Positions 1 to 64,000 of a stretch of DNA of 64,000 bases are shown piece after piece; the first letter of the stretch is position 1; each line of letters begins with the position of its first letter. The notes under the pieces were generated by a model. That model had not been told where the DNA came from and did no database searches. It was given only the letters and a program-made list of their open reading frames with translations. The translations under genes and the position numbers were made by a program. Source of the stretch: Lachnoclostridium phytofermentans (GTDB taxonomy: Bacteria > Bacillota > Clostridia > Lachnospirales > Lachnospiraceae). Location of the stretch: NCBI RefSeq assembly GCF_000733755.1, contig NZ_JPOF01000001.1, positions 1 to 64,000 of the forward strand. Reading direction: 5' to 3'.

Positions 1-307
1 CAATCAGACTTTATGAAAGAGATAAAGTCTTCAATTTTTTCTTGATGACATGAATTGCCAGATCCCATCTTTAGGCTTACACCCCATCTTTTGATTATTT
101 ATGGTAATATAAATATCTTGTTTCAATTTATTATTCTTAACATATGTAGCAGATATTTCTGTTTGGTCGGTGTAAGGAATATCTTTGGTAGCACAATATA
201 TATTTAATAAATTCCTTCATTGTAAGATTTAAGTCTTTGAATTTTTTTCCGTCAAGATAGTTTGACATTTCTAATTCATTATTAGTACCGTGTGAATTAT
301 CTGCCAT
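1..307 (-). pseudogene. PD-(D/E)XK-like nuclease paralogue, frameshifted, runs off the left edge
   Basis: The ATG at 307 sits behind a strong AAGGAGGT site and overlaps the end of the next gene by 11 bases. The translation resembles the 297-1070 protein: an N-terminal NNE.E..NY.. segment, then a GSGNSCHQEKIEDF motif matching GAGNSVHQEKLPVF. Two single-base shifts break the frame. One is in a TT near 190-195, the other in a GGGG near 90. Removing one base from each restores a continuous reading frame with no stop. The invariant K..GxGNSxHQE pattern next to a hydrophobic strand suggests a restriction-type nuclease fold, but this is inference. The C-terminus lies outside the window. The breaks may be real decay or homopolymer sequencing errors. 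Confidence 0.6.
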
Positions 308-1070
308 ATCTTCCATACCTCCTTATTCTGCTTAAGTCATCTCCTAAACTTGCCCATTTTATTTGCATTACGTGGCGTCTGTCAGCAGTGTTTGGATTAT
401 AGTTTAAATTTCGATTCCATACTTGATAATTTAAATTACTAAAGTGTATAGTTGTGGAAGTGTTATTTTGTTCAAGCAAATAATCAATAATTTCGTCACG
501 ATTAGCCCATAAAGCGTTATTTATATTGCCGTGAAAAATTGCATCAACAGTTGGTGCAGGTGATACGTTACCTACAAATAAGACTCTATCAAAGAAACTG
601 ACTAAAAAATCGGTATTATCAAAAGCGTGATTAATAGATACTACCTTTGAATAGTTTGAAGATATCCATTCACTTGCGCTAATTCTATTGCCACCATTTC
701 CATCCGTAGAACCATCTCCATAGTGAAATTCTTTAAGATACGCAATAATTCTACTTTCCATTCCACAATTTCTAAGATAATTTTCAAATACAGGAAGTTT
801 TTCTTGGTGGACACTATTTCCGGCACCTTTTTTCACGCTGATGTATTTGGTTACATTATCAATCCTAATTGCAATATCTGGTTTAACCATGCCGGTGGGT
901 TTCGATGCATACATTTTACATCCATATAAGTCATCACATTCGAATAAAAACGAAATAAACTCTTGCATATTACCATTAAGATTTTCAAAATATTGCTTAC
1001 TGTTAATATAGTTAATTATTTCAGTTTCATTAGCGAAACCATCACTGTTGTCTCCAATAATTCTTGCCAT
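297..1070 (-). CDS. Putative PD-(D/E)XK-type nuclease-like protein
   Basis: Intact 257-residue protein, start supported by AAGGAGGC upstream of ATG 1070. I do not recognise a named family. Residues about 63-90 read KPDIAIRI...KYISVKKGAGNSVHQE: an acidic residue in one strand followed by VKK in the next, the usual layout of PD-(D/E)XK nuclease cores, with a GNSxHQE motif after it. The same signature recurs in the broken downstream paralogue, so these residues are conserved. It lies in one minus-strand run with the XRE regulator gene (12 bases upstream) and the ABC-3C genes. That placement fits a restriction or defence effector, but no methyltransferase is visible nearby. The C-terminus is arginine-rich (RIRRYGRYGR). 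Confidence 0.55.
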   Translation of the reverse strand: MARIIGDNSDGFANETEIINYINSKQYFENLNGNMQEFISFLFECDDLYGCKMYASKPTGMVKPDIAIRIDNVTKYISVKKGAGNSVHQEKLPVFENYLRNCGMESRIIAYLKEFHYGDGSTDGNGGNRISASEWISSNYSKVVSINHAFDNTDFLVSFFDRVLFVGNVSPAPTVDAIFHGNINNALWANRDEIIDYLLEQNNTSTTIHFSNLNYQVWNRNLNYNPNTADRRHVMQIKWASLGDDLSRIRRYGRYGR

Positions 1071-1082
1071 AACGGTGCCTCC

Positions 1083-1286
1083 TTAATCCTTGATTGTTTC
1101 CATGATGTCCTCTACCTTACAATCTAAGGCGGTACATACCTTTAAAAGGACATCCGTTGATATATTTGCTCCCTTGCCAGCTTGGCAATAGAAGCAGAAC
1201 TAATGCCTGCAAGTTCTCGCAAGTCTTTTTTTTTGCATTTCTTTGTCAATTAGCATTTTCCATAATTTGTTATAACTAATTCGCAT
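1083..1286 (-). pseudogene. XRE-family (HTH_26-like) regulator with two frameshifts
   Basis: The ATG at 1286 follows a GGAGG site. After removing one A from a run of nine near 1230 and restoring one G near 1175, the translation is a typical 67-residue Cro/C1-type regulator. It starts MRISYNKLWK, contains the recognition-helix region LRELAGISSASIAKL, and ends CKVEDIMETIKD. Such small regulators often control defence or restriction genes; here it sits between the ABC-3C ATPase and the nuclease-like genes. As written, both shifts destroy the protein, yet no nonsense codon is present in the corrected frame, so sequencing error is a real alternative to decay. Confidence 0.7.
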
Positions 1287-1301
1287 TGTATTCCTCCAAT
1301 T

Positions 1302-3142
1302 TTATTCCCTTGCATCCAACAGGAAACCATAACGACTATCTTTGAATTCACTCACATAATTATCATGTGTGAAATCAATAATCCTAATTCCAGCGGATTC
1401 AAAGTCGATTTTAGGTAAATTTCTTTTATTCTCCACAATAATTGTTTGCCCAACATCACAGTGATTGATGAAATATTGAAATAGATTAAATTTCATACTT
1501 TCTTTGTCATCTTCCGTTACACCTTCATCAAAACCATGAAGAGGTGTGTCAACGATAAATAGACCGGGATTATATTTTGATTTTTCGATAAAGTATTGGC
1601 GTAGTGATAAACCAGCCACTGTATTGATAAAGGAATGATACCCTTTGCCGTGACTGTCAGATTTAAAGTCACCATTAACAAGCAAGTCAAATTTACCCAT
1701 ATCAAACCCTGCTGTATTAAAAACCACGATAATGACACTCTGTAAAAATTTCATTGGCATAGTTTGCCATATCAATTGCAAAATTATCTGGAAAATGTTC
1801 TCTTGGTTTATATACAGATTTGAGTGTATCGGAGTCTTTCTTTTCAGTTTCCAAAACGACAGCATCCTCTAATTTTTTGGAAAATTCTTGAATTAAGGAA
1901 TAAGACTTTTGCAACTCAATATATTGTCTGTACTGGTCGGATTTTTTCTTTTAAAGAAGTAGTTTCCGGATTTAATTTGTCTGCAATTAAACCTTGAAGA
2001 TCTGAACGTTTAGTTTCCAAATTATGAATTTGCTCTTTTATATCGGAAAGTTCTGCGTTAATATGTGCTTCGCTTTTTTCCAATCCCTGCATTTGAACAA
2101 TTATACGAGAAAGTTCCTTTTTGGCAGATTCAGTATAATTAATAGAGGGCATCTTTTTATTGGAGTAGCACAGTATGGGCAATCTCGGTTTTAGGCATAT
2201 TTGCTCTGATTTTTTTCGCCTTCAGCAATAAAGGTAAGGCGTTTAATATCAGAGGAGTATTGTGTTTTTAATGCTTGGTATCGATTGAGAATCAAGCTAT
2301 GTTCAGAAGCTTTGTCTTGGCATTCTGTTATAGCAGATACAATAGCTGATAATTCGGTTAAAGCATTATTTAGGGATCCCTCGACCTCATTTAATCTGTC
2401 AATCGCTTTGTCTATCTCTTCTTCAACGTTGATTTCATCAAGACTATGAAGAGTTTCTTCCAAAATTTCTCGTTGTTGTGACCATTCCACAATTCTGTTA
2501 TGTGCAAAATCTTTGATAGCACCTCGTTTTGCAGCAGATATTTTATCAGAATCTTGCTCATTATGTTCTGAGAAGTCGTTTCCAGTAATCAAATATAACA
2601 GAGAAGAGAGAAAATAAACCTTCTCGGAGTTTTGTTTTTTCAGGTGTAATAATAGAATGTGGGTCATCTATATCATCTTCATTAAGATAAAATGAGCGAA
2701 GAATACGAAGCATGGTTAGATGCTTTCTTACGCCGTCTTTATTGTAGAGAACCTGCACATCCTGATTTATACCTAATAGCTTAAGCCAAAGAGATTGTAT
2801 TACAGGGCGAGAATTTCCTTTTGTTGTATCAAATTTCACATCATAATCTCCACTTGAAATTCCTTTCACTTCAGAGTTGACGGAAATAACATTCTTTCCG
2901 ACTTTACGAGTGAGAGATATAGCCCCTTGTAATGTTTGCAAAGTTACGGTGAAGGTGTCATATCCATTTTTCTTTTTCCCAAAAGGCTTAGTTCCACCCA
3001 TCAAAAATTTAATAGACTTTAAGATGGCAGACTTACCAGTATCGGATGCTCCACAGATAATATTTAATCCGGGATTTAATGATACACGGGATGTAGTTTT
3101 ATCTATACCAGAAGCAATAATTTCCTTTATATAAAATTCCAT
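1302..3142 (-). pseudogene. ABC-3C system SMC-like ATPase, six frameshifts
   Basis: Start ATG 3142 with AAAGGA. The N-terminal piece holds the Walker A region GASDTGKSA. A long coiled coil follows, with a CPYC pair at its hinge (near 2170-2185, visible only in the corrected frame). The C-terminal piece has a signature-like SHGKGYHSF and Walker B FIVDTP. This is the layout of the ABC ATPase of ABC-three-component systems. The frame breaks near 2645, 2213, 2190, 2160, 1955 and 1745, always in an A or T run, and no in-frame stop occurs between shifts. The corrected protein would be about 610 residues. It is non-functional as written unless the shifts are assembly errors. Confidence 0.8.
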
Positions 3143-3143
3143 A

Positions 3144-3593
3144 TCATTGATTCCTTTCTCTTGGCATTAAGGCAAAGTGGTTAAGGATGTCGACAATTTC
3201 TACTGTGTTCTTATCAGTAAGAAATTCCTTTGTTTTATATGCCAAGTTGATGTAATCAGCAGCATAACGAGTGGTCATTTCATCACAAATAGAAATCCCC
3301 TTATCTGTGATGGAATATGTGAATCCATCTGCTGATGTGTGAAGAGTTACTTCTTCGTTAAGTAACAATTCTTTAAGAGCAAGGGATACCTGCTCTCGTC
3401 TTACTGCATATTCCGAAAAATTAAACTCGTTTACACCATGTAAATTTATGGTTCCAACACCAAAGTCGGCAGCGTAAATTGTAATAAAATCAGAAGCAAC
3501 AATGCTGTCCTTTGTCATATTTTTTTCGTTTACATATAGTGTAAGAAGAATACGAAGTGATATTTCGAATGTAGAGTTGAAAATATTATTCAT
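3144..3593 (-). CDS. ABC-3C system middle component MC2
   Basis: A 149-residue protein that opens MNNIFNSTFEISLRILL, the usual start of the MC2 family of ABC-three-component systems. ATG 3593 is chosen over ATG 3599 for that reason. A winged-helix-like core follows, with conserved FSEYAVRREQVSLAL and a C-terminal FALMPRE segment. The family is known only as the linker between the ATPase and the C-terminal-domain protein of a predicted conflict system. Its start overlaps the end of the 3586-4560 gene and its stop lies next to the ATPase start, so the three genes are translationally coupled. Intact, unlike the ATPase. Confidence 0.85.
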   Translation of the reverse strand: MNNIFNSTFEISLRILLTLYVNEKNMTKDSIVASDFITIYAADFGVGTINLHGVNEFNFSEYAVRREQVSLALKELLLNEEVTLHTSADGFTYSITDKGISICDEMTTRYAADYINLAYKTKEFLTDKNTVEIVDILNHFALMPRERNQ

Positions 3594-4560
3594 AATCATC
3601 CGTCCAATCTATTTCTAATAAATGGCATACGCCCTTTCTCTCTTTAGGACCTATAAGACGTTCGCATTGGTCAACAACAGATGTGGTTTTACAATGAATC
3701 ACTGTCTTGAGAACTTCGACTAAGCGTTTAAATCCGTTATCATATTCGTCACGAAGGGTATCACTTATATAATCGTATGTTTCAGATTTCCACGTTTTCA
3801 TTTCTATATCTGGATTAGCAAAAGATTCTCGTAAAATTCTATCTATGCGAATAGCACTGTAATAATTGATACGTTGTTCCTCAAAATTATCTCTATATTT
3901 ACGTTTTAAAGATGGAACATCGTCAATTGTAATCTTGGAACTTCCTAAAGCTTCTGCGTATGCGTTGAGAAGTTGAGCAATATAAAATCCTTCTTCATCC
4001 GCTATTCCTTCCGGAGGTAGTAGTTGAGGTGGTAATTCTATAATTGTATTGTCAATATGTATTTTGTTATCTCTAGGGTCGTAATAAAAACTTTTACTCA
4101 GTTCGTCAGCATTATTAATTTTATCTTTAGTATCTTTAATAATAGGTTCATCGTCAATTTGGTCATGAAGAATTGCTACAAACAAATCTGCACAAGCATA
4201 CCCGATATCACCTTCTTCAGAATTAAACTGGGGAAGGTGATTTTTAATATCTTTTTCGATGTTAAGCTGTGTATCCTCATCAAATTGTTGTATGTATTTT
4301 GCAAACTTATTGGTATCACGCTTCTGATATACCACTCTTAATTTTTTTACATTAAGATTTCCACCACGAAATAGCCTTTCAATGGTGTCTTGTTGTAATG
4401 AATCAAAAGGATTGTATTTATCATTCTTTTCTTGTGCTAATTCTTCCTTGGTAGAAGGATCCCTCATAATGCTATCAAAAAGTAGCAGAAAATACTGGTA
4501 TTGAGAATCCGTACCAGCACAATTATTGTAAAGAATTTGTGCAAAGTCTTTAAACAGCAT
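3586..4560 (-). CDS. ABC-3C system C-terminal-domain (CTD) component
   Basis: A 324-residue soluble acidic protein, start ATG 4560 behind AAAGGAG. Its position as first gene before MC2 and the ATPase, and the closing segment VCHLLEIDWTDDYE, fit the third component of ABC-3C systems, which carries a variable N-terminal effector or sensor region and a conserved C-terminal domain. I see no classic nuclease motif in the N-terminal half. The role is therefore inferred from context: sensing or effector part of an ATP-driven defence complex. Transcription starts in the region 4561-4700 on the minus strand, away from the prophage. Confidence 0.75.
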   Translation of the reverse strand: MLFKDFAQILYNNCAGTDSQYQYFLLLFDSIMRDPSTKEELAQEKNDKYNPFDSLQQDTIERLFRGGNLNVKKLRVVYQKRDTNKFAKYIQQFDEDTQLNIEKDIKNHLPQFNSEEGDIGYACADLFVAILHDQIDDEPIIKDTKDKINNADELSKSFYYDPRDNKIHIDNTIIELPPQLLPPEGIADEEGFYIAQLLNAYAEALGSSKITIDDVPSLKRKYRDNFEEQRINYYSAIRIDRILRESFANPDIEMKTWKSETYDYISDTLRDEYDNGFKRLVEVLKTVIHCKTTSVVDQCERLIGPKERKGVCHLLEIDWTDDYE

Positions 4561-4842
4561 TTATTTGCTCCTTTCGATTTTCCGAACCCTTCCGATTGCT
4601 TCCGTGCAATTCCGAAAAAGACTTCTGAAAAATACTAAAATGTAGATAGTGGAAGTTACAAACATGTGTAAGTGTAACTCGCTTTATTAAGTATATCACA
4701 AAAATGTACATTTTACCAGAAGTTCAAATTTGCGTTTGTAAATTTTGTGTGTGCATTCAAAAATCAGAACTGTTGAACATGTGTAGATAGTGATATTCAC
4801 AACAATCAATATCACAAGGCCTGATTAGCTATAGGGCATTGG

Positions 4843-4961
4843 GATACAAATATCGAGCCAACCACAGTACAAGCTGTGGAAGGTACGATAGAAGTACCCT
4901 TATTTTCCTATGCTCTTTTTCAGGCAAGATGGTCGGTACTTCTAAAGCACCGGCCATTTTT
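4843..4961 (+). ncRNA. Structured phage leader RNA ending in an intrinsic terminator
   Basis: Three small hairpins stand in a row: GATA/TATC (4843-4854), CCACAG/CTGTGG with a 6-base loop (4862-4879) and GGTAC/GTACC (4882-4898). A terminator follows with stem TGGTCGGT/ACCGGCCA (4930-4956) and a run of five T. The arrangement looks like an attenuated leader or short RNA ahead of the sigma-like gene at 5008. No protein is encoded; a 63-codon frame across it lacks a ribosome site. No known RNA family was recognised. Confidence 0.5.
4930..4961 (+). terminator. Intrinsic terminator before the first prophage gene
   Basis: An 8-bp stem (one G-U pair) with an 11-base loop, followed directly by TTTTT. 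It lies 46 bases before the first phage start codon, so early transcription must start downstream, read through, or be attenuated here. Confidence 0.7.
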
Positions 4962-5007
4962 GTACCCTTTGCCCTTCCGCTGAGAATCAGGCGGAAAGGA
5001 CAAGAGA

Positions 5008-5493
5008 ATGAAGTTGAAGATTCGTTATGAAGAAAAGTATGAAACTGTGGAGGTTAACAGCGAAGAAATGTGGGTCAGCCTGTCTTTGGAAGGAGGAGAA
5101 AATCTCACTCAAGAAGAGAAGGAAACGATGATTCAGGATGCTTTTGAAGAGAAGTTTAATAAGCCTGAATACAACAACTGGCACAAATTTGACCGTCATC
5201 GTGGGAACTTAAAAAAGCAGTTCAGAAAAGATGATGAAGATGCTGATGAAAGTGATGGCTTGGATACTGTTGGGGATTACTCACAGGAAGAAGAACGTAC
5301 TCGCAAATATGAATACGAGGATTTGTGCCAAAGAATCCGTGCTGTATTAAAGCCTAATTTTGCAGAGGTCATAATTGCCATGTGTTTGGATGATATGACA
5401 CCGGAAGAATATGCAGCTACCACAGGAGAAAAGAGAGATACCGTCTATAAACGATTACAGAGAGCCAAGAAAAAATTTAAAGAATTTTTCTAA
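5008..5493 (+). CDS. Sigma-70-like phage transcription factor
   Basis: A 161-residue protein, start ATG 5008 with GGAAAGGAC upstream. The C-terminal 50 residues (about 105-160) form a sigma region-4-type HTH: a helix with VIIAMCLDDMTPEEYAATTG and a recognition helix KRDTVYKRLQRAKKKF. The N-terminal half is acidic and lacks region 2, so it probably binds RNA polymerase or DNA as a partial sigma or activator. It is the first gene of the prophage, behind a terminated leader, which fits an early switch. Its stop is followed at once by the first copy of the phage hairpin repeat (5496-5536). Confidence 0.65.
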   Translation: MKLKIRYEEKYETVEVNSEEMWVSLSLEGGENLTQEEKETMIQDAFEEKFNKPEYNNWHKFDRHRGNLKKQFRKDDEDADESDGLDTVGDYSQEEERTRKYEYEDLCQRIRAVLKPNFAEVIIAMCLDDMTPEEYAATTGEKRDTVYKRLQRAKKKFKEFF

Positions 5494-5495
5494 AA

Positions 5496-5536
5496 CTGTC
5501 CAATCTGCCCCCCTCCCAAGGCTAACAGGTAGAGGG
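5496..5536 (+). repeat. Phage leader hairpin repeat, copy 1
   Basis: Conserved CTGTCCAATCTG at 5496-5507, then a hairpin with left arm 5509-5517, loop AAGGCTAACA and right arm GGTAGAGGG (5528-5536). The same block occurs at 33215-33255 and 37768-37808. Loop and 5' tag are conserved while the arms vary. Copy 1 lies between the sigma-like gene and the antirepressor. Confidence 0.7.
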
Positions 5537-5569
5537 TCAACCTCAAATAAATTACAGGAGGTAATTCTT

Positions 5570-6370
5570 ATGAGCGAATTACAGATTTTTAAGAATGCGG
5601 AATTTGGCTCTGTTCGCACAATTGCTATTGATAGTGAGCCATATTTTGTGGGTAAAGACATAGCTGTTATTTTAGGGTACAGCAATCCAAGAGATGCTCT
5701 GGCAAAGCACGTTGATGATGAAGATAAGGGGGTAGCAAAATGCGACACCCTTGGTGGAATCCAAGATTTAACGGTTATCAATGAGTCCGGTCTTTACAGC
5801 CTTATTCTTTCGAGTAAGCTACCGACTGCTAAAAAGTTCAAACGCTGGGTTACAAGTGAAGTTCTCCCTGCTATTCGTAGACATGGTATTTACGCAGTAG
5901 ATGAGGTGTTGAATAACCCAGACATGCTGATTGCAGCACTTACAGAGTTGAAGGAAGAGCGTGCAAGAATGAAGGCTTTAATGGAAACTGTAGCTGTTCA
6001 GAATCAGCAGATTGTGGAGATGAAACCAAAAGCCAGTTATTACGATGTGGTGCTTAATTGTAAAGACCTTGTAGCAATCTCTGTTATTGCAAAGGATTAT
6101 GGTTGGAGCGCTAATCGTATGAATCAGTATCTTCACGAAAAAGGAGTACAGTACAAACAGGGCAATAAAATATGGCTATTGTATCAGAAGTATGCCGAGA
6201 TGGGTTATACCAATACCAAGACACACAGTTATCCCGGTAGTGATGGCTCGATGCACACAGCCTTTCATACTTATTGGACACAAGCAGGCCGCCTTTTCAT
6301 TTATGGGCTGTTAAAGGCAGATGGTATTTTACCTACAATGGAACAGGAGGAAAGTTATGGCGATAGATAA
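5570..6370 (+). CDS. Phage antirepressor (BRO-N plus KilAC)
   Basis: Start ATG 5570 with CAGGAGG seven bases upstream; 266 residues. Residues 1-105 are a BRO-N domain (FKNAEFGSVRTIAID, then YFVGKDIAVILGYSNPRDAL and the KKFKRWVTSEVLPAIRRHG signature). A coiled linker follows, then a KilA C-terminal domain (about 155-255). Proteins of this type counter the prophage repressor during induction. It follows hairpin repeat copy 1, which may control its translation. The stop overlaps the next start, so the two genes are coupled. Confidence 0.9.
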   Translation: MSELQIFKNAEFGSVRTIAIDSEPYFVGKDIAVILGYSNPRDALAKHVDDEDKGVAKCDTLGGIQDLTVINESGLYSLILSSKLPTAKKFKRWVTSEVLPAIRRHGIYAVDEVLNNPDMLIAALTELKEERARMKALMETVAVQNQQIVEMKPKASYYDVVLNCKDLVAISVIAKDYGWSANRMNQYLHEKGVQYKQGNKIWLLYQKYAEMGYTNTKTHSYPGSDGSMHTAFHTYWTQAGRLFIYGLLKADGILPTMEQEESYGDR

Positions 6371-6785
6371 ATTTAACGCAGAGGGTTATTATGACCCGGT
6401 TGTATTTGAGGCTTTAACAAAAATTGAAAAGGAAGAGCGTGCGGCAAGAAAGGCCGCCGCTTTCCGACCTATGGTGTATGTGTGCAGTCCATATGCCGGG
6501 GATATTGATAAAAACACAGCTAACGCAAGGATGTATTCCCGTTTTGCTGTAGCCAAAAATACGATTCCACTTGCTCCACATCTATTACTGCCACAGTACA
6601 TTTCGGAAGAACACGAGAGAGGTCTTGCTATGTTTATGAATAAGGTTTTTCTCGGTAAGTGTGATGAATTATGGGTATTTGGCAGCAGTATTTCGTCCGG
6701 GATGTCAGAAGAGATTGAATTGGCAGGTAAGATGAGAAAGAAAATCAGATATTTTACTGAGGAATTGCAGGAGGTGGAACAGTAA
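6357..6785 (+). CDS. DUF4406-like phage protein (nucleoside-metabolism fold)
   Basis: A 142-residue protein, ATG 6357 behind AGGAGG, overlapping the antirepressor end. The stretch MVYVCSPYAGDIDKN near residue 38, with later LAPHLLLPQY and DELWVFGSSISSGM, matches the nucleoside deoxyribosyltransferase-like DUF4406 pattern found in many phages. The family probably acts on nucleotides or their derivatives; the exact reaction is not known. The gene ends exactly where the primase-helicase begins (ATG 6785), indicating one early operon. Confidence 0.65.
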   Translation: MAIDKFNAEGYYDPVVFEALTKIEKEERAARKAAAFRPMVYVCSPYAGDIDKNTANARMYSRFAVAKNTIPLAPHLLLPQYISEEHERGLAMFMNKVFLGKCDELWVFGSSISSGMSEEIELAGKMRKKIRYFTEELQEVEQ

Positions 6786-9031
6786 TGAGATTAACGATTT
6801 ATACGGCAGATTGCGTTGGCAGTCTGTCTAACTGTGTTTATCCAAATAAACATATTATTACGGATGAGGCTGCTATGAACGTAGCAATGAAGTATGACCA
6901 TGTGACGGCTGCATATAAGGATAATTACCGTAATAATTCCAATTTTATTACAGCTGATAATGTTCCTCTTGATTGTGACAATGACCATAGTGATAATCCA
7001 GCCGAATGGATTACACCTTTTGAAGTGGCTATGGCATTTCCTGATGTTGCTTTTGTAGCTGTGTATAGTAGAAACCATATGAAAGTAAAAGACGGTAGGT
7101 CTGCCCGTCCAAGATTTCATGCGTATTTTATTATCCCGGAAGTAACAGACTCCAAGGAATATACACTTCTTAAGAAGAGGATTGCAGCCTCTTTTCCCTA
7201 CTTCGATAGCAATGCACTTGATAGTGCAAGACTGCTTTTCGGTGTAGCAGAACCACAGGTGGAATTTTACGAAGGCAGCAGTAACATCATTGATTTCCTT
7301 GATGATCAGGAATTTGATGCTTGGGATAATCAGCAATCGGAAGTTCCACAGGGCAAGAGAAATAATACAATGTCCCATTATGCCGGGAAAATCATCAAAC
7401 GCTATGGAGATACCGATGAGACATATCAGCTTTATTTACAAAAGGCTGAAAAATGTAATCCTCCACTTGAAGATGCTGAACTTAAGACCATATGGAATAG
7501 TGCCTTAAAGTTTGGTGCGAAGGTATCATCTCAAGAAGGATATATTTCACCAGAACAGTATAATGCAGATTTTGAATTAAAGCCGGATGATTTCTCCGAT
7601 GTAGGACAGGCTGTGGTGCTTGCAAGAGAATATAACGAAAGTCTCAGATATTCCCCTTCCACAGGTTACCTTGTTTATAATGGTAGCTTTTGGGAAGAGT
7701 CGGATCCTTTGTCACAGGCTGTTGCACAGGAACTTACTACCAGACAGCTTGCCGAGGCAGAGGTTGAAATCAAGAAAAGATTAAAAGAAATGGAACAAAA
7801 CGGTGCCTTTAAAATCTTGGCTCAGATGGGTGCGAATAAAGCGGTGTCTGCTTTTAATGAAGTGCAGGCTCGTTCCTTTGAACTGTATGAGGATGCCATC
7901 AATTATAAAAAGTATGCCATCAAACGCAGGGATTCCAAGTACATCTCCTCTGCTCTAAAAGAAGTTAGACCAATGGTGGGTATTACCCAGAACCTACTTG
8001 ATGAAGATGAGTTCTTGCTCAATACTCCCGGTGGTACTTGTGACCTTCGTAAAGGTGCAAGTGATATCCGTGAACATAATGCTTTTGATTACATTACCAA
8101 GCAGACAGCTGTGGATGCAGATACTGTGGGTGCAGACTTATGGGAGGATGCTCTTAATACATTCTTCTACAAAGACAAAGCACTCATTGATTATGTGCAG
8201 AAAATCGTAGGTTTGTCTGCTATCGGCAAGGTATATGTAGAGGCTTTGATTATTGCATATGGAGAAGGACGTAACGGTAAATCTACTTTTTGGAATGTGG
8301 TATCTCGTGTACTTGGTACTTATAGCGGTAATATTTCTGCTGATGTGCTGACCGTTGGGTGTAAAAGAAATGTGAAACCGGAACTTGCCGAGGCCAAGGG
8401 CAAAAGACTGCTCATTGCAGCTGAATTGGAAGAAGGTATGAGACTTAACACATCTAATGTAAAGCAGCTTTGTTCTACGGATGAAATCTATGCTGAGAAG
8501 AAATACAAAGCACCATTTTCCTATATCCCAAGCCACACGCTTGTGCTTTACACCAATCACTTACCGAAGGTCGGTGCCATTGATAAAGGTACATGGCGAA
8601 GACTGATAGTGATTCCGTTTCAGGCAAAGATTGAAGGCAGTAACGATGTGAAGAATTTTGCTGATTATCTTTTTGAGAATGCTGGTGGTGCGATACTTTC
8701 TTGGGTCATTGCGGGTGCGAAAAAGGTAATCGAGGATAATTACCATATTGAACCTCCACAGAAGGTACAGGATGCCATTCGTAAGTATAAAGAAAATAAT
8801 GACTGGATGTCACATTTCCTTATGGAGTGTTGTGAGGTGGATGAAAGCTATACTGCAAAATCGGGAGAAGTCTATAACTCATATCGTTCGTATTGCACGC
8901 AGGTGGGTGACTTTATTCGCAGTACGGCTGATTTTTACACGGCCTTGGAAAGCAACGGATTCGACCGTAAAAAAACAAGGGATTGCAACCTTATAATCGG
9001 TCTTCGATTAAAGTCAGATTTCCTTGAATAA
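6785..9031 (+). CDS. Phage primase-helicase (AEP plus D5/P4-type helicase)
   Basis: A 748-residue protein. The N-terminal third carries primase-polymerase features: DCDND near residue 64 and a PRFHAYFIIP strand. The C-terminal half is a D5/P4-family superfamily-3 helicase with Walker A GEGRNGKST, a downstream IAAELEEG acidic segment and the sensor LYTNHLPKV. It should prime and unwind phage DNA. The AT-rich inverted repeat directly after its stop (9050-9147) is a plausible origin. It overlaps the previous gene by one base; codon use matches the other phage genes. Confidence 0.88.
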   Translation: MRLTIYTADCVGSLSNCVYPNKHIITDEAAMNVAMKYDHVTAAYKDNYRNNSNFITADNVPLDCDNDHSDNPAEWITPFEVAMAFPDVAFVAVYSRNHMKVKDGRSARPRFHAYFIIPEVTDSKEYTLLKKRIAASFPYFDSNALDSARLLFGVAEPQVEFYEGSSNIIDFLDDQEFDAWDNQQSEVPQGKRNNTMSHYAGKIIKRYGDTDETYQLYLQKAEKCNPPLEDAELKTIWNSALKFGAKVSSQEGYISPEQYNADFELKPDDFSDVGQAVVLAREYNESLRYSPSTGYLVYNGSFWEESDPLSQAVAQELTTRQLAEAEVEIKKRLKEMEQNGAFKILAQMGANKAVSAFNEVQARSFELYEDAINYKKYAIKRRDSKYISSALKEVRPMVGITQNLLDEDEFLLNTPGGTCDLRKGASDIREHNAFDYITKQTAVDADTVGADLWEDALNTFFYKDKALIDYVQKIVGLSAIGKVYVEALIIAYGEGRNGKSTFWNVVSRVLGTYSGNISADVLTVGCKRNVKPELAEAKGKRLLIAAELEEGMRLNTSNVKQLCSTDEIYAEKKYKAPFSYIPSHTLVLYTNHLPKVGAIDKGTWRRLIVIPFQAKIEGSNDVKNFADYLFENAGGAILSWVIAGAKKVIEDNYHIEPPQKVQDAIRKYKENNDWMSHFLMECCEVDESYTAKSGEVYNSYRSYCTQVGDFIRSTADFYTALESNGFDRKKTRDCNLIIGLRLKSDFLE

Positions 9032-9049
9032 AAGCATTTATTCTTTAGT

Positions 9050-9147
9050 GTGGAAGTCTATGGAAGTCTTTTCTATAAATTATCTTAAAGATAAAAAAAT
9101 AAAGATATATATATAAAGTTACGGAAATACACTCCATAGACCTCCAC
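9050..9147 (+). repeat. Inverted repeat with AT-rich loop and tandem TGGAAGTCT repeats (candidate phage origin)
   Basis: TGGAAGTCT occurs twice in tandem at 9051-9059 and 9061-9069. The block 9050-9067 is repeated in reverse at 9131-9147 with one mismatch and one bulge. About 60 bases between the arms are almost pure A/T. Its place just after the primase-helicase gene fits a replication origin or a regulatory stem; neither is proved. Confidence 0.45.
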
Positions 9148-9175
9148 CTATAAATTTTGGATGGAGGTATCGGAT

Positions 9176-9457
9176 TTGCGAGAGAAAGAAATAGAACAGA
9201 AATTAGTAACCGAGGTAAAGAAACGTGGTGGCATCTGCCCCAAGTTTGTATCTCCCGGATTTGATGGTATGCCGGATAGAATTGTGCTTTTACCAATTAG
9301 GAAGTTTGGCTTTGTGGAAGTAAAAGCACCGGGAGAGGAACCAAGGCCGTTACAAAAAGCAAGACACAGGCTTTTGAAAAATCTTGGTTTTACGGTTTGT
9401 ATCTTAGATGGCATAGAGCAGATTGGAGGGATTATTGATGAAATACAATCCACATAG
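9176..9457 (+). CDS. VRR-NUC domain nuclease
   Basis: A 93-residue protein. TTG 9176 is preferred because ATGGAGG lies 8-14 bases upstream and the family starts around REKEIEQKLV; an ATG at 9161 is part of the ribosome site itself. The core shows the PD-(D/E)XK-type pattern GMPDRIVLLP...GFVEVKAPGEEPRPLQ, with D and E.K in the expected spacing. VRR-NUC proteins of phages are structure-specific nucleases of the replication or recombination module. It overlaps the SNF2 helicase gene by 20 bases, so the two are probably used together. Confidence 0.88.
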   Translation: MREKEIEQKLVTEVKKRGGICPKFVSPGFDGMPDRIVLLPIRKFGFVEVKAPGEEPRPLQKARHRLLKNLGFTVCILDGIEQIGGIIDEIQST

Positions 9458-10802
9458 TTATCAGACCTTTGCCACTGAGTACATTGAAAATCATAAAATA
9501 GCAGCCGTCTTACTTGATATGGGTTTAGGAAAAACAAGCATCACACTGACTGCTATCAATAACCTACTTTTTGATAGTTTTGATGTGCATAGGGTTTTGG
9601 TAATTGCACCACTTCGTGTAGCACGAAATACATGGAGTGCAGAAATGGATAAGTGGGAGCATCTGTCAGACCTTATCTATTCCATTGTAGTTGGAACAGA
9701 AAAAGAAAGGCTCTCTGCCTTATCTACCAAAGCGGATATTTATATTATCAACCGTGAAAATGTGCAATGGCTGATAGAATCAAGTGGAATACCTTTTGAT
9801 TTTGATATGGTAATTGTGGATGAACTTTCTTCTTTCAAAAACCACCAAGCTAAGAGATTTAAGGCATTTATGAAAGTCAGACCATCGGTTCAAAGGATAG
9901 TCGGTCTAACGGGAACACCAAGCAGTAACGGTCTGATGGATTTATTCGCAGAATTTAAGCTGCTGGATATGGGAGAGCGTTTGGGAAGATTTATCGGTCA
10001 GTTTAGGACGGCATATTTTAAGCCGGATAGAATGAATGGTCCTATTGTTTATTCTTATAAGCCACTTCTCGGTGCAGAGGAGCAGATATATAAGAAAATC
10101 TCTGACATTACCATTTCTATGAAAGCAGTAGACCATCTTAAAATGCCAGAACTTGTATCCACCGAATATGCTGTGTATTTATCAGATGAGGAAAAAGAAC
10201 GATATGAGGAAATGAAACGAGATCTGGTATTATCACTTCCGGATGGGGAGATAACGGCGGCAAATGCAGCATCTCTTTCAGGAAAATTAACACAGATGGC
10301 AAACGGAGCCGTTTATTCCGATGATGAAGGCATTGTCCATATTCATGATAGAAAATTGGATGCACTTGAGGATATTATCGAGGCGGCAAACGGCAAACCG
10401 ATATTAGTGGCATATTGGTATAAGCATGACTATGACAGAATTATAAAAAGGCTTTCTGAAATTGGAACTGCCTATCAGAAACTTGATACAGATGCCAGCA
10501 TTAGAAAATGGAATGAGGGTAAACTTCCTGTGGCACTTATTCATCCTGCCTCTGCAGGTCACGGTCTGAATCTGCAAAGTGGTGGTTCAACTTTAGTGTG
10601 GTTTGGACTTACTTGGTCTTTGGAATTGTACCAACAGACCATAGCAAGATTATGGAGACAGGGTCAAACCTCTAATACCGTTTCGGTACTTCACTTGACT
10701 GCCAAGGGTACCATTGATGAAAGGATTATGAGGGCGTTATTCTTAAAGGAAAATACGCAGACGGCACTAATCGATGCTGTCAAAGCAGATATGAAAATCT
10801 AA
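9438..10802 (+). CDS. SNF2/DEAD-like helicase
   Basis: A 454-residue protein. ATG 9438 follows GGAGGG; an ATG 15 bases earlier lacks a site. Motifs in order: Walker A DMGLGKTS near residue 27, DELSS box, TGTPSSNG, and the C-terminal helicase motif ARLWRQGQ near residue 400. Phage SNF2 proteins are ATP-driven DNA translocases working in replication or recombination, here directly behind the VRR-NUC nuclease. Length and motif order are normal for phage versions. Confidence 0.9.
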   Translation: MKYNPHSYQTFATEYIENHKIAAVLLDMGLGKTSITLTAINNLLFDSFDVHRVLVIAPLRVARNTWSAEMDKWEHLSDLIYSIVVGTEKERLSALSTKADIYIINRENVQWLIESSGIPFDFDMVIVDELSSFKNHQAKRFKAFMKVRPSVQRIVGLTGTPSSNGLMDLFAEFKLLDMGERLGRFIGQFRTAYFKPDRMNGPIVYSYKPLLGAEEQIYKKISDITISMKAVDHLKMPELVSTEYAVYLSDEEKERYEEMKRDLVLSLPDGEITAANAASLSGKLTQMANGAVYSDDEGIVHIHDRKLDALEDIIEAANGKPILVAYWYKHDYDRIIKRLSEIGTAYQKLDTDASIRKWNEGKLPVALIHPASAGHGLNLQSGGSTLVWFGLTWSLELYQQTIARLWRQGQTSNTVSVLHLTAKGTIDERIMRALFLKENTQTALIDAVKADMKI

Positions 10803-10848
10803 GACAAGAAATGACAATCCGAGGGAAGAAAATATCGGAGGTGTCAAA

Positions 10849-11268
10849 ATGACAGCAAAAGAATATTTAGGACAGGCCCGTTTTTTAGATATGCGTATTA
10901 ATTCCAAGATTCAGCAGATTGCATCTTTGAATGAGCTGGCAACAAGGTGTACAGCCACCATATCAGATATGCCTAAGAATCCCAACCGTGGAGGTTCCCG
11001 TATGGCAGATGCCGTAATTAAGATTATTGACTTACAGGAAGAAATCAACCGTGACATAGATAAATTGGTGGAACTAAAGCGAGAGATTATGGGGATTATC
11101 AAGGCAGTGCCAAATGTGGAATATCAGACAGTTCTTGAGAAACGTTATCTTTGCTTTATTACATGGGAGCAGATAGCCGTTGATATGAATTACAGTATGC
11201 AGCACACGTTTCGCATTCACGAGAAAGCCTTAAAAGAAATTGAGGCTTATCTGCAAAGTGGAGAGTAA
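10849..11268 (+). CDS. DUF1492 sigma-like late transcription regulator
   Basis: A 139-residue protein, ATG 10849 with GGAGGTG. Conserved opening TAKEYLGQARFLDMRIN and a C-terminal HTH (LEKRYLCFITWEQIAVDMNYS, then HTFRIHEKALKEI) mark the DUF1492 family, related to RinA/ArpU-type late regulators. It is the last early gene and lies just before the packaging module, the usual place for the activator of late genes. The likely target is the promoter region at 11281-11340. Confidence 0.85.
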   Translation: MTAKEYLGQARFLDMRINSKIQQIASLNELATRCTATISDMPKNPNRGGSRMADAVIKIIDLQEEINRDIDKLVELKREIMGIIKAVPNVEYQTVLEKRYLCFITWEQIAVDMNYSMQHTFRIHEKALKEIEAYLQSGE

Positions 11269-11280
11269 AGTTGATAGAAT

Positions 11281-11380
11281 GAGAGTAGCCTCCTATGATA
11301 TCATTATAATGCGAAAAGAATAATCAAACGGGCAACCGTAACAAGCCTTTGTGGGTATGACATCTGCAAGGGCTTTTCTT
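11281..11380 (+). promoter_or_regulatory. Candidate late promoter and leader hairpin
   Basis: A perfect TATAAT lies at 11305-11310 without a good -35 at normal spacing, as expected for an activator-dependent promoter. Downstream, AAGCCTTTG (11343-11351) pairs with CAAGGGCTT (11367-11375), followed by TTCTT. This may be a weak terminator or leader stem ahead of the HNH/terminase genes. Confidence 0.45.
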
Positions 11381-11402
11381 ATGCCCAAAGGAGGTGGAAT
11401 GA

Positions 11403-11762
11403 GTGCCGAGAAAACCAAAGCGTCCGTGTTCCTTCCCTGGCTGTCCGAACCTTACGGATGGTAGGTTATGTGAGGAACACGAAAAGCAGGAAAACAAGCG
11501 TTACGAAACCTATGACCGTGACCCTGCTACAAGAAGAAGGTACGGCAGAGCGTGGAAACGAATCCGTGACAAGTATGTGTCAGAGCATCCTCTGTGTGAG
11601 ATGTGTCTTGCTGAAGGAAAACTTATGTCAGTGGATGAGGTTCATCATAAGATTCCCCTTGCAAAGGGTGGAACACACGCAAGAGATAATTTGATTGGTC
11701 TTTGCAAGTCCTGTCATGCGAAGATTCATGCTGAAAGTGGTGACCGTTGGCACAACCGATGA
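11403..11762 (+). CDS. HNH endonuclease of the packaging module
   Basis: A 119-residue protein, GTG 11403 behind AAAGGAGGTGG. The N-terminus has a zinc-finger-like CSFPGCPN...CEEH. The HNH core follows: CEMC, VDEVHHKIPLAKGG, ARDNLIGLCKSCHAKIHAE, with all metal and catalytic residues present. In cos-type phages an HNH protein next to the terminase small subunit assists cohesive-end cleavage. Here it directly precedes the candidate cos region and the terminase gene. Confidence 0.92.
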   Translation: MPRKPKRPCSFPGCPNLTDGRLCEEHEKQENKRYETYDRDPATRRRYGRAWKRIRDKYVSEHPLCEMCLAEGKLMSVDEVHHKIPLAKGGTHARDNLIGLCKSCHAKIHAESGDRWHNR

Positions 11763-11883
11763 CGAGGTAGGGGCGGTCAGAATCTCTACACCTTTATACT
11801 GGTGCAACGGGCGTGGGGTCTTACGCACAAAATCGCAATTTCAAAGGGGGTATATAAGGGTCCCCGTAAAGGAGGGATGCAAA
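11763..11883 (+). other. Candidate cos region between HNH and terminase small subunit
   Basis: A 121-base gap with no gene. It begins with a G-rich GGTAGGGGCGGTCAGAATCTC segment and ends with AAAGGGGGT and the terminase ribosome site GGAGGG. Similar G-rich sequences between HNH and terminase genes mark cohesive-end sites in HK97-like phages. The cut position cannot be read from sequence alone. Confidence 0.4.
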
Positions 11884-12438
11884 ATGGCGAAGGACGGTAC
11901 AAACCGAGGTGGTGCCAGAGTAGGTGCCGGAGCAAGAAAAAAGCCTTTAGCAGATAAGATTGCAGAAGGTAATCCGGGCAAAAGAGCGTTGACTGTCATT
12001 GACTTTGATAATCAGTCTGTCAATTTGGAAGGTCAGCCTATGCCTAAGCCGTCAAAATTACTGTCTGCCAAACAAAAGGACGGTAAAAAACTAATAGCGG
12101 CAGAAATTTATAAAACAACATGGGAGTGGTTACACGAGCGTGGATGTGCTGCTCTTGTATCTCCACAGTTGTTGGAACGATACTCTATGAGTGTTGCACG
12201 ATGGATTCAGTGCGAAGAGGCTGTGACGGAATTTGGATTCCTTGCGAAACATCCGACTACAGGCAATGCGATACAAAGTCCGTATGTGGCAATGAGTCAG
12301 AATTTTATGAGTCAGACCAACAGGCTGTGGATGGAAATCTATCAAATTGTAAAAGAAAATTGTGCAGGCGAATACGCAGGTGCGACTCCACAGGATGATG
12401 CAATGGAACGTTTGCTGCTTGCAAGGAAAGGACATTGA
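11884..12438 (+). CDS. Phage terminase small subunit (P27 family)
   Basis: A 184-residue protein, ATG 11884 behind AAGGAGGG. It starts with a basic Gly-rich tail (NRGGARVGAGARKK), continues with the segment EGNPGKRAL, and has the helical core typical of P27-type small terminases. It binds the packaging site and hands DNA to the large subunit. Unusually, the large subunit is 5.8 kb downstream; a methylation cassette and a small-protein cassette lie between them. Confidence 0.88.
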   Translation: MAKDGTNRGGARVGAGARKKPLADKIAEGNPGKRALTVIDFDNQSVNLEGQPMPKPSKLLSAKQKDGKKLIAAEIYKTTWEWLHERGCAALVSPQLLERYSMSVARWIQCEEAVTEFGFLAKHPTTGNAIQSPYVAMSQNFMSQTNRLWMEIYQIVKENCAGEYAGATPQDDAMERLLLARKGH

Positions 12439-12440
12439 TT

Positions 12441-13223
12441 ATGTATGAAAAAGTAAATCCGTGCCATCCGGACAAGGTGGCAGACAGAATAGCAGGAGCC
12501 ATTGTTGATTTGGCTTATGCAGATAATAACAATCTGAAAATTGCTGTGGAGGTGCTTATCGGTCACGGCGTATGTCACACCATTATTGAAACATCGGCAA
12601 TGCTTGATGAAAGAGATATTGCTGATGTGATATTCCGTATTACAGGAGATATTACTCCTGATATTGTGATTGTTCCTCAAGATGTGCATCTTGCTAATAA
12701 TCAAAAGGAACAAATCCGATGTGGTGATAACGGGATTTTTAAAGGTATGCCCGTGACAGAGGAACAGAAGAAGTTATCAGCTGTTGCCCGTGACATTTTT
12801 GAAAAGTATCCATTTGATGGAAAATACATCTTAAATGGTGACAGACTCATTATCTGTCAGAGCAATGCTGGAACTGATGAGTTACGAGCAATCTATCCGA
12901 ATGCTGAAATCAATCCTATAGGTGATTGGACTGGAGGCACGAATGTAGATACAGGTGCTACCAATAGAAAACTTGGCTCTGATATGGCCGACTCTGTTAC
13001 AGGTGGCGGACTTCACGGTAAAGATTTATCCAAGGCAGATGTTTCTGTTAATATCTATGCATTTCTTAAAGCACAGGAAACGGGAATGCCTACGGAACTT
13101 TGCTGTGCTATCGGTGATGATAGAATTGATGGCAGACCATACGCAGAAATTGTCGAAATGGCTCGACATTACATTGATGCCTGTGGTGGATTTGAGAAGT
13201 TTGCAGAATGGGGGTTGTTGTAA
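12441..13223 (+). CDS. metK: Phage S-adenosylmethionine synthetase (short MetK)
   Basis: A 260-residue protein. ATG 12441 lies just after the terminase stop. It opens with VNPCHPDKVADRIAGAIVD, the ATP/Mg site of MetK, and has the glycine-rich GGGLHGKD loop region and DVSVN later. Cellular MetK is about 390 residues; this compact version lacks part of the central domain but keeps the catalytic ends. It should make SAM from methionine and ATP. Being immediately upstream of two DNA methyltransferases, it probably supplies their cofactor during infection. Its stop overlaps the methylase start. Confidence 0.88.
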   Translation: MYEKVNPCHPDKVADRIAGAIVDLAYADNNNLKIAVEVLIGHGVCHTIIETSAMLDERDIADVIFRITGDITPDIVIVPQDVHLANNQKEQIRCGDNGIFKGMPVTEEQKKLSAVARDIFEKYPFDGKYILNGDRLIICQSNAGTDELRAIYPNAEINPIGDWTGGTNVDTGATNRKLGSDMADSVTGGGLHGKDLSKADVSVNIYAFLKAQETGMPTELCCAIGDDRIDGRPYAEIVEMARHYIDACGGFEKFAEWGLL

Positions 13224-14452
13224 TGATTATTGAAAAGAAGAATACAAAGGAACTGCTCTCTGCCGATTATAATCCACGTAAAGATTTAAAGCCGGGAGAT
13301 AAAGAATACGAAAAGCTAAAACGCTCTATTGAACAGTTTGGATATGTAGAGCCTGTGATTTGGAATCAGACCACGGGAAGAGTGGTAGGTGGACACCAAA
13401 GACTCAAGGTTCTTATTGATATGGGAATGACTGAGGTGGACTGTGTTGTAGTAGAACTTTCTGAGGAAAAAGAAAAGGCTTTAAATGTGGCACTCAATAA
13501 AATCAGTGGCGAGTGGGACAATGACAAGTTGGCTCTGCTTATTTCTGATTTGCAAGGGGCTGATTTTGATGTATCCCTTACTGGTTTTGAGCCTGCTGAA
13601 TTGGAGAGTTTATTCCGTGAAGATACAAAAAATGGTGTATCCGATGATGATTTTGATGTAGAGGCTGAACTTCAAAAGCCTACCATATCGAAATCGGGAG
13701 ATGTATGGCAGCTTGGAAACCACAGATTGATTTGTGGTGACTCTACGAAAGCAGAAACATATGAAATGTTGATGTGTGGTAAAAAAGCAAATCTCGTGGT
13801 AACAGACCCTCCATACAATGTAAATTACGAAGGTAGTGCCGGGAAGATTAAGAATGACAGCATGGATGAAGATAAGTTTGAGCAGTTCCTATTGGATGCG
13901 TATCTTAACATGGAACAGAATATGTCAGATGATGCCTCCATCTATGTTTTTCATTCAGATTCCCATGGTTTGGCTTTTCGTAAATCATTTGAGACGGCAG
14001 GGTTCTATTTATCCGGTTGTTGCATTTGGAAAAAGCAGTCCATGGTTCTTGGCAGAAGTCCGTATCAGTGGCAGCACGAACCTGTACTTTTTGGTTGGAA
14101 GAAAAAAGGAAAGCATCAATGGTACACGGGCAGAAAAGAATCTACCATTTGGGAATTTGATAAGCCGAAGAAAAATGGTGACCATCCTACAATGAAACCG
14201 ATTCCTCTTGTAGCTTATCCGATTATGAATTCCAGTATGAGTAACTGTATCGTTCTTGACCCATTTGGTGGTAGCGGTTCTACTTTGATTGCTTGTGAGC
14301 AGACAGGACGAATTTGCCACACTATTGAACTGGATGAAAAATACTGTGATGTTATCGTAAAAAGATACATCGAGCAGGTAGGAACATCAGCAAAAGTGTC
14401 TGTTGTGCGTGATGGACTGACTTATCAGTATGAGGAGGTCGCAAATGAATAA
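13223..14452 (+). CDS. ParB-like domain / beta-class DNA adenine or N4-cytosine methyltransferase
   Basis: A 409-residue protein. Residues 1-110 are a ParB/Srx-like domain (ADYNPRKDL, VVGGHQRL). Residues 150-400 are an amino-methyltransferase with motif IV TDPPYNVNYEG before motif I DPFGGSGST, the beta-class order. All motif residues are present. It should methylate phage DNA to protect it from host restriction or mark it for packaging. It overlaps metK and the next methylase gene, so the three are coupled. Confidence 0.92.
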   Translation: MIIEKKNTKELLSADYNPRKDLKPGDKEYEKLKRSIEQFGYVEPVIWNQTTGRVVGGHQRLKVLIDMGMTEVDCVVVELSEEKEKALNVALNKISGEWDNDKLALLISDLQGADFDVSLTGFEPAELESLFREDTKNGVSDDDFDVEAELQKPTISKSGDVWQLGNHRLICGDSTKAETYEMLMCGKKANLVVTDPPYNVNYEGSAGKIKNDSMDEDKFEQFLLDAYLNMEQNMSDDASIYVFHSDSHGLAFRKSFETAGFYLSGCCIWKKQSMVLGRSPYQWQHEPVLFGWKKKGKHQWYTGRKESTIWEFDKPKKNGDHPTMKPIPLVAYPIMNSSMSNCIVLDPFGGSGSTLIACEQTGRICHTIELDEKYCDVIVKRYIEQVGTSAKVSVVRDGLTYQYEEVANE

Positions 14453-16337
14453 TTTAACGCTGGGCAGTCTGTTTGACGGTTCCGGTGGGTTTCCTTTAGG
14501 AGGCTTGATTTCTGGTATTACCCCTTTGTGGGCATCAGAGATTGAGCCTTTTCCTATTCGTGTAACCACAAAACGACTACCAAATATAAAGCATTTAGGA
14601 GATATATCCAAAGTAAGTGGTGCAGATATTGACCCCGTGGATATTATCACTTTTGGCTCGCCCTGCACGGATATGAGTGTTGCAGGAAAAAGAGCTGGTC
14701 TTGATGGGCAGCAGTCAGTATTGTTTTATCAGGCAATACGAATCGTAAAAGAAATGAGGTGTAAAACCAATGGCAAATATCCAAGATTTATTGTGTGGGA
14801 AAATGTCCCCGGTGCCTTCTCCTCAAATAAAGGAGAAGATTTCAAAGCCGTCCTCGATGCAGTCTGCAAGGTCAAATCCGAAGAGTATGTTGTCCCTATG
14901 CCTGAAAATGGTAAATGGGCAAATGCAGGAAACATCATGGCAGGTGATTTTTCCCTTGCGTGGCGAGTGTTCGATGCTCAATATTGGGGAGTACCCCAAC
15001 GAAGAAAACGTATCTACCTTGTCGCAGATTTTGCAGGTGGGAGTGCCGGAAAAATACTATTTGAGTCAGAGGGCGTGTCAGGGTATTCTTCGAAGAGCCT
15101 CTGCCCGTGGCAAGGAACTGCCGGAACTTTTAAGGAAGGCACTCTTGCAACAGGCATTGATGGATACAACGGAAGTCTGACGGGAGATGCAGCTGCTACG
15201 CTTGGAGAAAACTGTGGTATTTCTACAGGCAGAAATGGTGTCATAGTATTAAATGACCAAGGTGGGAATCGTATGGATGTGACTGAGGATATGACCTGCA
15301 CTTTAAGGGCAAAGTCAAATCATCCTCCTCTTGTGTTTGAAAACCATTCACAGGACAGCAGATATGTGGGTCCGCTTGAAACAGCACAGACGGTGCTTGC
15401 CACCTTTGGTACGGGTGGAAATAATCAGCCGTTTGTGATGGAGGCTTACGGCATTTGTGCTAAAGAAAGTAATTCTATGAAATCCGACAATCCAAATAGT
15501 GGATTCTATAAAGCAGATTCCTCCAGAACCATTGATAAGAGTGGTGGAAATCCTACTTGCAATCAGGGTGGAATTGCTGTTGTTTGTGTAGACCAAGGTG
15601 GTGGTAAATCAGCTTGTAATATTACAGAGAATATGTCACCGACACTAACTTGTACCCACGGTGGAGAGCCAGTTGTATGTTTGCAAGGGTCTATGATTGG
15701 AAGAAAAGACGAGAACGGACCACAAGGATCTGGTGTAAATGATGATGTTTCCTTTACGCTAAACGCAACGGATAAACACGCTGTTGTGTATGCCATTGAT
15801 AGAGAATCCTTTAATTGCGGACAAAATTTTGCTCGTAATCTTGGAATAACAGCTGATGGAGTAAATCCTACATTGAATGCGCAGGGGCCAAGTGCTGTGG
15901 CAACACCAACCTATTCTTCCAGTAAGGCTTCGTTTTTTACATCAGCAGAAAAAGAACTGGCGAATACATTAGTGGCAACCGATTATAAAGACCCACCTAT
16001 TGTAAATGACGGTGATGAGTTGAAATATATCGTCCGAAGGCTGACACCTACAGAGTGTGCAAGATTGCAAGGATTCCCAGATTGGTGGTGCAGTGAACTT
16101 AGAACAGAAAATCCGACAAATGAAGAGGTTGATTTTTGGAAAGAGGTATTTGAAACCCATAGAAAAATTATGGGGACTTCCACAAAGCCAAAATCAGAAA
16201 AGCAGATAATCAAGTGGTTACAAAATCCTCACTCTGATTCTGCTGAATATAAGATGTGGGGCAACGGTGTGGCACTTCCGAATGTAATATTTGTGCTTTC
16301 GGGGATTGTGTGGAGTACACAATCTGAATGGCAATAA
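14445..16337 (+). CDS. DNA (cytosine-5) methyltransferase with a repeat-rich insert
   Basis: A 630-residue protein, ATG 14445 behind GAGGAGG. Motif I LFDGSGGF, motif IV GSPCTDMS (catalytic Cys about 74), motif VI WENVPG, motif VIII QRRKRIYLV (about 185-193), motif IX RRLTPTECARLQGFP (about 531-545) and motif X GNGVALPN are intact. Between VIII and IX lie about 310 residues, far more than usual. They are built of about eight imperfect units of the form TL..(5-12)..P.VV. This insert sits where the target recognition domain belongs and may read several sequences. Forms a SAM cassette with metK. Confidence 0.92.
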   Translation: MNNLTLGSLFDGSGGFPLGGLISGITPLWASEIEPFPIRVTTKRLPNIKHLGDISKVSGADIDPVDIITFGSPCTDMSVAGKRAGLDGQQSVLFYQAIRIVKEMRCKTNGKYPRFIVWENVPGAFSSNKGEDFKAVLDAVCKVKSEEYVVPMPENGKWANAGNIMAGDFSLAWRVFDAQYWGVPQRRKRIYLVADFAGGSAGKILFESEGVSGYSSKSLCPWQGTAGTFKEGTLATGIDGYNGSLTGDAAATLGENCGISTGRNGVIVLNDQGGNRMDVTEDMTCTLRAKSNHPPLVFENHSQDSRYVGPLETAQTVLATFGTGGNNQPFVMEAYGICAKESNSMKSDNPNSGFYKADSSRTIDKSGGNPTCNQGGIAVVCVDQGGGKSACNITENMSPTLTCTHGGEPVVCLQGSMIGRKDENGPQGSGVNDDVSFTLNATDKHAVVYAIDRESFNCGQNFARNLGITADGVNPTLNAQGPSAVATPTYSSSKASFFTSAEKELANTLVATDYKDPPIVNDGDELKYIVRRLTPTECARLQGFPDWWCSELRTENPTNEEVDFWKEVFETHRKIMGTSTKPKSEKQIIKWLQNPHSDSAEYKMWGNGVALPNVIFVLSGIVWSTQSEWQ

Positions 16338-16375
16338 AGACAAGAATATTTAACACATTATTATGTGGAAATGAC

Positions 16376-16417
16376 TTGCTATTTTGACCCTTTAGAGTGA
16401 TATATGTAGTACCGAAA
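16376..16417 (+). promoter_or_regulatory. Phage promoter of the 16437-18082 cassette
   Basis: TTGCTA (16376-16381), 18 bases, ATATAT (16400-16405), then ACCGAAA at 16411. The same elements with identical spacing occur before the recombinase operon (38056-38097), including the preceding ATGAC. This strongly suggests a shared promoter type. Confidence 0.7.
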
Positions 16418-16436
16418 AATTAAGGAGGTACACACA

Positions 16437-17282
16437 ATGAGATTTGAATTTAATGTAACAGGAAATGACCGCAAGGCATTGGTTACGGCAATGGGAGAAA
16501 TCCTGCAGGTAAAACCAAAGTATATGGGGATGCCAAGTATGAATTACGAGGTAGATTATTTTACTGTCGACAAAAACGGCACCGTGGAGTTTGATGACAG
16601 AGCCGACAGCGAAGAAATTGAACAGTTGCTTGAAGGTCTTGCTGACAAAGGTTTTGTTGCAGCTCTCGCAGAAATGGGCGAGGCTTGGCTTGATGCCAGA
16701 GCCAAGGAATTATCCGAGGAGGCGAAACAAGAGCCACAGGACGAAGAGTTAGGCCTTACGGTTGCGATTCCTTACGATAAGGTGGCTGTCGGAAACCTTA
16801 CCCGACTGCTTGAAGTTAAGGGAGATTTGATAAAGAAAGCCTTGGGACTTACAGAACTTCCGATTGAACTGTTAGAAGACAGAATCGCTTTTCCTTGGTT
16901 TCACACGATGCCAACCCCGGATGAGGTTAAAGCATATACACACTTTATTGCCGCCCTTTGCGAAATGAGTAAAAATCAGAAACGTATTACAGCAACTGCC
17001 AAAGAAGTGGAAAACGAGAAATATACATTCCGCTGTTTTCTTTTAAGGCTTGGCTTTATCGGAAACGAATATAAGCAAGAGCGTAAAATTCTACTTCGTA
17101 ACCTCTCCGGTAGCAGTGCATTTAAGGATGTCAGAAAAGAGAAAACCTACAAAGTGGAACTGGACGATGATAACTTTAAGATTTTCACGGCTACCAATGA
17201 GCAAGAGGCAGAACGCATCGGACAGGCAATTGCCGAAGAACACGAAAGAGGGTATTGCTTAGTTGAGGAGGTGTCAGAATGA
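16437..17282 (+). CDS. Conserved phage protein of unknown function
   Basis: A 281-residue soluble protein, ATG 16437 behind AAGGAGGT. I recognise it only as a type often found in Lachnospiraceae phages and sometimes labelled a virulence protein; no catalytic motif is visible. An N-terminal alpha/beta part (NVTGNDRKALVTAMGEIL) is followed by an acidic stretch, and the C-terminal third ends in YKVELDDDNFKIFTATNEQE. First gene of a four-gene cassette with its own promoter and terminator; it overlaps the DUF4314 gene by four bases. Confidence 0.6.
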   Translation: MRFEFNVTGNDRKALVTAMGEILQVKPKYMGMPSMNYEVDYFTVDKNGTVEFDDRADSEEIEQLLEGLADKGFVAALAEMGEAWLDARAKELSEEAKQEPQDEELGLTVAIPYDKVAVGNLTRLLEVKGDLIKKALGLTELPIELLEDRIAFPWFHTMPTPDEVKAYTHFIAALCEMSKNQKRITATAKEVENEKYTFRCFLLRLGFIGNEYKQERKILLRNLSGSSAFKDVRKEKTYKVELDDDNFKIFTATNEQEAERIGQAIAEEHERGYCLVEEVSE

Positions 17283-17665
17283 GATTTCCCAACAGAGAGA
17301 TAGTAGATAAGGTACGCAAAGCCTATCCGATAGGTTGCAGAGTGGAACTTGTAAAAATGGATGATGAACAAGCACCTGCCATTGGCACAAAAGGTACTGT
17401 AATTGGTGTGGATGATACAGCAAGTATCCTTGTAAAATGGGATAACGGTTCTGGACTCAATGTTGTGTATGGCGAGGACAGATGCAGAAAGCTGGACGTT
17501 GTAAAAACAGTATGTTATGGCAATGAGGATATTTGGGATAGTCGTAAGGAGGCAGCCGATTTCTTCCTTAGAGCAATTGCGGGTTCAGAGGGTAGTGAAT
17601 GTGAACGCTATACAAAAATTTATACAGAGTTAATTCTTGGCAAGGAGGTCTGCACCGATGAATAA
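17279..17665 (+). CDS. DUF4314 domain protein
   Basis: A 128-residue protein, ATG 17279 overlapping the previous stop. Residues 1-70 form the DUF4314 beta-barrel-like domain (VRKAYPIGCRVELVKM, APAIGTKGTVIGVDD, ILVKWDNGSGLNVVYGED), an SH3-like fold that may bind nucleic acid or protein. The remaining 55 residues are helical and end at the start of the next gene. Function unknown; common in phages and integrative elements. Confidence 0.8.
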   Translation: MRFPNREIVDKVRKAYPIGCRVELVKMDDEQAPAIGTKGTVIGVDDTASILVKWDNGSGLNVVYGEDRCRKLDVVKTVCYGNEDIWDSRKEAADFFLRAIAGSEGSECERYTKIYTELILGKEVCTDE

Positions 17666-17840
17666 AAAGATTAAGGAACAGATACTTACTATCAGAGCCA
17701 CAGGAAAAACCAATATGTTTGATGTGCCGATGGTTCAGTACCTTGCCAATGAGATGCATTTTTACGAATTGGTAAATTACCTTGAAGAACACCGTAAGGA
17801 ATATACACATTTTATTCTCACGGGAGAAACGGAGGTATAG
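17658..17840 (+). CDS. DUF5049 small protein
   Basis: A 60-residue protein, ATG 17658 with AGGAGG upstream inside the DUF4314 gene. The pattern KIKEQILTIRATGKTNMFD, followed by VQYLANEMHFYELVNYL, is the whole DUF5049 family. No function is known. It belongs to the four-gene cassette read from the 16376 promoter. Confidence 0.8.
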   Translation: MNKKIKEQILTIRATGKTNMFDVPMVQYLANEMHFYELVNYLEEHRKEYTHFILTGETEV

Positions 17841-17842
17841 CC

Positions 17843-18082
17843 ATGTGGAGAGAAGGAACAATCGGCATTCCAAAGAAAGACGGAGGCTATAAAGCAGTTC
17901 ACTATTCAGTTAAGGTCTATGAAGAAGGTAGTCAGTTTGGCATCAATGGTGGGAAAATCAGCAAGCTGACTTTGAAAATGTATGGTGTTATTATAGCCAA
18001 TTATGATAGAGGTTGGGATATTGAACCGACTTGTGAAGAGGCAAATCTTGCACTTTGCATTTTACTAAACGAACATAATTAG
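17843..18082 (+). CDS. Small conserved phage protein
   Basis: A 79-residue protein, ATG 17843 two bases after the previous stop. Mostly beta-strand in pattern (HYSVKVYEEGSQFGINGGK, LKMYGVIIANYDRGWD), without transmembrane segments. I do not recognise a described function. Last gene of the cassette; the terminator at 18139-18168 follows. Confidence 0.7.
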   Translation: MWREGTIGIPKKDGGYKAVHYSVKVYEEGSQFGINGGKISKLTLKMYGVIIANYDRGWDIEPTCEEANLALCILLNEHN

Positions 18083-18101
18083 AAAATCCTGCATAAGGTC
18101 A

Positions 18102-18168
18102 GGACGGAGCCATAAGGCTCTGTTCCTCGTATAGGACGGTCGCACCGATATGGTGGCGACTATTTTTT
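18102..18168 (+). terminator. Double hairpin with intrinsic terminator before terminase large subunit
   Basis: The first stem is GGACGGAGCC/GGCTCTGTTCC with loop ATAA (18102-18126). The second is GTCGC-ACC/GGT-GGCGAC (18139-18160), followed by six T (18163-18168). It closes the small cassette. The terminase and head genes downstream have no obvious promoter of their own, so late transcription probably reads through here. Confidence 0.7.
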
Positions 18169-18196
18169 GTGCATTATTAAAGGAGGTGGACAGCAT

Positions 18197-19798
18197 TTGC
18201 GAAAATTAAAAGATTATGTGCCTACGAAGTTTATGGCAGAAGACTCTGTATATGATGAGCAGATGGCTGATTATGCAGTCGGCTTTATTGAATGCCTGTG
18301 CCACACCAAAGGTACATGGGCAGGAAAGCCATTTGAACTGATTGATTGGCAGGAACAGATTATAAGGGATATCTTTGGAACTTTGAAACCAAATGGATAT
18401 AGGCAATTTAATACCGCTTATATTGAAATACCAAAGAAGATGGGCAAATCAGAACTTGCCGCTGCAGTAGCGTTACTTCTTACTTGTGGTGATGGAGAAG
18501 AAAGAGCCGAAGTATATGGTTGTGCCGCTGACCGCCAACAGGCATCTATCGTATTTGAGGTAGCTGCTGATATGGTGCGTATGTGTCCGGCACTCAATAA
18601 AAGAGTTAAAATCCTCGCATCGCAAAAGCGTATTATTTATCAACCGACCAACAGTTTCTACCAAGTGCTATCGGCAGAGGCATACAGTAAACACGGATTT
18701 AATATCCACGGAGTGGTGTTTGATGAGTTACATACTCAGCCAAACAGAAAACTTTTTGATGTTATGACAAAAGGTTCTGGTGATGCCAGAATGCAACCTC
18801 TGTATTTCCTGATCACAACAGCAGGAACGGATACTAATTCCATCTGTTATGAAACACATCAGAAAGCAAAGGATATTCTTGAAGGCAGAAAAATAGACCC
18901 TACCTTCTACCCTGTTATCTACGGTGCAGACGAATCGGATGACTGGACTGACCCAGAAGTATGGAAGAAAGCAAATCCCTCTCTTGGTATTACGGTTGGT
19001 ATTGATAAGGTGCAAGCTGCCTGTGAATCGGCACAGCAGAATCCGGGAGAAGAAAATGCGTTTAGACAATTAAGGCTGAATCAATGGGTAAAACAAGCTG
19101 TTCGCTGGATGCCAATGGACAAATGGGATGCCTGTGCATTTAAGGTAACAGAAGAATCACTTATAGGCCGTGTATGTTATGGTGGCTTGGACTTATCATC
19201 CACCACAGACATCACGGCTTTTGTATTGGTGTTTCCGCCTGTGGATGAAGATGATAAATATATTATTCTTCCATATTTTTGGATACCGGAAGATACCTTG
19301 GAACTGCGTGTGCGCCGTGACCATGTTCCCTATGATGTTTGGGAGAAACAAGGATACTTACAGACTACCGAGGGGAATGTAGTTCACTATGGATATATCG
19401 AAAAATTTATCGAAAATCTCGGTGAGAAATACAATATTCGTGAAATTGCGTTTGACCGTTGGGGTGCTGTGCAGATGGTACAGAACCTTGAAGGTATGGG
19501 ATTTACCGTGGTGCCTTTTGGACAGGGATTTAAGGATATGTCCCCACCGACAAAAGAACTGATGAAATTGACCTTGGAACAGAAGATTGCGCATGGAGGT
19601 CATCCTGTTCTTCGTTGGATGATGGATAACATTTTTATTCGTACAGACCCTGCCGGAAACATTAAGGCTGACAAAGAAAAATCAACAGAAAAGATTGACG
19701 GTGCTGTGGCAACCATAATGGGACTGGACAGAGCAATCCGTTGTGGCAATAGTGACTCTGTCAGCGTTTATGATGAACGTGGCATACTTTTCATATAA
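18197..19798 (+). CDS. Terminase large subunit (Terminase_1 family)
   Basis: A 533-residue protein. TTG 18197 is chosen because AGGAGGTGG lies 7-15 bases upstream and the family starts at this point. ATPase features: IPKKMGKSE (Walker A-like, near residue 80), GVVFDELH (Walker B) and a coupling TTAGT motif. The C-terminal RNase H-like nuclease has GGLDLSSTTDITA and later DRWGA and DGAVATIMGL acidic residues. It cuts and pumps DNA into the procapsid. Normal length. Confidence 0.95.
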   Translation: MRKLKDYVPTKFMAEDSVYDEQMADYAVGFIECLCHTKGTWAGKPFELIDWQEQIIRDIFGTLKPNGYRQFNTAYIEIPKKMGKSELAAAVALLLTCGDGEERAEVYGCAADRQQASIVFEVAADMVRMCPALNKRVKILASQKRIIYQPTNSFYQVLSAEAYSKHGFNIHGVVFDELHTQPNRKLFDVMTKGSGDARMQPLYFLITTAGTDTNSICYETHQKAKDILEGRKIDPTFYPVIYGADESDDWTDPEVWKKANPSLGITVGIDKVQAACESAQQNPGEENAFRQLRLNQWVKQAVRWMPMDKWDACAFKVTEESLIGRVCYGGLDLSSTTDITAFVLVFPPVDEDDKYIILPYFWIPEDTLELRVRRDHVPYDVWEKQGYLQTTEGNVVHYGYIEKFIENLGEKYNIREIAFDRWGAVQMVQNLEGMGFTVVPFGQGFKDMSPPTKELMKLTLEQKIAHGGHPVLRWMMDNIFIRTDPAGNIKADKEKSTEKIDGAVATIMGLDRAIRCGNSDSVSVYDERGILFI

Positions 19799-19816
19799 GA
19801 AGGGAGCGTGATTCCT

Positions 19817-21175
19817 ATGGGAATTTTAACTGGAATATTCAAGGCGAGAGATAAGCCTACAAATGCAACAGCTGGTAGCACATATCGTTTCTTATTCGGA
19901 GGTTCGACGTCCGGGAAGAATGTCAATGAGCGAACTGCAATGCAAATGACAGCAGTATACTCCTGTGTCCGTATTTTAGCAGAGGCAGTAGCAGGACTAC
20001 CACTTCATCTATATCGTTATACAGATAGTGGTGGCAAGGAAAAAGCAATTAATCATCCTCTTTATGCGTTACTTCACGATGAGCCAAATCCTGAAATGAC
20101 ATCTTTTGTGTTCAGGGAAACACTTATGACTCATCTTTTACTGTGGGGTAACGCCTACGCACAAATTATCCGTAATGGCAAAGGCGAAGTGGTAGCACTA
20201 TATCCGTTGATGCCAAATCGTATGGTTGTTGACCGCGATACAAATGGCAAATTGTATTACACCTATTATCGTGGCAATGATGAGGCAATTAAGAATAAAG
20301 ATACTGCTGTTATATTGAAGTCTTCGGATGTTCTTCATATCCCCGGTCTTGGTTTTGATGGCCTTATGGGTTACAGTCCGATTGCAATGGCTAAAAATGC
20401 AATTGGCATGGCAATAGCCTGTGAGGAATACGGTGCCAAGTTTTTTGCTAACGGTGCAACTCCGGGTGGTATTTTAGAACATCCGGGAACAATCAAAGAC
20501 CCACAAAGGGTGCGTGAAAGCTGGCAGAATACTTTCGGTGGCAGTGGTAACGCAAATAAAGTGGCTGTTTTGGAAGAAGGAATGAAGTACACACCGATTT
20601 CCATCTCCCCAGAACAAGCACAATTCCTCGAAACGAGGAAGTTTCAAATCAATGAAATTGCTCGAATTTTCAGAGTGCCCCCGCATATGGTTGGTGACCT
20701 TGAGAAATCGAGCTTTTCTAATATAGAGCAGCAGTCTTTGGAATTTGTGAAGTACACCTTAGAGCCTTGGCTTGTAAGGTGGGAGCAATCAATGATTCGA
20801 GCATTGGTTTCAAGTTCCGAGAAGGCTGCTTATTTTATCAAGTTCAATGTAGACGGACTTCTTCGTGGAGATTATCAGAGCCGTATGAATGGCTACTCCA
20901 TTGGAAGACAGAATGGTTGGATGAGTGCCAACGATATCCGTGAACTTGAAAATCTCGACCGTATCCCTGCTGAAGAAGGTGGTGATTTATACCTCATCAA
21001 CGGCAATATGACAAAATTGAAGGATGCGGGCATTTTCGCAGGAAAGGAGGAAACACAGAATGAAGAAGTTCTGGAACTGGAAGAATCAGACGGTAACGAA
21101 TCAGGAAACACAGGAAACGGTGACGGAGAGGACTCTGTTTCTCAATGGCACGATAGCCGAAGAAAGCTGGTTTGA
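19817..21175 (+). CDS. Phage portal protein (HK97 type)
   Basis: A 452-residue protein. ATG 19817 with GGGAG at good spacing is preferred over GTG 19808, which is too close to the site. Signature regions: AVYSCVRILAEAVAGLPLHLY, VLHIPGLGFDGLMGYSPI, and ARIFRVPPHMVGDLEKSSFSN. It forms the dodecameric portal through which DNA enters. Its last 116 bases overlap the protease gene in another frame. That gives an acidic, Gly/Ser-rich tail that is probably dispensable. Confidence 0.95.
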   Translation: MGILTGIFKARDKPTNATAGSTYRFLFGGSTSGKNVNERTAMQMTAVYSCVRILAEAVAGLPLHLYRYTDSGGKEKAINHPLYALLHDEPNPEMTSFVFRETLMTHLLLWGNAYAQIIRNGKGEVVALYPLMPNRMVVDRDTNGKLYYTYYRGNDEAIKNKDTAVILKSSDVLHIPGLGFDGLMGYSPIAMAKNAIGMAIACEEYGAKFFANGATPGGILEHPGTIKDPQRVRESWQNTFGGSGNANKVAVLEEGMKYTPISISPEQAQFLETRKFQINEIARIFRVPPHMVGDLEKSSFSNIEQQSLEFVKYTLEPWLVRWEQSMIRALVSSSEKAAYFIKFNVDGLLRGDYQSRMNGYSIGRQNGWMSANDIRELENLDRIPAEEGGDLYLINGNMTKLKDAGIFAGKEETQNEEVLELEESDGNESGNTGNGDGEDSVSQWHDSRRKLV

Positions 21176-21812
21176 CGATGATGTCACACCACAACTTTTC
21201 AAGGAAGAATTAAATGCTGGAAACGGAGATATAACCGTGTGGATTAACTCTCCGGGTGGTGACTGCATAGCTGCAGCACAAATTTACAATATGCTGATGG
21301 AATACAAAGGCAATGTGACAGTCAAGATTGATGGCATTGCAGCATCGGCGGCATCAGTTATTGCAATGGCAGGTACTAAGGTGCTTGTATCCCCTGTTTC
21401 TATGCTAATGATTCATAACCCAATGACGGTGGCGTATGGAGATTCTGCGGAGATGCAAAAAGCCATCGAAATGCTTGGAAGTGTTAAGGATTCTATCCTG
21501 AACGCTTACGAAATTAAGACAGGTCTTAGCCGTACAAAATTGGCTCATCTTATGGATGCAGAAACATGGATGGATGCAAATAAGGCCATCGAACTTGGCT
21601 TTGCAGATGAAATGATGCAAAGAGCTGCTGTGGCAGATGAAATTCCAATGCCACAAGTCAGTATGATGTTTTCACGCGCATCAGTAGTGAATTCTCTTAT
21701 GGATAAAATTGCTGCCAAGTGTGAAATCAAAGGAAAGCCTACACAGGCTGAAACAAAAATCAAAGCTGATTCCTTAATGGATAGGCTCAATCTTATCAAA
21801 AATTGGAGGTAA
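21060..21812 (+). CDS. Clp-like prohead maturation protease
   Basis: A 250-residue protein, ATG 21060 behind AAAGGAGG. ClpP fold with INSPGGD oxyanion strand, the catalytic serine in IAASAASVIAMAG and the histidine in MLMIHNPM; the acidic partner is likely in the helix after it. It cleaves the capsid scaffold during head maturation. The C-terminal tail is helical and may act as a scaffold. Lies between portal and capsid as in HK97-like phages. Confidence 0.93.
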   Translation: MKKFWNWKNQTVTNQETQETVTERTLFLNGTIAEESWFDDDVTPQLFKEELNAGNGDITVWINSPGGDCIAAAQIYNMLMEYKGNVTVKIDGIAASAASVIAMAGTKVLVSPVSMLMIHNPMTVAYGDSAEMQKAIEMLGSVKDSILNAYEIKTGLSRTKLAHLMDAETWMDANKAIELGFADEMMQRAAVADEIPMPQVSMMFSRASVVNSLMDKIAAKCEIKGKPTQAETKIKADSLMDRLNLIKNWR

Positions 21813-21818
21813 ACTATT

Positions 21819-23024
21819 ATGACTATTTTAGAACTTAGAGAAAAGCGTAACAAGGCATGGGAGGCGGCAAAGGCTTTTGTAGAAACAAAGCGTGATAAAG
21901 ACGGTCTGCTTTCTGAAGAAGATGCTAAGACCTATGCCGAAATGGAGCTGAAGGTACAAAATTTCACTTCTGAAATCGAGCGTATGCAGGCTATGGAGAT
22001 GATGGAAAATGAACTTAATAAGCCTGTGAATACTCCTATCACTCATAAGCCTATGAACGGTGGTAAGGATAATGGAGAGGGCAAGCCTAAGACTGGCCGT
22101 GCTTCTGATGCATATAAGGCTGGTATGCTTAAGGCACTTCGTACCAATTTCCGTACTATCAATGATGTTCTTTCTGAAGGCATTGATGAAAACGGTGGTT
22201 ATCTTGTACCGGAAGAGTATGATTCTCGCCTTATTGATGTGTTGACTGAGGAGAATATTTTCAGAGGTCTTGCAAATGTTATCACTACAAGTGGTCAGCA
22301 TAAAATCAATATCGCAGGGGCAAAGCCTGCAGCAGCTTGGATTGAAGAAGGTGGAGAGCTTACTTTTGGTGATGCTACATTCAGCCAGATTAATCTTGAT
22401 GCACACAAACTTCATGTTGCTGTAAAAGTGACAGAGGAACTTTTGTATGACAATGCATTCCAGCTTGAGAATTACATCATCAAGCAGTTTGGTAAGGCAC
22501 TTGCAAATGCAGAAGAGGATGCTTTCCTTAATGGTGACGGTACTGGAAAGCCTCTTGGTATCTTTGCAGAAACGGGCGGTGCAGAAATTGGTGTAACAGC
22601 TGCAAGTGCTACAGAAATCACAGCAGATGAAATCATCAATCTTGTATATGCACTTAAGCGCCCTTACCGTAAGAGTGCAAAATTCATTATGAATGACCAG
22701 ACGATTGCGGCAATCAGAAAGCTTAAGGATGAAAACAATCAGTATCTCTGGCAGCCTTCTAATCAGGCAGGAGAACCGGGTAAATTGTTCGGTTACGATG
22801 TTTTGACTTCTGCCTATGTTCCTACCATTGCCGCAGGTAAGCCTGTCATTGCCTTTGGTGATTTCAGCTACTACAACATTGGTGACCGTGGTACTCGTTC
22901 CTTTGCAGAACTTCGTGAACTTTATGCCGGAAACGGTATGGTTGGCTTTGTGGCAAAAGAACGTGTAGACGGCAAGTTGGTACTTCCTGAAGCAGTACAG
23001 GTTCTTAAGATGGCTACTGCCTAA
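21819..23024 (+). CDS. Major capsid protein (HK97 fold)
   Basis: A 401-residue protein, ATG 21819. Residues 1-105 are a charged coiled delta domain that the protease should remove. The mature part starts around SEGIDENGGYLVPEEYDSRLI and contains IEEGGELTFGD, FLNGDGTGKPLGIF and RVDGKLVLPEAVQVLKM, all typical of HK97-type capsids. Length fits a scaffold-fused capsid protein. Confidence 0.95.
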   Translation: MTILELREKRNKAWEAAKAFVETKRDKDGLLSEEDAKTYAEMELKVQNFTSEIERMQAMEMMENELNKPVNTPITHKPMNGGKDNGEGKPKTGRASDAYKAGMLKALRTNFRTINDVLSEGIDENGGYLVPEEYDSRLIDVLTEENIFRGLANVITTSGQHKINIAGAKPAAAWIEEGGELTFGDATFSQINLDAHKLHVAVKVTEELLYDNAFQLENYIIKQFGKALANAEEDAFLNGDGTGKPLGIFAETGGAEIGVTAASATEITADEIINLVYALKRPYRKSAKFIMNDQTIAAIRKLKDENNQYLWQPSNQAGEPGKLFGYDVLTSAYVPTIAAGKPVIAFGDFSYYNIGDRGTRSFAELRELYAGNGMVGFVAKERVDGKLVLPEAVQVLKMATA

Positions 23025-23041
23025 GATTGGAGGTGGCAGTG

Positions 23042-23353
23042 ATGAGCGAACTTCTTTTGAAGGTTAAGGAAAATCTGATACTGGAGCATTCGGAGGATGA
23101 TGGACTAATTGAGCGTTTCATCACTGCCGCCGTATCCTATGCAGAAAGTTATCAGCACATTTCCGAAGGATATTATGCAGAGAATGCGATGCCAGCAACT
23201 ACCGAACAGGCAGTGATTATGTTGGCATCGCATTTCTACGAGTCAAGGGACGGTTCAACGGGTGGATTTTTTGCAGATAATGTGCAGGCAGGACAGCAGG
23301 TTTGGAATACCGTAAACCTGCTACTCCGCCTTGACCGAGATTGGAAGGTGTGA
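23042..23353 (+). CDS. Head-tail connector (gp6-like)
   Basis: A 103-residue helical protein. ATG 23042 follows GGAGGTGG. The pattern LLLKVKENLILEHSEDDGLI, with HFYESRDGS later, is that of DNA-packaging connector proteins that form a ring under the portal. Directly after the capsid gene and before the head-closure gene, in the usual order. Confidence 0.85.
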   Translation: MSELLLKVKENLILEHSEDDGLIERFITAAVSYAESYQHISEGYYAENAMPATTEQAVIMLASHFYESRDGSTGGFFADNVQAGQQVWNTVNLLLRLDRDWKV

Positions 23354-23354
23354 C

Positions 23355-23693
23355 ATGAGTTTTGGGAAAATGAACACCTTTATTGATATTGTAGAAAAGC
23401 AGAAGGTTTTGGATGAAGAGGGATTTTCTACGATTACGGATGTGATTATTGCATCGGTAAGAGCCTATAGAGAAGGTCGACACGGAAGTGAGAAATGGGC
23501 AAACAGAAGTACATTTACCGATGCTACTGACCTTTTTTGCTTTCGAGTGATTCCGGGCATCAAAGTAACCACAGCAATGGTGCTTGTATGCGATGACGGA
23601 AGATTTGAAATCACTTCTGTAGAAGATGTCAAAGGACGAGGAATGTATGTGGAAGTCTTGGCAAAGGAGGTTGTTTCAAGTGGCACGAGTTGA
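23355..23693 (+). CDS. Head-tail adaptor / head closure protein
   Basis: A 112-residue beta-rich protein, ATG 23355 two bases after the previous stop. Residues ATDLFCFRVIPGIKVTTAM and RFEITSVEDVKGRGMYVEV match phage head-tail joining proteins of the SPP1 gp16 type. It closes the filled head and offers the tail docking surface. Overlaps the next gene by 14 bases. Confidence 0.82.
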   Translation: MSFGKMNTFIDIVEKQKVLDEEGFSTITDVIIASVRAYREGRHGSEKWANRSTFTDATDLFCFRVIPGIKVTTAMVLVCDDGRFEITSVEDVKGRGMYVEVLAKEVVSSGTS

Positions 23694-24111
23694 TGTGAAA
23701 ATGCCCGATGAATTTTTGGAGAGAATGTCTCGTCTTGGTAGTCAGTTTGACAACATTGCTGAAAAAGTGCTTGAGGCTGGAGGCGAAGTTGTACTTGAGA
23801 AAACAAAAAACAATCTCTCTTCTGTTATAGGAAAAGATACCAAGTACGATTCCAGATCCACGGGCGAATTAGAAAGTTCTCTTGGTCTTACATCTGTAAA
23901 GATGGATAAGAACGGAAACTTTAATATTAAGGTTGGCTTTTCAGAACCAAGACGAGATGGTGGTAGCAATGCACAACTGGCCAATATTATCGAATACGGA
24001 AAAAGTGGTCAAAATGCAAAACCATTCTTAAAGCCTGCTAAATCTGCATCTAAGAAAAAATGTATTGAGACAATGAAAACAGCTTTTGAATCGGAGGTGG
24101 AGAAACTTTGA
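23680..24111 (+). CDS. HK97 gp10-type tail completion protein
   Basis: A 143-residue protein. GTG 23680 lies nine bases after AGGAGG. The sequence MPDEFLERMSRLGSQFDNI, followed by RSTGELESSLG and IIEYGKSGQNAKPFLKPA, is the HK97-gp10 signature. It takes part in tail terminator or completion assembly. Overlaps the next gene by four bases. Confidence 0.85.
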   Translation: MARVDVKMPDEFLERMSRLGSQFDNIAEKVLEAGGEVVLEKTKNNLSSVIGKDTKYDSRSTGELESSLGLTSVKMDKNGNFNIKVGFSEPRRDGGSNAQLANIIEYGKSGQNAKPFLKPAKSASKKKCIETMKTAFESEVEKL

Positions 24112-24449
24112 GTGTGTTAGCAGAATGTAAGAGCCTGCTTGAAGGCATTTCTGTTCCTGTAGAAACGGGAGCATTTGAAGGAACTGCACCGGATATGTAT
24201 GTGGTTATAGTACCAATTACGGATTCTTTTGAACTTCATGCAGATAATGTTCCCGGTTGTGAAGTGCAAGAGGCAAGGCTCTCCCTTTTTTGCAAGGGAA
24301 ATTATATAAAAGTGAAAAACAGTATTGTCCGAAGTTTGATTTCTTCGGATTTTACCATAACTGACAGAAGGTACATCGAACATGAAAATGATACGGGGTA
24401 CCACCATTATGCCATTGATGTGGCAAAAATTTATGAAATGGAGGATTGA
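24108..24449 (+). CDS. Phage tail terminator-like protein
   Basis: A 113-residue protein, TTG 24108 supported by GGAGGTGG. Alpha/beta pattern with VPVETGAFEGTAPDMYVVIVP and a C-terminal HHYAIDVAKIYEMED, as in small tail terminator or joining proteins of siphoviruses. The assignment rests mainly on its place between gp10 and the tail tube protein. Confidence 0.65.
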   Translation: MSVLAECKSLLEGISVPVETGAFEGTAPDMYVVIVPITDSFELHADNVPGCEVQEARLSLFCKGNYIKVKNSIVRSLISSDFTITDRRYIEHENDTGYHHYAIDVAKIYEMED

Positions 24450-24451
24450 TT

Positions 24452-25054
24452 ATGGCTACAATTGGTCTTGATAAATTGTACTATGCAAAGATTACCGAGG
24501 ATGAATCCGGTAATGAAACCTACGATACTCCTGCACAGCTTGCCAAGGCAATCTCCGCAGAACTTTCTGTGGAACTTGCAGAGGCTACCCTTTATGCAGA
24601 TGATGGGGCGGCAGAGATTGTGAAGGAGTTTAAGTCTGGCACGCTTGCTCTTGGAATTGATGATATTGGTGTTACAGCAGCATCCGACCTTACGGGTTCT
24701 GTGATTGATGATAACCATGTTCTAATTTCAAGTGCAGAAGACGGCGGAACTCCTGTTGCGATTGGATTTAGAGCAAAGAAATCCAACGGGAAATATAAAT
24801 ACTACTGGCTGTACCGTGTGAAATTCGGTATTCCTGCTACCAACCTTGCAACCAAGGGAGATAGTATTACTTTTTCTACACCTACCATTGAAGGTACGGT
24901 TCTTCGCCGTAACAAGGTGGATGTTGGTGGCAGACATCCTTGGAAAGCAGAAGTTACGGAAGGTGATACCGGAGTTTCCAATGACACCGTTACAAATTGG
25001 TATAAGGAAGTATATGAGCCTGTGATTACGGCTCAAACTACAGAGGAGGGGTAA
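24452..25054 (+). CDS. Major tail tube protein (phi13 type)
   Basis: A 200-residue protein, ATG 24452 with GGAGG upstream. IGLDKLYYAKITEDESGNET at the start, then AISAELSVELAEATLYADD and GFRAKKSNGKYKYYWLYRVKF, are the marks of phi13-type major tail proteins, which polymerise into the tail tube. The short C-terminal tail ends in acidic residues. Confidence 0.9.
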   Translation: MATIGLDKLYYAKITEDESGNETYDTPAQLAKAISAELSVELAEATLYADDGAAEIVKEFKSGTLALGIDDIGVTAASDLTGSVIDDNHVLISSAEDGGTPVAIGFRAKKSNGKYKYYWLYRVKFGIPATNLATKGDSITFSTPTIEGTVLRRNKVDVGGRHPWKAEVTEGDTGVSNDTVTNWYKEVYEPVITAQTTEEG

Positions 25055-25057
25055 TCA

Positions 25058-25441
25058 ATGGATAAGGAACGCAGTGCAAACATTACAATTGGTGGTGAGG
25101 AGTATGAACTTATTCTTACCACAAAAGCTACCAAGGAAATTGCAGGTCGATATGGTGGTCTTGAGAACTTGGGTGAGAAACTGATGAAGAGTGAAAATTT
25201 TGAGATGGCTATCGGAGAAATTGTCTGGCTGATTACGCTTATGGCAAATCAGTCAATTCTCATCCATAACCTTAAAAATAAAGATAATCAGCGTGACCTG
25301 CTTTCAGAGGATTTGGTAGAACTTCTTACCTCACCTCTTGACCTTGCCAATTATAAGGTGGCAATCACACAGGCTCTGTATAAGGGAACCAAGCGAAATG
25401 TGGTAAGTGAGGATAATTCAAAAAACGCAGTGGTCGAGTAA
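25058..25441 (+). CDS. Tail assembly chaperone, short form (gpG-like)
   Basis: A 127-residue protein, ATG 25058 behind GAGGAGG. The opening ANITIGGEEYELILTTKATK and the helical C-terminal part fit gpG-type chaperones that coat the tape measure protein. A slippery heptamer four codons before the stop allows a -1 shift into the gpT-like frame. Confidence 0.87.
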   Translation: MDKERSANITIGGEEYELILTTKATKEIAGRYGGLENLGEKLMKSENFEMAIGEIVWLITLMANQSILIHNLKNKDNQRDLLSEDLVELLTSPLDLANYKVAITQALYKGTKRNVVSEDNSKNAVVE

Positions 25442-25465
25442 GTGACGAAGAGTTATTTACTCGAC
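25420..25465 (+). promoter_or_regulatory. -1 programmed frameshift site with stimulatory hairpin
   Basis: The heptamer A AAA AAC (25420-25426) lies in the correct phase of the chaperone frame. Six bases later a perfect 9-bp stem GTCGAGTAA/TTACTCGAC (25433-25441 and 25457-25465) with a 15-base loop encloses the zero-frame stop codon. Both elements and their spacing match known -1 frameshift signals of lambda G/GT type. Confidence 0.9.
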
Positions 25466-25629
25466 TTTTATATTACGGCATCGCCCATCTTCATCTGTCA
25501 CAGGATGAGGTATGGTTGATGCCGTTTGGTTTATTGCTTGACCTTTGGGAGTGCCATAAACAGTATCACAATATGGCAAAGCCAAAGAGAGAAATGTATA
25601 TCGATGATATTATCCCAGATGGAATCTAA
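25426..25629 (+). CDS. Tail assembly chaperone extension (gpT-like, frameshift product)
   Basis: This frame has no start codon of its own and is entered by the -1 shift at 25426. The extension reads about 67 residues, including RSGRVSDEELFTRLLYYG, WLMPFGLLLDLWECHKQY and KREMYIDDIIPDGI. With the first 123 residues of the short form it makes a chaperone of about 190 residues. In tailed phages the fused form binds the tape measure and recruits tube subunits. It ends 12 bases before the tape measure start. Confidence 0.85.
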   Translation, partial: RSGRVSDEELFTRLLYYGIAHLHLSQDEVWLMPFGLLLDLWECHKQYHNMAKPKREMYIDDIIPDGI

Positions 25630-25641
25630 GGAGGTGGTTTG

Positions 25642-28065
25642 ATGGCGGATAATTTTGGTCTGAAGATTGGTCTTGAAGGCGAAAAAGAATTCAAGAAAGC
25701 CTTGTCCGAAATCAACCAGTCCTTTAAGGTTCTCGGTTCGGAAATGAAGGTTGTGTCCTCTCAGTTTGATAAAAATGATAATTCCGTACAGGCTCTGACT
25801 GCAAGAAACCAAGTGCTGAATAAAGAGATTGAGGCACAGAGGCAGAAAATTGAAACATTAAGGTCTGCACTTTCCAATGCAGCTGAGTCTTTTGGAGAAA
25901 ATGACCGCCGTACACAGAACTGGCAGATACAACTTAATAATGCCACAGCAGCCTTAAACGATATGGAGAGAGAACTCGACCGTAATAATACTGCACTTGA
26001 TGAGGCAGAACGAGAAATGGATGATGTTTCTGACAGTGCAGATGATATGGGAGAAGAAATCGATGATGCAGCAGATTCAGCTGATAAATCTTCAGGGAAA
26101 TTTGAAAAATTAGGTGGTGTTCTAAAGGGCATCGGAGCAGCTATGGGTGCTGTCGCAGTGGCAGCAGGTGCAGCGGCTGTATCCCTTGGAAAAGAAGTCA
26201 TTGCTGCCTATGCCGATTATGAACAGTTAGTTGGTGGTGTAGATACTCTTTTTAAGGAGTCCTCGCAGGAATTACAGACCTATGCTGCTAATGCCTATAA
26301 AACGGCTGGTATGTCTGCCAATGACTATATGGAAACTGTTACATCATTTTCTGCATCTCTTATCCAGTCACTTGGTGGAGATACTGAGGCGGCTGTAAAG
26401 TATGCAGATATGGCCATTACGGATATGGCGGATAATGCCAATAAGATGGGTACCGACATTTCCCTTATTCAAAATGCTTATCAGGGTTTTGCGAAACAGA
26501 ATTATACGATGCTGGATAACCTTAAACTTGGTTACGGAGGCACTAAAACGGAGATGGAGCGTTTGCTTGCAGATGCACAGGCAATCTCTGGTATTGAGTA
26601 TGACATCAGTTCTTACGCTGATGTGGTAGAGGCTATCCATGTTATTCAGGACAGTATGGGTGTGGCAGGTGCAACAGCAGCCGAGGCGGAACATACCATT
26701 TCCGGTTCTATTAATTCATTGCAGGCGGCATTACAGAATATGCTTGTAGGTTTTGGTGATGCCGATGCTGATATGAATATGCTTTGTCAGAACATGGTGG
26801 ATGCACTTCAAAATGTAATCCGAAATGTAACGCCCGTCATTGAAAATATGGTAAAAGTTCTGCCAACCGTAACAGATGCACTCTTGACAGCGATTGCAGA
26901 CCTTTTGCCTACTTTATTGGAAACTGTAACAGAACTATTTTCGCAGTTGTTAAATACGATACTGACATTACTACCTCAGTTAATCCCAGCCGCTGTTGAT
27001 GCCATTATGACAATTGTGCAGGCTTTGATTGATAACTTGCCGTTGCTCGTAGAGGCGGCAGTTCAGTTGGTGGTTGCATTGGTAGAAGGTATTGGTACGG
27101 CTCTGCCACAGCTTATTCCGGCAGCAGTACAAGCTATTGTAACGATAGTGCAGGGATTGATTGAAAATCTGCCTTTGATTTTAGATGCAGCCTTACAGCT
27201 TATTATGGGTCTTGCACAGGGACTTCTTACTGCAATTCCAATGCTAATAGAGGCACTGCCGTCTATTATCATAGCCATTGTGGAATTTCTCATCAGTTCG
27301 ATTCCACAAATCATCGAAGCAGGCATTCAACTTTTGACCTCTTTGGTATTGGCTTTGCCAGATATCATCACGGCAATTGTAGCGGCAATCCCGGAAATTA
27401 TTATGGGAATTGTAAATGCAGTGCTTGGCAATATTCCTCAAATCATCATGGCAGGTGTGCAGTTGCTGACAGCTCTCATTACGAATCTTCCGACCATCAT
27501 CGTAGAAATCGTAAAAGCCGTGCCACAGATTATAGCAGGTCTTGTATCTGCATTCAGACAGGGTGTATCTCAACTTGCTGATGTGGGTGCGAACCTTGTG
27601 CGGGGACTTTGGAATGGTATCCAGTCCCTTGCATCGTGGCTTTGGGACAAGGTATCCGGTTGGGTTTCGTCCATTTGGGATGGTATCTGCGACTTCTTCG
27701 GTATCGCATCTCCTTCTAAGGAAATGGGATGGGTTGGTGAGATGCTTGTGGAAGGTCTTGCAGGTGCAATCAATGCCAACGGTAAGGATGCTGTTGTGGC
27801 CGCTGAGGGCATGGCGAATGATATCAACGGTGTCATGCATGGTCTGGCATCAGATATACAGACAAGCCTGCCAACAGACTTTGATTTTTCAACCGATGTG
27901 GGATACAGGGTCAATGGGCAGACGGTTTCCGTCTTTGGGAACAATTCAGCAAGTTTTAGCTTGAATCAGCCGATTATGATTGACGGTAAAACCATAACGA
28001 CGATTGTTTCACAAATTCAGTACAGCCAAGGACGAGCATCTATTCGTAACCTTGGTACGGCATAA
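25642..28065 (+). CDS. Tape measure protein
   Basis: An 807-residue protein, ATG 25642 behind AAGGAGGTGG. N-terminal coiled coil (about 1-165), a Gly/Ala hydrophobic segment (about 170-190), then a region with conserved MSANDYMETVTSFSASLIQSL. Residues about 400-640 hold repeated hydrophobic units ending in LLP.LI.AA. The C-terminus has the IASPSKEMGW.GEMLVEGLAGAI motif (written here with one gap) of phage tape measures. It sets tail length, so the tail is rather short. Residue composition and position leave little doubt. Confidence 0.93.
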   Translation: MADNFGLKIGLEGEKEFKKALSEINQSFKVLGSEMKVVSSQFDKNDNSVQALTARNQVLNKEIEAQRQKIETLRSALSNAAESFGENDRRTQNWQIQLNNATAALNDMERELDRNNTALDEAEREMDDVSDSADDMGEEIDDAADSADKSSGKFEKLGGVLKGIGAAMGAVAVAAGAAAVSLGKEVIAAYADYEQLVGGVDTLFKESSQELQTYAANAYKTAGMSANDYMETVTSFSASLIQSLGGDTEAAVKYADMAITDMADNANKMGTDISLIQNAYQGFAKQNYTMLDNLKLGYGGTKTEMERLLADAQAISGIEYDISSYADVVEAIHVIQDSMGVAGATAAEAEHTISGSINSLQAALQNMLVGFGDADADMNMLCQNMVDALQNVIRNVTPVIENMVKVLPTVTDALLTAIADLLPTLLETVTELFSQLLNTILTLLPQLIPAAVDAIMTIVQALIDNLPLLVEAAVQLVVALVEGIGTALPQLIPAAVQAIVTIVQGLIENLPLILDAALQLIMGLAQGLLTAIPMLIEALPSIIIAIVEFLISSIPQIIEAGIQLLTSLVLALPDIITAIVAAIPEIIMGIVNAVLGNIPQIIMAGVQLLTALITNLPTIIVEIVKAVPQIIAGLVSAFRQGVSQLADVGANLVRGLWNGIQSLASWLWDKVSGWVSSIWDGICDFFGIASPSKEMGWVGEMLVEGLAGAINANGKDAVVAAEGMANDINGVMHGLASDIQTSLPTDFDFSTDVGYRVNGQTVSVFGNNSASFSLNQPIMIDGKTITTIVSQIQYSQGRASIRNLGTA

Positions 28066-28080
28066 GAAAGGAGGTCTTTT

Positions 28081-29550
28081 ATGTCTTATTTTGTTGATGG
28101 TGTGACTTATTACACCGTTCGGTTTTTAAATTACGCAGGCACAGACCTTCTTGGAACGGCGGATGTGGAGGCAGGAGGAGATGCCACTCCTCTTGCCCCT
28201 ACCACGGAAGTGTTCGAGGATAAGGTCTTTGTTGGGTGGAATGCTGATATTACAAAGGTCATGGAAGATATGACCGTGCGTCCGGTATATCAGTCACTTT
28301 TTGTGGTTACTTTTATGAATGCTGACGGCACGGAGGCTGTTTCCATTCAGTATGTTGAACCAGATGGTGATGCAGTTCCCCCGACACCGGAAAAAATATC
28401 CGGAAAGATATTTATCAGTTGGAGCGCATCGTTTTTCAGTGTTAACTCTGACCGCACAATAAATCCGATATACCGTGAGATACCACCAAGACCGGAATTA
28501 AAGTTCTATGAAGCTGTCGCAGACGGCTCGTCCGGAGAACTGATTAAAACTTATCGTGCTGTGAACTCCTGCAGCATCGTACAGAAACTGAGTGGAGAAT
28601 GCACGATTGATGTAAGCCTTCTTACAAGAAATACGGAAGGACATGTGGATGTCAACAGCCGTCTTGAGGTGGAGGGACTTGTATTTTATATCAACGGTCT
28701 GAAAAAGAACATTTCCGGAGGCATCTGCTATACGCAGTTTATCGGTGAGCATATCACTTACATCCTGAACAATGACGAATACAAGGTGGCTGCATTCGAC
28801 CAGTCAGGCACGGTAAAAAGCATACTGAAGACCTTGCTGAAAGGGACTCCTTTTACGGTTGGTACGGTTGATATTGAAACGGAAGTTACTTTGCGTATCA
28901 ACAAGGAATGTACCCGTCGTGCCGCTATCATGCAGCTTTTGGCACTAGCAGATGGAGAAATTGAATATTACGGCTATACCATTGGCATTCGCAGTCATGT
29001 AGGAAATGAAACTCCGATAGATATCTTAAAAAAGGCAGCAGTACAGGATATCAGTTTTTCCTACAGTGTTGCGGATAACACAACAAATTATGAGATTTCA
29101 CTGTATAAGAAAGGTACTCTTGAACTTGGTGATGAATTGATTGTAGCGTTTAAGCCGATGGAAATCGAAACAGAAAGTCGAATCGTAGGTATGGACTGGA
29201 ATCCGTTCAATCGTAAAGAAGTGAGAATTACCATCGGTGCCTATATCCCAACACTAAATGATTCCTTATATGACTACATCAGTATGGTTCAGGATATTAC
29301 CGAGAGTACGGCAAAATACACTGTTGAATTTGGAGAACTAATTGGGAATGGAACTTTTTATTTTACCCATGCATATCTGGACCGTCCTTATTATCACATT
29401 CATACGGATGACGGCAGCGAAGGCACTATCACATTAAACAGAAAAGACGGAAGTGCTTTCGGTTCTTATGTTGGTGCTACCTTATCCGGTGTGCAGTCAA
29501 CAACTACAACGGTTGTGGTATTTTATTGTACGATATCTGATGAGGCATAG
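28081..29550 (+). CDS. Phage tail protein with N-terminal B-repeat-like modules
   Basis: A 489-residue protein, ATG 28081 behind AAGGAGG. Residues 10-140 contain two Listeria/Bacteroides B-repeat-like units (YYTVRFLNYAGTDLLGTADV and VVTFMNADGTEAVSIQYVEP, each followed by a short W-containing strand and a Y end). The rest resembles siphovirus tail-associated proteins (RAVNSCSIVQKLSGECTIDV, then ILKTLLKGTPFTVG and VRITIGAYIPTLNDSLYDYI). It likely forms the tail tip hub. The repeats could bind the cell surface. The fusion is uncommon in my experience. Confidence 0.75.
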   Translation: MSYFVDGVTYYTVRFLNYAGTDLLGTADVEAGGDATPLAPTTEVFEDKVFVGWNADITKVMEDMTVRPVYQSLFVVTFMNADGTEAVSIQYVEPDGDAVPPTPEKISGKIFISWSASFFSVNSDRTINPIYREIPPRPELKFYEAVADGSSGELIKTYRAVNSCSIVQKLSGECTIDVSLLTRNTEGHVDVNSRLEVEGLVFYINGLKKNISGGICYTQFIGEHITYILNNDEYKVAAFDQSGTVKSILKTLLKGTPFTVGTVDIETEVTLRINKECTRRAAIMQLLALADGEIEYYGYTIGIRSHVGNETPIDILKKAAVQDISFSYSVADNTTNYEISLYKKGTLELGDELIVAFKPMEIETESRIVGMDWNPFNRKEVRITIGAYIPTLNDSLYDYISMVQDITESTAKYTVEFGELIGNGTFYFTHAYLDRPYYHIHTDDGSEGTITLNRKDGSAFGSYVGATLSGVQSTTTTVVVFYCTISDEA

Positions 29551-29564
29551 GAGGAGATGTTTAT

Positions 29565-31616
29565 ATGCATGAGGCATTTAATGATGCAAAATATACGGAG
29601 GCAACAGAGAAAGCCATTGCTTTTATCAAAAGGCAGATGGATGTTAATAATTTCGTGTATCAGATAAACTTTGCCATGCCCTATGAGGATGCGTATAGCG
29701 GAAATGTAATCTACGGAACGGTGACGGGTCTAAACGATGACCTTGACCAGATCTTTCCCCTATACATCAATGTGCCGAGTTACTATGATTATTCCTATAG
29801 AGGAAAAGTATCCGGAACGTGGCATGATGTTACGGATTACACCGACTATGCTGTCAATGTTTATGTTCTGCAGGATGCAGAGTACAAGGTAATTACCTGC
29901 CCTTTGAAAGCGGATGGAACGTGGGAATCCACGATGGATTATAAGGAAACCTATACGGTTCCGGTCTTGGACGCTGAGGGATTAGCAACAGGAGAAACAA
30001 CGGAGGAAGTGGTTACCTACACACTAGATGTATCTGTTGATGAAGGCATCAAAGAATTCCGTCTTGCCAGAAATCTAAGTAGCCGATGGGAAACCATAAG
30101 TACAAGCTCCGATTTGATTGTGGAACGTCTTGTGTATGATGCCACGGAAGAAATATCTGCAGAAGACGGTGGTTATGCCTACCGATATTTCAGTTTCTTT
30201 ACGATTGGTCTTTACAGTTATTCGGATGCAGAATACACCAATGCCATCTGTAAAATATGGAATGTCGGCGGCGGGATTTATGTCTGGTATACCAATCATG
30301 TGGCAGTCGGGCATAAAATTGCAAAACTTTTACAACAGGTCTGGCGAGAAGGCAATTTTCACTATGATGTGGTTGGTATTGCTGGGTCTATTACCAACCT
30401 GCAAACAGGTAGACTTCCGGCATCTTTTTTCATTCCGGCGGATGACCCGCAGTATAACAAGGATGGTTCCAGTGCCCTCGGTGTATATGGATATCTCTTG
30501 AATTCCAGAACGTGGGCATACGATGTGGGACTTGCCCTTTTAGTGTTTACTACAAGTGGAGATTATGACCTCTGCAAAGAGATGCTTAATCGTATGGTCT
30601 ATGAACAAAATACAGACGGTAGTTTCAATTTCTCCTATGACATCTACATCGGTCAGATTTTTGATGGATATGTGCGAACTGGAGCAATGGGATGGCTTGT
30701 GTGGGGTGCTTGTTATTACACTTTGGAAAGTGGAGACCGTTCCTATGTGGACATGATAGAGAAAGCCGGAAACTGGATACTGTCAAAGCAGATTAATGAT
30801 AAAGATGATATGCGTTATGGTCTTATCACAGGTGGTTACGGTACCTACCATATGGAGGATTATTCCTATACTGCAGATGAGATGGAATGGTGTTCTGTGG
30901 AGCATCAATGCTCTGCTTTGCAAGCTATCGAAGGCTGTGCATTGGTTTTCAAGGATATGAAATATAAGAAAGCTGCAGAACTGGTGCGTGAGAGATTATA
31001 CCTTACCTGCTATGACAAGAACAACTGCCGTTTCTACCAAGGAATAAACAGTGGTAAGCCGGATGAAGCGTGGGCACTCGACTGTACCACTTGGGCAGGA
31101 ATGTTGGCATTTTCCATTGTGCATGACGGAACAGCAAAGGACTGCCTTGCAACGGCCAAGGAGGTATATCTTACTACAGGCAAGAGCATCGTTAAGAGTT
31201 CAGAATCTGATTACTACAATATGACATACTCCAGTTCGGATACCTTTTCGGGATTCAAGCCATACAGTGACAGAACCGCAGATTACACAGGTGCGCCGGA
31301 TCTGGTATGGACAGAAGGCACACTCGGATATGCGGCACTTGCTTTGATGTTGGGTCATTGGGATGAAGCGAGAATCTATGTGGACGAGTGTATTAATCTG
31401 CAAAATTGCGATGGCAGTACGGGCGGAGTAATCTATACTACGGCTACCTACGGAATGCTGCCGTGGGAGTTTCATGTATGGGAAAGCGTAGTATCCTCGG
31501 CATGGCTCTATCTCATCATTCATAATCCGGATGTATTATTTCCGAAAACACTTAGACAAGTTTATTATATGGCCAAAATCGGAAATATCCACGATGAGCG
31601 TCCGAGCGAGAATTAA
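29565..31616 (+). CDS. Tail-associated six-hairpin glycosidase-like protein
   Basis: A 683-residue protein, ATG 29565 behind GGAGGAG. Residues about 230-670 show repeated helix pairs with aromatic loops (WAYDVGLALLVFTTSGDYDL, GAMGWLVWGACYYTLESGD, WAGMLAFSIVHDG, LVWTEGTLGYAALALMLG), the pattern of (alpha/alpha)6 barrel enzymes. The N-terminal 230 residues look like beta-sandwich attachment domains. Placed after the tail hub gene, it is probably a receptor-binding or polysaccharide-degrading tail fibre. Substrate and catalytic residues cannot be named from sequence alone. Confidence 0.65.
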   Translation: MHEAFNDAKYTEATEKAIAFIKRQMDVNNFVYQINFAMPYEDAYSGNVIYGTVTGLNDDLDQIFPLYINVPSYYDYSYRGKVSGTWHDVTDYTDYAVNVYVLQDAEYKVITCPLKADGTWESTMDYKETYTVPVLDAEGLATGETTEEVVTYTLDVSVDEGIKEFRLARNLSSRWETISTSSDLIVERLVYDATEEISAEDGGYAYRYFSFFTIGLYSYSDAEYTNAICKIWNVGGGIYVWYTNHVAVGHKIAKLLQQVWREGNFHYDVVGIAGSITNLQTGRLPASFFIPADDPQYNKDGSSALGVYGYLLNSRTWAYDVGLALLVFTTSGDYDLCKEMLNRMVYEQNTDGSFNFSYDIYIGQIFDGYVRTGAMGWLVWGACYYTLESGDRSYVDMIEKAGNWILSKQINDKDDMRYGLITGGYGTYHMEDYSYTADEMEWCSVEHQCSALQAIEGCALVFKDMKYKKAAELVRERLYLTCYDKNNCRFYQGINSGKPDEAWALDCTTWAGMLAFSIVHDGTAKDCLATAKEVYLTTGKSIVKSSESDYYNMTYSSSDTFSGFKPYSDRTADYTGAPDLVWTEGTLGYAALALMLGHWDEARIYVDECINLQNCDGSTGGVIYTTATYGMLPWEFHVWESVVSSAWLYLIIHNPDVLFPKTLRQVYYMAKIGNIHDERPSEN

Positions 31617-31628
31617 ACACTTTATTTG

Positions 31629-31658
31629 AACGGTTGTCCTTTAGGGCAGCCGTTTTTT
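31629..31658 (+). terminator. Intrinsic terminator after the tail genes
   Basis: An 11-bp uninterrupted stem (AACGGTTGTCC / GGGCAGCCGTT, some G-U pairs) with loop TTTA and a T run. Separates the structural operon from the lysis genes. Confidence 0.88.
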
Positions 31659-31691
31659 AATACAAAAAATAAGAAATGGAGGATTTTCATT

Positions 31692-32114
31692 ATGAAGGAA
31701 TTTTGGTCAACAATTCAACTTATTTTTACTGCCATCGGGGGATGGCTTGGATACTTTTTGGGTGGCTGCGATGGACTTTTGTATGCTCTGATTGCATTCA
31801 CAGTTGTGGATTATATCACGGGTGTTATGTGTGCCATTGCAGATAAAAACCTATCAAGTGCTGTTGGTTTTAAGGGTATCTGCCGTAAGGTACTGATTTT
31901 TACCCTTGTTGGCATTGCAAACATCATTGATGTTCAGGTTATCGGCTCTGGCTCTGTACTGAGAACGGCAGTTATTTTCTTTTATCTTTCCAATGAAGGT
32001 GTATCTCTTTTGGAAAATGCAGCACACATTGGCTTGCCTATTCCTGAAAAATTAAAGGATGTATTGGAACAGTTGCATGACAGAGCAGAAAATACGGAAA
32101 GTGAGGATAAATAG
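31692..32114 (+). CDS. Phage holin (phage_holin_4/TcdE-like)
   Basis: A 140-residue membrane protein, ATG 31692 behind GGAGG. Hydrophobic segments at about 8-40 (IQLIFTAIGGWLGYFLGGCD), 60-80 and 85-105, with DYITGVMCAIADKNLSSAVG between the first two, identify the phage_holin_4_1 family. It forms the timed membrane lesion that lets the endolysin reach the wall. The next gene, one base after its stop, is the endolysin. Confidence 0.93.
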   Translation: MKEFWSTIQLIFTAIGGWLGYFLGGCDGLLYALIAFTVVDYITGVMCAIADKNLSSAVGFKGICRKVLIFTLVGIANIIDVQVIGSGSVLRTAVIFFYLSNEGVSLLENAAHIGLPIPEKLKDVLEQLHDRAENTESEDK

Positions 32115-32115
32115 T

Positions 32116-33138
32116 ATGAAGTTAGTAGAATCGATTCTTACAAAGAACCCTTGCTATAAGGCAGGAAAGAAGATTACAGTAAAAGGTCTTATGCTGCATT
32201 CGGTTGGATGTCCACAGCCAAGTGCAGCAGTTTTTATTAAGAACTGGAATAGTGCTGATTATGATAGAGCTTGTGTACACGGCTTTATTGATGGAAATGA
32301 TGGGACTGTATATCAGACATTGCCGTGGAATCATCGCGGTTGGCACGGTGGTGGTTCTTCCAATAATACGCATATCGGTGTAGAAATGTGTGAGCCTGCC
32401 TGCATTAAATATACAGGTGGTTCTACATTTACTTGCTCTGATATTACTACGGCAAAGGCAGTGGCAAAACGCACTTATGAGGCAGCTGTTGAGTTATTTG
32501 CAATGCTCTGTGATACCTATAATCTTGACCCTCTTGCAGATGGTGTAATTGTAAGTCATGCAGAAGGACATAAGAGAGGAATTGCATCTAATCACGGTGA
32601 CCCAGAGCATTTATGGAAACAGCTTAATATGGGATATACAATGAACGGATTCCGAAAAGCTGTGAAAAACGCAATGGGTACAGATACACCTTCTGATAAT
32701 GAAGAAGATATCTCATATCCTGAAAAGTTGACTTCCGGTTATTACAGAGTGCGTAAGACTTGGAGTGATAAGAAGTCACAGCTTGGAGCATATCGTGTTC
32801 TTTCTAATGCAAAAGCGAAAGCAGATGAAAATAGTGGTTATTCTGTCTTCTCTGATGATGGTAAAGTAGTCTATTCCCCTTCCAATAACAAAACGGAGGA
32901 AAAGGAAGAAACGGTAACAAAATTTGAACCATACCGTGTTCGTGTCAGCATTACAAACTTAAATATCCGTAAAGGACCGGGTACAAACTTTGGCAAGGTT
33001 GGTCAGTACACAGGCAAAGGTGTATTTACGATTGTAGAAGAGGCTGATGGTTCAGGTGCTACCAAGTGGGGACTTTTGAAATCCTATGCTAAAAACCGTA
33101 ATGGTTGGATTTCCCTTGATTATGCAAAGAGACTGTAA
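32116..33138 (+). CDS. Endolysin: N-acetylmuramoyl-L-alanine amidase with SH3 domain
   Basis: A 340-residue protein, ATG 32116. Residues 20-190 are an Amidase_2 domain with zinc ligands in MLHSVG, the WHGGG and HIGVEM strands, and a final HGDPEHLW. A linker region (about 205-260) contains an SPOR-like segment. Residues 280-340 form a bacterial SH3 domain (VSITNLNIRKGPGTNFGKVG) for wall binding. No signal peptide, so release depends on the holin. Confidence 0.95.
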   Translation: MKLVESILTKNPCYKAGKKITVKGLMLHSVGCPQPSAAVFIKNWNSADYDRACVHGFIDGNDGTVYQTLPWNHRGWHGGGSSNNTHIGVEMCEPACIKYTGGSTFTCSDITTAKAVAKRTYEAAVELFAMLCDTYNLDPLADGVIVSHAEGHKRGIASNHGDPEHLWKQLNMGYTMNGFRKAVKNAMGTDTPSDNEEDISYPEKLTSGYYRVRKTWSDKKSQLGAYRVLSNAKAKADENSGYSVFSDDGKVVYSPSNNKTEEKEETVTKFEPYRVRVSITNLNIRKGPGTNFGKVGQYTGKGVFTIVEEADGSGATKWGLLKSYAKNRNGWISLDYAKRL

Positions 33139-33153
33139 TTGAATATGTGATTG

Positions 33154-33198
33154 TAATGCCCGTTAGAGATTTATTTCTCCGACGGGCATTATTTTTTT
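33154..33198 (+). terminator. Intrinsic terminator after the lysis genes
   Basis: A 10-bp stem TAATGCCCGT/ACGGGCATTA with an 18-base loop, followed by seven T. Ends the lysis operon; the second hairpin repeat begins 17 bases later. Confidence 0.9.
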
Positions 33199-33214
33199 GA
33201 AATTTTTTAGAAAG

Positions 33215-33255
33215 CTGTCCAATCTGTCCTTCTCCCAAGGCTAATAGGTAGAGGG
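33215..33255 (+). repeat. Phage leader hairpin repeat, copy 2
   Basis: CTGTCCAATCTG tag (33215-33226), arms 33228-33236 and 33247-33255, loop AAGGCTAATA. Right arm identical to copy 1, left arm different. It precedes the small gene at 33293 and the DUF2800-DUF2815-polymerase operon. Confidence 0.7.
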
Positions 33256-33292
33256 TCACAAGAAAAGAAACCCTCGGAAAGAGGTGACGGAT

Positions 33293-33493
33293 ATGAAACA
33301 CAATTTAAAAATCAGTGTTTCCAAAGAGCCAAAGAAGGAAGGTGTTGTCAGTTGCCGCAATGTTACCGTGCGAGAACGCCTCTTGCGTTTTCTCCTTGGT
33401 GACAAGCAGAAACTGACCATCATCGTGCCGGGTGACACCGTTTCGGAATTGGCCATTGCACAAATCAAGGAAGGAGGACAAATTCATGAGTAA
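33293..33493 (+). CDS. Small phage protein of unknown function
   Basis: A 66-residue protein, ATG 33293 with GAGGTG upstream. Basic N-terminal half, with the stretch VVSCRNVTVRERLLRFLLGD and then a beta-strand region ending in AIAQIKEGGQ. I do not recognise a described function. First gene after hairpin copy 2 and overlapping the next gene by eight bases, so part of the replication operon. Confidence 0.7.
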   Translation: MKHNLKISVSKEPKKEGVVSCRNVTVRERLLRFLLGDKQKLTIIVPGDTVSELAIAQIKEGGQIHE

Positions 33494-33806
33494 AATGAGC
33501 GAACTGGCAGCAGAACTTACAGAGTTAAAGCGTTGTGGAGAAATCCTTATTGGAATATCTGAAACATTGACACAAATGTTTAGTTCGGATGTCACAGAAG
33601 AAAAACAAGAGCCAACTAAAGAACAGGAAGTAAAACAGGAAAAAGCATTGTCAATTACAGATGTTCGCAAGGTACTGGCAGAAAAATCCCGTAACGGTCA
33701 TACAGCAAAAGTCAAAGAACTCCTTATTAAGTATGGAGCAGATAAATTGTCTGAAATTGACCCATCAAAATATGCGGCACTTGTAGCCGAGGCGGAGGTG
33801 CTGTGA
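33486..33806 (+). CDS. Small helical phage protein
   Basis: A 106-residue protein, ATG 33486 after GGAGG. N-terminal coiled coil (about 1-35), a Glu/Lys-rich linker, then a C-terminal helical domain (ITDVRKVLAEKSRNGHTAKV, IDPSKYAALVAEAEVL) seen in many phage replication operons and often labelled as an rRNA biogenesis protein without basis. It may be a DNA- or protein-binding accessory factor. Lies directly before the DUF2800 gene. Confidence 0.7.
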   Translation: MSKMSELAAELTELKRCGEILIGISETLTQMFSSDVTEEKQEPTKEQEVKQEKALSITDVRKVLAEKSRNGHTAKVKELLIKYGADKLSEIDPSKYAALVAEAEVL

Positions 33807-33807
33807 T

Positions 33808-34929
33808 ATGGGAAAACACGCATTGCTTTCTGCATCCAGTAGCCATAGATGGTTATCCTGCCCACCGTCAGCACGACTTTGTGCAGATGGAGAAGATAAA
33901 GGTAGTGAATATGCCAGACAAGGCACGGATGCACATATTCTTTGCGAGTATAAGCTAAAGAAAATGCTCGGTATGGACTGTGATGACCCTACAGAATCAC
34001 TTTCTTTCTATGATGAAGAAATGGAAGAGTGTGCGGATGGGTATGCAGGTTTTGTAGTAGAGCAGCTATCCAAAGCAAAGGAAATCTGCACTGACCCGGT
34101 AGTGTTGATTGAACAGAAATTGGATTTTTCTAAATATGTATGTGAGGGATTTGGTACTGGTGACTGCGTTATCGTTGCTGATGGAACTGTATCGGTGATT
34201 GATTATAAGCACGGTCTGGGTGTTCTTGTATCAGCAGAAAACAATCCACAGATGATGTGTTATGCTCTCGGTGCCTTGGAGTTGTTTGATGGAATTTACG
34301 ATGTGGATACCGTCAGTATGACTATCTATCAGCCACGCAGGGAAAACATCAGTACCTTTATCATTTCTAAAGCAGAACTTATACAGTGGGCAGAAACGGT
34401 TCTTGTTCCTACGGCAAAATTGGCCTATGCGGGAGAAGGAGAATTTAAGGCTGGCGAGCATTGTCAGTTTTGCAAAGTAAAAGCTACCTGCCGCAAACGT
34501 ATGGAATACAATATGGAACTTGCCAGATATGACTTTGAAATGCCTGCAACATTAAGTGAAGAAGAAATTGCAGTCATTCTTACCAAGGTGGATGAGTTAT
34601 CTGCTTGGGCAGAAGATGTCAAAGAATATGCTCTGACTCAGGCACTTGCAGGAACGAAATACACCGGATTTAAGGTGGTGGAAGGTCGCTCTAATCGTAA
34701 GTATACAGATGAAACCAAGGTGGCAGCAGTTGTATCGGATGCAGGATTTGACCCTTATGAAAAGGAAGTGGCAGGAATTACTGCTATGCAGAAACTTCTC
34801 GGTAAAAAGAAGTTTGAAGAATTACTCGGAAGTCTTGTGTATAAGCCACAGGGCAAACCAACACTCGTGCCGGAGAGTGATAAACGTTCGGCAATGAATA
34901 CAGCAATTGAAGATTTTAGTGAAAATTAA
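33808..34929 (+). CDS. DUF2800 PD-(D/E)XK nuclease-family protein
   Basis: A 373-residue protein, ATG 33808 one base after the previous stop. The opening LLSASSSHRWLSCPPSARLC, the GTGDCVIVADG and VIDYKHGLGV strands (D..DYK, the PD-(D/E)XK core), and cysteines CQFCKVKATCRKR near residue 215 are those of DUF2800. It is related to Cas4/RecB-type nucleases with an iron-sulfur-like cysteine set. Works with DUF2815 and the polymerase in phage replication. Confidence 0.92.
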   Translation: MGKHALLSASSSHRWLSCPPSARLCADGEDKGSEYARQGTDAHILCEYKLKKMLGMDCDDPTESLSFYDEEMEECADGYAGFVVEQLSKAKEICTDPVVLIEQKLDFSKYVCEGFGTGDCVIVADGTVSVIDYKHGLGVLVSAENNPQMMCYALGALELFDGIYDVDTVSMTIYQPRRENISTFIISKAELIQWAETVLVPTAKLAYAGEGEFKAGEHCQFCKVKATCRKRMEYNMELARYDFEMPATLSEEEIAVILTKVDELSAWAEDVKEYALTQALAGTKYTGFKVVEGRSNRKYTDETKVAAVVSDAGFDPYEKEVAGITAMQKLLGKKKFEELLGSLVYKPQGKPTLVPESDKRSAMNTAIEDFSEN

Positions 34930-34942
34930 GGAGGAAAAATTT

Positions 34943-35506
34943 ATGTCAATTATTAATAATCCAATGAAAGTTATTACAGGCCCTGAAACAAGATGGTCTT
35001 ATGCAAATGTGTGGGAGCCTAAGTCGATTAATGGAGGTACACCGAAGTATAGTGTAAGTCTTATCATCCCTAAATCTGATACCAAGACGGTAGAAAAGAT
35101 TCAGTCTGCTATTCAGGCGGCTTATGATGAAGGACAGGGCAAATTGAAAGGTAACGGCAAATCCGTTCCTGCACTTTCTGTACTTAAGACACCACTCCGT
35201 GATGGAGATGCAGAAAGACCGGATGACCCTGCGTATGCCGACAGTTATTTCATCAATGCAAACAGCGCGGTAGCACCGGGCATTGTAGATGTAGACCGTC
35301 AGCCTATTATCGACAGAAGTGAAGTATACAGTGGCGTTTATGGACGTGCCAGCATCAATTTCTATGCTTTTAATTCCAATGGTAATAAAGGCATTGCCTG
35401 TGGTCTTAATAATCTTCAGAAGGTTAAGGATGGAGAACCTTTGGGTGGTAAGTCTCGTGCAGAGGATGATTTTGCGACAGAAAACGATGATGACTTTTTA
35501 GCATAA
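34943..35506 (+). CDS. DUF2815 protein (phage single-strand DNA-binding type)
   Basis: A 187-residue protein, ATG 34943 behind AAGGAGG. KVITGPETRWSYANVWEPKS and GRASINFYAFNSNGNKGIA are the DUF2815 signature; the C-terminus is acidic (ATENDDDFLA), a feature of single-strand binding proteins that recruit partners. Probable role: coating phage single strands for the polymerase. Always found next to DUF2800, as here. Confidence 0.9.
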   Translation: MSIINNPMKVITGPETRWSYANVWEPKSINGGTPKYSVSLIIPKSDTKTVEKIQSAIQAAYDEGQGKLKGNGKSVPALSVLKTPLRDGDAERPDDPAYADSYFINANSAVAPGIVDVDRQPIIDRSEVYSGVYGRASINFYAFNSNGNKGIACGLNNLQKVKDGEPLGGKSRAEDDFATENDDDFLA

Positions 35507-35526
35507 GGAAGGAATGGTGACAAACT

Positions 35527-35709
35527 ATGACAACGATTGAGATTTTGTTTGCAATGGCAATGATTGTTATTTGGGGATGCTTTGGAATTACTATGGTGAT
35601 TTCAAGTGTTCAGAGTTTCATTTATGACAGAAGACGTGAAAAGCGTGAACTGGAAAGAGATGCAAGAGACCGTGAATACCACGAAGAACGCATGAAAAAT
35701 TTGAAGTAA
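35527..35709 (+). CDS. Small membrane-anchored phage protein
   Basis: A 60-residue protein, ATG 35527. One transmembrane segment (about 5-26, FAMAMIVIWGCFGITMVISS) and a strongly charged helix rich in Arg/Glu. Function unknown; it could tether replication proteins to the membrane. Lies between DUF2815 and the polymerase in the same operon. Confidence 0.65.
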   Translation: MTTIEILFAMAMIVIWGCFGITMVISSVQSFIYDRRREKRELERDARDREYHEERMKNLK

Positions 35710-35770
35710 GGATATGGCGGGACGGCAGGGATTATCTTTGCCGTCTTTGTCCTTATTATGGAGGAATGTT

Positions 35771-37762
35771 ATGAGTCAAATTAAGACAATATCCATCGAC
35801 ATCGAAACTTTTTCAGATGTCGATTTACAAAAAAGTGGAGTTTATAAATATGTGGAGTCTTCCCTATTCGAAATCCTGTTATTTGGTTATTCAGTAAATG
35901 GTGGCGAAGTGCAAGTAGTGGATCTGGTGCAGGGAGAAAGCATCCCAACAGATATTTTAGTAGCGCTGACAGATGATAATGTCATCAAATGGGCTTTTAA
36001 TGCACAGTTTGAACGAATCTGCTTGTCAGCTTATTTGCAGAAACATTACCCACAGCATTTTTACAGTTACAGTATCACAGAGGATAGTGTTGGAAATTAT
36101 CTTGCCCCATTCTCATGGAGATGTTCTCTTGTGTGGTCTGCCTATATGGGTCTTCCACTATCCCTTGCAGGAGCAGGTGCTGTGCTTGGATTACCAGAGC
36201 AGAAATTAAAAGAAGGCAAAGAGTTGATTCGTTATTTTTGTGTTCCGTGTAAACCAACGAAAACCAATGGCGGCAGGGAGAGAAATTTACCTCATCACGA
36301 TATGGCCAAGTGGCAGATGTTTCTTTCATATAATAAGCGTGATGTTGAGGTAGAAATGGCCATTCAGTCAAAGTTAAGCAACTACCCTGTCCCCGATTTT
36401 ATTTGGGAGGAATATTGCCTCGACCAAGAAATCAATGACCGTGGCATTGCCCTTGATATGGAGGTTGTAACAAATGCAATAGCTACGGATGAACGTTCTA
36501 AAAATCATCTGATGGCAGAGATGAAAGAATTGACAGGACTTGAAAATCCTAACTCTGTACAACAGATGAAACAGTGGTTATTAGATAGAGATTTAGAAAC
36601 GGATTCTCTTGATAAGAAAGCAGTTGCTGGGTTGCTAAAAACTGTTGATGAACCATTACGCTCGGTGCTTACCTTAAGGCAGCAGCTTGCAAAATCTTCT
36701 GTGAAAAAATATCAGGCAATGGAAAATGCTGTGTGTAAAGACGGACGTGCCAGAGGGATGTTCCAGTTCTACGGTGCCAATAGGTCAGGAAGATGGGCTG
36801 GCAGACTGATACAGTTGCAGAATTTACCACAAAACCATATGCCGGATTTGGAAGAGGCTCGCTCTCTTATAAAGGCAAATGACTATGATGCGTTGGAACT
36901 TTTGTATGATGATATTCCAGATACCTTGTCACAACTTATTCGTACAGCTTTTGTACCCAAGAATGGAATGAAATTTGTGGTCGCAGACTTTAGTGCTATT
37001 GAAGCAAGGGTGCTTAGTTTTCTTGCTGGCGAAATGTGGAGAGCAGAAGTTTTTGCTAACGGTGGTGATATCTATTGTGCATCAGCCAGTCAGATGTTTC
37101 ATGTTCCTGTGGAAAAGCACGGTGTAAATAGCCATCTCAGACAAAAGGGTAAGATTGCGGAATTGGCACTCGGTTATGGTGGTTCGGTTGGTGCTTTGAA
37201 ATCTATGGGGGCTTTGGATATGGGACTTTCCGAAGAAGAACTGCAGCCACTTGTGGATGCGTGGCGTAGTGCTAATCCAATGATAGTGCAGTTTTGGTGG
37301 GATGTTGACCGTGCTGTAAAGACAGCAGTAAAACAGAAAATCAGTACAGAAACCCACGGTATTCGCTTTGTATGTAAAAGTGGGATGCTATTTATTAAAT
37401 TGCCATCTGGGAGGTCACTATCTTATGTGAAACCACATATGGGAGAAAATAAATTCGGTGGCGAATCAGTAACTTATGAAGGAGTCGGTGCTACTAAAAA
37501 GTGGGAACGCATCGAAAGTTACGGTCCCAAGTTTGTGGAGAATATTGTGCAGGCTATCAGCCGTGATATTTTGATGTATGCCATTCGTACTTTGAGTCAT
37601 TGCTTTATCTGTGGTCATGTTCACGATGAGATTATTATTGAGTGTAGCAAAGGAGTATCGGTAGATGCTATATGTGAGCAGATGGGAAGAACTCCACCGT
37701 GGATAGACGGACTGCTCCTTCGTGCCGATGGCTACGAAACGGAATTTTATAAAAAAGATTAG
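35771..37762 (+). CDS. Phage DNA polymerase I (family A)
   Basis: A 663-residue protein, ATG 35771 with GGAGG. The N-terminal 3'-5' exonuclease has the DIE motif at residues 10-12. Polymerase motif A is DFSAIEARVL, motif B RQKGKIAELALGYGG and motif C VHDEIIIE, all intact. It lacks a 5' nuclease domain, as usual for phages. Replicates the phage genome with the primase-helicase, whose gene lies at the opposite end of the integrated form. Confidence 0.95.
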   Translation: MSQIKTISIDIETFSDVDLQKSGVYKYVESSLFEILLFGYSVNGGEVQVVDLVQGESIPTDILVALTDDNVIKWAFNAQFERICLSAYLQKHYPQHFYSYSITEDSVGNYLAPFSWRCSLVWSAYMGLPLSLAGAGAVLGLPEQKLKEGKELIRYFCVPCKPTKTNGGRERNLPHHDMAKWQMFLSYNKRDVEVEMAIQSKLSNYPVPDFIWEEYCLDQEINDRGIALDMEVVTNAIATDERSKNHLMAEMKELTGLENPNSVQQMKQWLLDRDLETDSLDKKAVAGLLKTVDEPLRSVLTLRQQLAKSSVKKYQAMENAVCKDGRARGMFQFYGANRSGRWAGRLIQLQNLPQNHMPDLEEARSLIKANDYDALELLYDDIPDTLSQLIRTAFVPKNGMKFVVADFSAIEARVLSFLAGEMWRAEVFANGGDIYCASASQMFHVPVEKHGVNSHLRQKGKIAELALGYGGSVGALKSMGALDMGLSEEELQPLVDAWRSANPMIVQFWWDVDRAVKTAVKQKISTETHGIRFVCKSGMLFIKLPSGRSLSYVKPHMGENKFGGESVTYEGVGATKKWERIESYGPKFVENIVQAISRDILMYAIRTLSHCFICGHVHDEIIIECSKGVSVDAICEQMGRTPPWIDGLLLRADGYETEFYKKD

Positions 37763-37767
37763 AGAAA

Positions 37768-37808
37768 CTGTCCAATTTTACCTCCTGCCAAGGCTATTAG
37801 GCAGGAGG
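37768..37808 (+). repeat. Phage leader hairpin repeat, copy 3, covering a ribosome site
   Basis: CTGTCCAAT tag at 37768-37776. Perfect stem CCTCCTGCC/GGCAGGAGG (37781-37789 and 37800-37808), loop AAGGCTATTA. The right arm contains the AGGAGG of the next gene (ATG 37817), so the folded form should block translation. Confidence 0.75.
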
Positions 37809-37816
37809 TGTTTTTT

Positions 37817-38050
37817 ATGGCAGATGAAAACAGAGTAGTAACGATGATTACAGAACCGGGACTTTCCCCTGCACCAATAAAATCCCGTATGACCGAGGAG
37901 CAGTTAAAGGGTGATTATAAATATTGCATGGCACAGAAATTGGTAAAAGCAATGCTGGAAAAGGGTTTAATTTCTGTGGATGAATTCAACAAAATAACGG
38001 AGAAAAATCGCAAAACTTTCTCCCCGTATTTAGCTGAGATAATGTCATAA
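37817..38050 (+). CDS. Small SHOCT-like phage protein
   Basis: A 77-residue protein, ATG 37817, seven bases after AGGAGGT inside hairpin copy 3. The C-terminal part (VKAMLEKGLISVDEFNKITE) resembles a SHOCT-type short helical domain; the N-terminal 30 residues are probably disordered. Such proteins often precede serine recombinase operons in these phages, but the role is unknown. Its translation is likely gated by the hairpin. Confidence 0.7.
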   Translation: MADENRVVTMITEPGLSPAPIKSRMTEEQLKGDYKYCMAQKLVKAMLEKGLISVDEFNKITEKNRKTFSPYLAEIMS

Positions 38051-38055
38051 ATGAC

Positions 38056-38097
38056 TTGATATTTCGGCACTATTACGGGAATATGTCCATACCGAAA
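38056..38097 (+). promoter_or_regulatory. Promoter of the recombinase operon
   Basis: TTGATA (38056-38061), 18 bases, AATATG (38080-38085), ACCGAAA at 38091. Identical architecture to the 16376 promoter: 35 bases from TTG to ACCGAAA in both, and ATGAC directly before. Confidence 0.7.
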
Positions 38098-38110
38098 GCG
38101 AGGTGAGATG

Positions 38111-39673
38111 ATGAAAAGGATAACAAAAATTGAGGAAAATAAAGCCTTACTCATACGAAAGAAAATTCGTGTTGCAGCCTATTGCCGAGTATCTACGGCA
38201 AGTGATGAACAGCTTATCAGTTTGGAGGCTCAAAAAGCACATTACGAGGATTACATCAAATCCAATGATGAGTGGGAGTATGCTGGTCTTTATTATGATG
38301 AAGGGGTCACAGGTACAAAAAAGGATTGCCGTGATGGGTTGCTTTCCCTTGTGGAGGATTGTGAAAAAGGTTTGATAGATCTGGTCATTACAAAATCCAT
38401 CAGCCGTTTCAGTAGAAATACAACAGACTGCTTGGAATTGGTACGAAAGTTACTCGACCTAAAGGTTACCGTTATTTTTGAAAAAGAAAATCTAAACACA
38501 GGCACTATGGAGAGTGAACTAATGCTTTCAATACTTAGTAGCCTTGCAGAAAGCGAATCCGTATCCATTTCTGAAAACAGCAAATGGTCGGTTCAGAAAC
38601 GCTTTCAGAATGGAACCTTTATCATCGGCTACCCACCATATGGATATATGAACCTAAATGGTGAAATGGTAATTGTGCCTGAACAGGCAGAAGTTGTAAA
38701 ACAAATTTTTGCAGATACACTTGCCGGAAAAAGTACCCATGTGATTGCAAAGGAACTAAATGATAGAGGTATTAAAAGCAAAAAAGGTGGAAAGTGGTAT
38801 CCCGGAACTATCAATGCAATCATTCGCAATGAGAAGTTTACGGGAGATGTTATTTTCCAAAAGACCTATACCGACAGCCGATTTACTCGTCATACCAATT
38901 ACGGTGAGTGTGATAGGTATTTATGCGAAGGTCATCACGAGGCTATTGTTAGCCACGAGATATTTGATAAGGCCAACGAAGTATTGAATCAAAGAGGCAA
39001 AGAAAAAGGCAACGGTGAAAACACACAGCGTTATCAGAACCGTTATGGTTTTTCGGGTAGAATCAAATGTGGTGAGTGTGGTAGTGTATTTAAACGCAGG
39101 ATTCATTACAAACCAAGCGGAGATTATATAGCTTGGTGCTGTACCCACCATATTGAGGATAAAACAGCCTGCTCTATGAAATACATCACAGACGATGGAA
39201 TAAAGGCTGCGTTTCTTACAATGATGAATAAGCTGATATTTGCTCATCAGATAGTCCTTAAACCGCTACTTCACAGCCTGCAAGGTTTGGATGATAAAGA
39301 CCGATTATTGCAACTACAAGACTATGAGGACAGGTTGGAAAAGAATATGGAGCAAAGGCAGGTACTTACAAGTCTGATGGCAAGTGGTCTGTTAGAGCCA
39401 GCACTTTTCAACCGTGAAAACAATATGCTGATTGCACAGGAACAGCAGCTCTTGGAAGAAAAGAACAGTATTATGAATTCCGTAAGCGGTGACCGAACCA
39501 AGGTGGATGCCTTGAAGAAACTTATAAAAGCTGTATCGGGCAGAAGTATGTTAACAGAATATGAGGATGAATTCTTTCTTTCCCATGTAGAAACAGTCAC
39601 GGTACTTTCAAGGGATGAGATTGTATTTGTTTTAAAGTGTGGTTTGAAATTAAAGGAAAGGTTGGTGGCATAA
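38111..39673 (+). CDS. Large serine recombinase A
   Basis: A 520-residue protein; ATG 38111 has better spacing to GAGGTG than ATG 38108. Catalytic resolvase domain at the N-terminus ([14 protein letters not shown] with the nucleophilic serine, then KSISRFSRNT). A recombinase domain (about 165-270) and a zinc ribbon follow (KCGECGSVFKRR, later CCTHH and C), then a coiled coil and a C-terminal strand. It cuts and rejoins att sites by double-strand serine chemistry. First of three overlapping recombinase genes. Confidence 0.93.
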   Translation: MKRITKIEENKALLIRKKIRVAAYCRVSTASDEQLISLEAQKAHYEDYIKSNDEWEYAGLYYDEGVTGTKKDCRDGLLSLVEDCEKGLIDLVITKSISRFSRNTTDCLELVRKLLDLKVTVIFEKENLNTGTMESELMLSILSSLAESESVSISENSKWSVQKRFQNGTFIIGYPPYGYMNLNGEMVIVPEQAEVVKQIFADTLAGKSTHVIAKELNDRGIKSKKGGKWYPGTINAIIRNEKFTGDVIFQKTYTDSRFTRHTNYGECDRYLCEGHHEAIVSHEIFDKANEVLNQRGKEKGNGENTQRYQNRYGFSGRIKCGECGSVFKRRIHYKPSGDYIAWCCTHHIEDKTACSMKYITDDGIKAAFLTMMNKLIFAHQIVLKPLLHSLQGLDDKDRLLQLQDYEDRLEKNMEQRQVLTSLMASGLLEPALFNRENNMLIAQEQQLLEEKNSIMNSVSGDRTKVDALKKLIKAVSGRSMLTEYEDEFFLSHVETVTVLSRDEIVFVLKCGLKLKERLVA

Positions 39674-40098
39674 TGGCACACATTCCCTACGGATATAAAA
39701 TAGTGGATGGTAAAGCAGAAATTGACGAAGAGCAAGCTGGTGTTGTAAGAGCATTATTTGAAGGATATATTTCCGGTTTGGCTCTAAAGGTAGCAGCTGA
39801 ACAAGCAGGACTGAATATTTACCACGGCAGTGCCGGGCGAATGCTGAGGAATACGCACTACCTTGGAGATGAATATTACCCTACCATTATTGACAAAGCA
39901 TTGTTTGATAAAGCAGAAGAAATCAGAGTGGCAAAGGCAGGTGCCTTGGGTAGAATCAGAGAATTGGATAAGCCATCAAAAGTTGTGGCGAACAAAAGTT
40001 TTACTATAAAGCTGATTGAGATGAAATTCACAGACCCTTTTGCACAGGCGGAATATGCATACAGTTTGATAGAAAGCGAGGTGGCAACAGTTGAGTAA
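39673..40098 (+). CDS. Recombinase-domain protein without catalytic domain
   Basis: A 141-residue protein, ATG 39673 sharing a TAATG junction with recombinase [41 protein letters not shown] and [11 protein letters not shown] correspond to the middle DNA-binding (Recombinase, PF07508) domain of large serine recombinases. The resolvase domain and the zinc ribbon are absent. It cannot cut DNA, so it may act as a directionality or accessory factor for its neighbours. Overlaps recombinase B by eight bases. Confidence 0.85.
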
Positions 40099-41656
40099 GA
40101 ATATAACGGTTATCCCGGCACGAAGACGAGTCGGAAACACTGTGAACAAGGAAGTAAAGCCGAAACTTAAGGTCGCAGCGTACTGCCGTGTGAGTACCGA
40201 CAGTGATGAACAGGCTACAAGTTATGAGGCGCAGGTGGAGCATTACACCAACTTCATACAGAAAAATGATGAGTGGGAATTCGCAGGCATATTTGCTGAC
40301 GATGGTATTTCTGGAACTAACACAAAAAAGCGAGAAGAATTTAATCGTATGATTGAGGAATGTATGGCAGGTCATATTGATATGATTATTACAAAGTCCA
40401 TCAGCCGATTCGCAAGAAATACACTTGATTGTCTGAAGTATATCCGTCAGCTAAAGGAAAAGAATATTCCCGTATTTTTTGAAAAAGAGAACATAAACAC
40501 AATGGATTCCAAGGGCGAGGTTTTATTAACCATTATGGCCAGTCTTGCACAGCAGGAGTCGGAATCTTTAAGCAAAAATGTAAAGTTGGGATTGCAGTTT
40601 AGATACCAGAATGGCGAGGTGCAGGTAAACCACAATCGTTTCATGGGTTATACAAAGGACGATAAAGGACACCTTGTGATAGAGCCAGAGGAGGCTGAAA
40701 TTGTAAAACGCATTTATTTGGAATATCTGCAAGGGGCAAGTCTAAAGCAAATCGGAGAAGGTTTGCAGGAAGACGGAATCCTAACTGCCGCGGGTAAAGA
40801 AAGGTGGCGTCCAGAAACCATTAAGAAAATTCTAAGTAATGAAAAGTACATCGGAGATGCCCTTCTTCAGAAAACCTATACGGTGGATGTGCTTACTAAA
40901 AAGCGAGTGAAGAATAACGGCATTGTTCCACAGTATTATGTAGAAAACAACCATGACCCTATCATTCCCCGTGACCTTTATATGCAAGTGCAAGAGGAAA
41001 TGCTAAGACGAGCCAATCTCCACAGTGGAGAAAACAGAAAGAAAAGGGTTTACAGTAGTAAATTTGCACTTTCCAGTATTGTGTACTGTCCAAAGTGTGG
41101 TGACATCTATCGCCGGATTGCTTGGAACAACCGAGGGAAACACTCCATTGTATGGCGTTGCGTAAGCCGAGTGGAACACGGACCAAGCTGTTGTGATTCA
41201 CCGACCGTTCAGGAAACTGACCTGCAGAATGCCGTGGTAAAAGCCATTAACTTAGCTCTTGGTGGCAAGAATGAGATGCTTGTCACCTTGGAAGATAATA
41301 TTGCTACTGTTTTTGCTTTGGGGGATGACGGTTCGATAGAAAGTATTAATGCCAAGCTGGAAGAATTGCAGAAGGAATTGTTAAAGAGAGCTAATGCCAA
41401 AAAGGATTATAATGACCTTGCCGATGAGATTGACCGTTTGCGTGAACTGAAACAGGATGCAATGGTAGAGAATGCAGTGCGTGAGGGATTGAAACAAAGG
41501 ATGGCTGAAATGAAACAGTTCCTTGCAGAACAGACAGACGAGATTGAAGAATATGATGAGGCATTAGTCAGAAGAATGATTGAAAAGATAACAGTGCATG
41601 AAGATAGATTCACGGTTGAGTTCAAATCCGGCACAAGCATAAATGTAGAAAGATAA
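40091..41656 (+). CDS. Large serine recombinase B
   Basis: A 521-residue protein, TTG 40091 behind GCGAGGTGG. Catalytic start [14 protein letters not shown] with the active serine, ISRFARNT, then recombinase domain and zinc ribbon ([16 protein letters not shown], later W.C). Long C-terminal coiled coil and final beta-strand as in phage integrases. About equally long as recombinase A but clearly divergent, so the two are not a recent duplication. It is the last gene before the presumed attR. Confidence 0.93.
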
Positions 41657-41673
41657 AATAGATTCACGGTTAG

Positions 41674-41699
41674 CACCTTGCAGAAATGCAGGGTGTTTT
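41674..41699 (+). terminator. Intrinsic terminator after the recombinase operon
   Basis: Stem CACCTTGCA/TGCAGGGTG with a GAAA loop, then TTTTC. The 14-base sequence ATAGATTCACGGTT occurs both within the end of the recombinase gene (near 41604) and just before this stem (near 41658). It may reflect a local duplication or recombination point. Confidence 0.75.
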
Positions 41700-41737
41700 C
41701 TGTTGCAAAAATTTCATCTGCTGGTTACGTGCAAATA

Positions 41738-41766
41738 TTGTAAAATGTCGGATTTTGTGATATAAT
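41738..41766 (+). promoter_or_regulatory. Promoter of the HTH gene at the cargo start
   Basis: TTGTAA (41738-41743), 17-base spacer, TATAAT (41761-41766). It lies 57 bases before the HTH start codon and starts transcription of the island independently of the prophage. Confidence 0.7.
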
Positions 41767-41822
41767 AAATAATCTTATTTGTGTTAGAACTAATAAGTAT
41801 TGCGAATAGGAGCAGTAAATAC

Positions 41823-42035
41823 ATGATTAAAAACAATATAGAAGTAGATGTAAAAGTAAAGTGTATAGAGAACGGAACTACGCAGGCACAACTTGCGGAA
41901 ACTATTGGAACAACAGGACAATATGTAAATCGTATCATCAAGAAACAAGATGGTATTGTTAATAAGACCTTCGTGCAGATGCTTGAGGCTCTTGGATACG
42001 ATATCGAATTAACCTATGTAAAAAGAGAGATTTGA
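41823..42035 (+). CDS. Small XRE-type HTH regulator
   Basis: A 70-residue protein, ATG 41823 after AGGAG. The Cro/C1 HTH spans residues 20-60 (TTQAQLAETIGTTGQYVNRI, then VNKTFVQMLEALGYDIELTY). It is the first gene of the island and a likely autoregulator. A 15-base palindrome GGACACAATGTGTCC (42056-42070) directly after it could be its operator. Confidence 0.8.
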   Translation: MIKNNIEVDVKVKCIENGTTQAQLAETIGTTGQYVNRIIKKQDGIVNKTFVQMLEALGYDIELTYVKREI

Positions 42036-42055
42036 GCGAAACAATAATTTTAGGA

Positions 42056-42070
42056 GGACACAATGTGTCC
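42056..42070 (+). promoter_or_regulatory. Palindrome, candidate HTH operator
   Basis: Perfect inverted repeat GGACAC-AAT-GTGTCC between the HTH gene and the membrane-HNH gene, upstream of a promoter-like TTGTTA-N18-TATTAT (about 42077-42106). Binding by the 41823 regulator is inference. Confidence 0.45.
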
Positions 42071-42128
42071 ATGTGCTTTGTTACAATAATAATATCTCCC
42101 CTATTATACACTGAAAGGATGAAAAATT

Positions 42129-43856
42129 ATGGCAAAGGAAAATGCTATTCTCGATAAAGAAGAAACTTTAAGCGAAGAATTGTCGGAGTCATTTGACTTT
42201 GATGAGTTGGAGGAAAAACTTCAAAGACAGTTGGAAGAGGAACTCGCAGATATGCAGTTTCTTGCAGAAGAAAAAGAAAAGATTGGAAATCCAGACAATC
42301 TGGGTAGTGTCATCATGGATGTTGTGTGGGAGCAATTTTTAAACCAAGTTGCTGTTACTGCGGGCGAAGATTTTATCAAAGAAAATAGAGGACTTCATCT
42401 TGATTTGAGAAAAGAGGCTCATATTCAGACAACAAAGAATTTTGCAGAAGGTAAAATTGCAACACATAATACTGAAATCGATTATCAGGAAAGGTATGAC
42501 GATTGGCAGAGTAACTTCCAAAAGGATCCTAACATTGAACATAAAACAAGCAATTACAGATACAATGACGAACAACAGGTATGGGAAAAACATGATACCA
42601 GAAGTGATTCTTGGAAGAAAGTATTGAACAAGGATGCTCGTGCCGATTTTGATAAAGGCAGACCAACAGGTAATAATACAGCCAATACAAATATGGACCA
42701 TACTGTTTCTGCAGGTGAGATTATTCGCGACCCGGATGCAAATGCTCACATGACTCGCGAAGAGCAGGTCGCTTTTGCTAATAGTGAGAAAAATCTCAAT
42801 TTGATGGATTCGGCTGCTAATCAATCTAAGGGCGATTCTACTATGTCTGAATTTTTGGATAGTGAAAGAGATGGAAAGAAGGCAGCAGAACGCTTTAATA
42901 TTGATGAAGAAGAACTTCGTAAAAAGGATGCAGAGGCTCGTGAGGAATACGAAAAACAGAAAAAAGAGGCTGAGCAAAAATCCATTGAAGCAGGAAAAAA
43001 ATCCCGAAAAGAAGAGGCATTCCGTATTGGTGGGAAAGCACTTCGTGCGGTACTTATGCAGTTATTGGCCGAACTTGTCAGAGAGATTATTGCCAAGCTG
43101 GTTAAGTGGTTTAAATCATCCCAAAAAGCCTTGGATACTCTGTTGGATAGTCTGAAAGAAGCAATTCATTCTTTTATCGGTAAGATGAAACAGCATTTTA
43201 TTAATGCAGGGAACACGCTGTTTACTACTGTTGCAACAGCAATTTTAGGTCCTATTGTTGGAACATTTAAAAAAGTGTGGATTATGCTGAAACAGGGATG
43301 GAGTTCCCTCAAAAATGCCGTTGCTTATATCAAGGACCCTGCAAATAAAGGAAAGCCTATCGGAAGATTGCTGATGGAAGTTGGGAAAATTGTAATTGCG
43401 GGTATGACTGGTGTTGGCGCTATGATACTTGGAGAAGTAATTGAAAAGGGGCTAATGACTATTCCTATCTTTGCAGTTGAGATTCCGTTACTTGGTAGCT
43501 TGGCGAACATATTGGGTATTTTCCTTGGTGCTGTTGTTGCAGGTATTATTGGTGCGATAGCAATTAACATCATCGAGAAGCAGATTGAAAAGGACATGAA
43601 GCGAGAAAATGTCGATGCTCAAATAAAGAAAGGCAATGAAATCTTAAGAACGCAGCATCAGTTACAGGTTGTTAATGAAGAACAACTTGACCACACAAAA
43701 TCGGTAGCGGCACAGAATATATACGAGCGTCATGTTGCTGCGGCCAATATGATGGTGGATTCTGTTGAAACTATTAGAGCAAATTGTGAAACTGATGAAA
43801 GCATTCAAGATGCTTTCGATGATATTGATAAGCTATTTGATGAATTGGAGGATTGA
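42129..43856 (+). CDS. Membrane protein with embedded HNH-like nuclease motif
   Basis: A 575-residue protein, ATG 42129 with AAAGG upstream. N-terminal acidic coiled coil (1-50). Residues 186-240 read TNMDHTVSAGEI, then NLNLMDSAANQSKGD: the DH...N...N..K layout of HNH (beta-beta-alpha-metal) nucleases. A charged coiled coil spans about 250-300, and hydrophobic segments lie at about 364-382, 420-438 and 453-482. The C-terminal 50 residues (IYERHVAAANMMVDSVE, then DDIDKLFDELED) recur in the next gene. I do not know a described family with this order. First structural gene of a four-gene operon ending in an AAA ATPase; a membrane-held nuclease effector is plausible. Confidence 0.65.
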   Translation: MAKENAILDKEETLSEELSESFDFDELEEKLQRQLEEELADMQFLAEEKEKIGNPDNLGSVIMDVVWEQFLNQVAVTAGEDFIKENRGLHLDLRKEAHIQTTKNFAEGKIATHNTEIDYQERYDDWQSNFQKDPNIEHKTSNYRYNDEQQVWEKHDTRSDSWKKVLNKDARADFDKGRPTGNNTANTNMDHTVSAGEIIRDPDANAHMTREEQVAFANSEKNLNLMDSAANQSKGDSTMSEFLDSERDGKKAAERFNIDEEELRKKDAEAREEYEKQKKEAEQKSIEAGKKSRKEEAFRIGGKALRAVLMQLLAELVREIIAKLVKWFKSSQKALDTLLDSLKEAIHSFIGKMKQHFINAGNTLFTTVATAILGPIVGTFKKVWIMLKQGWSSLKNAVAYIKDPANKGKPIGRLLMEVGKIVIAGMTGVGAMILGEVIEKGLMTIPIFAVEIPLLGSLANILGIFLGAVVAGIIGAIAINIIEKQIEKDMKRENVDAQIKKGNEILRTQHQLQVVNEEQLDHTKSVAAQNIYERHVAAANMMVDSVETIRANCETDESIQDAFDDIDKLFDELED

Positions 43857-43860
43857 TGAT

Positions 43861-44232
43861 ATGAAAAAGGTATTCTACATCATAGGTGCTGGTTTAGTCA
43901 TAGGTGCTACGGTAGCTACCGCTGTGTATTTGTTGAAGAATAAGAAAAAGAAAGAATGTGGGGAAGATTACGATTACAAGGACTCTGCAGAAAAGCGAGT
44001 AGCAACAGATGATGAACTTTCAACGGAGATTACCCCCATCCACGATGACCCTGGGTATGAAGACGTAAAAAGTTCTGCGATTGGAAGTATGTATTCCAGA
44101 CATGAAGGTGCAGCTACCATCATGAGTGATTCAGTAGAGGCGATTCTTGAAAACGTGAAGATTTCCAAAGGTACAAATGACGAAATCGACGAGGTTTCTG
44201 CTGAATTAGATAAAATGCTAAGTGAGGACTAA
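43861..44232 (+). CDS. Small membrane protein sharing the C-terminal tail of its neighbour
   Basis: A 123-residue protein, ATG 43861 nine bases after GGAGG. One N-terminal transmembrane helix (about 4-26, FYIIGAGLVIGATVATAVYL), a Lys-rich stop-transfer, an acidic linker, then a tail MYSRHEGAATIMSDSVEAIL...IDEVSAELDKMLSED. The tail aligns with the end of the 575-residue protein (Y.RH..AA..M.DSVE.I). The shared tail may be a docking peptide for the AAA ATPase. Function unknown. Confidence 0.65.
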   Translation: MKKVFYIIGAGLVIGATVATAVYLLKNKKKKECGEDYDYKDSAEKRVATDDELSTEITPIHDDPGYEDVKSSAIGSMYSRHEGAATIMSDSVEAILENVKISKGTNDEIDEVSAELDKMLSED

Positions 44233-44234
44233 AG

Positions 44235-45563
44235 ATGGGTGAATTAGTTATACAGTATCATGATTTTGAAAATGCAAAAAAGGAAATAAAGAAGTTTTCT
44301 GAACAGTCCACAACAGATTTAGATTTGAAAAGAGTAGATGACTCTAAAGGTGTTGGCGAATTTCTGGGCGATTGGATTTTCGGACGTGGAATTGGGTTGA
44401 ACCATAAGGTTACAGGTGAGGAATTAAATGAATTAACTTCGCAAATCCAATCTCATTTGCACAGTATTAATAATACTCAAATTAAGCTGATTAAGGAATT
44501 TGGACAGGTATACAGTGCTTTGGAAGCTTTGGATAAGGATTACATCCAAGCTATTCTGGTTTCTATTAAGGCGACTGAAGAAACAAGTGAAAGCATTCAA
44601 AAAACACAAGAACAGATTAAAAAAATTGTTGAAAATCAGCGAAAAACCCTTGAGGAACTCAAAAAGTTTAAGCAGAAATTGGATGGCTATGCCCATCTGG
44701 GAGATATTGATAAAATTTGGGGTGACTGCCAAAAATGGCATCAAGAGATGACCTCTCTTTCAAAGGGGATTGCTACAGCTACTGAGCATAGTAAAGAAAG
44801 CATCAAAAAGGTAGACGCTTTAAAAATTGCATTTACGGCAGCAGAAAAGAAAACAAGTGATTTGTCGGAACAACTCTCTCAGATGATAAAAAGGTTGAAG
44901 TCAATCAGTGCATTTACCAGTGCTTTGGAGACAATCACTCATTTGCAAGATGTTGATGCAATGTGGGAATCCCTCTCTGCAGCACACGACTCTATGAGAC
45001 GTATCAACGGAGACGTTGAGAAAATTCAGAAAGTATCATCTAAACATCAAGAAGAAATCAATAAGTTGCTTGCGTTCACAGAAAAAATATCTTTCCTTAA
45101 GCACTTGACGTATGTGGACAATATCTGGACTTGGATGGAAGAGCAGAAACCTCACTTGAAAGAGGTCGACCGCATTAACGAAGAGCAGAATGGTAGATTA
45201 GATGCATTATCTCAAAAAAGCGAAGAAATTAGTGGACGTGTATCCAAAACCACGGATAGCCTTCGTATTCTGAATGAGTATATGAATAGCCTCGACAATA
45301 TTGTACATTTGGAAGATGTGGATAGTACATGGCAAGTTGTTGAGAAACATACGGAACAGTTAAGTGAGATAGAAAAACAGAATGGTAGCATTGTTTCTAC
45401 TGTTCAAAAAAACAAGGAAGATGTAGAAGCAAAAATTGCAGCCGCTATTCAAGAAACAAACAGTTCAATTGAATCTTTAACAAAGAAGCTAAAGTATGCG
45501 TATTGGATTGCCGGAGTGGCTGCGGGATTGGCGATAATCGAGTTGATGTTGCTTCTATTATGA
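44235..45563 (+). CDS. Tail-anchored coiled-coil protein with four HL..D..W repeats
   Basis: A 442-residue protein, ATG 44235 two bases after the previous stop. Mostly alpha-helical coiled coil. Four copies of a motif HL-x-D/Y-V/I-D-x-x-W occur at about residues 154, 236, 290 and 358 (AHLGDIDKIW, THLQDVDAMW, KHLTYVDNIW, VHLEDVDSTW), each breaking the coil. One transmembrane helix at the very end (about 421-442). The topology suggests a rod held on the membrane facing the cytoplasm, possibly a sensor or scaffold for the ATPase. No known family recognised. Confidence 0.65.
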   Translation: MGELVIQYHDFENAKKEIKKFSEQSTTDLDLKRVDDSKGVGEFLGDWIFGRGIGLNHKVTGEELNELTSQIQSHLHSINNTQIKLIKEFGQVYSALEALDKDYIQAILVSIKATEETSESIQKTQEQIKKIVENQRKTLEELKKFKQKLDGYAHLGDIDKIWGDCQKWHQEMTSLSKGIATATEHSKESIKKVDALKIAFTAAEKKTSDLSEQLSQMIKRLKSISAFTSALETITHLQDVDAMWESLSAAHDSMRRINGDVEKIQKVSSKHQEEINKLLAFTEKISFLKHLTYVDNIWTWMEEQKPHLKEVDRINEEQNGRLDALSQKSEEISGRVSKTTDSLRILNEYMNSLDNIVHLEDVDSTWQVVEKHTEQLSEIEKQNGSIVSTVQKNKEDVEAKIAAAIQETNSSIESLTKKLKYAYWIAGVAAGLAIIELMLLLL

Positions 45564-45573
45564 AGGTAATACA

Positions 45574-46686
45574 ATGGATAAATATGGTCAAGCACTAATA
45601 AATAATGCATCTAAATTAGATGCGGTCACAGATGCCTGTGGAGAAATAACGAAGTTAGCAACTGTGATTGTAGAGGAATATAGCAAGCCTGCTACAATTT
45701 CGATTCTGAAAAAAATCTCAGAATCAGTTGATAATCCTAGATACAAGATTGAAGCAAAACGTGCAGCTCAGGTTGTTAATTCTAGCTTGATTGAGTTTTA
45801 TGGTTATTCTACTATACAGAGCATTTGCAAACCTGAGACAGACGCGGATGAAGATACAAGAACGCTCCAAGATTTGTTGGATGAATTGAATGCCCTTATT
45901 GGCTTGGAAAAGGTCAAAAGTAAGGTTCAAGATTTAATTGTATATCAAAAAGTTCAGAAGATGCGTCGGGAGAATAATCTTCACTCTACAAAGAATACAT
46001 TGCATCTTGCGTTTACCGGAAATCCCGGAACGGGAAAAACAACGGTTGCCAGAATTGTTGGAAGAATCTATAAGAGAATAGGGTTGCTGTCAAAGGGGCA
46101 TTTTGTTGAGGTTTCACGAACTGACCTTATTGCTGGATATCAAGGACAAACTGCACTTAAAGTAAAAAAAGTAATTGAGCAGGCAAAAGGTGGTGTGTTG
46201 TTCATTGATGAGGCATATAGCATCACGGAGAATGACCATTCCGACTCATATGGCAGAGAGTGTCTAACAGAATTAACGAAAGCCTTGGAAGATTATAGGG
46301 ATGATCTGGTCGTGATTGTCGCTGGATACACCGAACCTATGAATAAGTTTTTTGAGTCAAATCCCGGATTAAAATCTCGCTTCAATACATTTATAGAATT
46401 TGATGATTATTCTCCTAATGAATTGGATAGAATATTGATTTCTATGTGTAAAAATAACGATTATGTTTTGGATGATAAAGCTAAAGAAAAAATCCATTTA
46501 TATTTTGAACAGCAAACGTCATCGAAGGATGAAAACTTTGCAAACGGTAGATTGGTGCGAAATCTTTATGATGATTTGGTTATGAATCATGCAAGACGAG
46601 TAATTGATATCACTAATCCAGACAAGAGTGTACTGTCAACTATTACATCCACAGATTTTACTATTCTATATCAAATAAGGAAATGA
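45574..46686 (+). CDS. CbxX/SpoVK-type AAA ATPase
   Basis: A 370-residue protein, ATG 45574. Residues 1-95 are a helical N-terminal domain; 100-360 are the AAA module. Walker A is GNPGTGKTT (149-157), Walker B VLFIDEAYS (208-216), sensor 1 VVIVAGY and arginine finger region SNPGLKSRF; all are present. The family includes CbbX and SpoVK and the EccA ATPase of type VII secretion, which remodel or unfold partners through a hexameric pore. Here it is the motor of the four-gene membrane operon, and the shared C-terminal tails of the first two proteins are candidate substrates. Confidence 0.9.
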   Translation: MDKYGQALINNASKLDAVTDACGEITKLATVIVEEYSKPATISILKKISESVDNPRYKIEAKRAAQVVNSSLIEFYGYSTIQSICKPETDADEDTRTLQDLLDELNALIGLEKVKSKVQDLIVYQKVQKMRRENNLHSTKNTLHLAFTGNPGTGKTTVARIVGRIYKRIGLLSKGHFVEVSRTDLIAGYQGQTALKVKKVIEQAKGGVLFIDEAYSITENDHSDSYGRECLTELTKALEDYRDDLVVIVAGYTEPMNKFFESNPGLKSRFNTFIEFDDYSPNELDRILISMCKNNDYVLDDKAKEKIHLYFEQQTSSKDENFANGRLVRNLYDDLVMNHARRVIDITNPDKSVLSTITSTDFTILYQIRK

Positions 46687-46776
46687 ATAATATACCAGAG
46701 AGTAGAAGTCTGGAATATTAGATAGTCAATGGGTAGAAATGTGAAAGTATGTTTTAAGAATCTAAAAAGGTTTGTT

Positions 46777-46805
46777 TTGATACGATTATAACGACGATTT
46801 ATTAT
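46777..46805 (+). promoter_or_regulatory. Promoter of the SIR2-like gene
   Basis: TTGATA (46777-46782), 17-base spacer, TATTAT (46800-46805), 31 bases before the start codon. It shows that the SIR2 gene can be expressed apart from the AAA operon. Confidence 0.65.
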
Positions 46806-46836
46806 GTGATTAAACAAGCAAGGAGATGTATGTAAT

Positions 46837-48180
46837 ATGAAATATTCGGAATATGCTGGTCTAAGGTGGGGAAAACTCAATGATAATGACAAAAAATTTC
46901 TTTTGAAAAATGCCATTTGTAGAGGTGGAATGACAGGTAGTCCTTTAACACAAGGTGAGGGAATGGTAGAGTTTGCGGAAACGCTGGCGGTTTTAGGTGC
47001 TGTTTATGACGGAAATATAGTAATTGATGATGAGGCAGAATTATATAATCCGTGTATTGGTAATGATGGAAGACCATTAACTGAGGAAGATTTAGAGAAA
47101 ATGTTAGATGAGTATAAAGCTACATCTGAAAATGAGAATCTTATGAATGAGTATGAATATTATATGAAAAACAGACCTCATGTTGTTATTCTTGGAGCTG
47201 GAGCGAGTTGTGCAACAATACCCAATGGAGATAAATATGGGAAGAAAATATCTGCTATGAGTGGTTTTATTGAAAAACTCGGTCTAACTGATATTCTTTC
47301 AAAAATTAGTATACACACTTCTTCGGATAACCTTGAAGATATATATATGGAAATCGACGAACGCAGTCAAGAAGAGGAAGAATGTAGAAAAGTAAAAGAA
47401 GAATTAGAAAAAATAATTTGGGAGTACATGAGTAGTTACGAATTACCAGATAATCCTACGATATATGATTTTCTTGTATTAAGTCTTACAGAGAAAGATT
47501 TGATTGTTACATTTAATTGGGATCCATTGTTGGTTCAAGCTATATGTAGGATGCAACGATATACAAGTAATATACCACAGGTTGCTTTTCTACACGGGAA
47601 TGTCGCAGTTGGGTTTTGTGAAGATGATAATATAATGGGAAATGTAGGTGAGTTATGCAGATGTGGAAAATCATTAAAACCAATGAAATTGCTATTCCCC
47701 GTGAAGAAGAAAAATTATAGCAGTGATATTGCTATTCGTAAATCGTGGAAAACTCTTAACAATGCGTTAGAAAAAGCCTATATGATTACAATCTTTGGTT
47801 ATAGTGCACCTAAAAGTGATATTGAAGCTGTGTCAATGATGAAAAAAGCATGGGGAACGGTTTCGGATAGGAATCTGGAAGAGATAGAAATAATTGATAT
47901 TAGAAAAGAAGATGACGTTATTGAGTCGTGGAATCAATTTATACATACGCATCATTATTCGTATCACACAAGTTTCTTTGATTCAACATTGGCACGCTGT
48001 CCGAGGAGAACGTGTGAGGCCACATTTGATAGACTTATGAATTGTATATGGTTGGATGGAAGTAAAGGATTTAAAGAAAGTATGTCGTTTTTGGATATCG
48101 AGAAGTATATTTGCAATTTGATAGAGGAAGAAAAAAATGCAAAAGGGAAAAATATAGTACTTTCAAATCCTTATTATTAA
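46837..48180 (+). CDS. SIR2-like domain protein (putative NADase effector)
   Basis: A 447-residue protein, ATG 46837 behind AAGGAG. Residues 1-110 are an unrecognised domain. The Rossmann part starts VVILGAGASCATIPNG (116-131), the SIR2 NAD loop; TFNWDP (225-230) and FLHGN with the catalytic-type His 253 follow, and then GYSAPKSDIE. This is the SIR2_2 pattern of defence NADases, which kill or arrest infected cells by NAD depletion. A CRCG pair (about 274-277) could bind metal. It directly follows the AAA operon but has its own promoter. Confidence 0.8.
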   Translation: MKYSEYAGLRWGKLNDNDKKFLLKNAICRGGMTGSPLTQGEGMVEFAETLAVLGAVYDGNIVIDDEAELYNPCIGNDGRPLTEEDLEKMLDEYKATSENENLMNEYEYYMKNRPHVVILGAGASCATIPNGDKYGKKISAMSGFIEKLGLTDILSKISIHTSSDNLEDIYMEIDERSQEEEECRKVKEELEKIIWEYMSSYELPDNPTIYDFLVLSLTEKDLIVTFNWDPLLVQAICRMQRYTSNIPQVAFLHGNVAVGFCEDDNIMGNVGELCRCGKSLKPMKLLFPVKKKNYSSDIAIRKSWKTLNNALEKAYMITIFGYSAPKSDIEAVSMMKKAWGTVSDRNLEEIEIIDIRKEDDVIESWNQFIHTHHYSYHTSFFDSTLARCPRRTCEATFDRLMNCIWLDGSKGFKESMSFLDIEKYICNLIEEEKNAKGKNIVLSNPYY

Positions 48181-48378
48181 AATTGTAATATGGTGGATAT
48201 TTTTCCACGGACACGCAGAATAGCAGTGGATATGTTCCCACAAACGCAAAGGGGAATAAAATGGGAAAAATGTGATAAAGACATACTTCCTATCATATCG
48301 AGCCATGTTGAAACTGCCGTACTTCTTGTTAGAAAACCTTGATTCTATGCGGGTCTGCAATTTGTCGTAGTAAAAAAG

Positions 48379-48410
48379 ATGTATCTATTTTTGATACATC
48401 TTTTTTTATA
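48379..48410 (+). terminator. Intrinsic terminator after the SIR2 gene
   Basis: AAAGATGTATC/GATACATCTTT stem with a loop of seven bases, mostly T, and a following T run; works in both directions by its A/T tails. Confidence 0.85.
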
Positions 48411-48487
48411 TTAAATTTTATTAAATAGAAGCTTTATAACATTTATTACATATTTACATACTAAAAATTATGCAGCTAAGAAAAAAG

Positions 48488-48516
48488 TTGACTATTGCAA
48501 TATCCTGTAATAAACT
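48488..48516 (+). promoter_or_regulatory. Promoter of the secreted protein gene
   Basis: TTGACT, 17-base spacer, TAAACT, 51 bases upstream of the ATG at 48568. Confidence 0.6.
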
Positions 48517-48567
48517 AGAAAAATATGTACGAATTAAGAATAAATCCCATAGGAGATAAAAAGACGT

Positions 48568-49017
48568 ATGAAAAAAATTGCAACCCTTATCATTGCTCTC
48601 GTGATAACTTTGTCAACAAGCTTATCAACAACTTATGCCACATCTCCTTGTCAGGATTTTGAAGATTTTCCATATACTTATTCTGGGGTAGGAACTTTTG
48701 CGTATCTGGTAAAGTTGTTGGGGGGAACTTATTCCTGTGATGACTGGAAAGCCATCTGGGAGATTGATGGAGATACATGGGAGGCTACCCTTCATACCAA
48801 GGAGAAGGATGGTACTGCTTATTCATACGATTTTCTCGAGGTTAGCCGTAATGGAGTTCCATTGCAATTAACAGAGGACAATTCTTCTAGAGGCAATGGA
48901 ACTGTCTCTGGTAGAAGATATACGTTGGAGGATTTGGAACTTATGTTAGATATACAAATAGAAATTGACCAAATTAATATGGTGGGATACATAAAAAAGA
49001 ATAATGAAATGTATTAA
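48568..49017 (+). CDS. Small secreted protein of unknown function
   Basis: A 149-residue protein, ATG 48568 behind AGGAG. Signal peptide MKKIATLIIALVITLSTSLS with a likely cut after TTYA (about residue 24). The mature part is acidic, with a beta-rich stretch (WKAIWEIDGDTWEATLHTKE, then YSYDFLEVSRNGVPL). One cysteine pair (Cys at about 28 and 57) could form a disulfide. I do not recognise the family. Flanked by terminators, it is a single-gene unit. Confidence 0.7.
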   Translation: MKKIATLIIALVITLSTSLSTTYATSPCQDFEDFPYTYSGVGTFAYLVKLLGGTYSCDDWKAIWEIDGDTWEATLHTKEKDGTAYSYDFLEVSRNGVPLQLTEDNSSRGNGTVSGRRYTLEDLELMLDIQIEIDQINMVGYIKKNNEMY

Positions 49018-49145
49018 AAGTAGAAATGCAGATTGGAATGGCTATCCCTGCCTATGGGTTAGTAATGGTAAAAAAACGTCTAGTTAGCAAAACAGGAACA
49101 GCTTTCGAAAGAAGTTACTGCTATCCGTGTGAAGCGATGTTAATA

Positions 49146-49193
49146 AAAAGAGAAACAGCATTGTGCAATGTAATTCAATGCTGTTTCTCTTTT
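49146..49193. terminator. Bidirectional terminator
   Basis: AAAAGAGAAACAGCATTG (49146-49163) pairs exactly with CAATGCTGTTTCTCTTTT (49176-49193), a 18-bp stem with A and T tails. It separates the plus-strand secreted protein gene from the minus-strand kinase gene. Confidence 0.93.
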
Positions 49194-49197
49194 ATAA

Positions 49198-50331
49198 TTA
49201 TAATGTGACCTTGAAAATGCTACCACCGCATTCGCTTTTTGTGACAGTAATTTCACCGTGATGCTGGTCTATTATGCTTTTTACTATTGAAAGTCCAATT
49301 CCTGCGCCACCCATCTGGCGAGAGCGAGACTTATCCACTCTGAAAAAAGGTTCAAATATTAACTCGCGCATTTCCTGAGGAATACCAATTCCAGTATCGG
49401 ATATTGTAACAACCGTATTTCCCTCTTGTGTAGCAAGGGTAATATCTACGTTACCATCTTCCTGATTATATTTAATTGCATTTTCAATCAGGTTGTAAAA
49501 CGCCCTGCGAAGAAGGCTCTTGTTTCCCAGAACTGTTTGCTCTGCTCCATGTAACACAAGAGTGACCTTGTTTCTTTCAGTAAGTAATGATAACTCCTCT
49601 ATGATTTCAAGTAATAAGTGCTTTAGAGCTATTGTTTCATCGTATACCAGCGCGTCGGTGCTAGTAAGGTCTAACAGGTCTTGTACTAAATTAGAAAGGC
49701 GATCTGTGTGTGTGCTAATCACCGTGAGTAGCCGGTCATATTCCTCTGGTGTATGAGAGGATTTCTTTTTAAATACATCTACTTTGGTTTTTAAGACTGC
49801 CAGAGGGGTGCGAAGTTCATGGGCGGCACTTTGGGAAAATCGTTTCTGCATAGAAAATGCATTATCTAATTTATGACTCATTTCATTGAATGCACTTGTT
49901 AAATCAGCAATTTCATCTTTTGTGGGTGGCATCTTTAAATCTTCGGAAAGATTGTGTACGGTTCTATTTTTTATTTGGCAGCTAAGTGCCTGCAGTGGCT
50001 TTAGCGCTCGTCCAGATATCACATAGGTTAAACCTCCACCAGCCATGACTATTACAATCATATATAAAACACTTTGGTGACGAAAATTTTGACGTGCCAA
50101 TTGAGAGTTTTCTGAAGGTATAGACGAAATCTTAGCTGGATTAGTGCGCGCAGCATCTGTTAGCGGCATTTCACCTGCTTCCATTGATGGCAAGATCGGT
50201 GTTGCTTCAATCACGTCGACCATGCGATTGGCGGAAATATTTAAAATAGCTGTCAGCCCCACACAGCAGATACTCAGTAATAAGACACTTAAAATAGTGA
50301 GTCTCATCCGAATGGACATCTTTTTTAACAT
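49198..50331 (-). CDS. Sensor histidine kinase
   Basis: A 377-residue protein, ATG 50331 after GGAGG. Two transmembrane helices (about 10-30 and 88-107) flank a short extracytoplasmic loop. A HAMP domain (about 108-160), the H box SAAHELRTPLAVLKT with the phosphorylated His, the N box NLIENAIKYNQ and G boxes DTGIGIP and GGAGIGLSIVK are intact. OmpR-partner type kinase resembling VncS/CiaH-like antibiotic or peptide stress sensors. Its partner regulator upstream is internally deleted, so the signal output is doubtful. Confidence 0.93.
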   Translation of the reverse strand: MLKKMSIRMRLTILSVLLLSICCVGLTAILNISANRMVDVIEATPILPSMEAGEMPLTDAARTNPAKISSIPSENSQLARQNFRHQSVLYMIVIVMAGGGLTYVISGRALKPLQALSCQIKNRTVHNLSEDLKMPPTKDEIADLTSAFNEMSHKLDNAFSMQKRFSQSAAHELRTPLAVLKTKVDVFKKKSSHTPEEYDRLLTVISTHTDRLSNLVQDLLDLTSTDALVYDETIALKHLLLEIIEELSLLTERNKVTLVLHGAEQTVLGNKSLLRRAFYNLIENAIKYNQEDGNVDITLATQEGNTVVTISDTGIGIPQEMRELIFEPFFRVDKSRSRQMGGAGIGLSIVKSIIDQHHGEITVTKSECGGSIFKVTL

Positions 50332-50675
50332 GTCTTATTACCTCCACATAAAAAATAGCCTTCCCCGATCTTAGTTACTAAAGCAGTACGTTTTACCGTA
50401 TCAAGCCCAAGTACTTTATCGTATACGCTACCACGAGCTGATAAAATCAGCACTTTACAATTTTTATTTTGATTTCTTAGATTAGTAAGAATATCGATAC
50501 CATCCATACCAGGGAGATTTAAATCAAGAATTACAAGATCATAAGTTTCAGTTATAATAAGTTCAAAGGCGTCTTCGCCGTCATAACAAGTGTCCACAGC
50601 ATAGCCATCGATTTGTAGCCCCTCCGCAGTGGAGTCACATAAATCAATTTCATCTTCTACAACTAAAATACGCAT
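50325..50675 (-). pseudogene. OmpR-family response regulator with large in-frame internal deletion
   Basis: Start ATG 50675 after GGAGG. Residues 1-95 are a normal receiver (ILVVEDE, phospho-Asp in LVILDLNLPGMDG, LILSARGS). The sequence then jumps from VLGLDT directly to TALVTKIGEGYFLCGG, the extreme end of the winged-helix domain. About 105-110 residues are missing: the receiver end with its K-P-F loop, the linker and nearly all of the DNA-binding domain. The reading frame is kept and the overlap with the kinase gene is intact. The 116-residue remnant cannot bind DNA in the usual way. Confidence 0.88.
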
Positions 50676-50820
50676 TTTTGTACCTCCAGTCATCTCTATC
50701 GAAACCATCGAATTGCTGGCTTTCTACAGTATAAAAGCCGTAATAGTTATTTTCTTCATATTGATTTAATAAGCTATCGATCATGTTGTCTAAATGTGAG
50801 AGAAACTCTTCACCGTTCAT
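50650..50820 (-). CDS. Small acidic protein upstream of the response regulator
   Basis: A 56-codon frame, ATG 50820 (weak upstream site), overlapping the regulator start. It reads MNGEEFLSHLDNMIDSLLNQ, then YEENNYYGFYTVESQQFDGF and a basic end. Regular codon use and a helix-forming N-terminus suggest a real small protein, but no family is recognised and it could be a remnant of a longer gene. Confidence 0.4.
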   Translation of the reverse strand: MNGEEFLSHLDNMIDSLLNQYEENNYYGFYTVESQQFDGFDRDDWRYKNAYFSCRR

Positions 50821-50853
50821 ATTGTTGCTCCATGATATTACAGTGAGAACAGG

Positions 50854-51279
50854 CTATTTATTTTTCGCTTTAATCTTTATAAACTCTAAAATATCATCTT
50901 GGTCTTTCGGAGAAATTTTTTCAAAGCAAAATAATAATTCTTTTTCCTTTCTGTTTAACATCTTCAATTTCTTTTCATTATCAGGATTTCCTAAATAATC
51001 TAAAAAATCGGATAACATATTGGAGGCTATATTATTGTTTTCAGGAGATTTGTAAGTTTCTAAAGCATTAGGAGATAGCAATTTAAGTAGTTCATTTACT
51101 GGAATATGATAAAGAGACGCTAATTTATATAGAGTATCTGTTGTAGGTGCATTCCTTCCAGTTTCATAGTGAGAATATGCCTGTCTCCCTATGTTTAGAT
51201 AAGAAGCTACGAATTCCTGTGTATATTCAAATGATTTTCTTAATTCTTTTAATCGTTTCGCAATAAGGCTATTATTCAT
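50854..51279 (-). CDS. XRE-family transcriptional regulator
   Basis: A 141-residue protein, ATG 51279 after AAGGACGGTG. Cro/C1 HTH at residues 5-62 (IAKRLKELRKSFEYTQEFVA, IGRQAYSHYETGRNAPTTDT, LYKLASLYHIPVNELLKLL). The C-terminal 70 residues are helical, with KEKELLFCFEKISPKDQDDI, a typical dimerisation part. Divergent from the RadC-like gene; the palindrome at 51358-51376 in between is a likely operator. Confidence 0.9.
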   Translation of the reverse strand: MNNSLIAKRLKELRKSFEYTQEFVASYLNIGRQAYSHYETGRNAPTTDTLYKLASLYHIPVNELLKLLSPNALETYKSPENNNIASNMLSDFLDYLGNPDNEKKLKMLNRKEKELLFCFEKISPKDQDDILEFIKIKAKNK

Positions 51280-51357
51280 ATGATCACCGTCCTTAGGTAG
51301 ATTATAGTAGCTTTTTGGAGAGGAAAGGATATTTTAAATAGCAATAAAATGCGACTT

Positions 51358-51376
51358 ATGCTATAATAAGTAGCAT
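51358..51376. promoter_or_regulatory. Palindromic operator over a -10 box
   Basis: ATGCTA-taataag-TAGCAT overlaps TATAAT at 51362-51367. A repressor bound here, most likely the divergent XRE protein, would block the promoter of the RadC-like gene. Confidence 0.55.
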
Positions 51377-51490
51377 ATAGAAAAGAAGCAGATCGTGATT
51401 GCTATTAATTCTATTGTTACCTATTTCCTGGCAAGGAATGTATACGGTATTCGATGATTTCAAAGGGAAGGTTACTATTAGGTGGTAAGG

Positions 51491-51961
51491 ATGAAAATAA
51501 ATATTTACAATACCATGCTGAATGAGGAAACAAGGCACAATGAATTAAGGGTAGAGAAAAGTATTATTTGTGAGGATAGCAATAAACTTAAATCACCATC
51601 TGGAATTCAAAAGTTGATGATAGAACAGTTTCAGCTTCATAAGAAAGCTGAGGAGTATGTATATTTAGTTACTATGGATATTAAATGCAATCCTTTAGGT
51701 ATCTTTGAGTTATCGCACGGTACGGTCAATAGTTCTATTATTATGCCAAGAGAAATATTTATACGTGCGCTATTGTCTGGAGCAGTTGGAATTATTATCA
51801 TACATAATCATCCGTCCTCTGATATTACACCAAGCAAACAGGATTTGCTGGTAACTGAAAAAATTGCGCAAGCTGGGAAGATGATAGGGGTAGAATTGTT
51901 AGATCATATTATTATTGGAGGAAATGAATATTGTTCTTTAAAGGAGTTGGGGGTACTGTGA
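51491..51961 (+). CDS. RadC-like JAB/MPN domain protein
   Basis: A 156-residue protein; ATG 51491 has AGGTGG upstream. The MPN core is complete: a glutamate in IFELSHGTVNSSII, then IIIIHNHPSSDITPSKQD, the JAMM motif H-x-H-x(7)-S-x2-D-like zinc site, and LLDHIIIGG. The HhH domain of full-length RadC is absent; such short forms are common in Bacillota and in mobile elements. Biochemical role of RadC is unsettled despite its DNA repair name. Confidence 0.9.
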   Translation: MKINIYNTMLNEETRHNELRVEKSIICEDSNKLKSPSGIQKLMIEQFQLHKKAEEYVYLVTMDIKCNPLGIFELSHGTVNSSIIMPREIFIRALLSGAVGIIIIHNHPSSDITPSKQDLLVTEKIAQAGKMIGVELLDHIIIGGNEYCSLKELGVL

Positions 51962-52146
51962 TAAATAACGAAAATTAGTGATAATAAATAGAAAGTGCCA
52001 ATGGATACACTAGAAGATTAAAGAAATTAATGCACGTAACCAATCAGTATTATAATTGGTATATGTAGTCATACAAAGAGGAATCTATGAAAAACAAACA
52101 TATAGATAGTGCTTAGAGAAAAGATAGCAATAAATTATCTTTATGG

Positions 52147-52189
52147 AAACAAAGGGGGTTGGATTTTAAATCCAATCCCCTTTGTTTTC
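52147..52189. terminator. Bidirectional terminator between RadC-like and AraC-type genes
   Basis: Long stem of AAACAAAGGGGGTTGGATT with its complement (one mismatch) and T tail; serves the plus-strand gene and the converging minus-strand regulator. Confidence 0.88.
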
Positions 52190-52210
52190 TTATGTTTCAT
52201 CTTTGATAGT

Positions 52211-54361
52211 CTAAACTTGCAATTTATTGGAGATCAGATTCATAAATGCATGTAAAATCAACGTTTCCACATCTGAAATATCATTAGTGAGTAATTTTAT
52301 ACCATAGTTAACTGTAAGCTTTACGGTGTTACCATTAATTAGAAAAGAATCTTGATGAAAGCTGTTCTTAATACTCATAGCAATACTATTAGCGCTAGCA
52401 TATTCGGTATCATATAAAGAAAGTACAAATAAGTTACCAGCATATCGTCCTGCCCAGTCGTTCGTATCGATCAAGGAAGAAGAGATATAACTAGCGAATT
52501 TCTTTATTATGAAGTCATAGGAGACATAATCGCTATAATGATCAAAGAATTGTAATTCATCAATAACAAATAATATTAGAAATAAAGATTTTCCTTTCAG
52601 GTTACTATGTCTCATATTAACTGGCAGATGATCATTTATGTATCTTCTATTATAAAGGCCTGTAAGTTCATCTTTTTCCTCTTGATGATTTTCATCAAAA
52701 GAGAGGGTAAGATTTTCTGAGCCCTCCGTCTTAATATTGATTGAAAGCTGTTTTGTTACATCTTTAAGTATTTCTACAATGTAGGTGTTTTTACCCACTG
52801 ATTTCGGAGTAGCTAGCACTAAAAATGTTTTTTGATCTTGGTGTTCAATTTTAAAGAATGTATCATTATGCAAATATGATTTCATAGAGATACAGTTCTG
52901 GCAAGACTCATTTCTATTCCAAAAATGATAACAAGTTTCCATAGGAATATCCACTTCATTTGTTTTTATTAGCATAGAAGTATGACTCATAGGATCAACG
53001 ATTCGTGCTGCATCAAACATGTGTGAGAATATGGATATCTTACTACTTATCTGCTCGACTACGTGGTAGAGATTTTTATTGAATCCAACGGAAGCTTCAT
53101 TGTGCTTTTGACTCATACTTCTTCTATATTCGGTTGGTGTAAGATCTGTATACTTTTTGAAAATAGCAGCAAAATGATTTTGATAGTTGAAGCCAACTCT
53201 TTGGGTCACATCGAGGATACTGATATTCATATTAAGAAGCAGAGGTTTACTCTTTTCAATTCGTACTTTATTCACAATATCAGGGAGACTTAAGTCCGTT
53301 TCTTTCTTTATCAAATTAGAAAGATAAAAAGTACTAAGATCTGTATGCTCCGATAACTTTTCTAAGGTAATCTTTTCATCATAGTGGGACTGAATATACT
53401 CCATTACTTGACGGACAGGCTTAGAGTAGATGGTATTCCGATTTGTCGCCACAACCTTAGTAAATTGTATCATAGCGTCTTTTAGCAGGGCTATGATACT
53501 ATGGATATTATCTATTGTTTCAATCTTTGAAATATAAGCATCCGAAATATCCATGATCTTTTCATAAGAGGCATTTGCTTCTATTGCAGCGTAACAACCC
53601 ATCGAACAAGCTTTGATAAAACTATTTTTTATGGATCGAATAATGTCTGAGTCATTTGACGGATTCATTACGATATCCCCTACATTTATTTTATTCATAG
53701 CACTTCGTAATCGATCTACATCACCACTTTTTATTATATCTATCACCTGCAAATAAGTAGAAAAAGGTGTGTATTTTGCAGAGGAGGTAATAATAATACT
53801 TTGCTTATTCTTTGACTTATGTGATAAAGCAGTGGCTTCTGATTTTTCCTCGTCACCTAATAAAAGCTGCTGAGGCATATTGTCAGGAAATGCTTTCGAA
53901 AGCTGATAAAGAACGGTCCCAATTGGTAATATATTAATGTAAGGTATTACTGGAATTTTATGAATAATATTCTCGAAAGCTTTTTTATCTGGAATGGGAA
54001 GTTCTGCGTGATTTATCATCTTATCGACATCATATTTATTAAGTTTTTTTAATAACACTGGTTCTGTTAGGAGGGCTCCAATGTAGGTATCCTCTTGAAT
54101 CAGAAAAACAATATTGCAGAGCAAATTGTATGGTAACACGTAGGTATAGAATGCAGAGTTATTTCCTGGGTGCTCTGAAAAACGCCTTGCTAAATAAGCA
54201 GTCACCTCACTAATTCCAAGAAAGGGATAATACGTGGTTAATTTTTCGGAAGCGCGGTACAGAATGAGATTAAGATCAGTATCAAAGAAAACTGCCTCAA
54301 TCCCAGTGGTTTTATAAAAAATATCTAATAATTGATGGATCTTTGTTTGCTGGCGCTTCAT
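52211..54361 (-). CDS. AraC-type regulator fused to a degenerate GGDEF domain
   Basis: A 716-residue protein, ATG 54361. Residues 1-150 are a PocR/GAF-like sensor region. Residues about 318-415 form the AraC double HTH (ITLEKLSEHTDLSTFYLSNL, and the second helix pair in VTQRVGFNYQNHFAAIFKKY, with the TPTEYRR end). A PAS-like part with CYHFWNRNESCQNC (possible metal site) is followed by a GGDEF fold (about 565-716) starting DELTGLYNRRYI. The active-site motif is WAGRYAGNLFVL, AGNLF instead of GGDEF, so no cyclase activity is expected; it may bind nucleotide as a sensor. Confidence 0.88.
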   Translation of the reverse strand: MKRQQTKIHQLLDIFYKTTGIEAVFFDTDLNLILYRASEKLTTYYPFLGISEVTAYLARRFSEHPGNNSAFYTYVLPYNLLCNIVFLIQEDTYIGALLTEPVLLKKLNKYDVDKMINHAELPIPDKKAFENIIHKIPVIPYINILPIGTVLYQLSKAFPDNMPQQLLLGDEEKSEATALSHKSKNKQSIIITSSAKYTPFSTYLQVIDIIKSGDVDRLRSAMNKINVGDIVMNPSNDSDIIRSIKNSFIKACSMGCYAAIEANASYEKIMDISDAYISKIETIDNIHSIIALLKDAMIQFTKVVATNRNTIYSKPVRQVMEYIQSHYDEKITLEKLSEHTDLSTFYLSNLIKKETDLSLPDIVNKVRIEKSKPLLLNMNISILDVTQRVGFNYQNHFAAIFKKYTDLTPTEYRRSMSQKHNEASVGFNKNLYHVVEQISSKISIFSHMFDAARIVDPMSHTSMLIKTNEVDIPMETCYHFWNRNESCQNCISMKSYLHNDTFFKIEHQDQKTFLVLATPKSVGKNTYIVEILKDVTKQLSINIKTEGSENLTLSFDENHQEEKDELTGLYNRRYINDHLPVNMRHSNLKGKSLFLILFVIDELQFFDHYSDYVSYDFIIKKFASYISSSLIDTNDWAGRYAGNLFVLSLYDTEYASANSIAMSIKNSFHQDSFLINGNTVKLTVNYGIKLLTNDISDVETLILHAFMNLISNKLQV

Positions 54362-54607
54362 AATGTTAAAACCACACTTTTCTAAATTTTTTTAAGTACT
54401 ACAATCTTAGCTTATACTAAAATATATAATAATAAGACAAAAAAAACAATGGGATAAGATGATTTTAACAGATTGCAACAATATTTTCTCTAGAATGGCA
54501 ATTTTTTATCAATGCCTTTGGCTACATTGATACATAATAGATTCATTAGGCAATTGAAAATCATGAGATAGTAAAGAGGATTTTTCCGATTTGATAAGGG
54601 GTAAGGT

Positions 54608-55558
54608 ATGAATTTTATTGGGAGTATTATTAAAGAATATCGTTGTATGATTAAGATGAGCAGAAAATCGCTTTCAGAAAATATTTGCTCAGAAAAGTAT
54701 ATTTACTTAATTGAGAAAGGGGAACGTACACCATCTGCTGATATGGTGAGATTATTTAGTGACCGAATGGGTGTGGACTTATTTGATCATTATCAATATC
54801 TTGATTGTATTGATCCAATCTCAGTACGTAAAACACTTAAGAATTTTGATATATGCCAAAGAAAATCGGATTTTAAAACTGCAAAGAACATAGTTGATAT
54901 GGTAATGGAACACCAAGATTTTAAGAATAAACCATGGCTATATGAGCTTGAAGCAAACAAAATTGGTTATATGGTTTTTGTAGAAAATAAGTATGAGGAA
55001 GCGATAATCTGTGCCAATCATGTACTTGAAGACATTGAAGCCAAATATTCAAGTAGTATTCACGTGGTAAATCTATATGTCTTACTGTCTACTTGTTATC
55101 AAATTATAGGTGATCTAAGGAAGGCTAAGTCTGCGACTTTAGCTGCCTATGATATTGTAAGTTCGAAATATAAAATAGAAAAGTATGATCATGACATTGT
55201 ATCAGTTAGATTAAACCTAGTTACATTATATTATTTAACGAAGGACTATGAAAAGGCAATTTTAGAAGGTATGGAGTTAATTGATTATCAAATTGAGCAT
55301 AACTCTTATGCAAGAATACACATTGCTTATTTTTTTCTTGCTTTTACTTATTACAAAAAAGAATCGTTTGAGGAAGCGTTTCTGTATTTTAATCAGGCTA
55401 TTAGTGTACTAATGGCATTTTATAACCCAATTGATGTGAAATACATAATGGCACAGGATGTATTTAAGGAAATGGATATAGATGAGAGGGTAAACCAAAA
55501 GTCAGTGAGAGAGTTTAAAATCAGATATGGGATAGGTAAAGATAGGAAGAAAAAATAA
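54608..55558 (+). CDS. XRE-TPR regulator (Rgg/PlcR-like)
   Basis: A 316-residue protein, ATG 54608 behind GGGTAAGG. HTH at residues 5-58 (GSIIKEYRCMIKMSRKSLSE, YIYLIEKGERTPSADMVRLF). The remaining 240 residues are helical TPR-like repeats (AIICANHVLEDIEAKYSSSI, YLTKDYEKAILEGMELIDYQ, YKKESFEEAFLYFNQAISVL). Proteins of this layout respond to short peptides in Bacillota quorum sensing. No adjacent peptide precursor is obvious. Divergent from the AraC-type gene. Confidence 0.85.
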   Translation: MNFIGSIIKEYRCMIKMSRKSLSENICSEKYIYLIEKGERTPSADMVRLFSDRMGVDLFDHYQYLDCIDPISVRKTLKNFDICQRKSDFKTAKNIVDMVMEHQDFKNKPWLYELEANKIGYMVFVENKYEEAIICANHVLEDIEAKYSSSIHVVNLYVLLSTCYQIIGDLRKAKSATLAAYDIVSSKYKIEKYDHDIVSVRLNLVTLYYLTKDYEKAILEGMELIDYQIEHNSYARIHIAYFFLAFTYYKKESFEEAFLYFNQAISVLMAFYNPIDVKYIMAQDVFKEMDIDERVNQKSVREFKIRYGIGKDRKKK

Positions 55559-55796
55559 TGTTTTAAAACCTACATTGGTAGAAATGGTAACAATTGTTCC
55601 GTGACGGAATCTATCTATTTATGATAATATAACACTTAAACTTACTAATCTATTATTTTAAAAAGGGAGATTATTTATTTTTGAACTTATATAAATAAAC
55701 AATGATCATCATATAGAAACAATATAGGTTAATTCGCTAGAATGTGCTTATATTAGTTATACTTAGATTACGCTGTTTTTAGGGAGATCCGTAGTT

Positions 55797-57602
55797 ATGA
55801 ATCAAAAACTTGGTAGAGTGAAACATCTTATTCATAAAAATAAAAGTAAACAGCACAGCCAATTAAAAAATCCTGTTTTCATTGCTATTATTCTATTGAT
55901 TTTTGTTGTTATAAGTATTCTTCAATTTCAAATTGATCATCAATTGCTAAGAGATGTCATGTTACAGAGTCAAGTGATTCTTGCAGTTTACTTTGTGATA
56001 AGTGAGATAAAGCATGGCTACTTCCTCTCTTTATTAATATCTTTTTTTAGTATTATCTTATCTTTCGTATATTTTAACTCCGGTGATAAGGAGCAGTTAT
56101 TTCATGCGATGATAACTTATGTGACTACAATCGTGATATCCAGTTTAATTAACATATATAGAGTAAAGTTAGTAAAAGCATTGGAAAGTACAATTAATCA
56201 TCATAAAAAAGCCACGGTATTAGTAAAAGAGTTAAGGAAAAAGAACAAGAAACTTGCAAAACTAAATAAGATCCTGAAAGAAAAAGAGAAACAATTAAGC
56301 CAGTTGGCATTTTATGATATTCTGACAGAGATACCAAATCGTAAAATGTTGATTAATCAGATGGATTTCTTAATCAATATACCAAAAAACTTTTCGGTAG
56401 TATTTATTGATCTTGATAATTTTAAGAAAATAAATGATACGATGGGTCATCAGATGGGAGACTCTTTATTAAAAGAAGTTACCTTACGAGTTCGCGATTA
56501 TATTCACTCTGAAGATATGTTAGGGCGATTAGGTGGAGATGAGTTTGCATTAATTATACAAAGAAATTTAGAGGATGAAGAAATACTTAATTATGTAGAA
56601 GAATTAAGGCAGCTACTGATGGAACCTTTTACACTAAAAAAGACCGAGATAAGTATTAGTGCGAGTTTTGGCGTTTCAGTTTATCCTAAGGATGGTAACA
56701 CATCTTCCGAGCTGTTAAAATTTTCTGATATTGCAATGTATCAAGCAAAAGATATGGGAAAAAACAGTGTAGAATTTTTTACGATTAGTATGAATGATGA
56801 AATAGTAAAGAATCTGGAGTATGAGTATCAATTAAAGAAGGCATTGGAAAATCAAGAATTTTATCTATTGTTCCAGCCACAGTACTGCGCAGTAACAAAA
56901 AGATTGCGTGGATTTGAAGCCTTGGTAAGATGGGATTCGCCAAAATACGGAATTGTTAATCCTAAAAATTTTATTCCACTTGCAGAGAAATTAGATTACA
57001 TCATTCCTCTTGGAGAGTGGATACTAAAAACTGCTTGTCAGACACTTCGTAACTTACAAGATACGCTGGAAGTGGCACCTATTATGTCAATCAATATATC
57101 GAAGAAGCAATTAAAGGATTCTTCTTTCTTTGATACAGTAACTAAGATTATTAGGGATACAGGGGTTAATCCTCAGTATTTAGAGTTTGATTTAGAGGAA
57201 ACAGCATTTCAGGCATTAAAGCCTTCTATTATTGAGGTAATACAAAAATTAAAAGACATCGGGATAAAGATTGCCATGGATAATTTCGGAACCGGAATAT
57301 CATCTTTATGTTGTCTTCAAAGTCTACCATTTAATACGGTAAAAATAGATAAGACATTGATTGATGTTATTTCAGAAAAGAGTGAAAAAAAAGAAATAAT
57401 TCGATCTTTTATTGCGTTAATGCACCAATTAGATTTAATGGTGGTAGCAGAAGGTGTTGAAACGGAAGAACAACTTGCATGTTTATGTGAGTCTTCTTGT
57501 GATACGATCCAAGGGTATATCTGGGGAAATCCAATGGAAGAAGGACAGATACTTCGGTTGGGTAAGCAATGGAAGTCATCCATGATGATAGAGCAAAAGT
57601 GA
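55797..57602 (+). CDS. Membrane GGDEF-EAL protein (c-di-GMP turnover)
   Basis: A 601-residue protein, ATG 55797. Three or four transmembrane helices (about 28-120), a coiled linker (130-165), then GGDEF (about 170-325, DILTEIPNRKML, RLGGDEFALI intact) and EAL (about 345-590, GFEALVRW, LEFDLEET, DNFGTGISSL, VAEGVET all present). Both active sites look complete, so it may make or degrade c-di-GMP under sensory control. The GTP inhibition site (RxxD) before GGDEF is not evident. Confidence 0.93.
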   Translation: MNQKLGRVKHLIHKNKSKQHSQLKNPVFIAIILLIFVVISILQFQIDHQLLRDVMLQSQVILAVYFVISEIKHGYFLSLLISFFSIILSFVYFNSGDKEQLFHAMITYVTTIVISSLINIYRVKLVKALESTINHHKKATVLVKELRKKNKKLAKLNKILKEKEKQLSQLAFYDILTEIPNRKMLINQMDFLINIPKNFSVVFIDLDNFKKINDTMGHQMGDSLLKEVTLRVRDYIHSEDMLGRLGGDEFALIIQRNLEDEEILNYVEELRQLLMEPFTLKKTEISISASFGVSVYPKDGNTSSELLKFSDIAMYQAKDMGKNSVEFFTISMNDEIVKNLEYEYQLKKALENQEFYLLFQPQYCAVTKRLRGFEALVRWDSPKYGIVNPKNFIPLAEKLDYIIPLGEWILKTACQTLRNLQDTLEVAPIMSINISKKQLKDSSFFDTVTKIIRDTGVNPQYLEFDLEETAFQALKPSIIEVIQKLKDIGIKIAMDNFGTGISSLCCLQSLPFNTVKIDKTLIDVISEKSEKKEIIRSFIALMHQLDLMVVAEGVETEEQLACLCESSCDTIQGYIWGNPMEEGQILRLGKQWKSSMMIEQK

Positions 57603-57680
57603 TTGTAATAGAAGAAGGAGAAATAATGATAGAGGTATTGTTTTATCACGGGTAGTTCCATGATTGACAATACGCTCTAT

Positions 57681-57727
57681 TTTTTAATAGATAGGAAATT
57701 GCAACGCAATATCCTATCTATTAAAAA
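57681..57727. terminator. 47-base palindromic bidirectional terminator
   Basis: TTTTTAATAGATAGGA (57681-57696) is matched exactly by 57712-57727, and ATTGC/GCAAT continues the stem inward. Lies between the converging GGDEF-EAL and cupin genes. Confidence 0.9.
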
Positions 57728-57783
57728 CTCTCCGGGGGATGCGCACTCACCCTATGGGTTCAGCGCGACAAAGTAGTTTTAAT

Positions 57784-58257
57784 CTATTCTCCCTCATAAT
57801 AATTTACTTTATCTGAAGTCTTAAAAAAAGTACTAGACTCATTATGAAGGATGATACCTACCTTATCAGAATCAGGATAATGTAGAATATCCGGGGAATT
57901 AGTAGTATCAAAATCTATGTACTTTAAAGTCTCGGATTCAGAAGTATTGATAATTTTATGCGCCCCATCTTCACAAGGAGGGCAAACGATAATATCTCCT
58001 TGTTGAATGCCTCGATCACCTTTTGCTGTCTTTACTATTCCGCGACCGCTTATAATATAGAATACTTCTGTATTTGATTTATGATAATGATATGGATAAT
58101 TTGCTTTTTTAGGAGGTATTTCATAGATAGCAATATAACATTGGTTAAAATCTTTTCGAGGGGTAATCTCATATTTTACATATTCATATTCTTCATGTTC
58201 TGCTTTACGTTTCCCTATCAAAATCTTTTCATTTACTATCAAAATATCATTGTTCAT
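57784..58257 (-). CDS. Cupin domain protein
   Basis: A 157-residue protein; ATG 58257 has GAGG upstream, GTG 58269 is an alternative. Cupin motif 1 is PYHYHKSNTEVFYIISGRG, with two His and a Glu as metal ligands; motif 2 is GDIIVCPPCEDGAHKI. Single-domain cupins bind metal and act in sugar metabolism, binding or oxidation; the substrate is unknown. Isolated single-gene unit. Confidence 0.88.
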   Translation of the reverse strand: MNNDILIVNEKILIGKRKAEHEEYEYVKYEITPRKDFNQCYIAIYEIPPKKANYPYHYHKSNTEVFYIISGRGIVKTAKGDRGIQQGDIIVCPPCEDGAHKIINTSESETLKYIDFDTTNSPDILHYPDSDKVGIILHNESSTFFKTSDKVNYYEGE

Positions 58258-58913
58258 TCCTAACCTCACTTCTGATGCATAGCACCTAATAATAACTTAT
58301 TATATCATTTGTGCTATAGTGACACTAGAAAAAGTAAGAATATTCAAACGAAATATTTTCATAGAAATAATAATTTAGTTTCACTATAATTGAATTAGGT
58401 AAAAAAGCTTGCAAGTAAGGTAAGGAAGGGATACCATAGTTAAACAAGAAGTTCAGTGGATGAAGCATTTTTTGGCTCGTATGTATTTATCGATTTTAAA
58501 TGTAAAACCTATATAGAGGAGCATACTGGTGGAGGATAGTGCGATAATAAAGGGATAGGAGAAGAGTTTAAACAATTAACATCTTGTGAGACAACTTATA
58601 AAAACTGTGGATAACGTTGAAAAAATATTACGTAACTGTGTATAATTAGGAAGGGTACTTAGGTGCTATGTAACATAAATAATTTATTCCACGTTCTAAA
58701 GTTTTTAAATAGCTATTAATATGGGTTAAAGCAAAATAGTTCTCAGGAACGATTTGTACATTAATTTATAGATGTGAAGGAGAATAGAAGAAATAACACA
58801 GGCAAATATTCTTTGGAGAATCGAAGAAAAATGAAAATATAAAAATCGAGAAATAAAAAATGAGAAATAAAATAATGAGATTAAAATAAATGAAACCGTG
58901 AATGGAGGATAGT
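58258..58913. other. Long AT-rich intergenic region
   Basis: About 650 bases without a convincing gene. It must hold the cupin promoter (minus strand, possible TATAAT at 58299-58304) and the promoter of the dCTP deaminase gene. The last 120 bases contain repeated GAAATAAAA-type tracts. A 25-codon frame near 58440-58515 has no ribosome site and looks like a remnant. Nothing else is visible. Confidence 0.5.
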
Positions 58914-59435
58914 ATGATTTTATCAGGAAAAGAAATAAAAAAGCACATTGAGAAAGAGATAATAATTGAACCTTTTGAGGAATCAAGGATTAATCCAAAT
59001 AGCTATAATCTTACCTTAGCGAATGAATTGTTAGTCTATGATAATGATGTTTTGGATATGAAGAAACTTAACGCAACATCTAACATTATCATACCGGAAG
59101 AAGGTTTAGTTTTAATGCCAAATAAGTTATACTTAGGGCGAACCAATGAATATACCAGTACCAATCATTATGTTCCGATGCTAGAGGGGCGCTCCTCAAC
59201 AGGACGGTTAGGTTTATTCATCCATGTCACTGCCGGATTTGGTGATATTGGTTTTGCTGGGTATTGGACTTTGGAGATATTTTGTGTGCAACCCGTAAAG
59301 ATATATCCGAATGTTGAGATCTGTCAAATCTATTATCATGATATTGATGGTGAGTATGATTTATACAAAAGTGGTAAATATCAAAATAATAAAGGTATTC
59401 AACCTAGTCTTATGTATCGTGATTTTGAAAAGTAG
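58914..59435 (+). CDS. dcd: dCTP deaminase
   Basis: A 173-residue protein; ATG 58914 seven bases after GGAGG, preferred over ATG 58902 that precedes the site. MILSGKEIKKHIE start, INPNSYNLTL, EGRSSTGRLGLFIHVTAGFG and GYWTLEIF carry the nucleotide-binding and catalytic residues of Dcd. It converts dCTP to dUTP (or to dUMP in bifunctional versions) for thymidylate synthesis. Length is normal. Confidence 0.95.
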   Translation: MILSGKEIKKHIEKEIIIEPFEESRINPNSYNLTLANELLVYDNDVLDMKKLNATSNIIIPEEGLVLMPNKLYLGRTNEYTSTNHYVPMLEGRSSTGRLGLFIHVTAGFGDIGFAGYWTLEIFCVQPVKIYPNVEICQIYYHDIDGEYDLYKSGKYQNNKGIQPSLMYRDFEK

Positions 59436-59505
59436 ACTGGCTTATCATTGGGTGCAAAGATAGTTTTTTACAAAAGAATTTATGATAGTAAGAATAGAGG
59501 TCGTT

Positions 59506-60189
59506 ATGGATAGAAAAATCAGTTTAAGTGAAATCTCCGATGGAAAATTATACGGATTAAATGATATGGTAAAGGCGGGTTGTAATGATTGTAAGGGCTG
59601 CTCTGCTTGTTGTAAGGGTATGGGAAACTCCATAATCCTAGACCCTTTCGATATCTTTCGGTTGACGACAAATCGAAGGGAAAGTTTTGAAGAACTGTTA
59701 CATGATAAAATTGAGCTTAATATGGTAGATGGTGTTATCCTTCCAAACCTTAAGATGGTTAGTGAGGTTCAAAGCTGTGCCTTTCTTAACGAGGAGGGAA
59801 GATGCAGCATTCACGCTTATCGTCCAGGAATCTGTAGAATATTCCCTCTTGGAAGATACTATGAAAATCATTCCTACCATTACATACTTCAAATTCATGA
59901 ATGTAAGAATAAGAACCGTTCCAAAGTAAAGGTAAGCAAGTGGATTGACACGAATGATGTCAAAAGAAATGAACAGTTTATCCTAGATTGGCATTACTTC
60001 TTAAAAAACTTGCAGGAACAAATAAAAAAATCTGTGGATAACAATTGGATCAGAAACATCAATTTGTATTTGTTAAATACCTTTTATCAAAAGCCTTATG
60101 TGAAAGAGCAAAATTTCTATCTACAATTTGAGGAACGGTTTGAACAAGTGAAGAGATATCTAGAAACTAATAAATCTTTTATAGAGTAA
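59506..60189 (+). CDS. YkgJ-family cysteine cluster protein
   Basis: A 227-residue protein, ATG 59506 after AGAGG. Cysteine motif CNDCKGCSACCKGMGNSI near residue 26, and a second set CAFLNEEGRCSIHAYRPGIC, define the YkgJ/UPF0153 family with a zinc or iron-sulfur cluster. The remaining helical part is variable. Function unknown in general; no operon partner is clear here. Confidence 0.92.
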   Translation: MDRKISLSEISDGKLYGLNDMVKAGCNDCKGCSACCKGMGNSIILDPFDIFRLTTNRRESFEELLHDKIELNMVDGVILPNLKMVSEVQSCAFLNEEGRCSIHAYRPGICRIFPLGRYYENHSYHYILQIHECKNKNRSKVKVSKWIDTNDVKRNEQFILDWHYFLKNLQEQIKKSVDNNWIRNINLYLLNTFYQKPYVKEQNFYLQFEERFEQVKRYLETNKSFIE

Positions 60190-60282
60190 ATGCATTGTGG
60201 ATGATATTCTCCTATACTATGGATGATTATTTCATTCTTTCTACCTATAATTGTTAACAATATTTTGAAAGGAGAATAAAGT

Positions 60283-61080
60283 ATGGATTTTGAAAGTTTA
60301 CGTAAAATACAAGAGGATTCTAAACGAGTGGATGCATTATATCAAATTATGGAGGAGAATTCTCGTTTAAATCGTTCCAAGGCAGCTAGAGTTGAGTTTT
60401 TTACAACAACGACCTATGTTGAAAAATTCTTAAAAGAGGGAGATCGTATTTTAGATCTTGGCGCTGGGGCTGGAGAGTACAGTCTATATTTTGCAAGAAA
60501 AGGCTATGAGGTAAGTTCCGTGGAACTTGCAAGTGCAAATATTGAAGCATTTCAAAAAAAGATAACGAAAGAGGATAAGATTCATTTAATTCATGGCAAT
60601 GCACTTGACTTAAGTTGCTTTGAAGACAATAGCTTTGATATTGTGCTGCTCTTTGGGCCACTCTATCACTTATCCAAGGAGGAAGATCGTCAAAGATGTA
60701 TTGCCGAAGCAAAGAGAGTACTAAAGCCAAGTGGTACTATATTCATTGCGTTCATCTTAAATGATATGGTTATCCTAACAGAGTTTTACTACCGGCCAGA
60801 GTTCTTTCTTGAAAACTCTTATGACCATGAAACCTTTAAGGTAGAGGATTTTCCATTTATCTTTTTTACGTTGGAGCAAACTCGTGAAATGCTACACAAT
60901 GCAGGAATACAGATTCTAACAGAAGTTGCGTCTGATGGAGTAAGCGAATTACTTGAGGATAAAATTAATGCAATGGATGATGAGAGTTATAAACAATACT
61001 TGAAATACCACCTGTATTGTTGTGAGAAACCGGAAATGTTAGGACGAAGTAACCATCTTCTAACGATTGGAAAGAAATAG
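60283..61080 (+). CDS. SAM-dependent methyltransferase (class I)
   Basis: A 265-residue protein, ATG 60283 behind AAAGGAG. Motif I ILDLGAGAGEYSLYFA near residue 64, motif post-I SVELASANIEAF, motif II NSFDIVLLFGPLYHL, motif III VLKPSGTIFIAFI. Methyltransf_11-type; the substrate cannot be read from the sequence, a small molecule being most likely. Single gene between YkgJ and the SdpR/SdpI pair. Confidence 0.93.
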   Translation: MDFESLRKIQEDSKRVDALYQIMEENSRLNRSKAARVEFFTTTTYVEKFLKEGDRILDLGAGAGEYSLYFARKGYEVSSVELASANIEAFQKKITKEDKIHLIHGNALDLSCFEDNSFDIVLLFGPLYHLSKEEDRQRCIAEAKRVLKPSGTIFIAFILNDMVILTEFYYRPEFFLENSYDHETFKVEDFPFIFFTLEQTREMLHNAGIQILTEVASDGVSELLEDKINAMDDESYKQYLKYHLYCCEKPEMLGRSNHLLTIGKK

Positions 61081-61175
61081 AGATGAAAAGTACGGATAGC
61101 ACTATAATTATTAATTCTTATGCGGAAGGACTGAGAGTTCCGATGAAGTGTTAATAGTAATGTCCTTTGAACTCC

Positions 61176-61226
61176 TTGACACAAATACCTTCTATGTGTA
61201 TTCTTAATTTAGATAGATATCTAAAT
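61176..61226 (+). promoter_or_regulatory. Promoter and palindromic operator of the sdpRI-like pair
   Basis: TTGACA (61176-61181), 17-base spacer, TATTCT (61199-61204), then the perfect palindrome ATTTAGATA-GA-TATCTAAAT (61207-61226), the expected site for the ArsR-type repressor encoded next. Confidence 0.85.
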
Positions 61227-61242
61227 ATAAGGAGTTGAGGAA

Positions 61243-61509
61243 TTGGGTTTTCAAGAAAGTTTTAAGGCTCTTTCAGACCCTACGAGAAGAGAAATTATTA
61301 ATATCTTAAAACATGGAAAATTAACCGCAGGAGAAATTGTAGAACTATTTGATATGACGGGAGCGACGATTTCTCATCATTTATCAATACTAAAGGCTGC
61401 AGGGCTTGTTACGGATGAAAAGAAGGGAAAGTATATTTATTATGAATTAAACTTATCCGTGGTAGAGGAAATTATGGCGTGGTTTGTAAGCCTTAAGGAG
61501 GAAAAGTAA
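61243..61509 (+). CDS. ArsR-family autorepressor (SdpR-like)
   Basis: An 88-residue protein, TTG 61243 with AAGGAG upstream. Winged helix LSDPTRREIINILKHGKLTA, then MTGATISHHLSILKAAGLV and KGKYIYYELN; no metal-binding cysteines, as in SdpR. SdpR represses its own operon and is released through the membrane protein SdpI. It shares one base with the next gene and sits behind a strong palindromic operator. Confidence 0.92.
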   Translation: MGFQESFKALSDPTRREIINILKHGKLTAGEIVELFDMTGATISHHLSILKAAGLVTDEKKGKYIYYELNLSVVEEIMAWFVSLKEEK

Positions 61510-62174
61510 TGAAGAAATTGTTTCATCAGGAAAATTATAAGCTATGGATGCTTGCTTTACTTGCGTTATCCATTGCTGTGATTGCATATCCATTTTTACC
61601 GGAGGAGATTCCTATTCACTTTGGTCATAATGGAGAAATAGATCGTTATGCAGGGGCATGGACCATATTTTTAATGCCTGCGGTGATTATAGTTCTAATT
61701 ATTTCTGCAGAAATATTTCGTTTTCTTGATCCGAAGAGAAAATCTTATGCGATATTTTCTAAACAATATTACAGGGTACATTCTCTTGTATCTTTGCTAT
61801 TTATTCTCATAGAAATTTATATTATTGCAATGAGTGTGGGGATAGAGGTAATGAACATCAACCATCTAATGCCTGCTATTATCGGTATTTTGTTTTTAGT
61901 ACTTGGAAATAGTATGCCGAAATTTAAACATAACTACTTTTGTGGAATAAAGACCTGTTATACGATAGCAAGTGAAGAGGTTTGGTTTATGACGCATCGC
62001 TTTGCTGGAAAGCTATGGTTTGTAGGGGGATTTAGTATGATTTTAACGGTATTCTTACCAACCAATGCTGTGATGATAGCTTTTCTTATTATTGTTGTTA
62101 TTCTTACAATCGTACCGATTTTATACTCCTATCTTGTATATAGACGATTGGAGCAAAAGAATAATGGAAGATAA
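61509..62174 (+). CDS. SdpI-like immunity membrane protein (DUF1648)
   Basis: A 221-residue protein with six predicted membrane helices, ATG 61509 after AAGGAGG. The DUF1648 motif FLPEEIPIHFGHNGEIDRY is at residues 29-47, and GIKTCYTIASEEVW marks the SdpI part. In Bacillus, SdpI protects against the SdpC toxin and relays its presence to SdpR. No SdpABC genes are present, so this is an orphan immunity pair. Confidence 0.92.
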   Translation: MKKLFHQENYKLWMLALLALSIAVIAYPFLPEEIPIHFGHNGEIDRYAGAWTIFLMPAVIIVLIISAEIFRFLDPKRKSYAIFSKQYYRVHSLVSLLFILIEIYIIAMSVGIEVMNINHLMPAIIGILFLVLGNSMPKFKHNYFCGIKTCYTIASEEVWFMTHRFAGKLWFVGGFSMILTVFLPTNAVMIAFLIIVVILTIVPILYSYLVYRRLEQKNNGR

Positions 62175-62181
62175 CTATGGG

Positions 62182-62219
62182 GAAGTAACAGACAATGGAA
62201 AGTCTGTTACTTCTTTTTT
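62182..62219 (+). terminator. Intrinsic terminator after the SdpI-like gene
   Basis: Perfect 12-bp stem GAAGTAACAGAC/GTCTGTTACTTC, 8-base loop, then six T. Confidence 0.93.
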
Positions 62220-62369
62220 CTATCCATGTATTTCACTTGACAATTGGATGAAAAAACTATAATCTAATCCATAGAAATCCTGTAGGAATTATAGCTAAGG
62301 ATTTACGTTAAAATAAAATTTAAATCTACTAATATGTATGCGGGATAATGCACGCAGATAGGAGGTTTC

Positions 62370-63494
62370 ATGATATATCTTGATTATGCAGCAAATACGC
62401 CAGTGGCTCATGAAGTAATTAAGGTCTATACTGAGACAGAGCAACAATATATAGCAAATCCAAATTCCTCGCATCCGCTAGGAATCCTTGCCAAGGAACG
62501 CTTAGTGGAGGCAACTAAGGAATTATCAAATTTACTTAAAGTAAAACCAGAGCAGATAATCCCTACCTCTGGTGCAAGTGAAGCGAACAACCTCGCAATC
62601 AAAGGAATTACTTTTGCTTATCGTGAAAATGGTAGGCACATTATATCCACATGTTTAGAGCACCCATCCGTAAGTGGAAGTCTGACATTTCTGCAAAGTC
62701 TTGGATATGAGATTGATTTGGTGAATATTTTACCAAACGGACAGGTGGAATTAGAGCATTTGAAGGAATTGCTTCGTGAAGATACGGTACTTGTATCAAT
62801 CTGCACGGTTGATAGTGAATTAGGAACAATTCAGCCAATAAAAGAAATTGCAAAGATTTTAGAGGGTTATGAGAATTGTTTCTTCCATACAGATGCAACG
62901 CAAGGCTTTGGAAAGATAGAGATAGACTTTTCCTTAGCAGATCTTACGACCTTTACCCCTCATAAATTCTATGGAATGAATGGAACTGGAGCTTTGGTTA
63001 AGAAAAAAGACATCGTATTACTGCCACAGATCCATGGTGGTAGCAGTACCACAATATATCGTAGTGGAACACCTACACTATCGAATGTAGTGGCCTTAAC
63101 TAAGGCAGTGCAGCTTTCTATGGATTATCATGAGGAGAGGCTTAAAAAGGTTAATTCCTTGCGTAAGCTATTCGAAACGAGATTAAGGAAGTATTCAAAT
63201 GTACGTATCAATAGTACAGAGTGCGGGGTACCTCATATCCTAAACATTAGTGTGAAAGGTGTTAAAGCTATTACGATGAGGAAACTTCTTGAAGAATACG
63301 GCATCTGTATCTCGATTAAATCTGCTTGTTCGGCAACTATGACACCTTCGAGACCAGTTTATGCGGTAACAAAAGATAAGAAAAATGCTTTGTCCTCTTT
63401 TCGAATCAGTTTAAGTCATCTAACGACAGAAGATGAGGTAGAAAAGTTTTTCGAAGGTTTTGAAGCAAGTTATCAAAAGGCTATGAAGGGATAA
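62370..63494 (+). CDS. Cysteine desulfurase (NifS/IscS-like)
   Basis: A 374-residue protein, ATG 62370 behind AGGAGG. YLDYAANTPVAHEV start, PTSGASEANNLAIKG, HTDATQGFG, and the PLP lysine in FTPHKFYGMNGTGAL; the persulfide cysteine lies in SIKSACSATMTPSRPVY. It moves sulfur from cysteine to acceptors. Next to a TtcA-like gene, the likely purpose is tRNA thiolation rather than general cluster assembly, as no IscU gene is seen. Confidence 0.92.
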   Translation: MIYLDYAANTPVAHEVIKVYTETEQQYIANPNSSHPLGILAKERLVEATKELSNLLKVKPEQIIPTSGASEANNLAIKGITFAYRENGRHIISTCLEHPSVSGSLTFLQSLGYEIDLVNILPNGQVELEHLKELLREDTVLVSICTVDSELGTIQPIKEIAKILEGYENCFFHTDATQGFGKIEIDFSLADLTTFTPHKFYGMNGTGALVKKKDIVLLPQIHGGSSTTIYRSGTPTLSNVVALTKAVQLSMDYHEERLKKVNSLRKLFETRLRKYSNVRINSTECGVPHILNISVKGVKAITMRKLLEEYGICISIKSACSATMTPSRPVYAVTKDKKNALSSFRISLSHLTTEDEVEKFFEGFEASYQKAMKG

Positions 63495-63549
63495 TGAATT
63501 ACGGAAAGAAATATGTATTATAGATTAATGAAAAGGATAGGGGGAAGCC

Positions 63550-64000
63550 ATGGAACGTTATCAAGAGATTGAGAGAAGTATTGTTAAGAAGTATCGTAAA
63601 GAAATATGGCGTCCGTTCGTGAAAGCGGTACAGGAATATGAACTAATCAAAGAAGGAGATAAAATAGCAGTTTGTATCTCCGGAGGTAAGGATTCAATGC
63701 TTCTAGCAAAATGTATGCAGGAGCTTCAAAAACATGGGAAAATCCCGTTTGAACTAGTATTCCTCGTAATGGACCCGGGTTATAATGAGATTAATCGCCA
63801 GACAATAATAAACAACGCTAAACTATTGAATATCCCGATTGAAATTTTTGATACAGATATCTTTAATATCGTAGCAGAAGTAGATGAAAGTCCTTGCTAT
63901 CTATGTGCAAGAATGCGTCGTGGGTATCTTTATAAGAATGCAAAAGCATTTGGTTGTAATAAAATTGCATTAGGTCATCATTTTGATGATGTGATTGAAA
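63550..64000 (+). CDS. TtcA-like PP-loop ATPase, cut by the window end
   Basis: First 150 residues of a protein starting ATG 63550 after GATAGGGGGAAG. The PP-loop CISGGKDSMLLAKC (about residues 43-56) activates the target with ATP, and SPCYLCARMRRGYLY holds the CxxC pair of TtcA-type enzymes. GCNKIALGHHFDDVIE follows at the edge. Such enzymes put sulfur into tRNA; TtcA itself thiolates cytidine 32. The rest lies beyond the window. Confidence 0.9.
   Translation, partial: MERYQEIERSIVKKYRKEIWRPFVKAVQEYELIKEGDKIAVCISGGKDSMLLAKCMQELQKHGKIPFELVFLVMDPGYNEINRQTIINNAKLLNIPIEIFDTDIFNIVAEVDESPCYLCARMRRGYLYKNAKAFGCNKIALGHHFDDVIE

Follow-up and report, generated by a model that had tools for sequence, protein, structure and literature searches.

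A three-gene serine recombinase operon in a prophage of Lachnoclostridium phytofermentans, encoding two complete integrases and a conserved middle protein that lacks the catalytic domain

Results

The recombinase operon and its neighbors

The window, a stretch of 64,000 nucleotides from Lachnoclostridium phytofermentans, carries three overlapping genes of the serine recombinase family, here called int1, small and int2, which belong to a temperate prophage of about 52 kb in this gut bacterium. The operon and its immediate neighbors are as follows.

37808..38050, plus strand: SHOCT_2 protein of 80 aa, upstream of int1 (PF20612, E 1.7e-16)
38108..39673, plus strand: int1, full large serine recombinase (LSR) of 521 aa (PF00239, PF07508 and PF13408)
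39673..40098, plus strand: small, the middle protein of 141 aa, with a recombinase (RD) domain and a conserved C-terminal tail, without catalytic domain or zinc ribbon
40091..41656, plus strand: int2, full LSR of 521 aa (PF00239, PF07508 and PF13408)
41781..42035, plus strand: HTH protein of 84 aa, downstream of int2 (HTH_3, E 2.1e-6)

One base is common to the end of int1 and the start of small, and the last eight bases of small overlap the start of int2 as called, a TTG chosen mechanically. The original prediction of a three-gene recombinase operon with overlapping genes and a 141-residue middle protein thus holds; the three genes stand within its boundaries, of which the left edge, 38056, lies 5′ of the first ATG. 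A SHOCT-like ORF was found upstream in 150 of the 161 loci that had at least 250 bp of upstream DNA. The HTH protein could be a factor of its own for directionality or regulation, but this is guesswork. Among the six serine recombinase matches in the genome, the prophage holds only int1 and int2, and none of the ten tyrosine recombinase matches lies inside it, which excludes a different integrase as the enzyme performing the recombination.

int1 and int2 both contain a Resolvase domain, followed by the RD, a zinc ribbon and a coiled coil. In int1, 138 residues separate the last zinc cysteine from the final hairpin, so that a coiled coil is present; int2 has 154 residues after the last cysteine, its coiled coil being taken from length alone. 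The residues that we take to be catalytic (S29, R27, R100 and R103 in int1; S35, R33, R106 and R109 in int2) are invariant among the unique intact proteins, with Ser29 found in 120 of 120 int1 and Ser35 in 125 of 125 int2, as are the four zinc cysteines. Intact here means 495-560 aa, a range that holds int1 at 141 loci (120 unique) and int2 at 137 loci (125 unique).

The middle protein

The middle protein starts at the PYGY of the RD and has no match to PF00239. Its match to PF07508 is weak (20.6 bits, cut-off 21.1), because the protein is short of about nine residues close to the RD tryptophan and of a stretch of about 27 that would follow YLGD. The predicted structure (AF2, pLDDT 87.2) has the fold of an LSR RD: residues 1-96 of the model align with the RD of 9y66_C (Z 11.3, rmsd 2.5, 94 residues) and the model with 4kis_B (Z 10.6, rmsd 2.2, 92 residues), and the top Foldseek match is 4kis_A (E 5.7e-4). 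The protein is a full-length member of PHROG 7701 (1-136 of 137, E 2.2e-51); this family is annotated 'DNA invertase', a name that implies catalysis, whereas the members that we examined lack a catalytic domain. The view that only the middle DNA-binding domain is present was right about an RD without a catalytic domain, and overlooked the conserved tail. Other middle proteins bridge the gap to full recombinases by combining the RD, a zinc ribbon and this tail. By alignment to them the tail appears to map where recombinases carry the coiled coil, a placement that depends on three bridging proteins, of which two share 94% identity, in a region where the profile alignment is weak. The best explanation is that the middle protein descends from a recombinase that lost first its catalytic domain and next its zinc domain but retained the RD fold and the tail. 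A frameshift remnant of an integrase was rejected, as the gene is open in all 168 loci studied and is under purifying selection. Also rejected was a fusion in which the long int1 of some recombinase pairs (L236, L241) would have taken up the middle protein; the extra part there matches a second zinc domain and not the profile of the middle protein.

Conservation of the three-gene order

We collected 168 loci anchored on the middle protein (80 from genomes, 79 viral, 8 from phage records, and the window itself), encoding 131 distinct middle proteins. They exclude L040, which came from the same viral scan, and include as L151 the IMG/VR copy of the prophage in the window. Among these best-matching loci, recombinase genes flank small on both sides in 163, counting as a neighbor any recombinase ORF, whole or partial, at most 300 bp away on the same strand, and the remaining five end at a contig edge; the order is therefore not a matter of chance. 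For synteny we took the best 80 of 394 and of 434 relatives, which leaves room for loners among the others; the relatives were gathered by tblastn at E 1e-3, and some may be whole recombinases. Fifteen phage records covered at least 80% of the middle protein, and nine were examined. With int2 of the window as query, a middle protein was present at 79 of 80 close-relative loci; the exception (L399) has a pair-type module upstream, and its int2 matches only from residue 68. Tandem recombinase pairs without the small member do occur in related phages. The three-gene arrangement is common to many related phages.

The spacing of the genes is conserved as well. The gap between int1 and small has a median of 1 bp and is at most 20 bp in 167 of 168 loci, and that between small and int2 has a median of -7, with overlap in 102 of 163 loci when longest-ORF starts are used. 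Of 556 candidate pairs, 140 were tried, and the 124 that were unsaturated gave median dN/dS values of 0.088 for int1, 0.127 for small and 0.056 for int2; the middle protein is under purifying selection. Both partners measure 495-560 aa in 116 of 168 loci. In 26 of 168, int1 and/or int2 is shorter than 470 aa away from the locus edge while small is still open, and these sequences appear to show decay of the partners, or else assembly errors.

The coiled coil of int1 follows the presence of the middle protein. It was found in all 168 unique intact int1 that are accompanied by a middle protein and, counted by cluster, in 25 of 25 with a middle protein vs. 1 of 57 without, the one being a protein with two zinc domains. 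Among the 112 unique int1 without a middle protein, 95 scored 10-59 residues, nine scored 61-70, three of which were inspected (L266, L295, L455) and are short, and eight scored at least 90. Four of these eight proved to be int2 followed by another recombinase and were dropped from the cluster count, two (L475, L480) have two zinc domains, and L300 and L304 have a C-terminal extension that, judged by eye, is unlike a coiled coil. By their design, two of the query sets favor short int1 or M; the two anchored on int2 have no such selection. In a tree built from a sample, with weak deep support, the short int1 of pair systems form a clade of their own and do not group with int1 of the three-gene loci, so the association may go back to one historical event.

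Attachment sites of the prophage

The host assembly contains attL (contig C3), attR (window position 48304) and an empty site (contig C9), the last reached through an own-genome match in a right-flank search of 61 related genomes. The features inside the window are as follows.

1..48303, no strand assigned: part of the prophage inside the window; its left end and attL are on contig C3, with the core at about C3:1755915
48280..48303, plus strand: phage arm (P) of attR, 24 bp
48304..48305, plus strand: crossover dinucleotide CA of attR, common to attB (C9), attL (C3) and attR
48306..48342, plus strand: host side of attR, the remaining 3′ part of rlmD/rumA as far as the stop codon

Window positions 48304-49183 and positions 4286-5165 of the empty-site contig are 100% identical. 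Integration takes place at the 3′ end of rlmD/rumA, and the prophage takes the place of the gene's end; the target was recognized as rumA, a ribosomal-RNA methylase, by TIGR00479 (491.6 bits, cut-off 183.55). The attP of the window is pseudo-palindromic, with 14 of 24 dyad matches between its arms, compared with 5 of 24 in attB. Across the set the attP dyad score is 12.4 of 24 vs. a shuffled mean of 6.2, a value that is raised because 5 of the 24 arm positions had been used in picking the P arms. The int1/int2 system thus shows the 2-bp crossover and the pseudo-palindromic attP of large serine recombinases.

A rumA junction with a phage arm was found at 40 of 165 three-gene loci, L151, L163 and L206 having been dropped as duplicates from the arm and junction counts, and at 34 of the 71 that have at least 6 kb beyond int2. 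The count of 40 was reduced from 41 because one of the 13 host-left rows, L063, lacks the phage P′ arm and could be just the end of the host gene. The motif GAC[AG]T begins 30 of 35 phage-arm rows. Seven attP contigs have the full left arm, including L489, which is the contig already in the arm set as L153.

Discussion

A candidate three-subunit integrase

The near-invariant co-occurrence of the three genes, their overlapping or nearly abutting positions, the invariant catalytic serine and the lack of any other serine or tyrosine recombinase in the prophage argue well for one recombination module, and we have hardly any doubt that this module mediates the recombination of the prophage. This supports part of the original prediction of a heteromeric integrase; the heteromer itself is likely, as far as the sequences allow us to infer. 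Recombination of this phage at the 3′ end of rlmD/rumA with a CA crossover is shown by attB, attL and attR in one assembly, and the operon almost certainly serves as its integration and excision module. The product would be a serine integrase of three subunits: two recombinases with everything needed for catalysis, and a third member, co-translated with them, that is free of it. All three proteins are probably required. The explanation that we rank best, giving it about an even chance, is such a three-subunit integrase in which the middle protein tunes coiled-coil contacts in synapsis: it would join the int1/int2 complex, and its tail would adjust these contacts and so decide which att sites synapse. 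That it acts through the coiled coil at all is a plausible but tentative proposal. The coiled coil matters for the directionality of model integrases, as reported in PMC3783163 and PMC5814800. Rather speculatively, the middle protein could be a built-in regulator of synapsis, an RD with a tail at the coiled-coil position, in which directionality control evolved from the integrase itself, the pair lineage arriving at a comparable result through one subunit that lacks a coiled coil. A role as a direction switch is possible, and a simple on/off switch is disfavored because small is encoded between the integrases and not separately.

The middle protein might instead be an ordinary directionality factor (RDF), int1 and int2 integrating and small switching the reaction to excision. 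The RDFs of phiC31 and A118 work through the coiled coil, according to the account in PMC5814800, the tail appears to lie at the coiled-coil position, and no other RDF was identified in a search that was not systematic. However, a single LSR is paired with an unrelated RDF expressed at phage exit, as PMC12412911 describes it, whereas small overlaps or adjoins the integrase genes and, being encoded between them, would be made whenever they are; the SHOCT and HTH neighbors are alternative candidates, and we regard this reading as unlikely. It is more doubtful still that one recombinase suffices, the other and the middle protein being relics or serving other sites. In the gin element, GirC and GirX are reported to suffice despite three recombinase genes (PMC5595907), a pseudo-palindromic attP would fit a homodimer, and a partner is shortened at the 26 loci mentioned above. 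Yet the girC gene of gin lies far from the girAB operon, and here most loci retain both partners at full length, each with its catalytic serine, and dN/dS is low for all three genes. Alternatively, the protein could stay outside the active complex and regulate the operon or the occupancy of att sites, as a repressor that binds DNA or as a decoy at half-sites. This would suit a DNA-binding fold without catalysis, but the middle protein lacks both the two RD segments and the zinc domain, and its conserved tail is left without an account; we consider this very improbable.

Serine integrases are used as one-enzyme tools for genome writing, and the control of their direction is under active study. 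The preferred three-subunit arrangement seems to be a natural system that divides the work between two active recombinases and a paralogue free of catalysis. Its att sites are known to single-base precision, and dozens of natural relatives either have or lack the third part; it therefore offers a direct test of the role of the coiled coil, and also lets the behavior of heteromeric integrases be compared.

Comparison with known recombinase systems

Single-LSR phages (LI/A118, SPbeta, Bxb1, phiC31) use one enzyme and an unrelated RDF. They share with the present system the domain plan, the 2-bp crossover and the pseudo-palindromic attP, and their RD fold resembles that of the middle protein; we know of no catalysis-free paralogue in them. 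The premise of one integrase per phage was too narrow, as tandem pairs (PMC4260502) and triplets (PMC4701971) appear in the published accounts, and the catalysis-free middle member is a variant of such known arrangements. Our search of the open-licence PMC literature found no description of such a member.

The triplets of streptococcal ICEs, termed external, middle and internal, are likewise three adjacent serine-recombinase-family genes in the same orientation whose members cluster by position, with 2-8 bp direct repeats at the ends, as far as PMC4701971 describes them. In contrast to the middle protein here, all 42 integrases counted there have a Resolvase domain, which the wording of that source expects in each member, and their targets are mutT, traG and hsdM, not rumA (PMC4701971). 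The streptococcal prophages Phi1207.3, Phi10394.4 and Phim46.1 carry tandem LSRs at one end (PMC4260502). The same source describes a dinucleotide crossover (GA in comEC) and places Phim46.1 in rum, both features resembling ours; unlike here, the tandem genes of Phi1207.3 are described as overlapping by one base with nothing between, and the first is short (412 aa). Another pair phage, phi-SsUD.1, sits in rum according to PMC5053989, and its gene order shows a pair without a middle gene, so that the middle protein is not needed by every system at this target. CcrA and CcrB of SCCmec are reported always to occur together and to need no RDF for either direction of the reaction (PMC5595907); they too are two paralogous LSRs in one operon, though with no middle protein described. 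Membership of int1 and int2 in this group was rejected, with 117.7 and 141 bits, respectively, to CcrB vs. an NCBIfam cut-off of 900.

An operon of two recombinases and a middle protein

The operon encodes two complete large serine recombinases (LSRs), int1 and int2, which share 32% identity, and between them a 141-residue protein, small; we refer to the three genes as the trio.

Genes of the trio and its neighbours in the window
37808-38050, + strand, SHOCT_2 protein
38108-39673, + strand, int1, complete large serine recombinase
39673-40098, + strand, small, 141 aa
40091-41656, + strand, int2, complete large serine recombinase
41781-42035, + strand, HTH protein

small scores 20.6 bits against the Pfam Recombinase domain (RD), slightly below the 21.1 cut-off; it is a member of PHROG 7701 over its full length and aligns by profile comparison with the RD of int1 and int2 (probability 99.1%, E 1e-18). 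It starts at the PYGY of the RD and therefore lacks the catalytic domain and the connecting helix; two more parts are missing, one close to the RD tryptophan and one following YLGD. In an AF2 model built from 60 sequences (pLDDT 87.2), residues 1-96 match solved LSR RD domains (9y66_C, Z 11.3, rmsd 2.5, 94 aligned), and the remainder comprises a linker followed by a conserved tail with a consensus of 14 residues.

Searches with small matched genome contigs 394 times and viral contigs 434 times; these counts may include whole recombinases. Among 200 genomes of the host's family, 13 hold a total of 16 full-length PHROG 7701 matches. We examined a sample of 168 loci that included the best 80 of the 394 genome matches and the best of the 434 viral ones. 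Recombinase genes or fragments flank small on both sides and on the same strand in 163 of the 168, the other five being cut off by a contig edge. At 116 loci both partners are full-size; at 26, a partner that does not abut the locus edge is shortened. The trio genes adjoin or overlap one another in related loci, and a SHOCT-like ORF lies upstream of int1 in 150/161. Approached from int2, 79 of 80 close relatives carry a middle protein (L399 is the exception), three of them in a longer, bridging form. Hosts include Lachnospiraceae, other Clostridia, Bacillaceae, lactobacilli, streptococci, Erysipelothrix and Gardnerella. Median dN/dS over 124 pairs (int1 0.088, small 0.127, int2 0.056) indicates purifying selection on all three genes, looser on small, with a maximum of 0.476.

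The integration site

The host assembly contains the site in both its integrated and empty states. The final 7 kb of contig C3 matches window 1-7017 (99.7%, 19 gap openings) and C3 terminates within the prophage, so that it supplies the left flank. The empty site is contig C9, 5165 bp long, which is 100% identical to window 48304-49183 and aligns with this flank along 4.3 kb at 99.7%, with 9 gap openings. Its presence suggests that a fraction of the culture is without the prophage, through excision or as a mixture. Coordinates put the prophage at about 52 kb, counted from its junction on C3 up to window position 48303. Exactly CA is common to attB, attL and attR at the junction, the outcome expected from a serine integrase. 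Integration is at the rRNA methylase gene rlmD/rumA (TIGR00479), which receives a new 3′ end from the phage and hence encodes 467 rather than 466 aa when integrated.

Of 165 related loci, 40 contained a junction between rumA and a phage arm within the fetched DNA (P arm in 30, P′ arm in 12; L063 was dropped on recount); among the 71 loci reaching at least 6 kb beyond int2, 34 did. The other loci may have their junction farther away or use a different target. In L118, L119, L129, L132, L136, L138 and L140, the rumA end with its phage-supplied tail is opposite in strand to int2 and faces it, so the attP orientation is reversed relative to the trio.

The 24-bp arms of the deduced window attP agree in dyad at 14/24 positions, compared with 5/24 for attB. 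The mean was 12.4 over a set of 22 unique P arms, which were chosen via their first five bases, and 12 unique P′ arms; column shuffling gave 6.2 (best of 500 shuffles, 10.2). A pattern search for intact attP found eight viral contigs. All seven with enough left sequence, one of which was already in the arm set, have the arm start GAC[AG]T, which was not part of the pattern. Because the arms are similar, one specificity could read both half-sites, which is compatible with a homomer or a heteromer alike.

The coiled coil of int1 and the middle protein

Related phages also carry pairs without a middle protein, the first recombinase being short and the second full-length, as in Javan422 and in phi-SsUD.1, where the second gene is shortened too (462 aa). 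Four of six ‘Ca. Heliusvirales’ records examined have pairs and the other two have trios. The first recombinases of the pairs in L236, L241, L475, L480 and L483 have two zinc-ribbon domains, and that of L472 three; judged by eye, they have no coiled coil.

We scored the coiled coil as the number of residues from the fourth zinc cysteine to the final beta hairpin. The score was 137-139 in 168/168 unique intact int1 proteins with a middle and 10-70 in 104 of 112 unique ones without; at the level of 70% clusters, the coiled coil was present in 25/25 versus 1/57, the one being a protein with two zinc domains. Of the remaining eight proteins without a middle, four are int2 followed by a further recombinase and were excluded from the clusters, L475 and L480 carry two zinc domains, and L300 and L304 have an extended C terminus that by eye does not resemble a coiled coil. 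The scoring included 15 unique int1 anchored on a second, longer type of middle (M). Two samples fetched through int2 impose no selection on int1, and they show the same pattern. After removal of duplicates, the set from the window int2 comprised 33 with a middle, all having the coiled coil. The second set, in which none of 80 loci had a middle, was likewise reduced to 45: 40 had no coiled coil, one was intermediate and four (L475, L476, L480, L483) were scored as having it. As the short int1 proteins form a separate clade (support 0.873), the association may reflect a single historical difference, and we treat it as a lead.

LI integrase minus its coiled coil is described as reacting intramolecularly in all four tested site pairings (PMC3783163), and the recombination directionality factor of phiC31 is described as binding at the base of the coiled coil (PMC5814800). 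Taking these descriptions together with the association, we propose that the third subunit would handle the coiled coil of int1.

In the M architecture the middle is about 283-339 aa long by longest ORF and has an RD and a zinc domain but no catalytic domain. The bridging form, at L394, L402 and L407, has a small-like RD, the same tail as small and, in addition, a zinc ribbon. The L394 model (pLDDT 83.5) aligns with 4kis_B over 205 residues (Z 12.0) at an rmsd of 12.7, its domains thus being shifted, and it places the tail helix between two helices that in LSRs border the coiled-coil insertion. On the strength of these forms and the modelled helix, small appears to be a middle subunit from which the zinc domain has gone and which retained a piece at the coiled-coil position. 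In the tree, built from a sample and weak in its deep branches, int2 of trios and of M systems form one group (support 0.86-0.90); the int1 groups are less resolved.

Mechanism and novelty

We hold the trio to be the working integrase, since its att sites are shown and no serine or tyrosine recombinase was found in the prophage beyond the int1/int2 operon. Conservation suggests that the proteins act as a heteromer in which the third subunit is required. The original prediction had small controlling direction; small may favour integration or excision, or may just help assembly. Its position between the integrases speaks against a switch active only at induction, and the phage may carry a separate factor. 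Triplets and tandem pairs have been published (PMC4701971, PMC4260502, PMC5053989, PMC13089153). As far as our searches go, the new elements are the middle member without a catalytic domain, its make-up of RD and tail, its near-fixation in the sampled loci, the att sites resolved to the base, and the association of the coiled coil with a middle.

Prophage cargo

Lamassu-type defence genes (LmuA 369 bits, LmuB 805 bits) form attL-side cargo at window 1302-4560 and L062 14068-17309. In the window contig LmuB is broken up into several ORFs, likely through an assembly error, as it is open in the overlapping contig. Directly inside attL (L062 9411-11457, contig C3) lie two neighbouring C5-cytosine-type DNA methyltransferases. 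The interval bounded by the HTH gene and attR (window 42129-48180) holds five cargo genes, maybe an undescribed defence set; they include genes for PADLOC candidate PDC-M40B-like, weakly JetC-like and SpoVK/CbbX-like AAA ATPase proteins. The host genome also carries a second, broken int2-like recombinase remnant (L234 5454-5864; contig C7, at about 579 kb).
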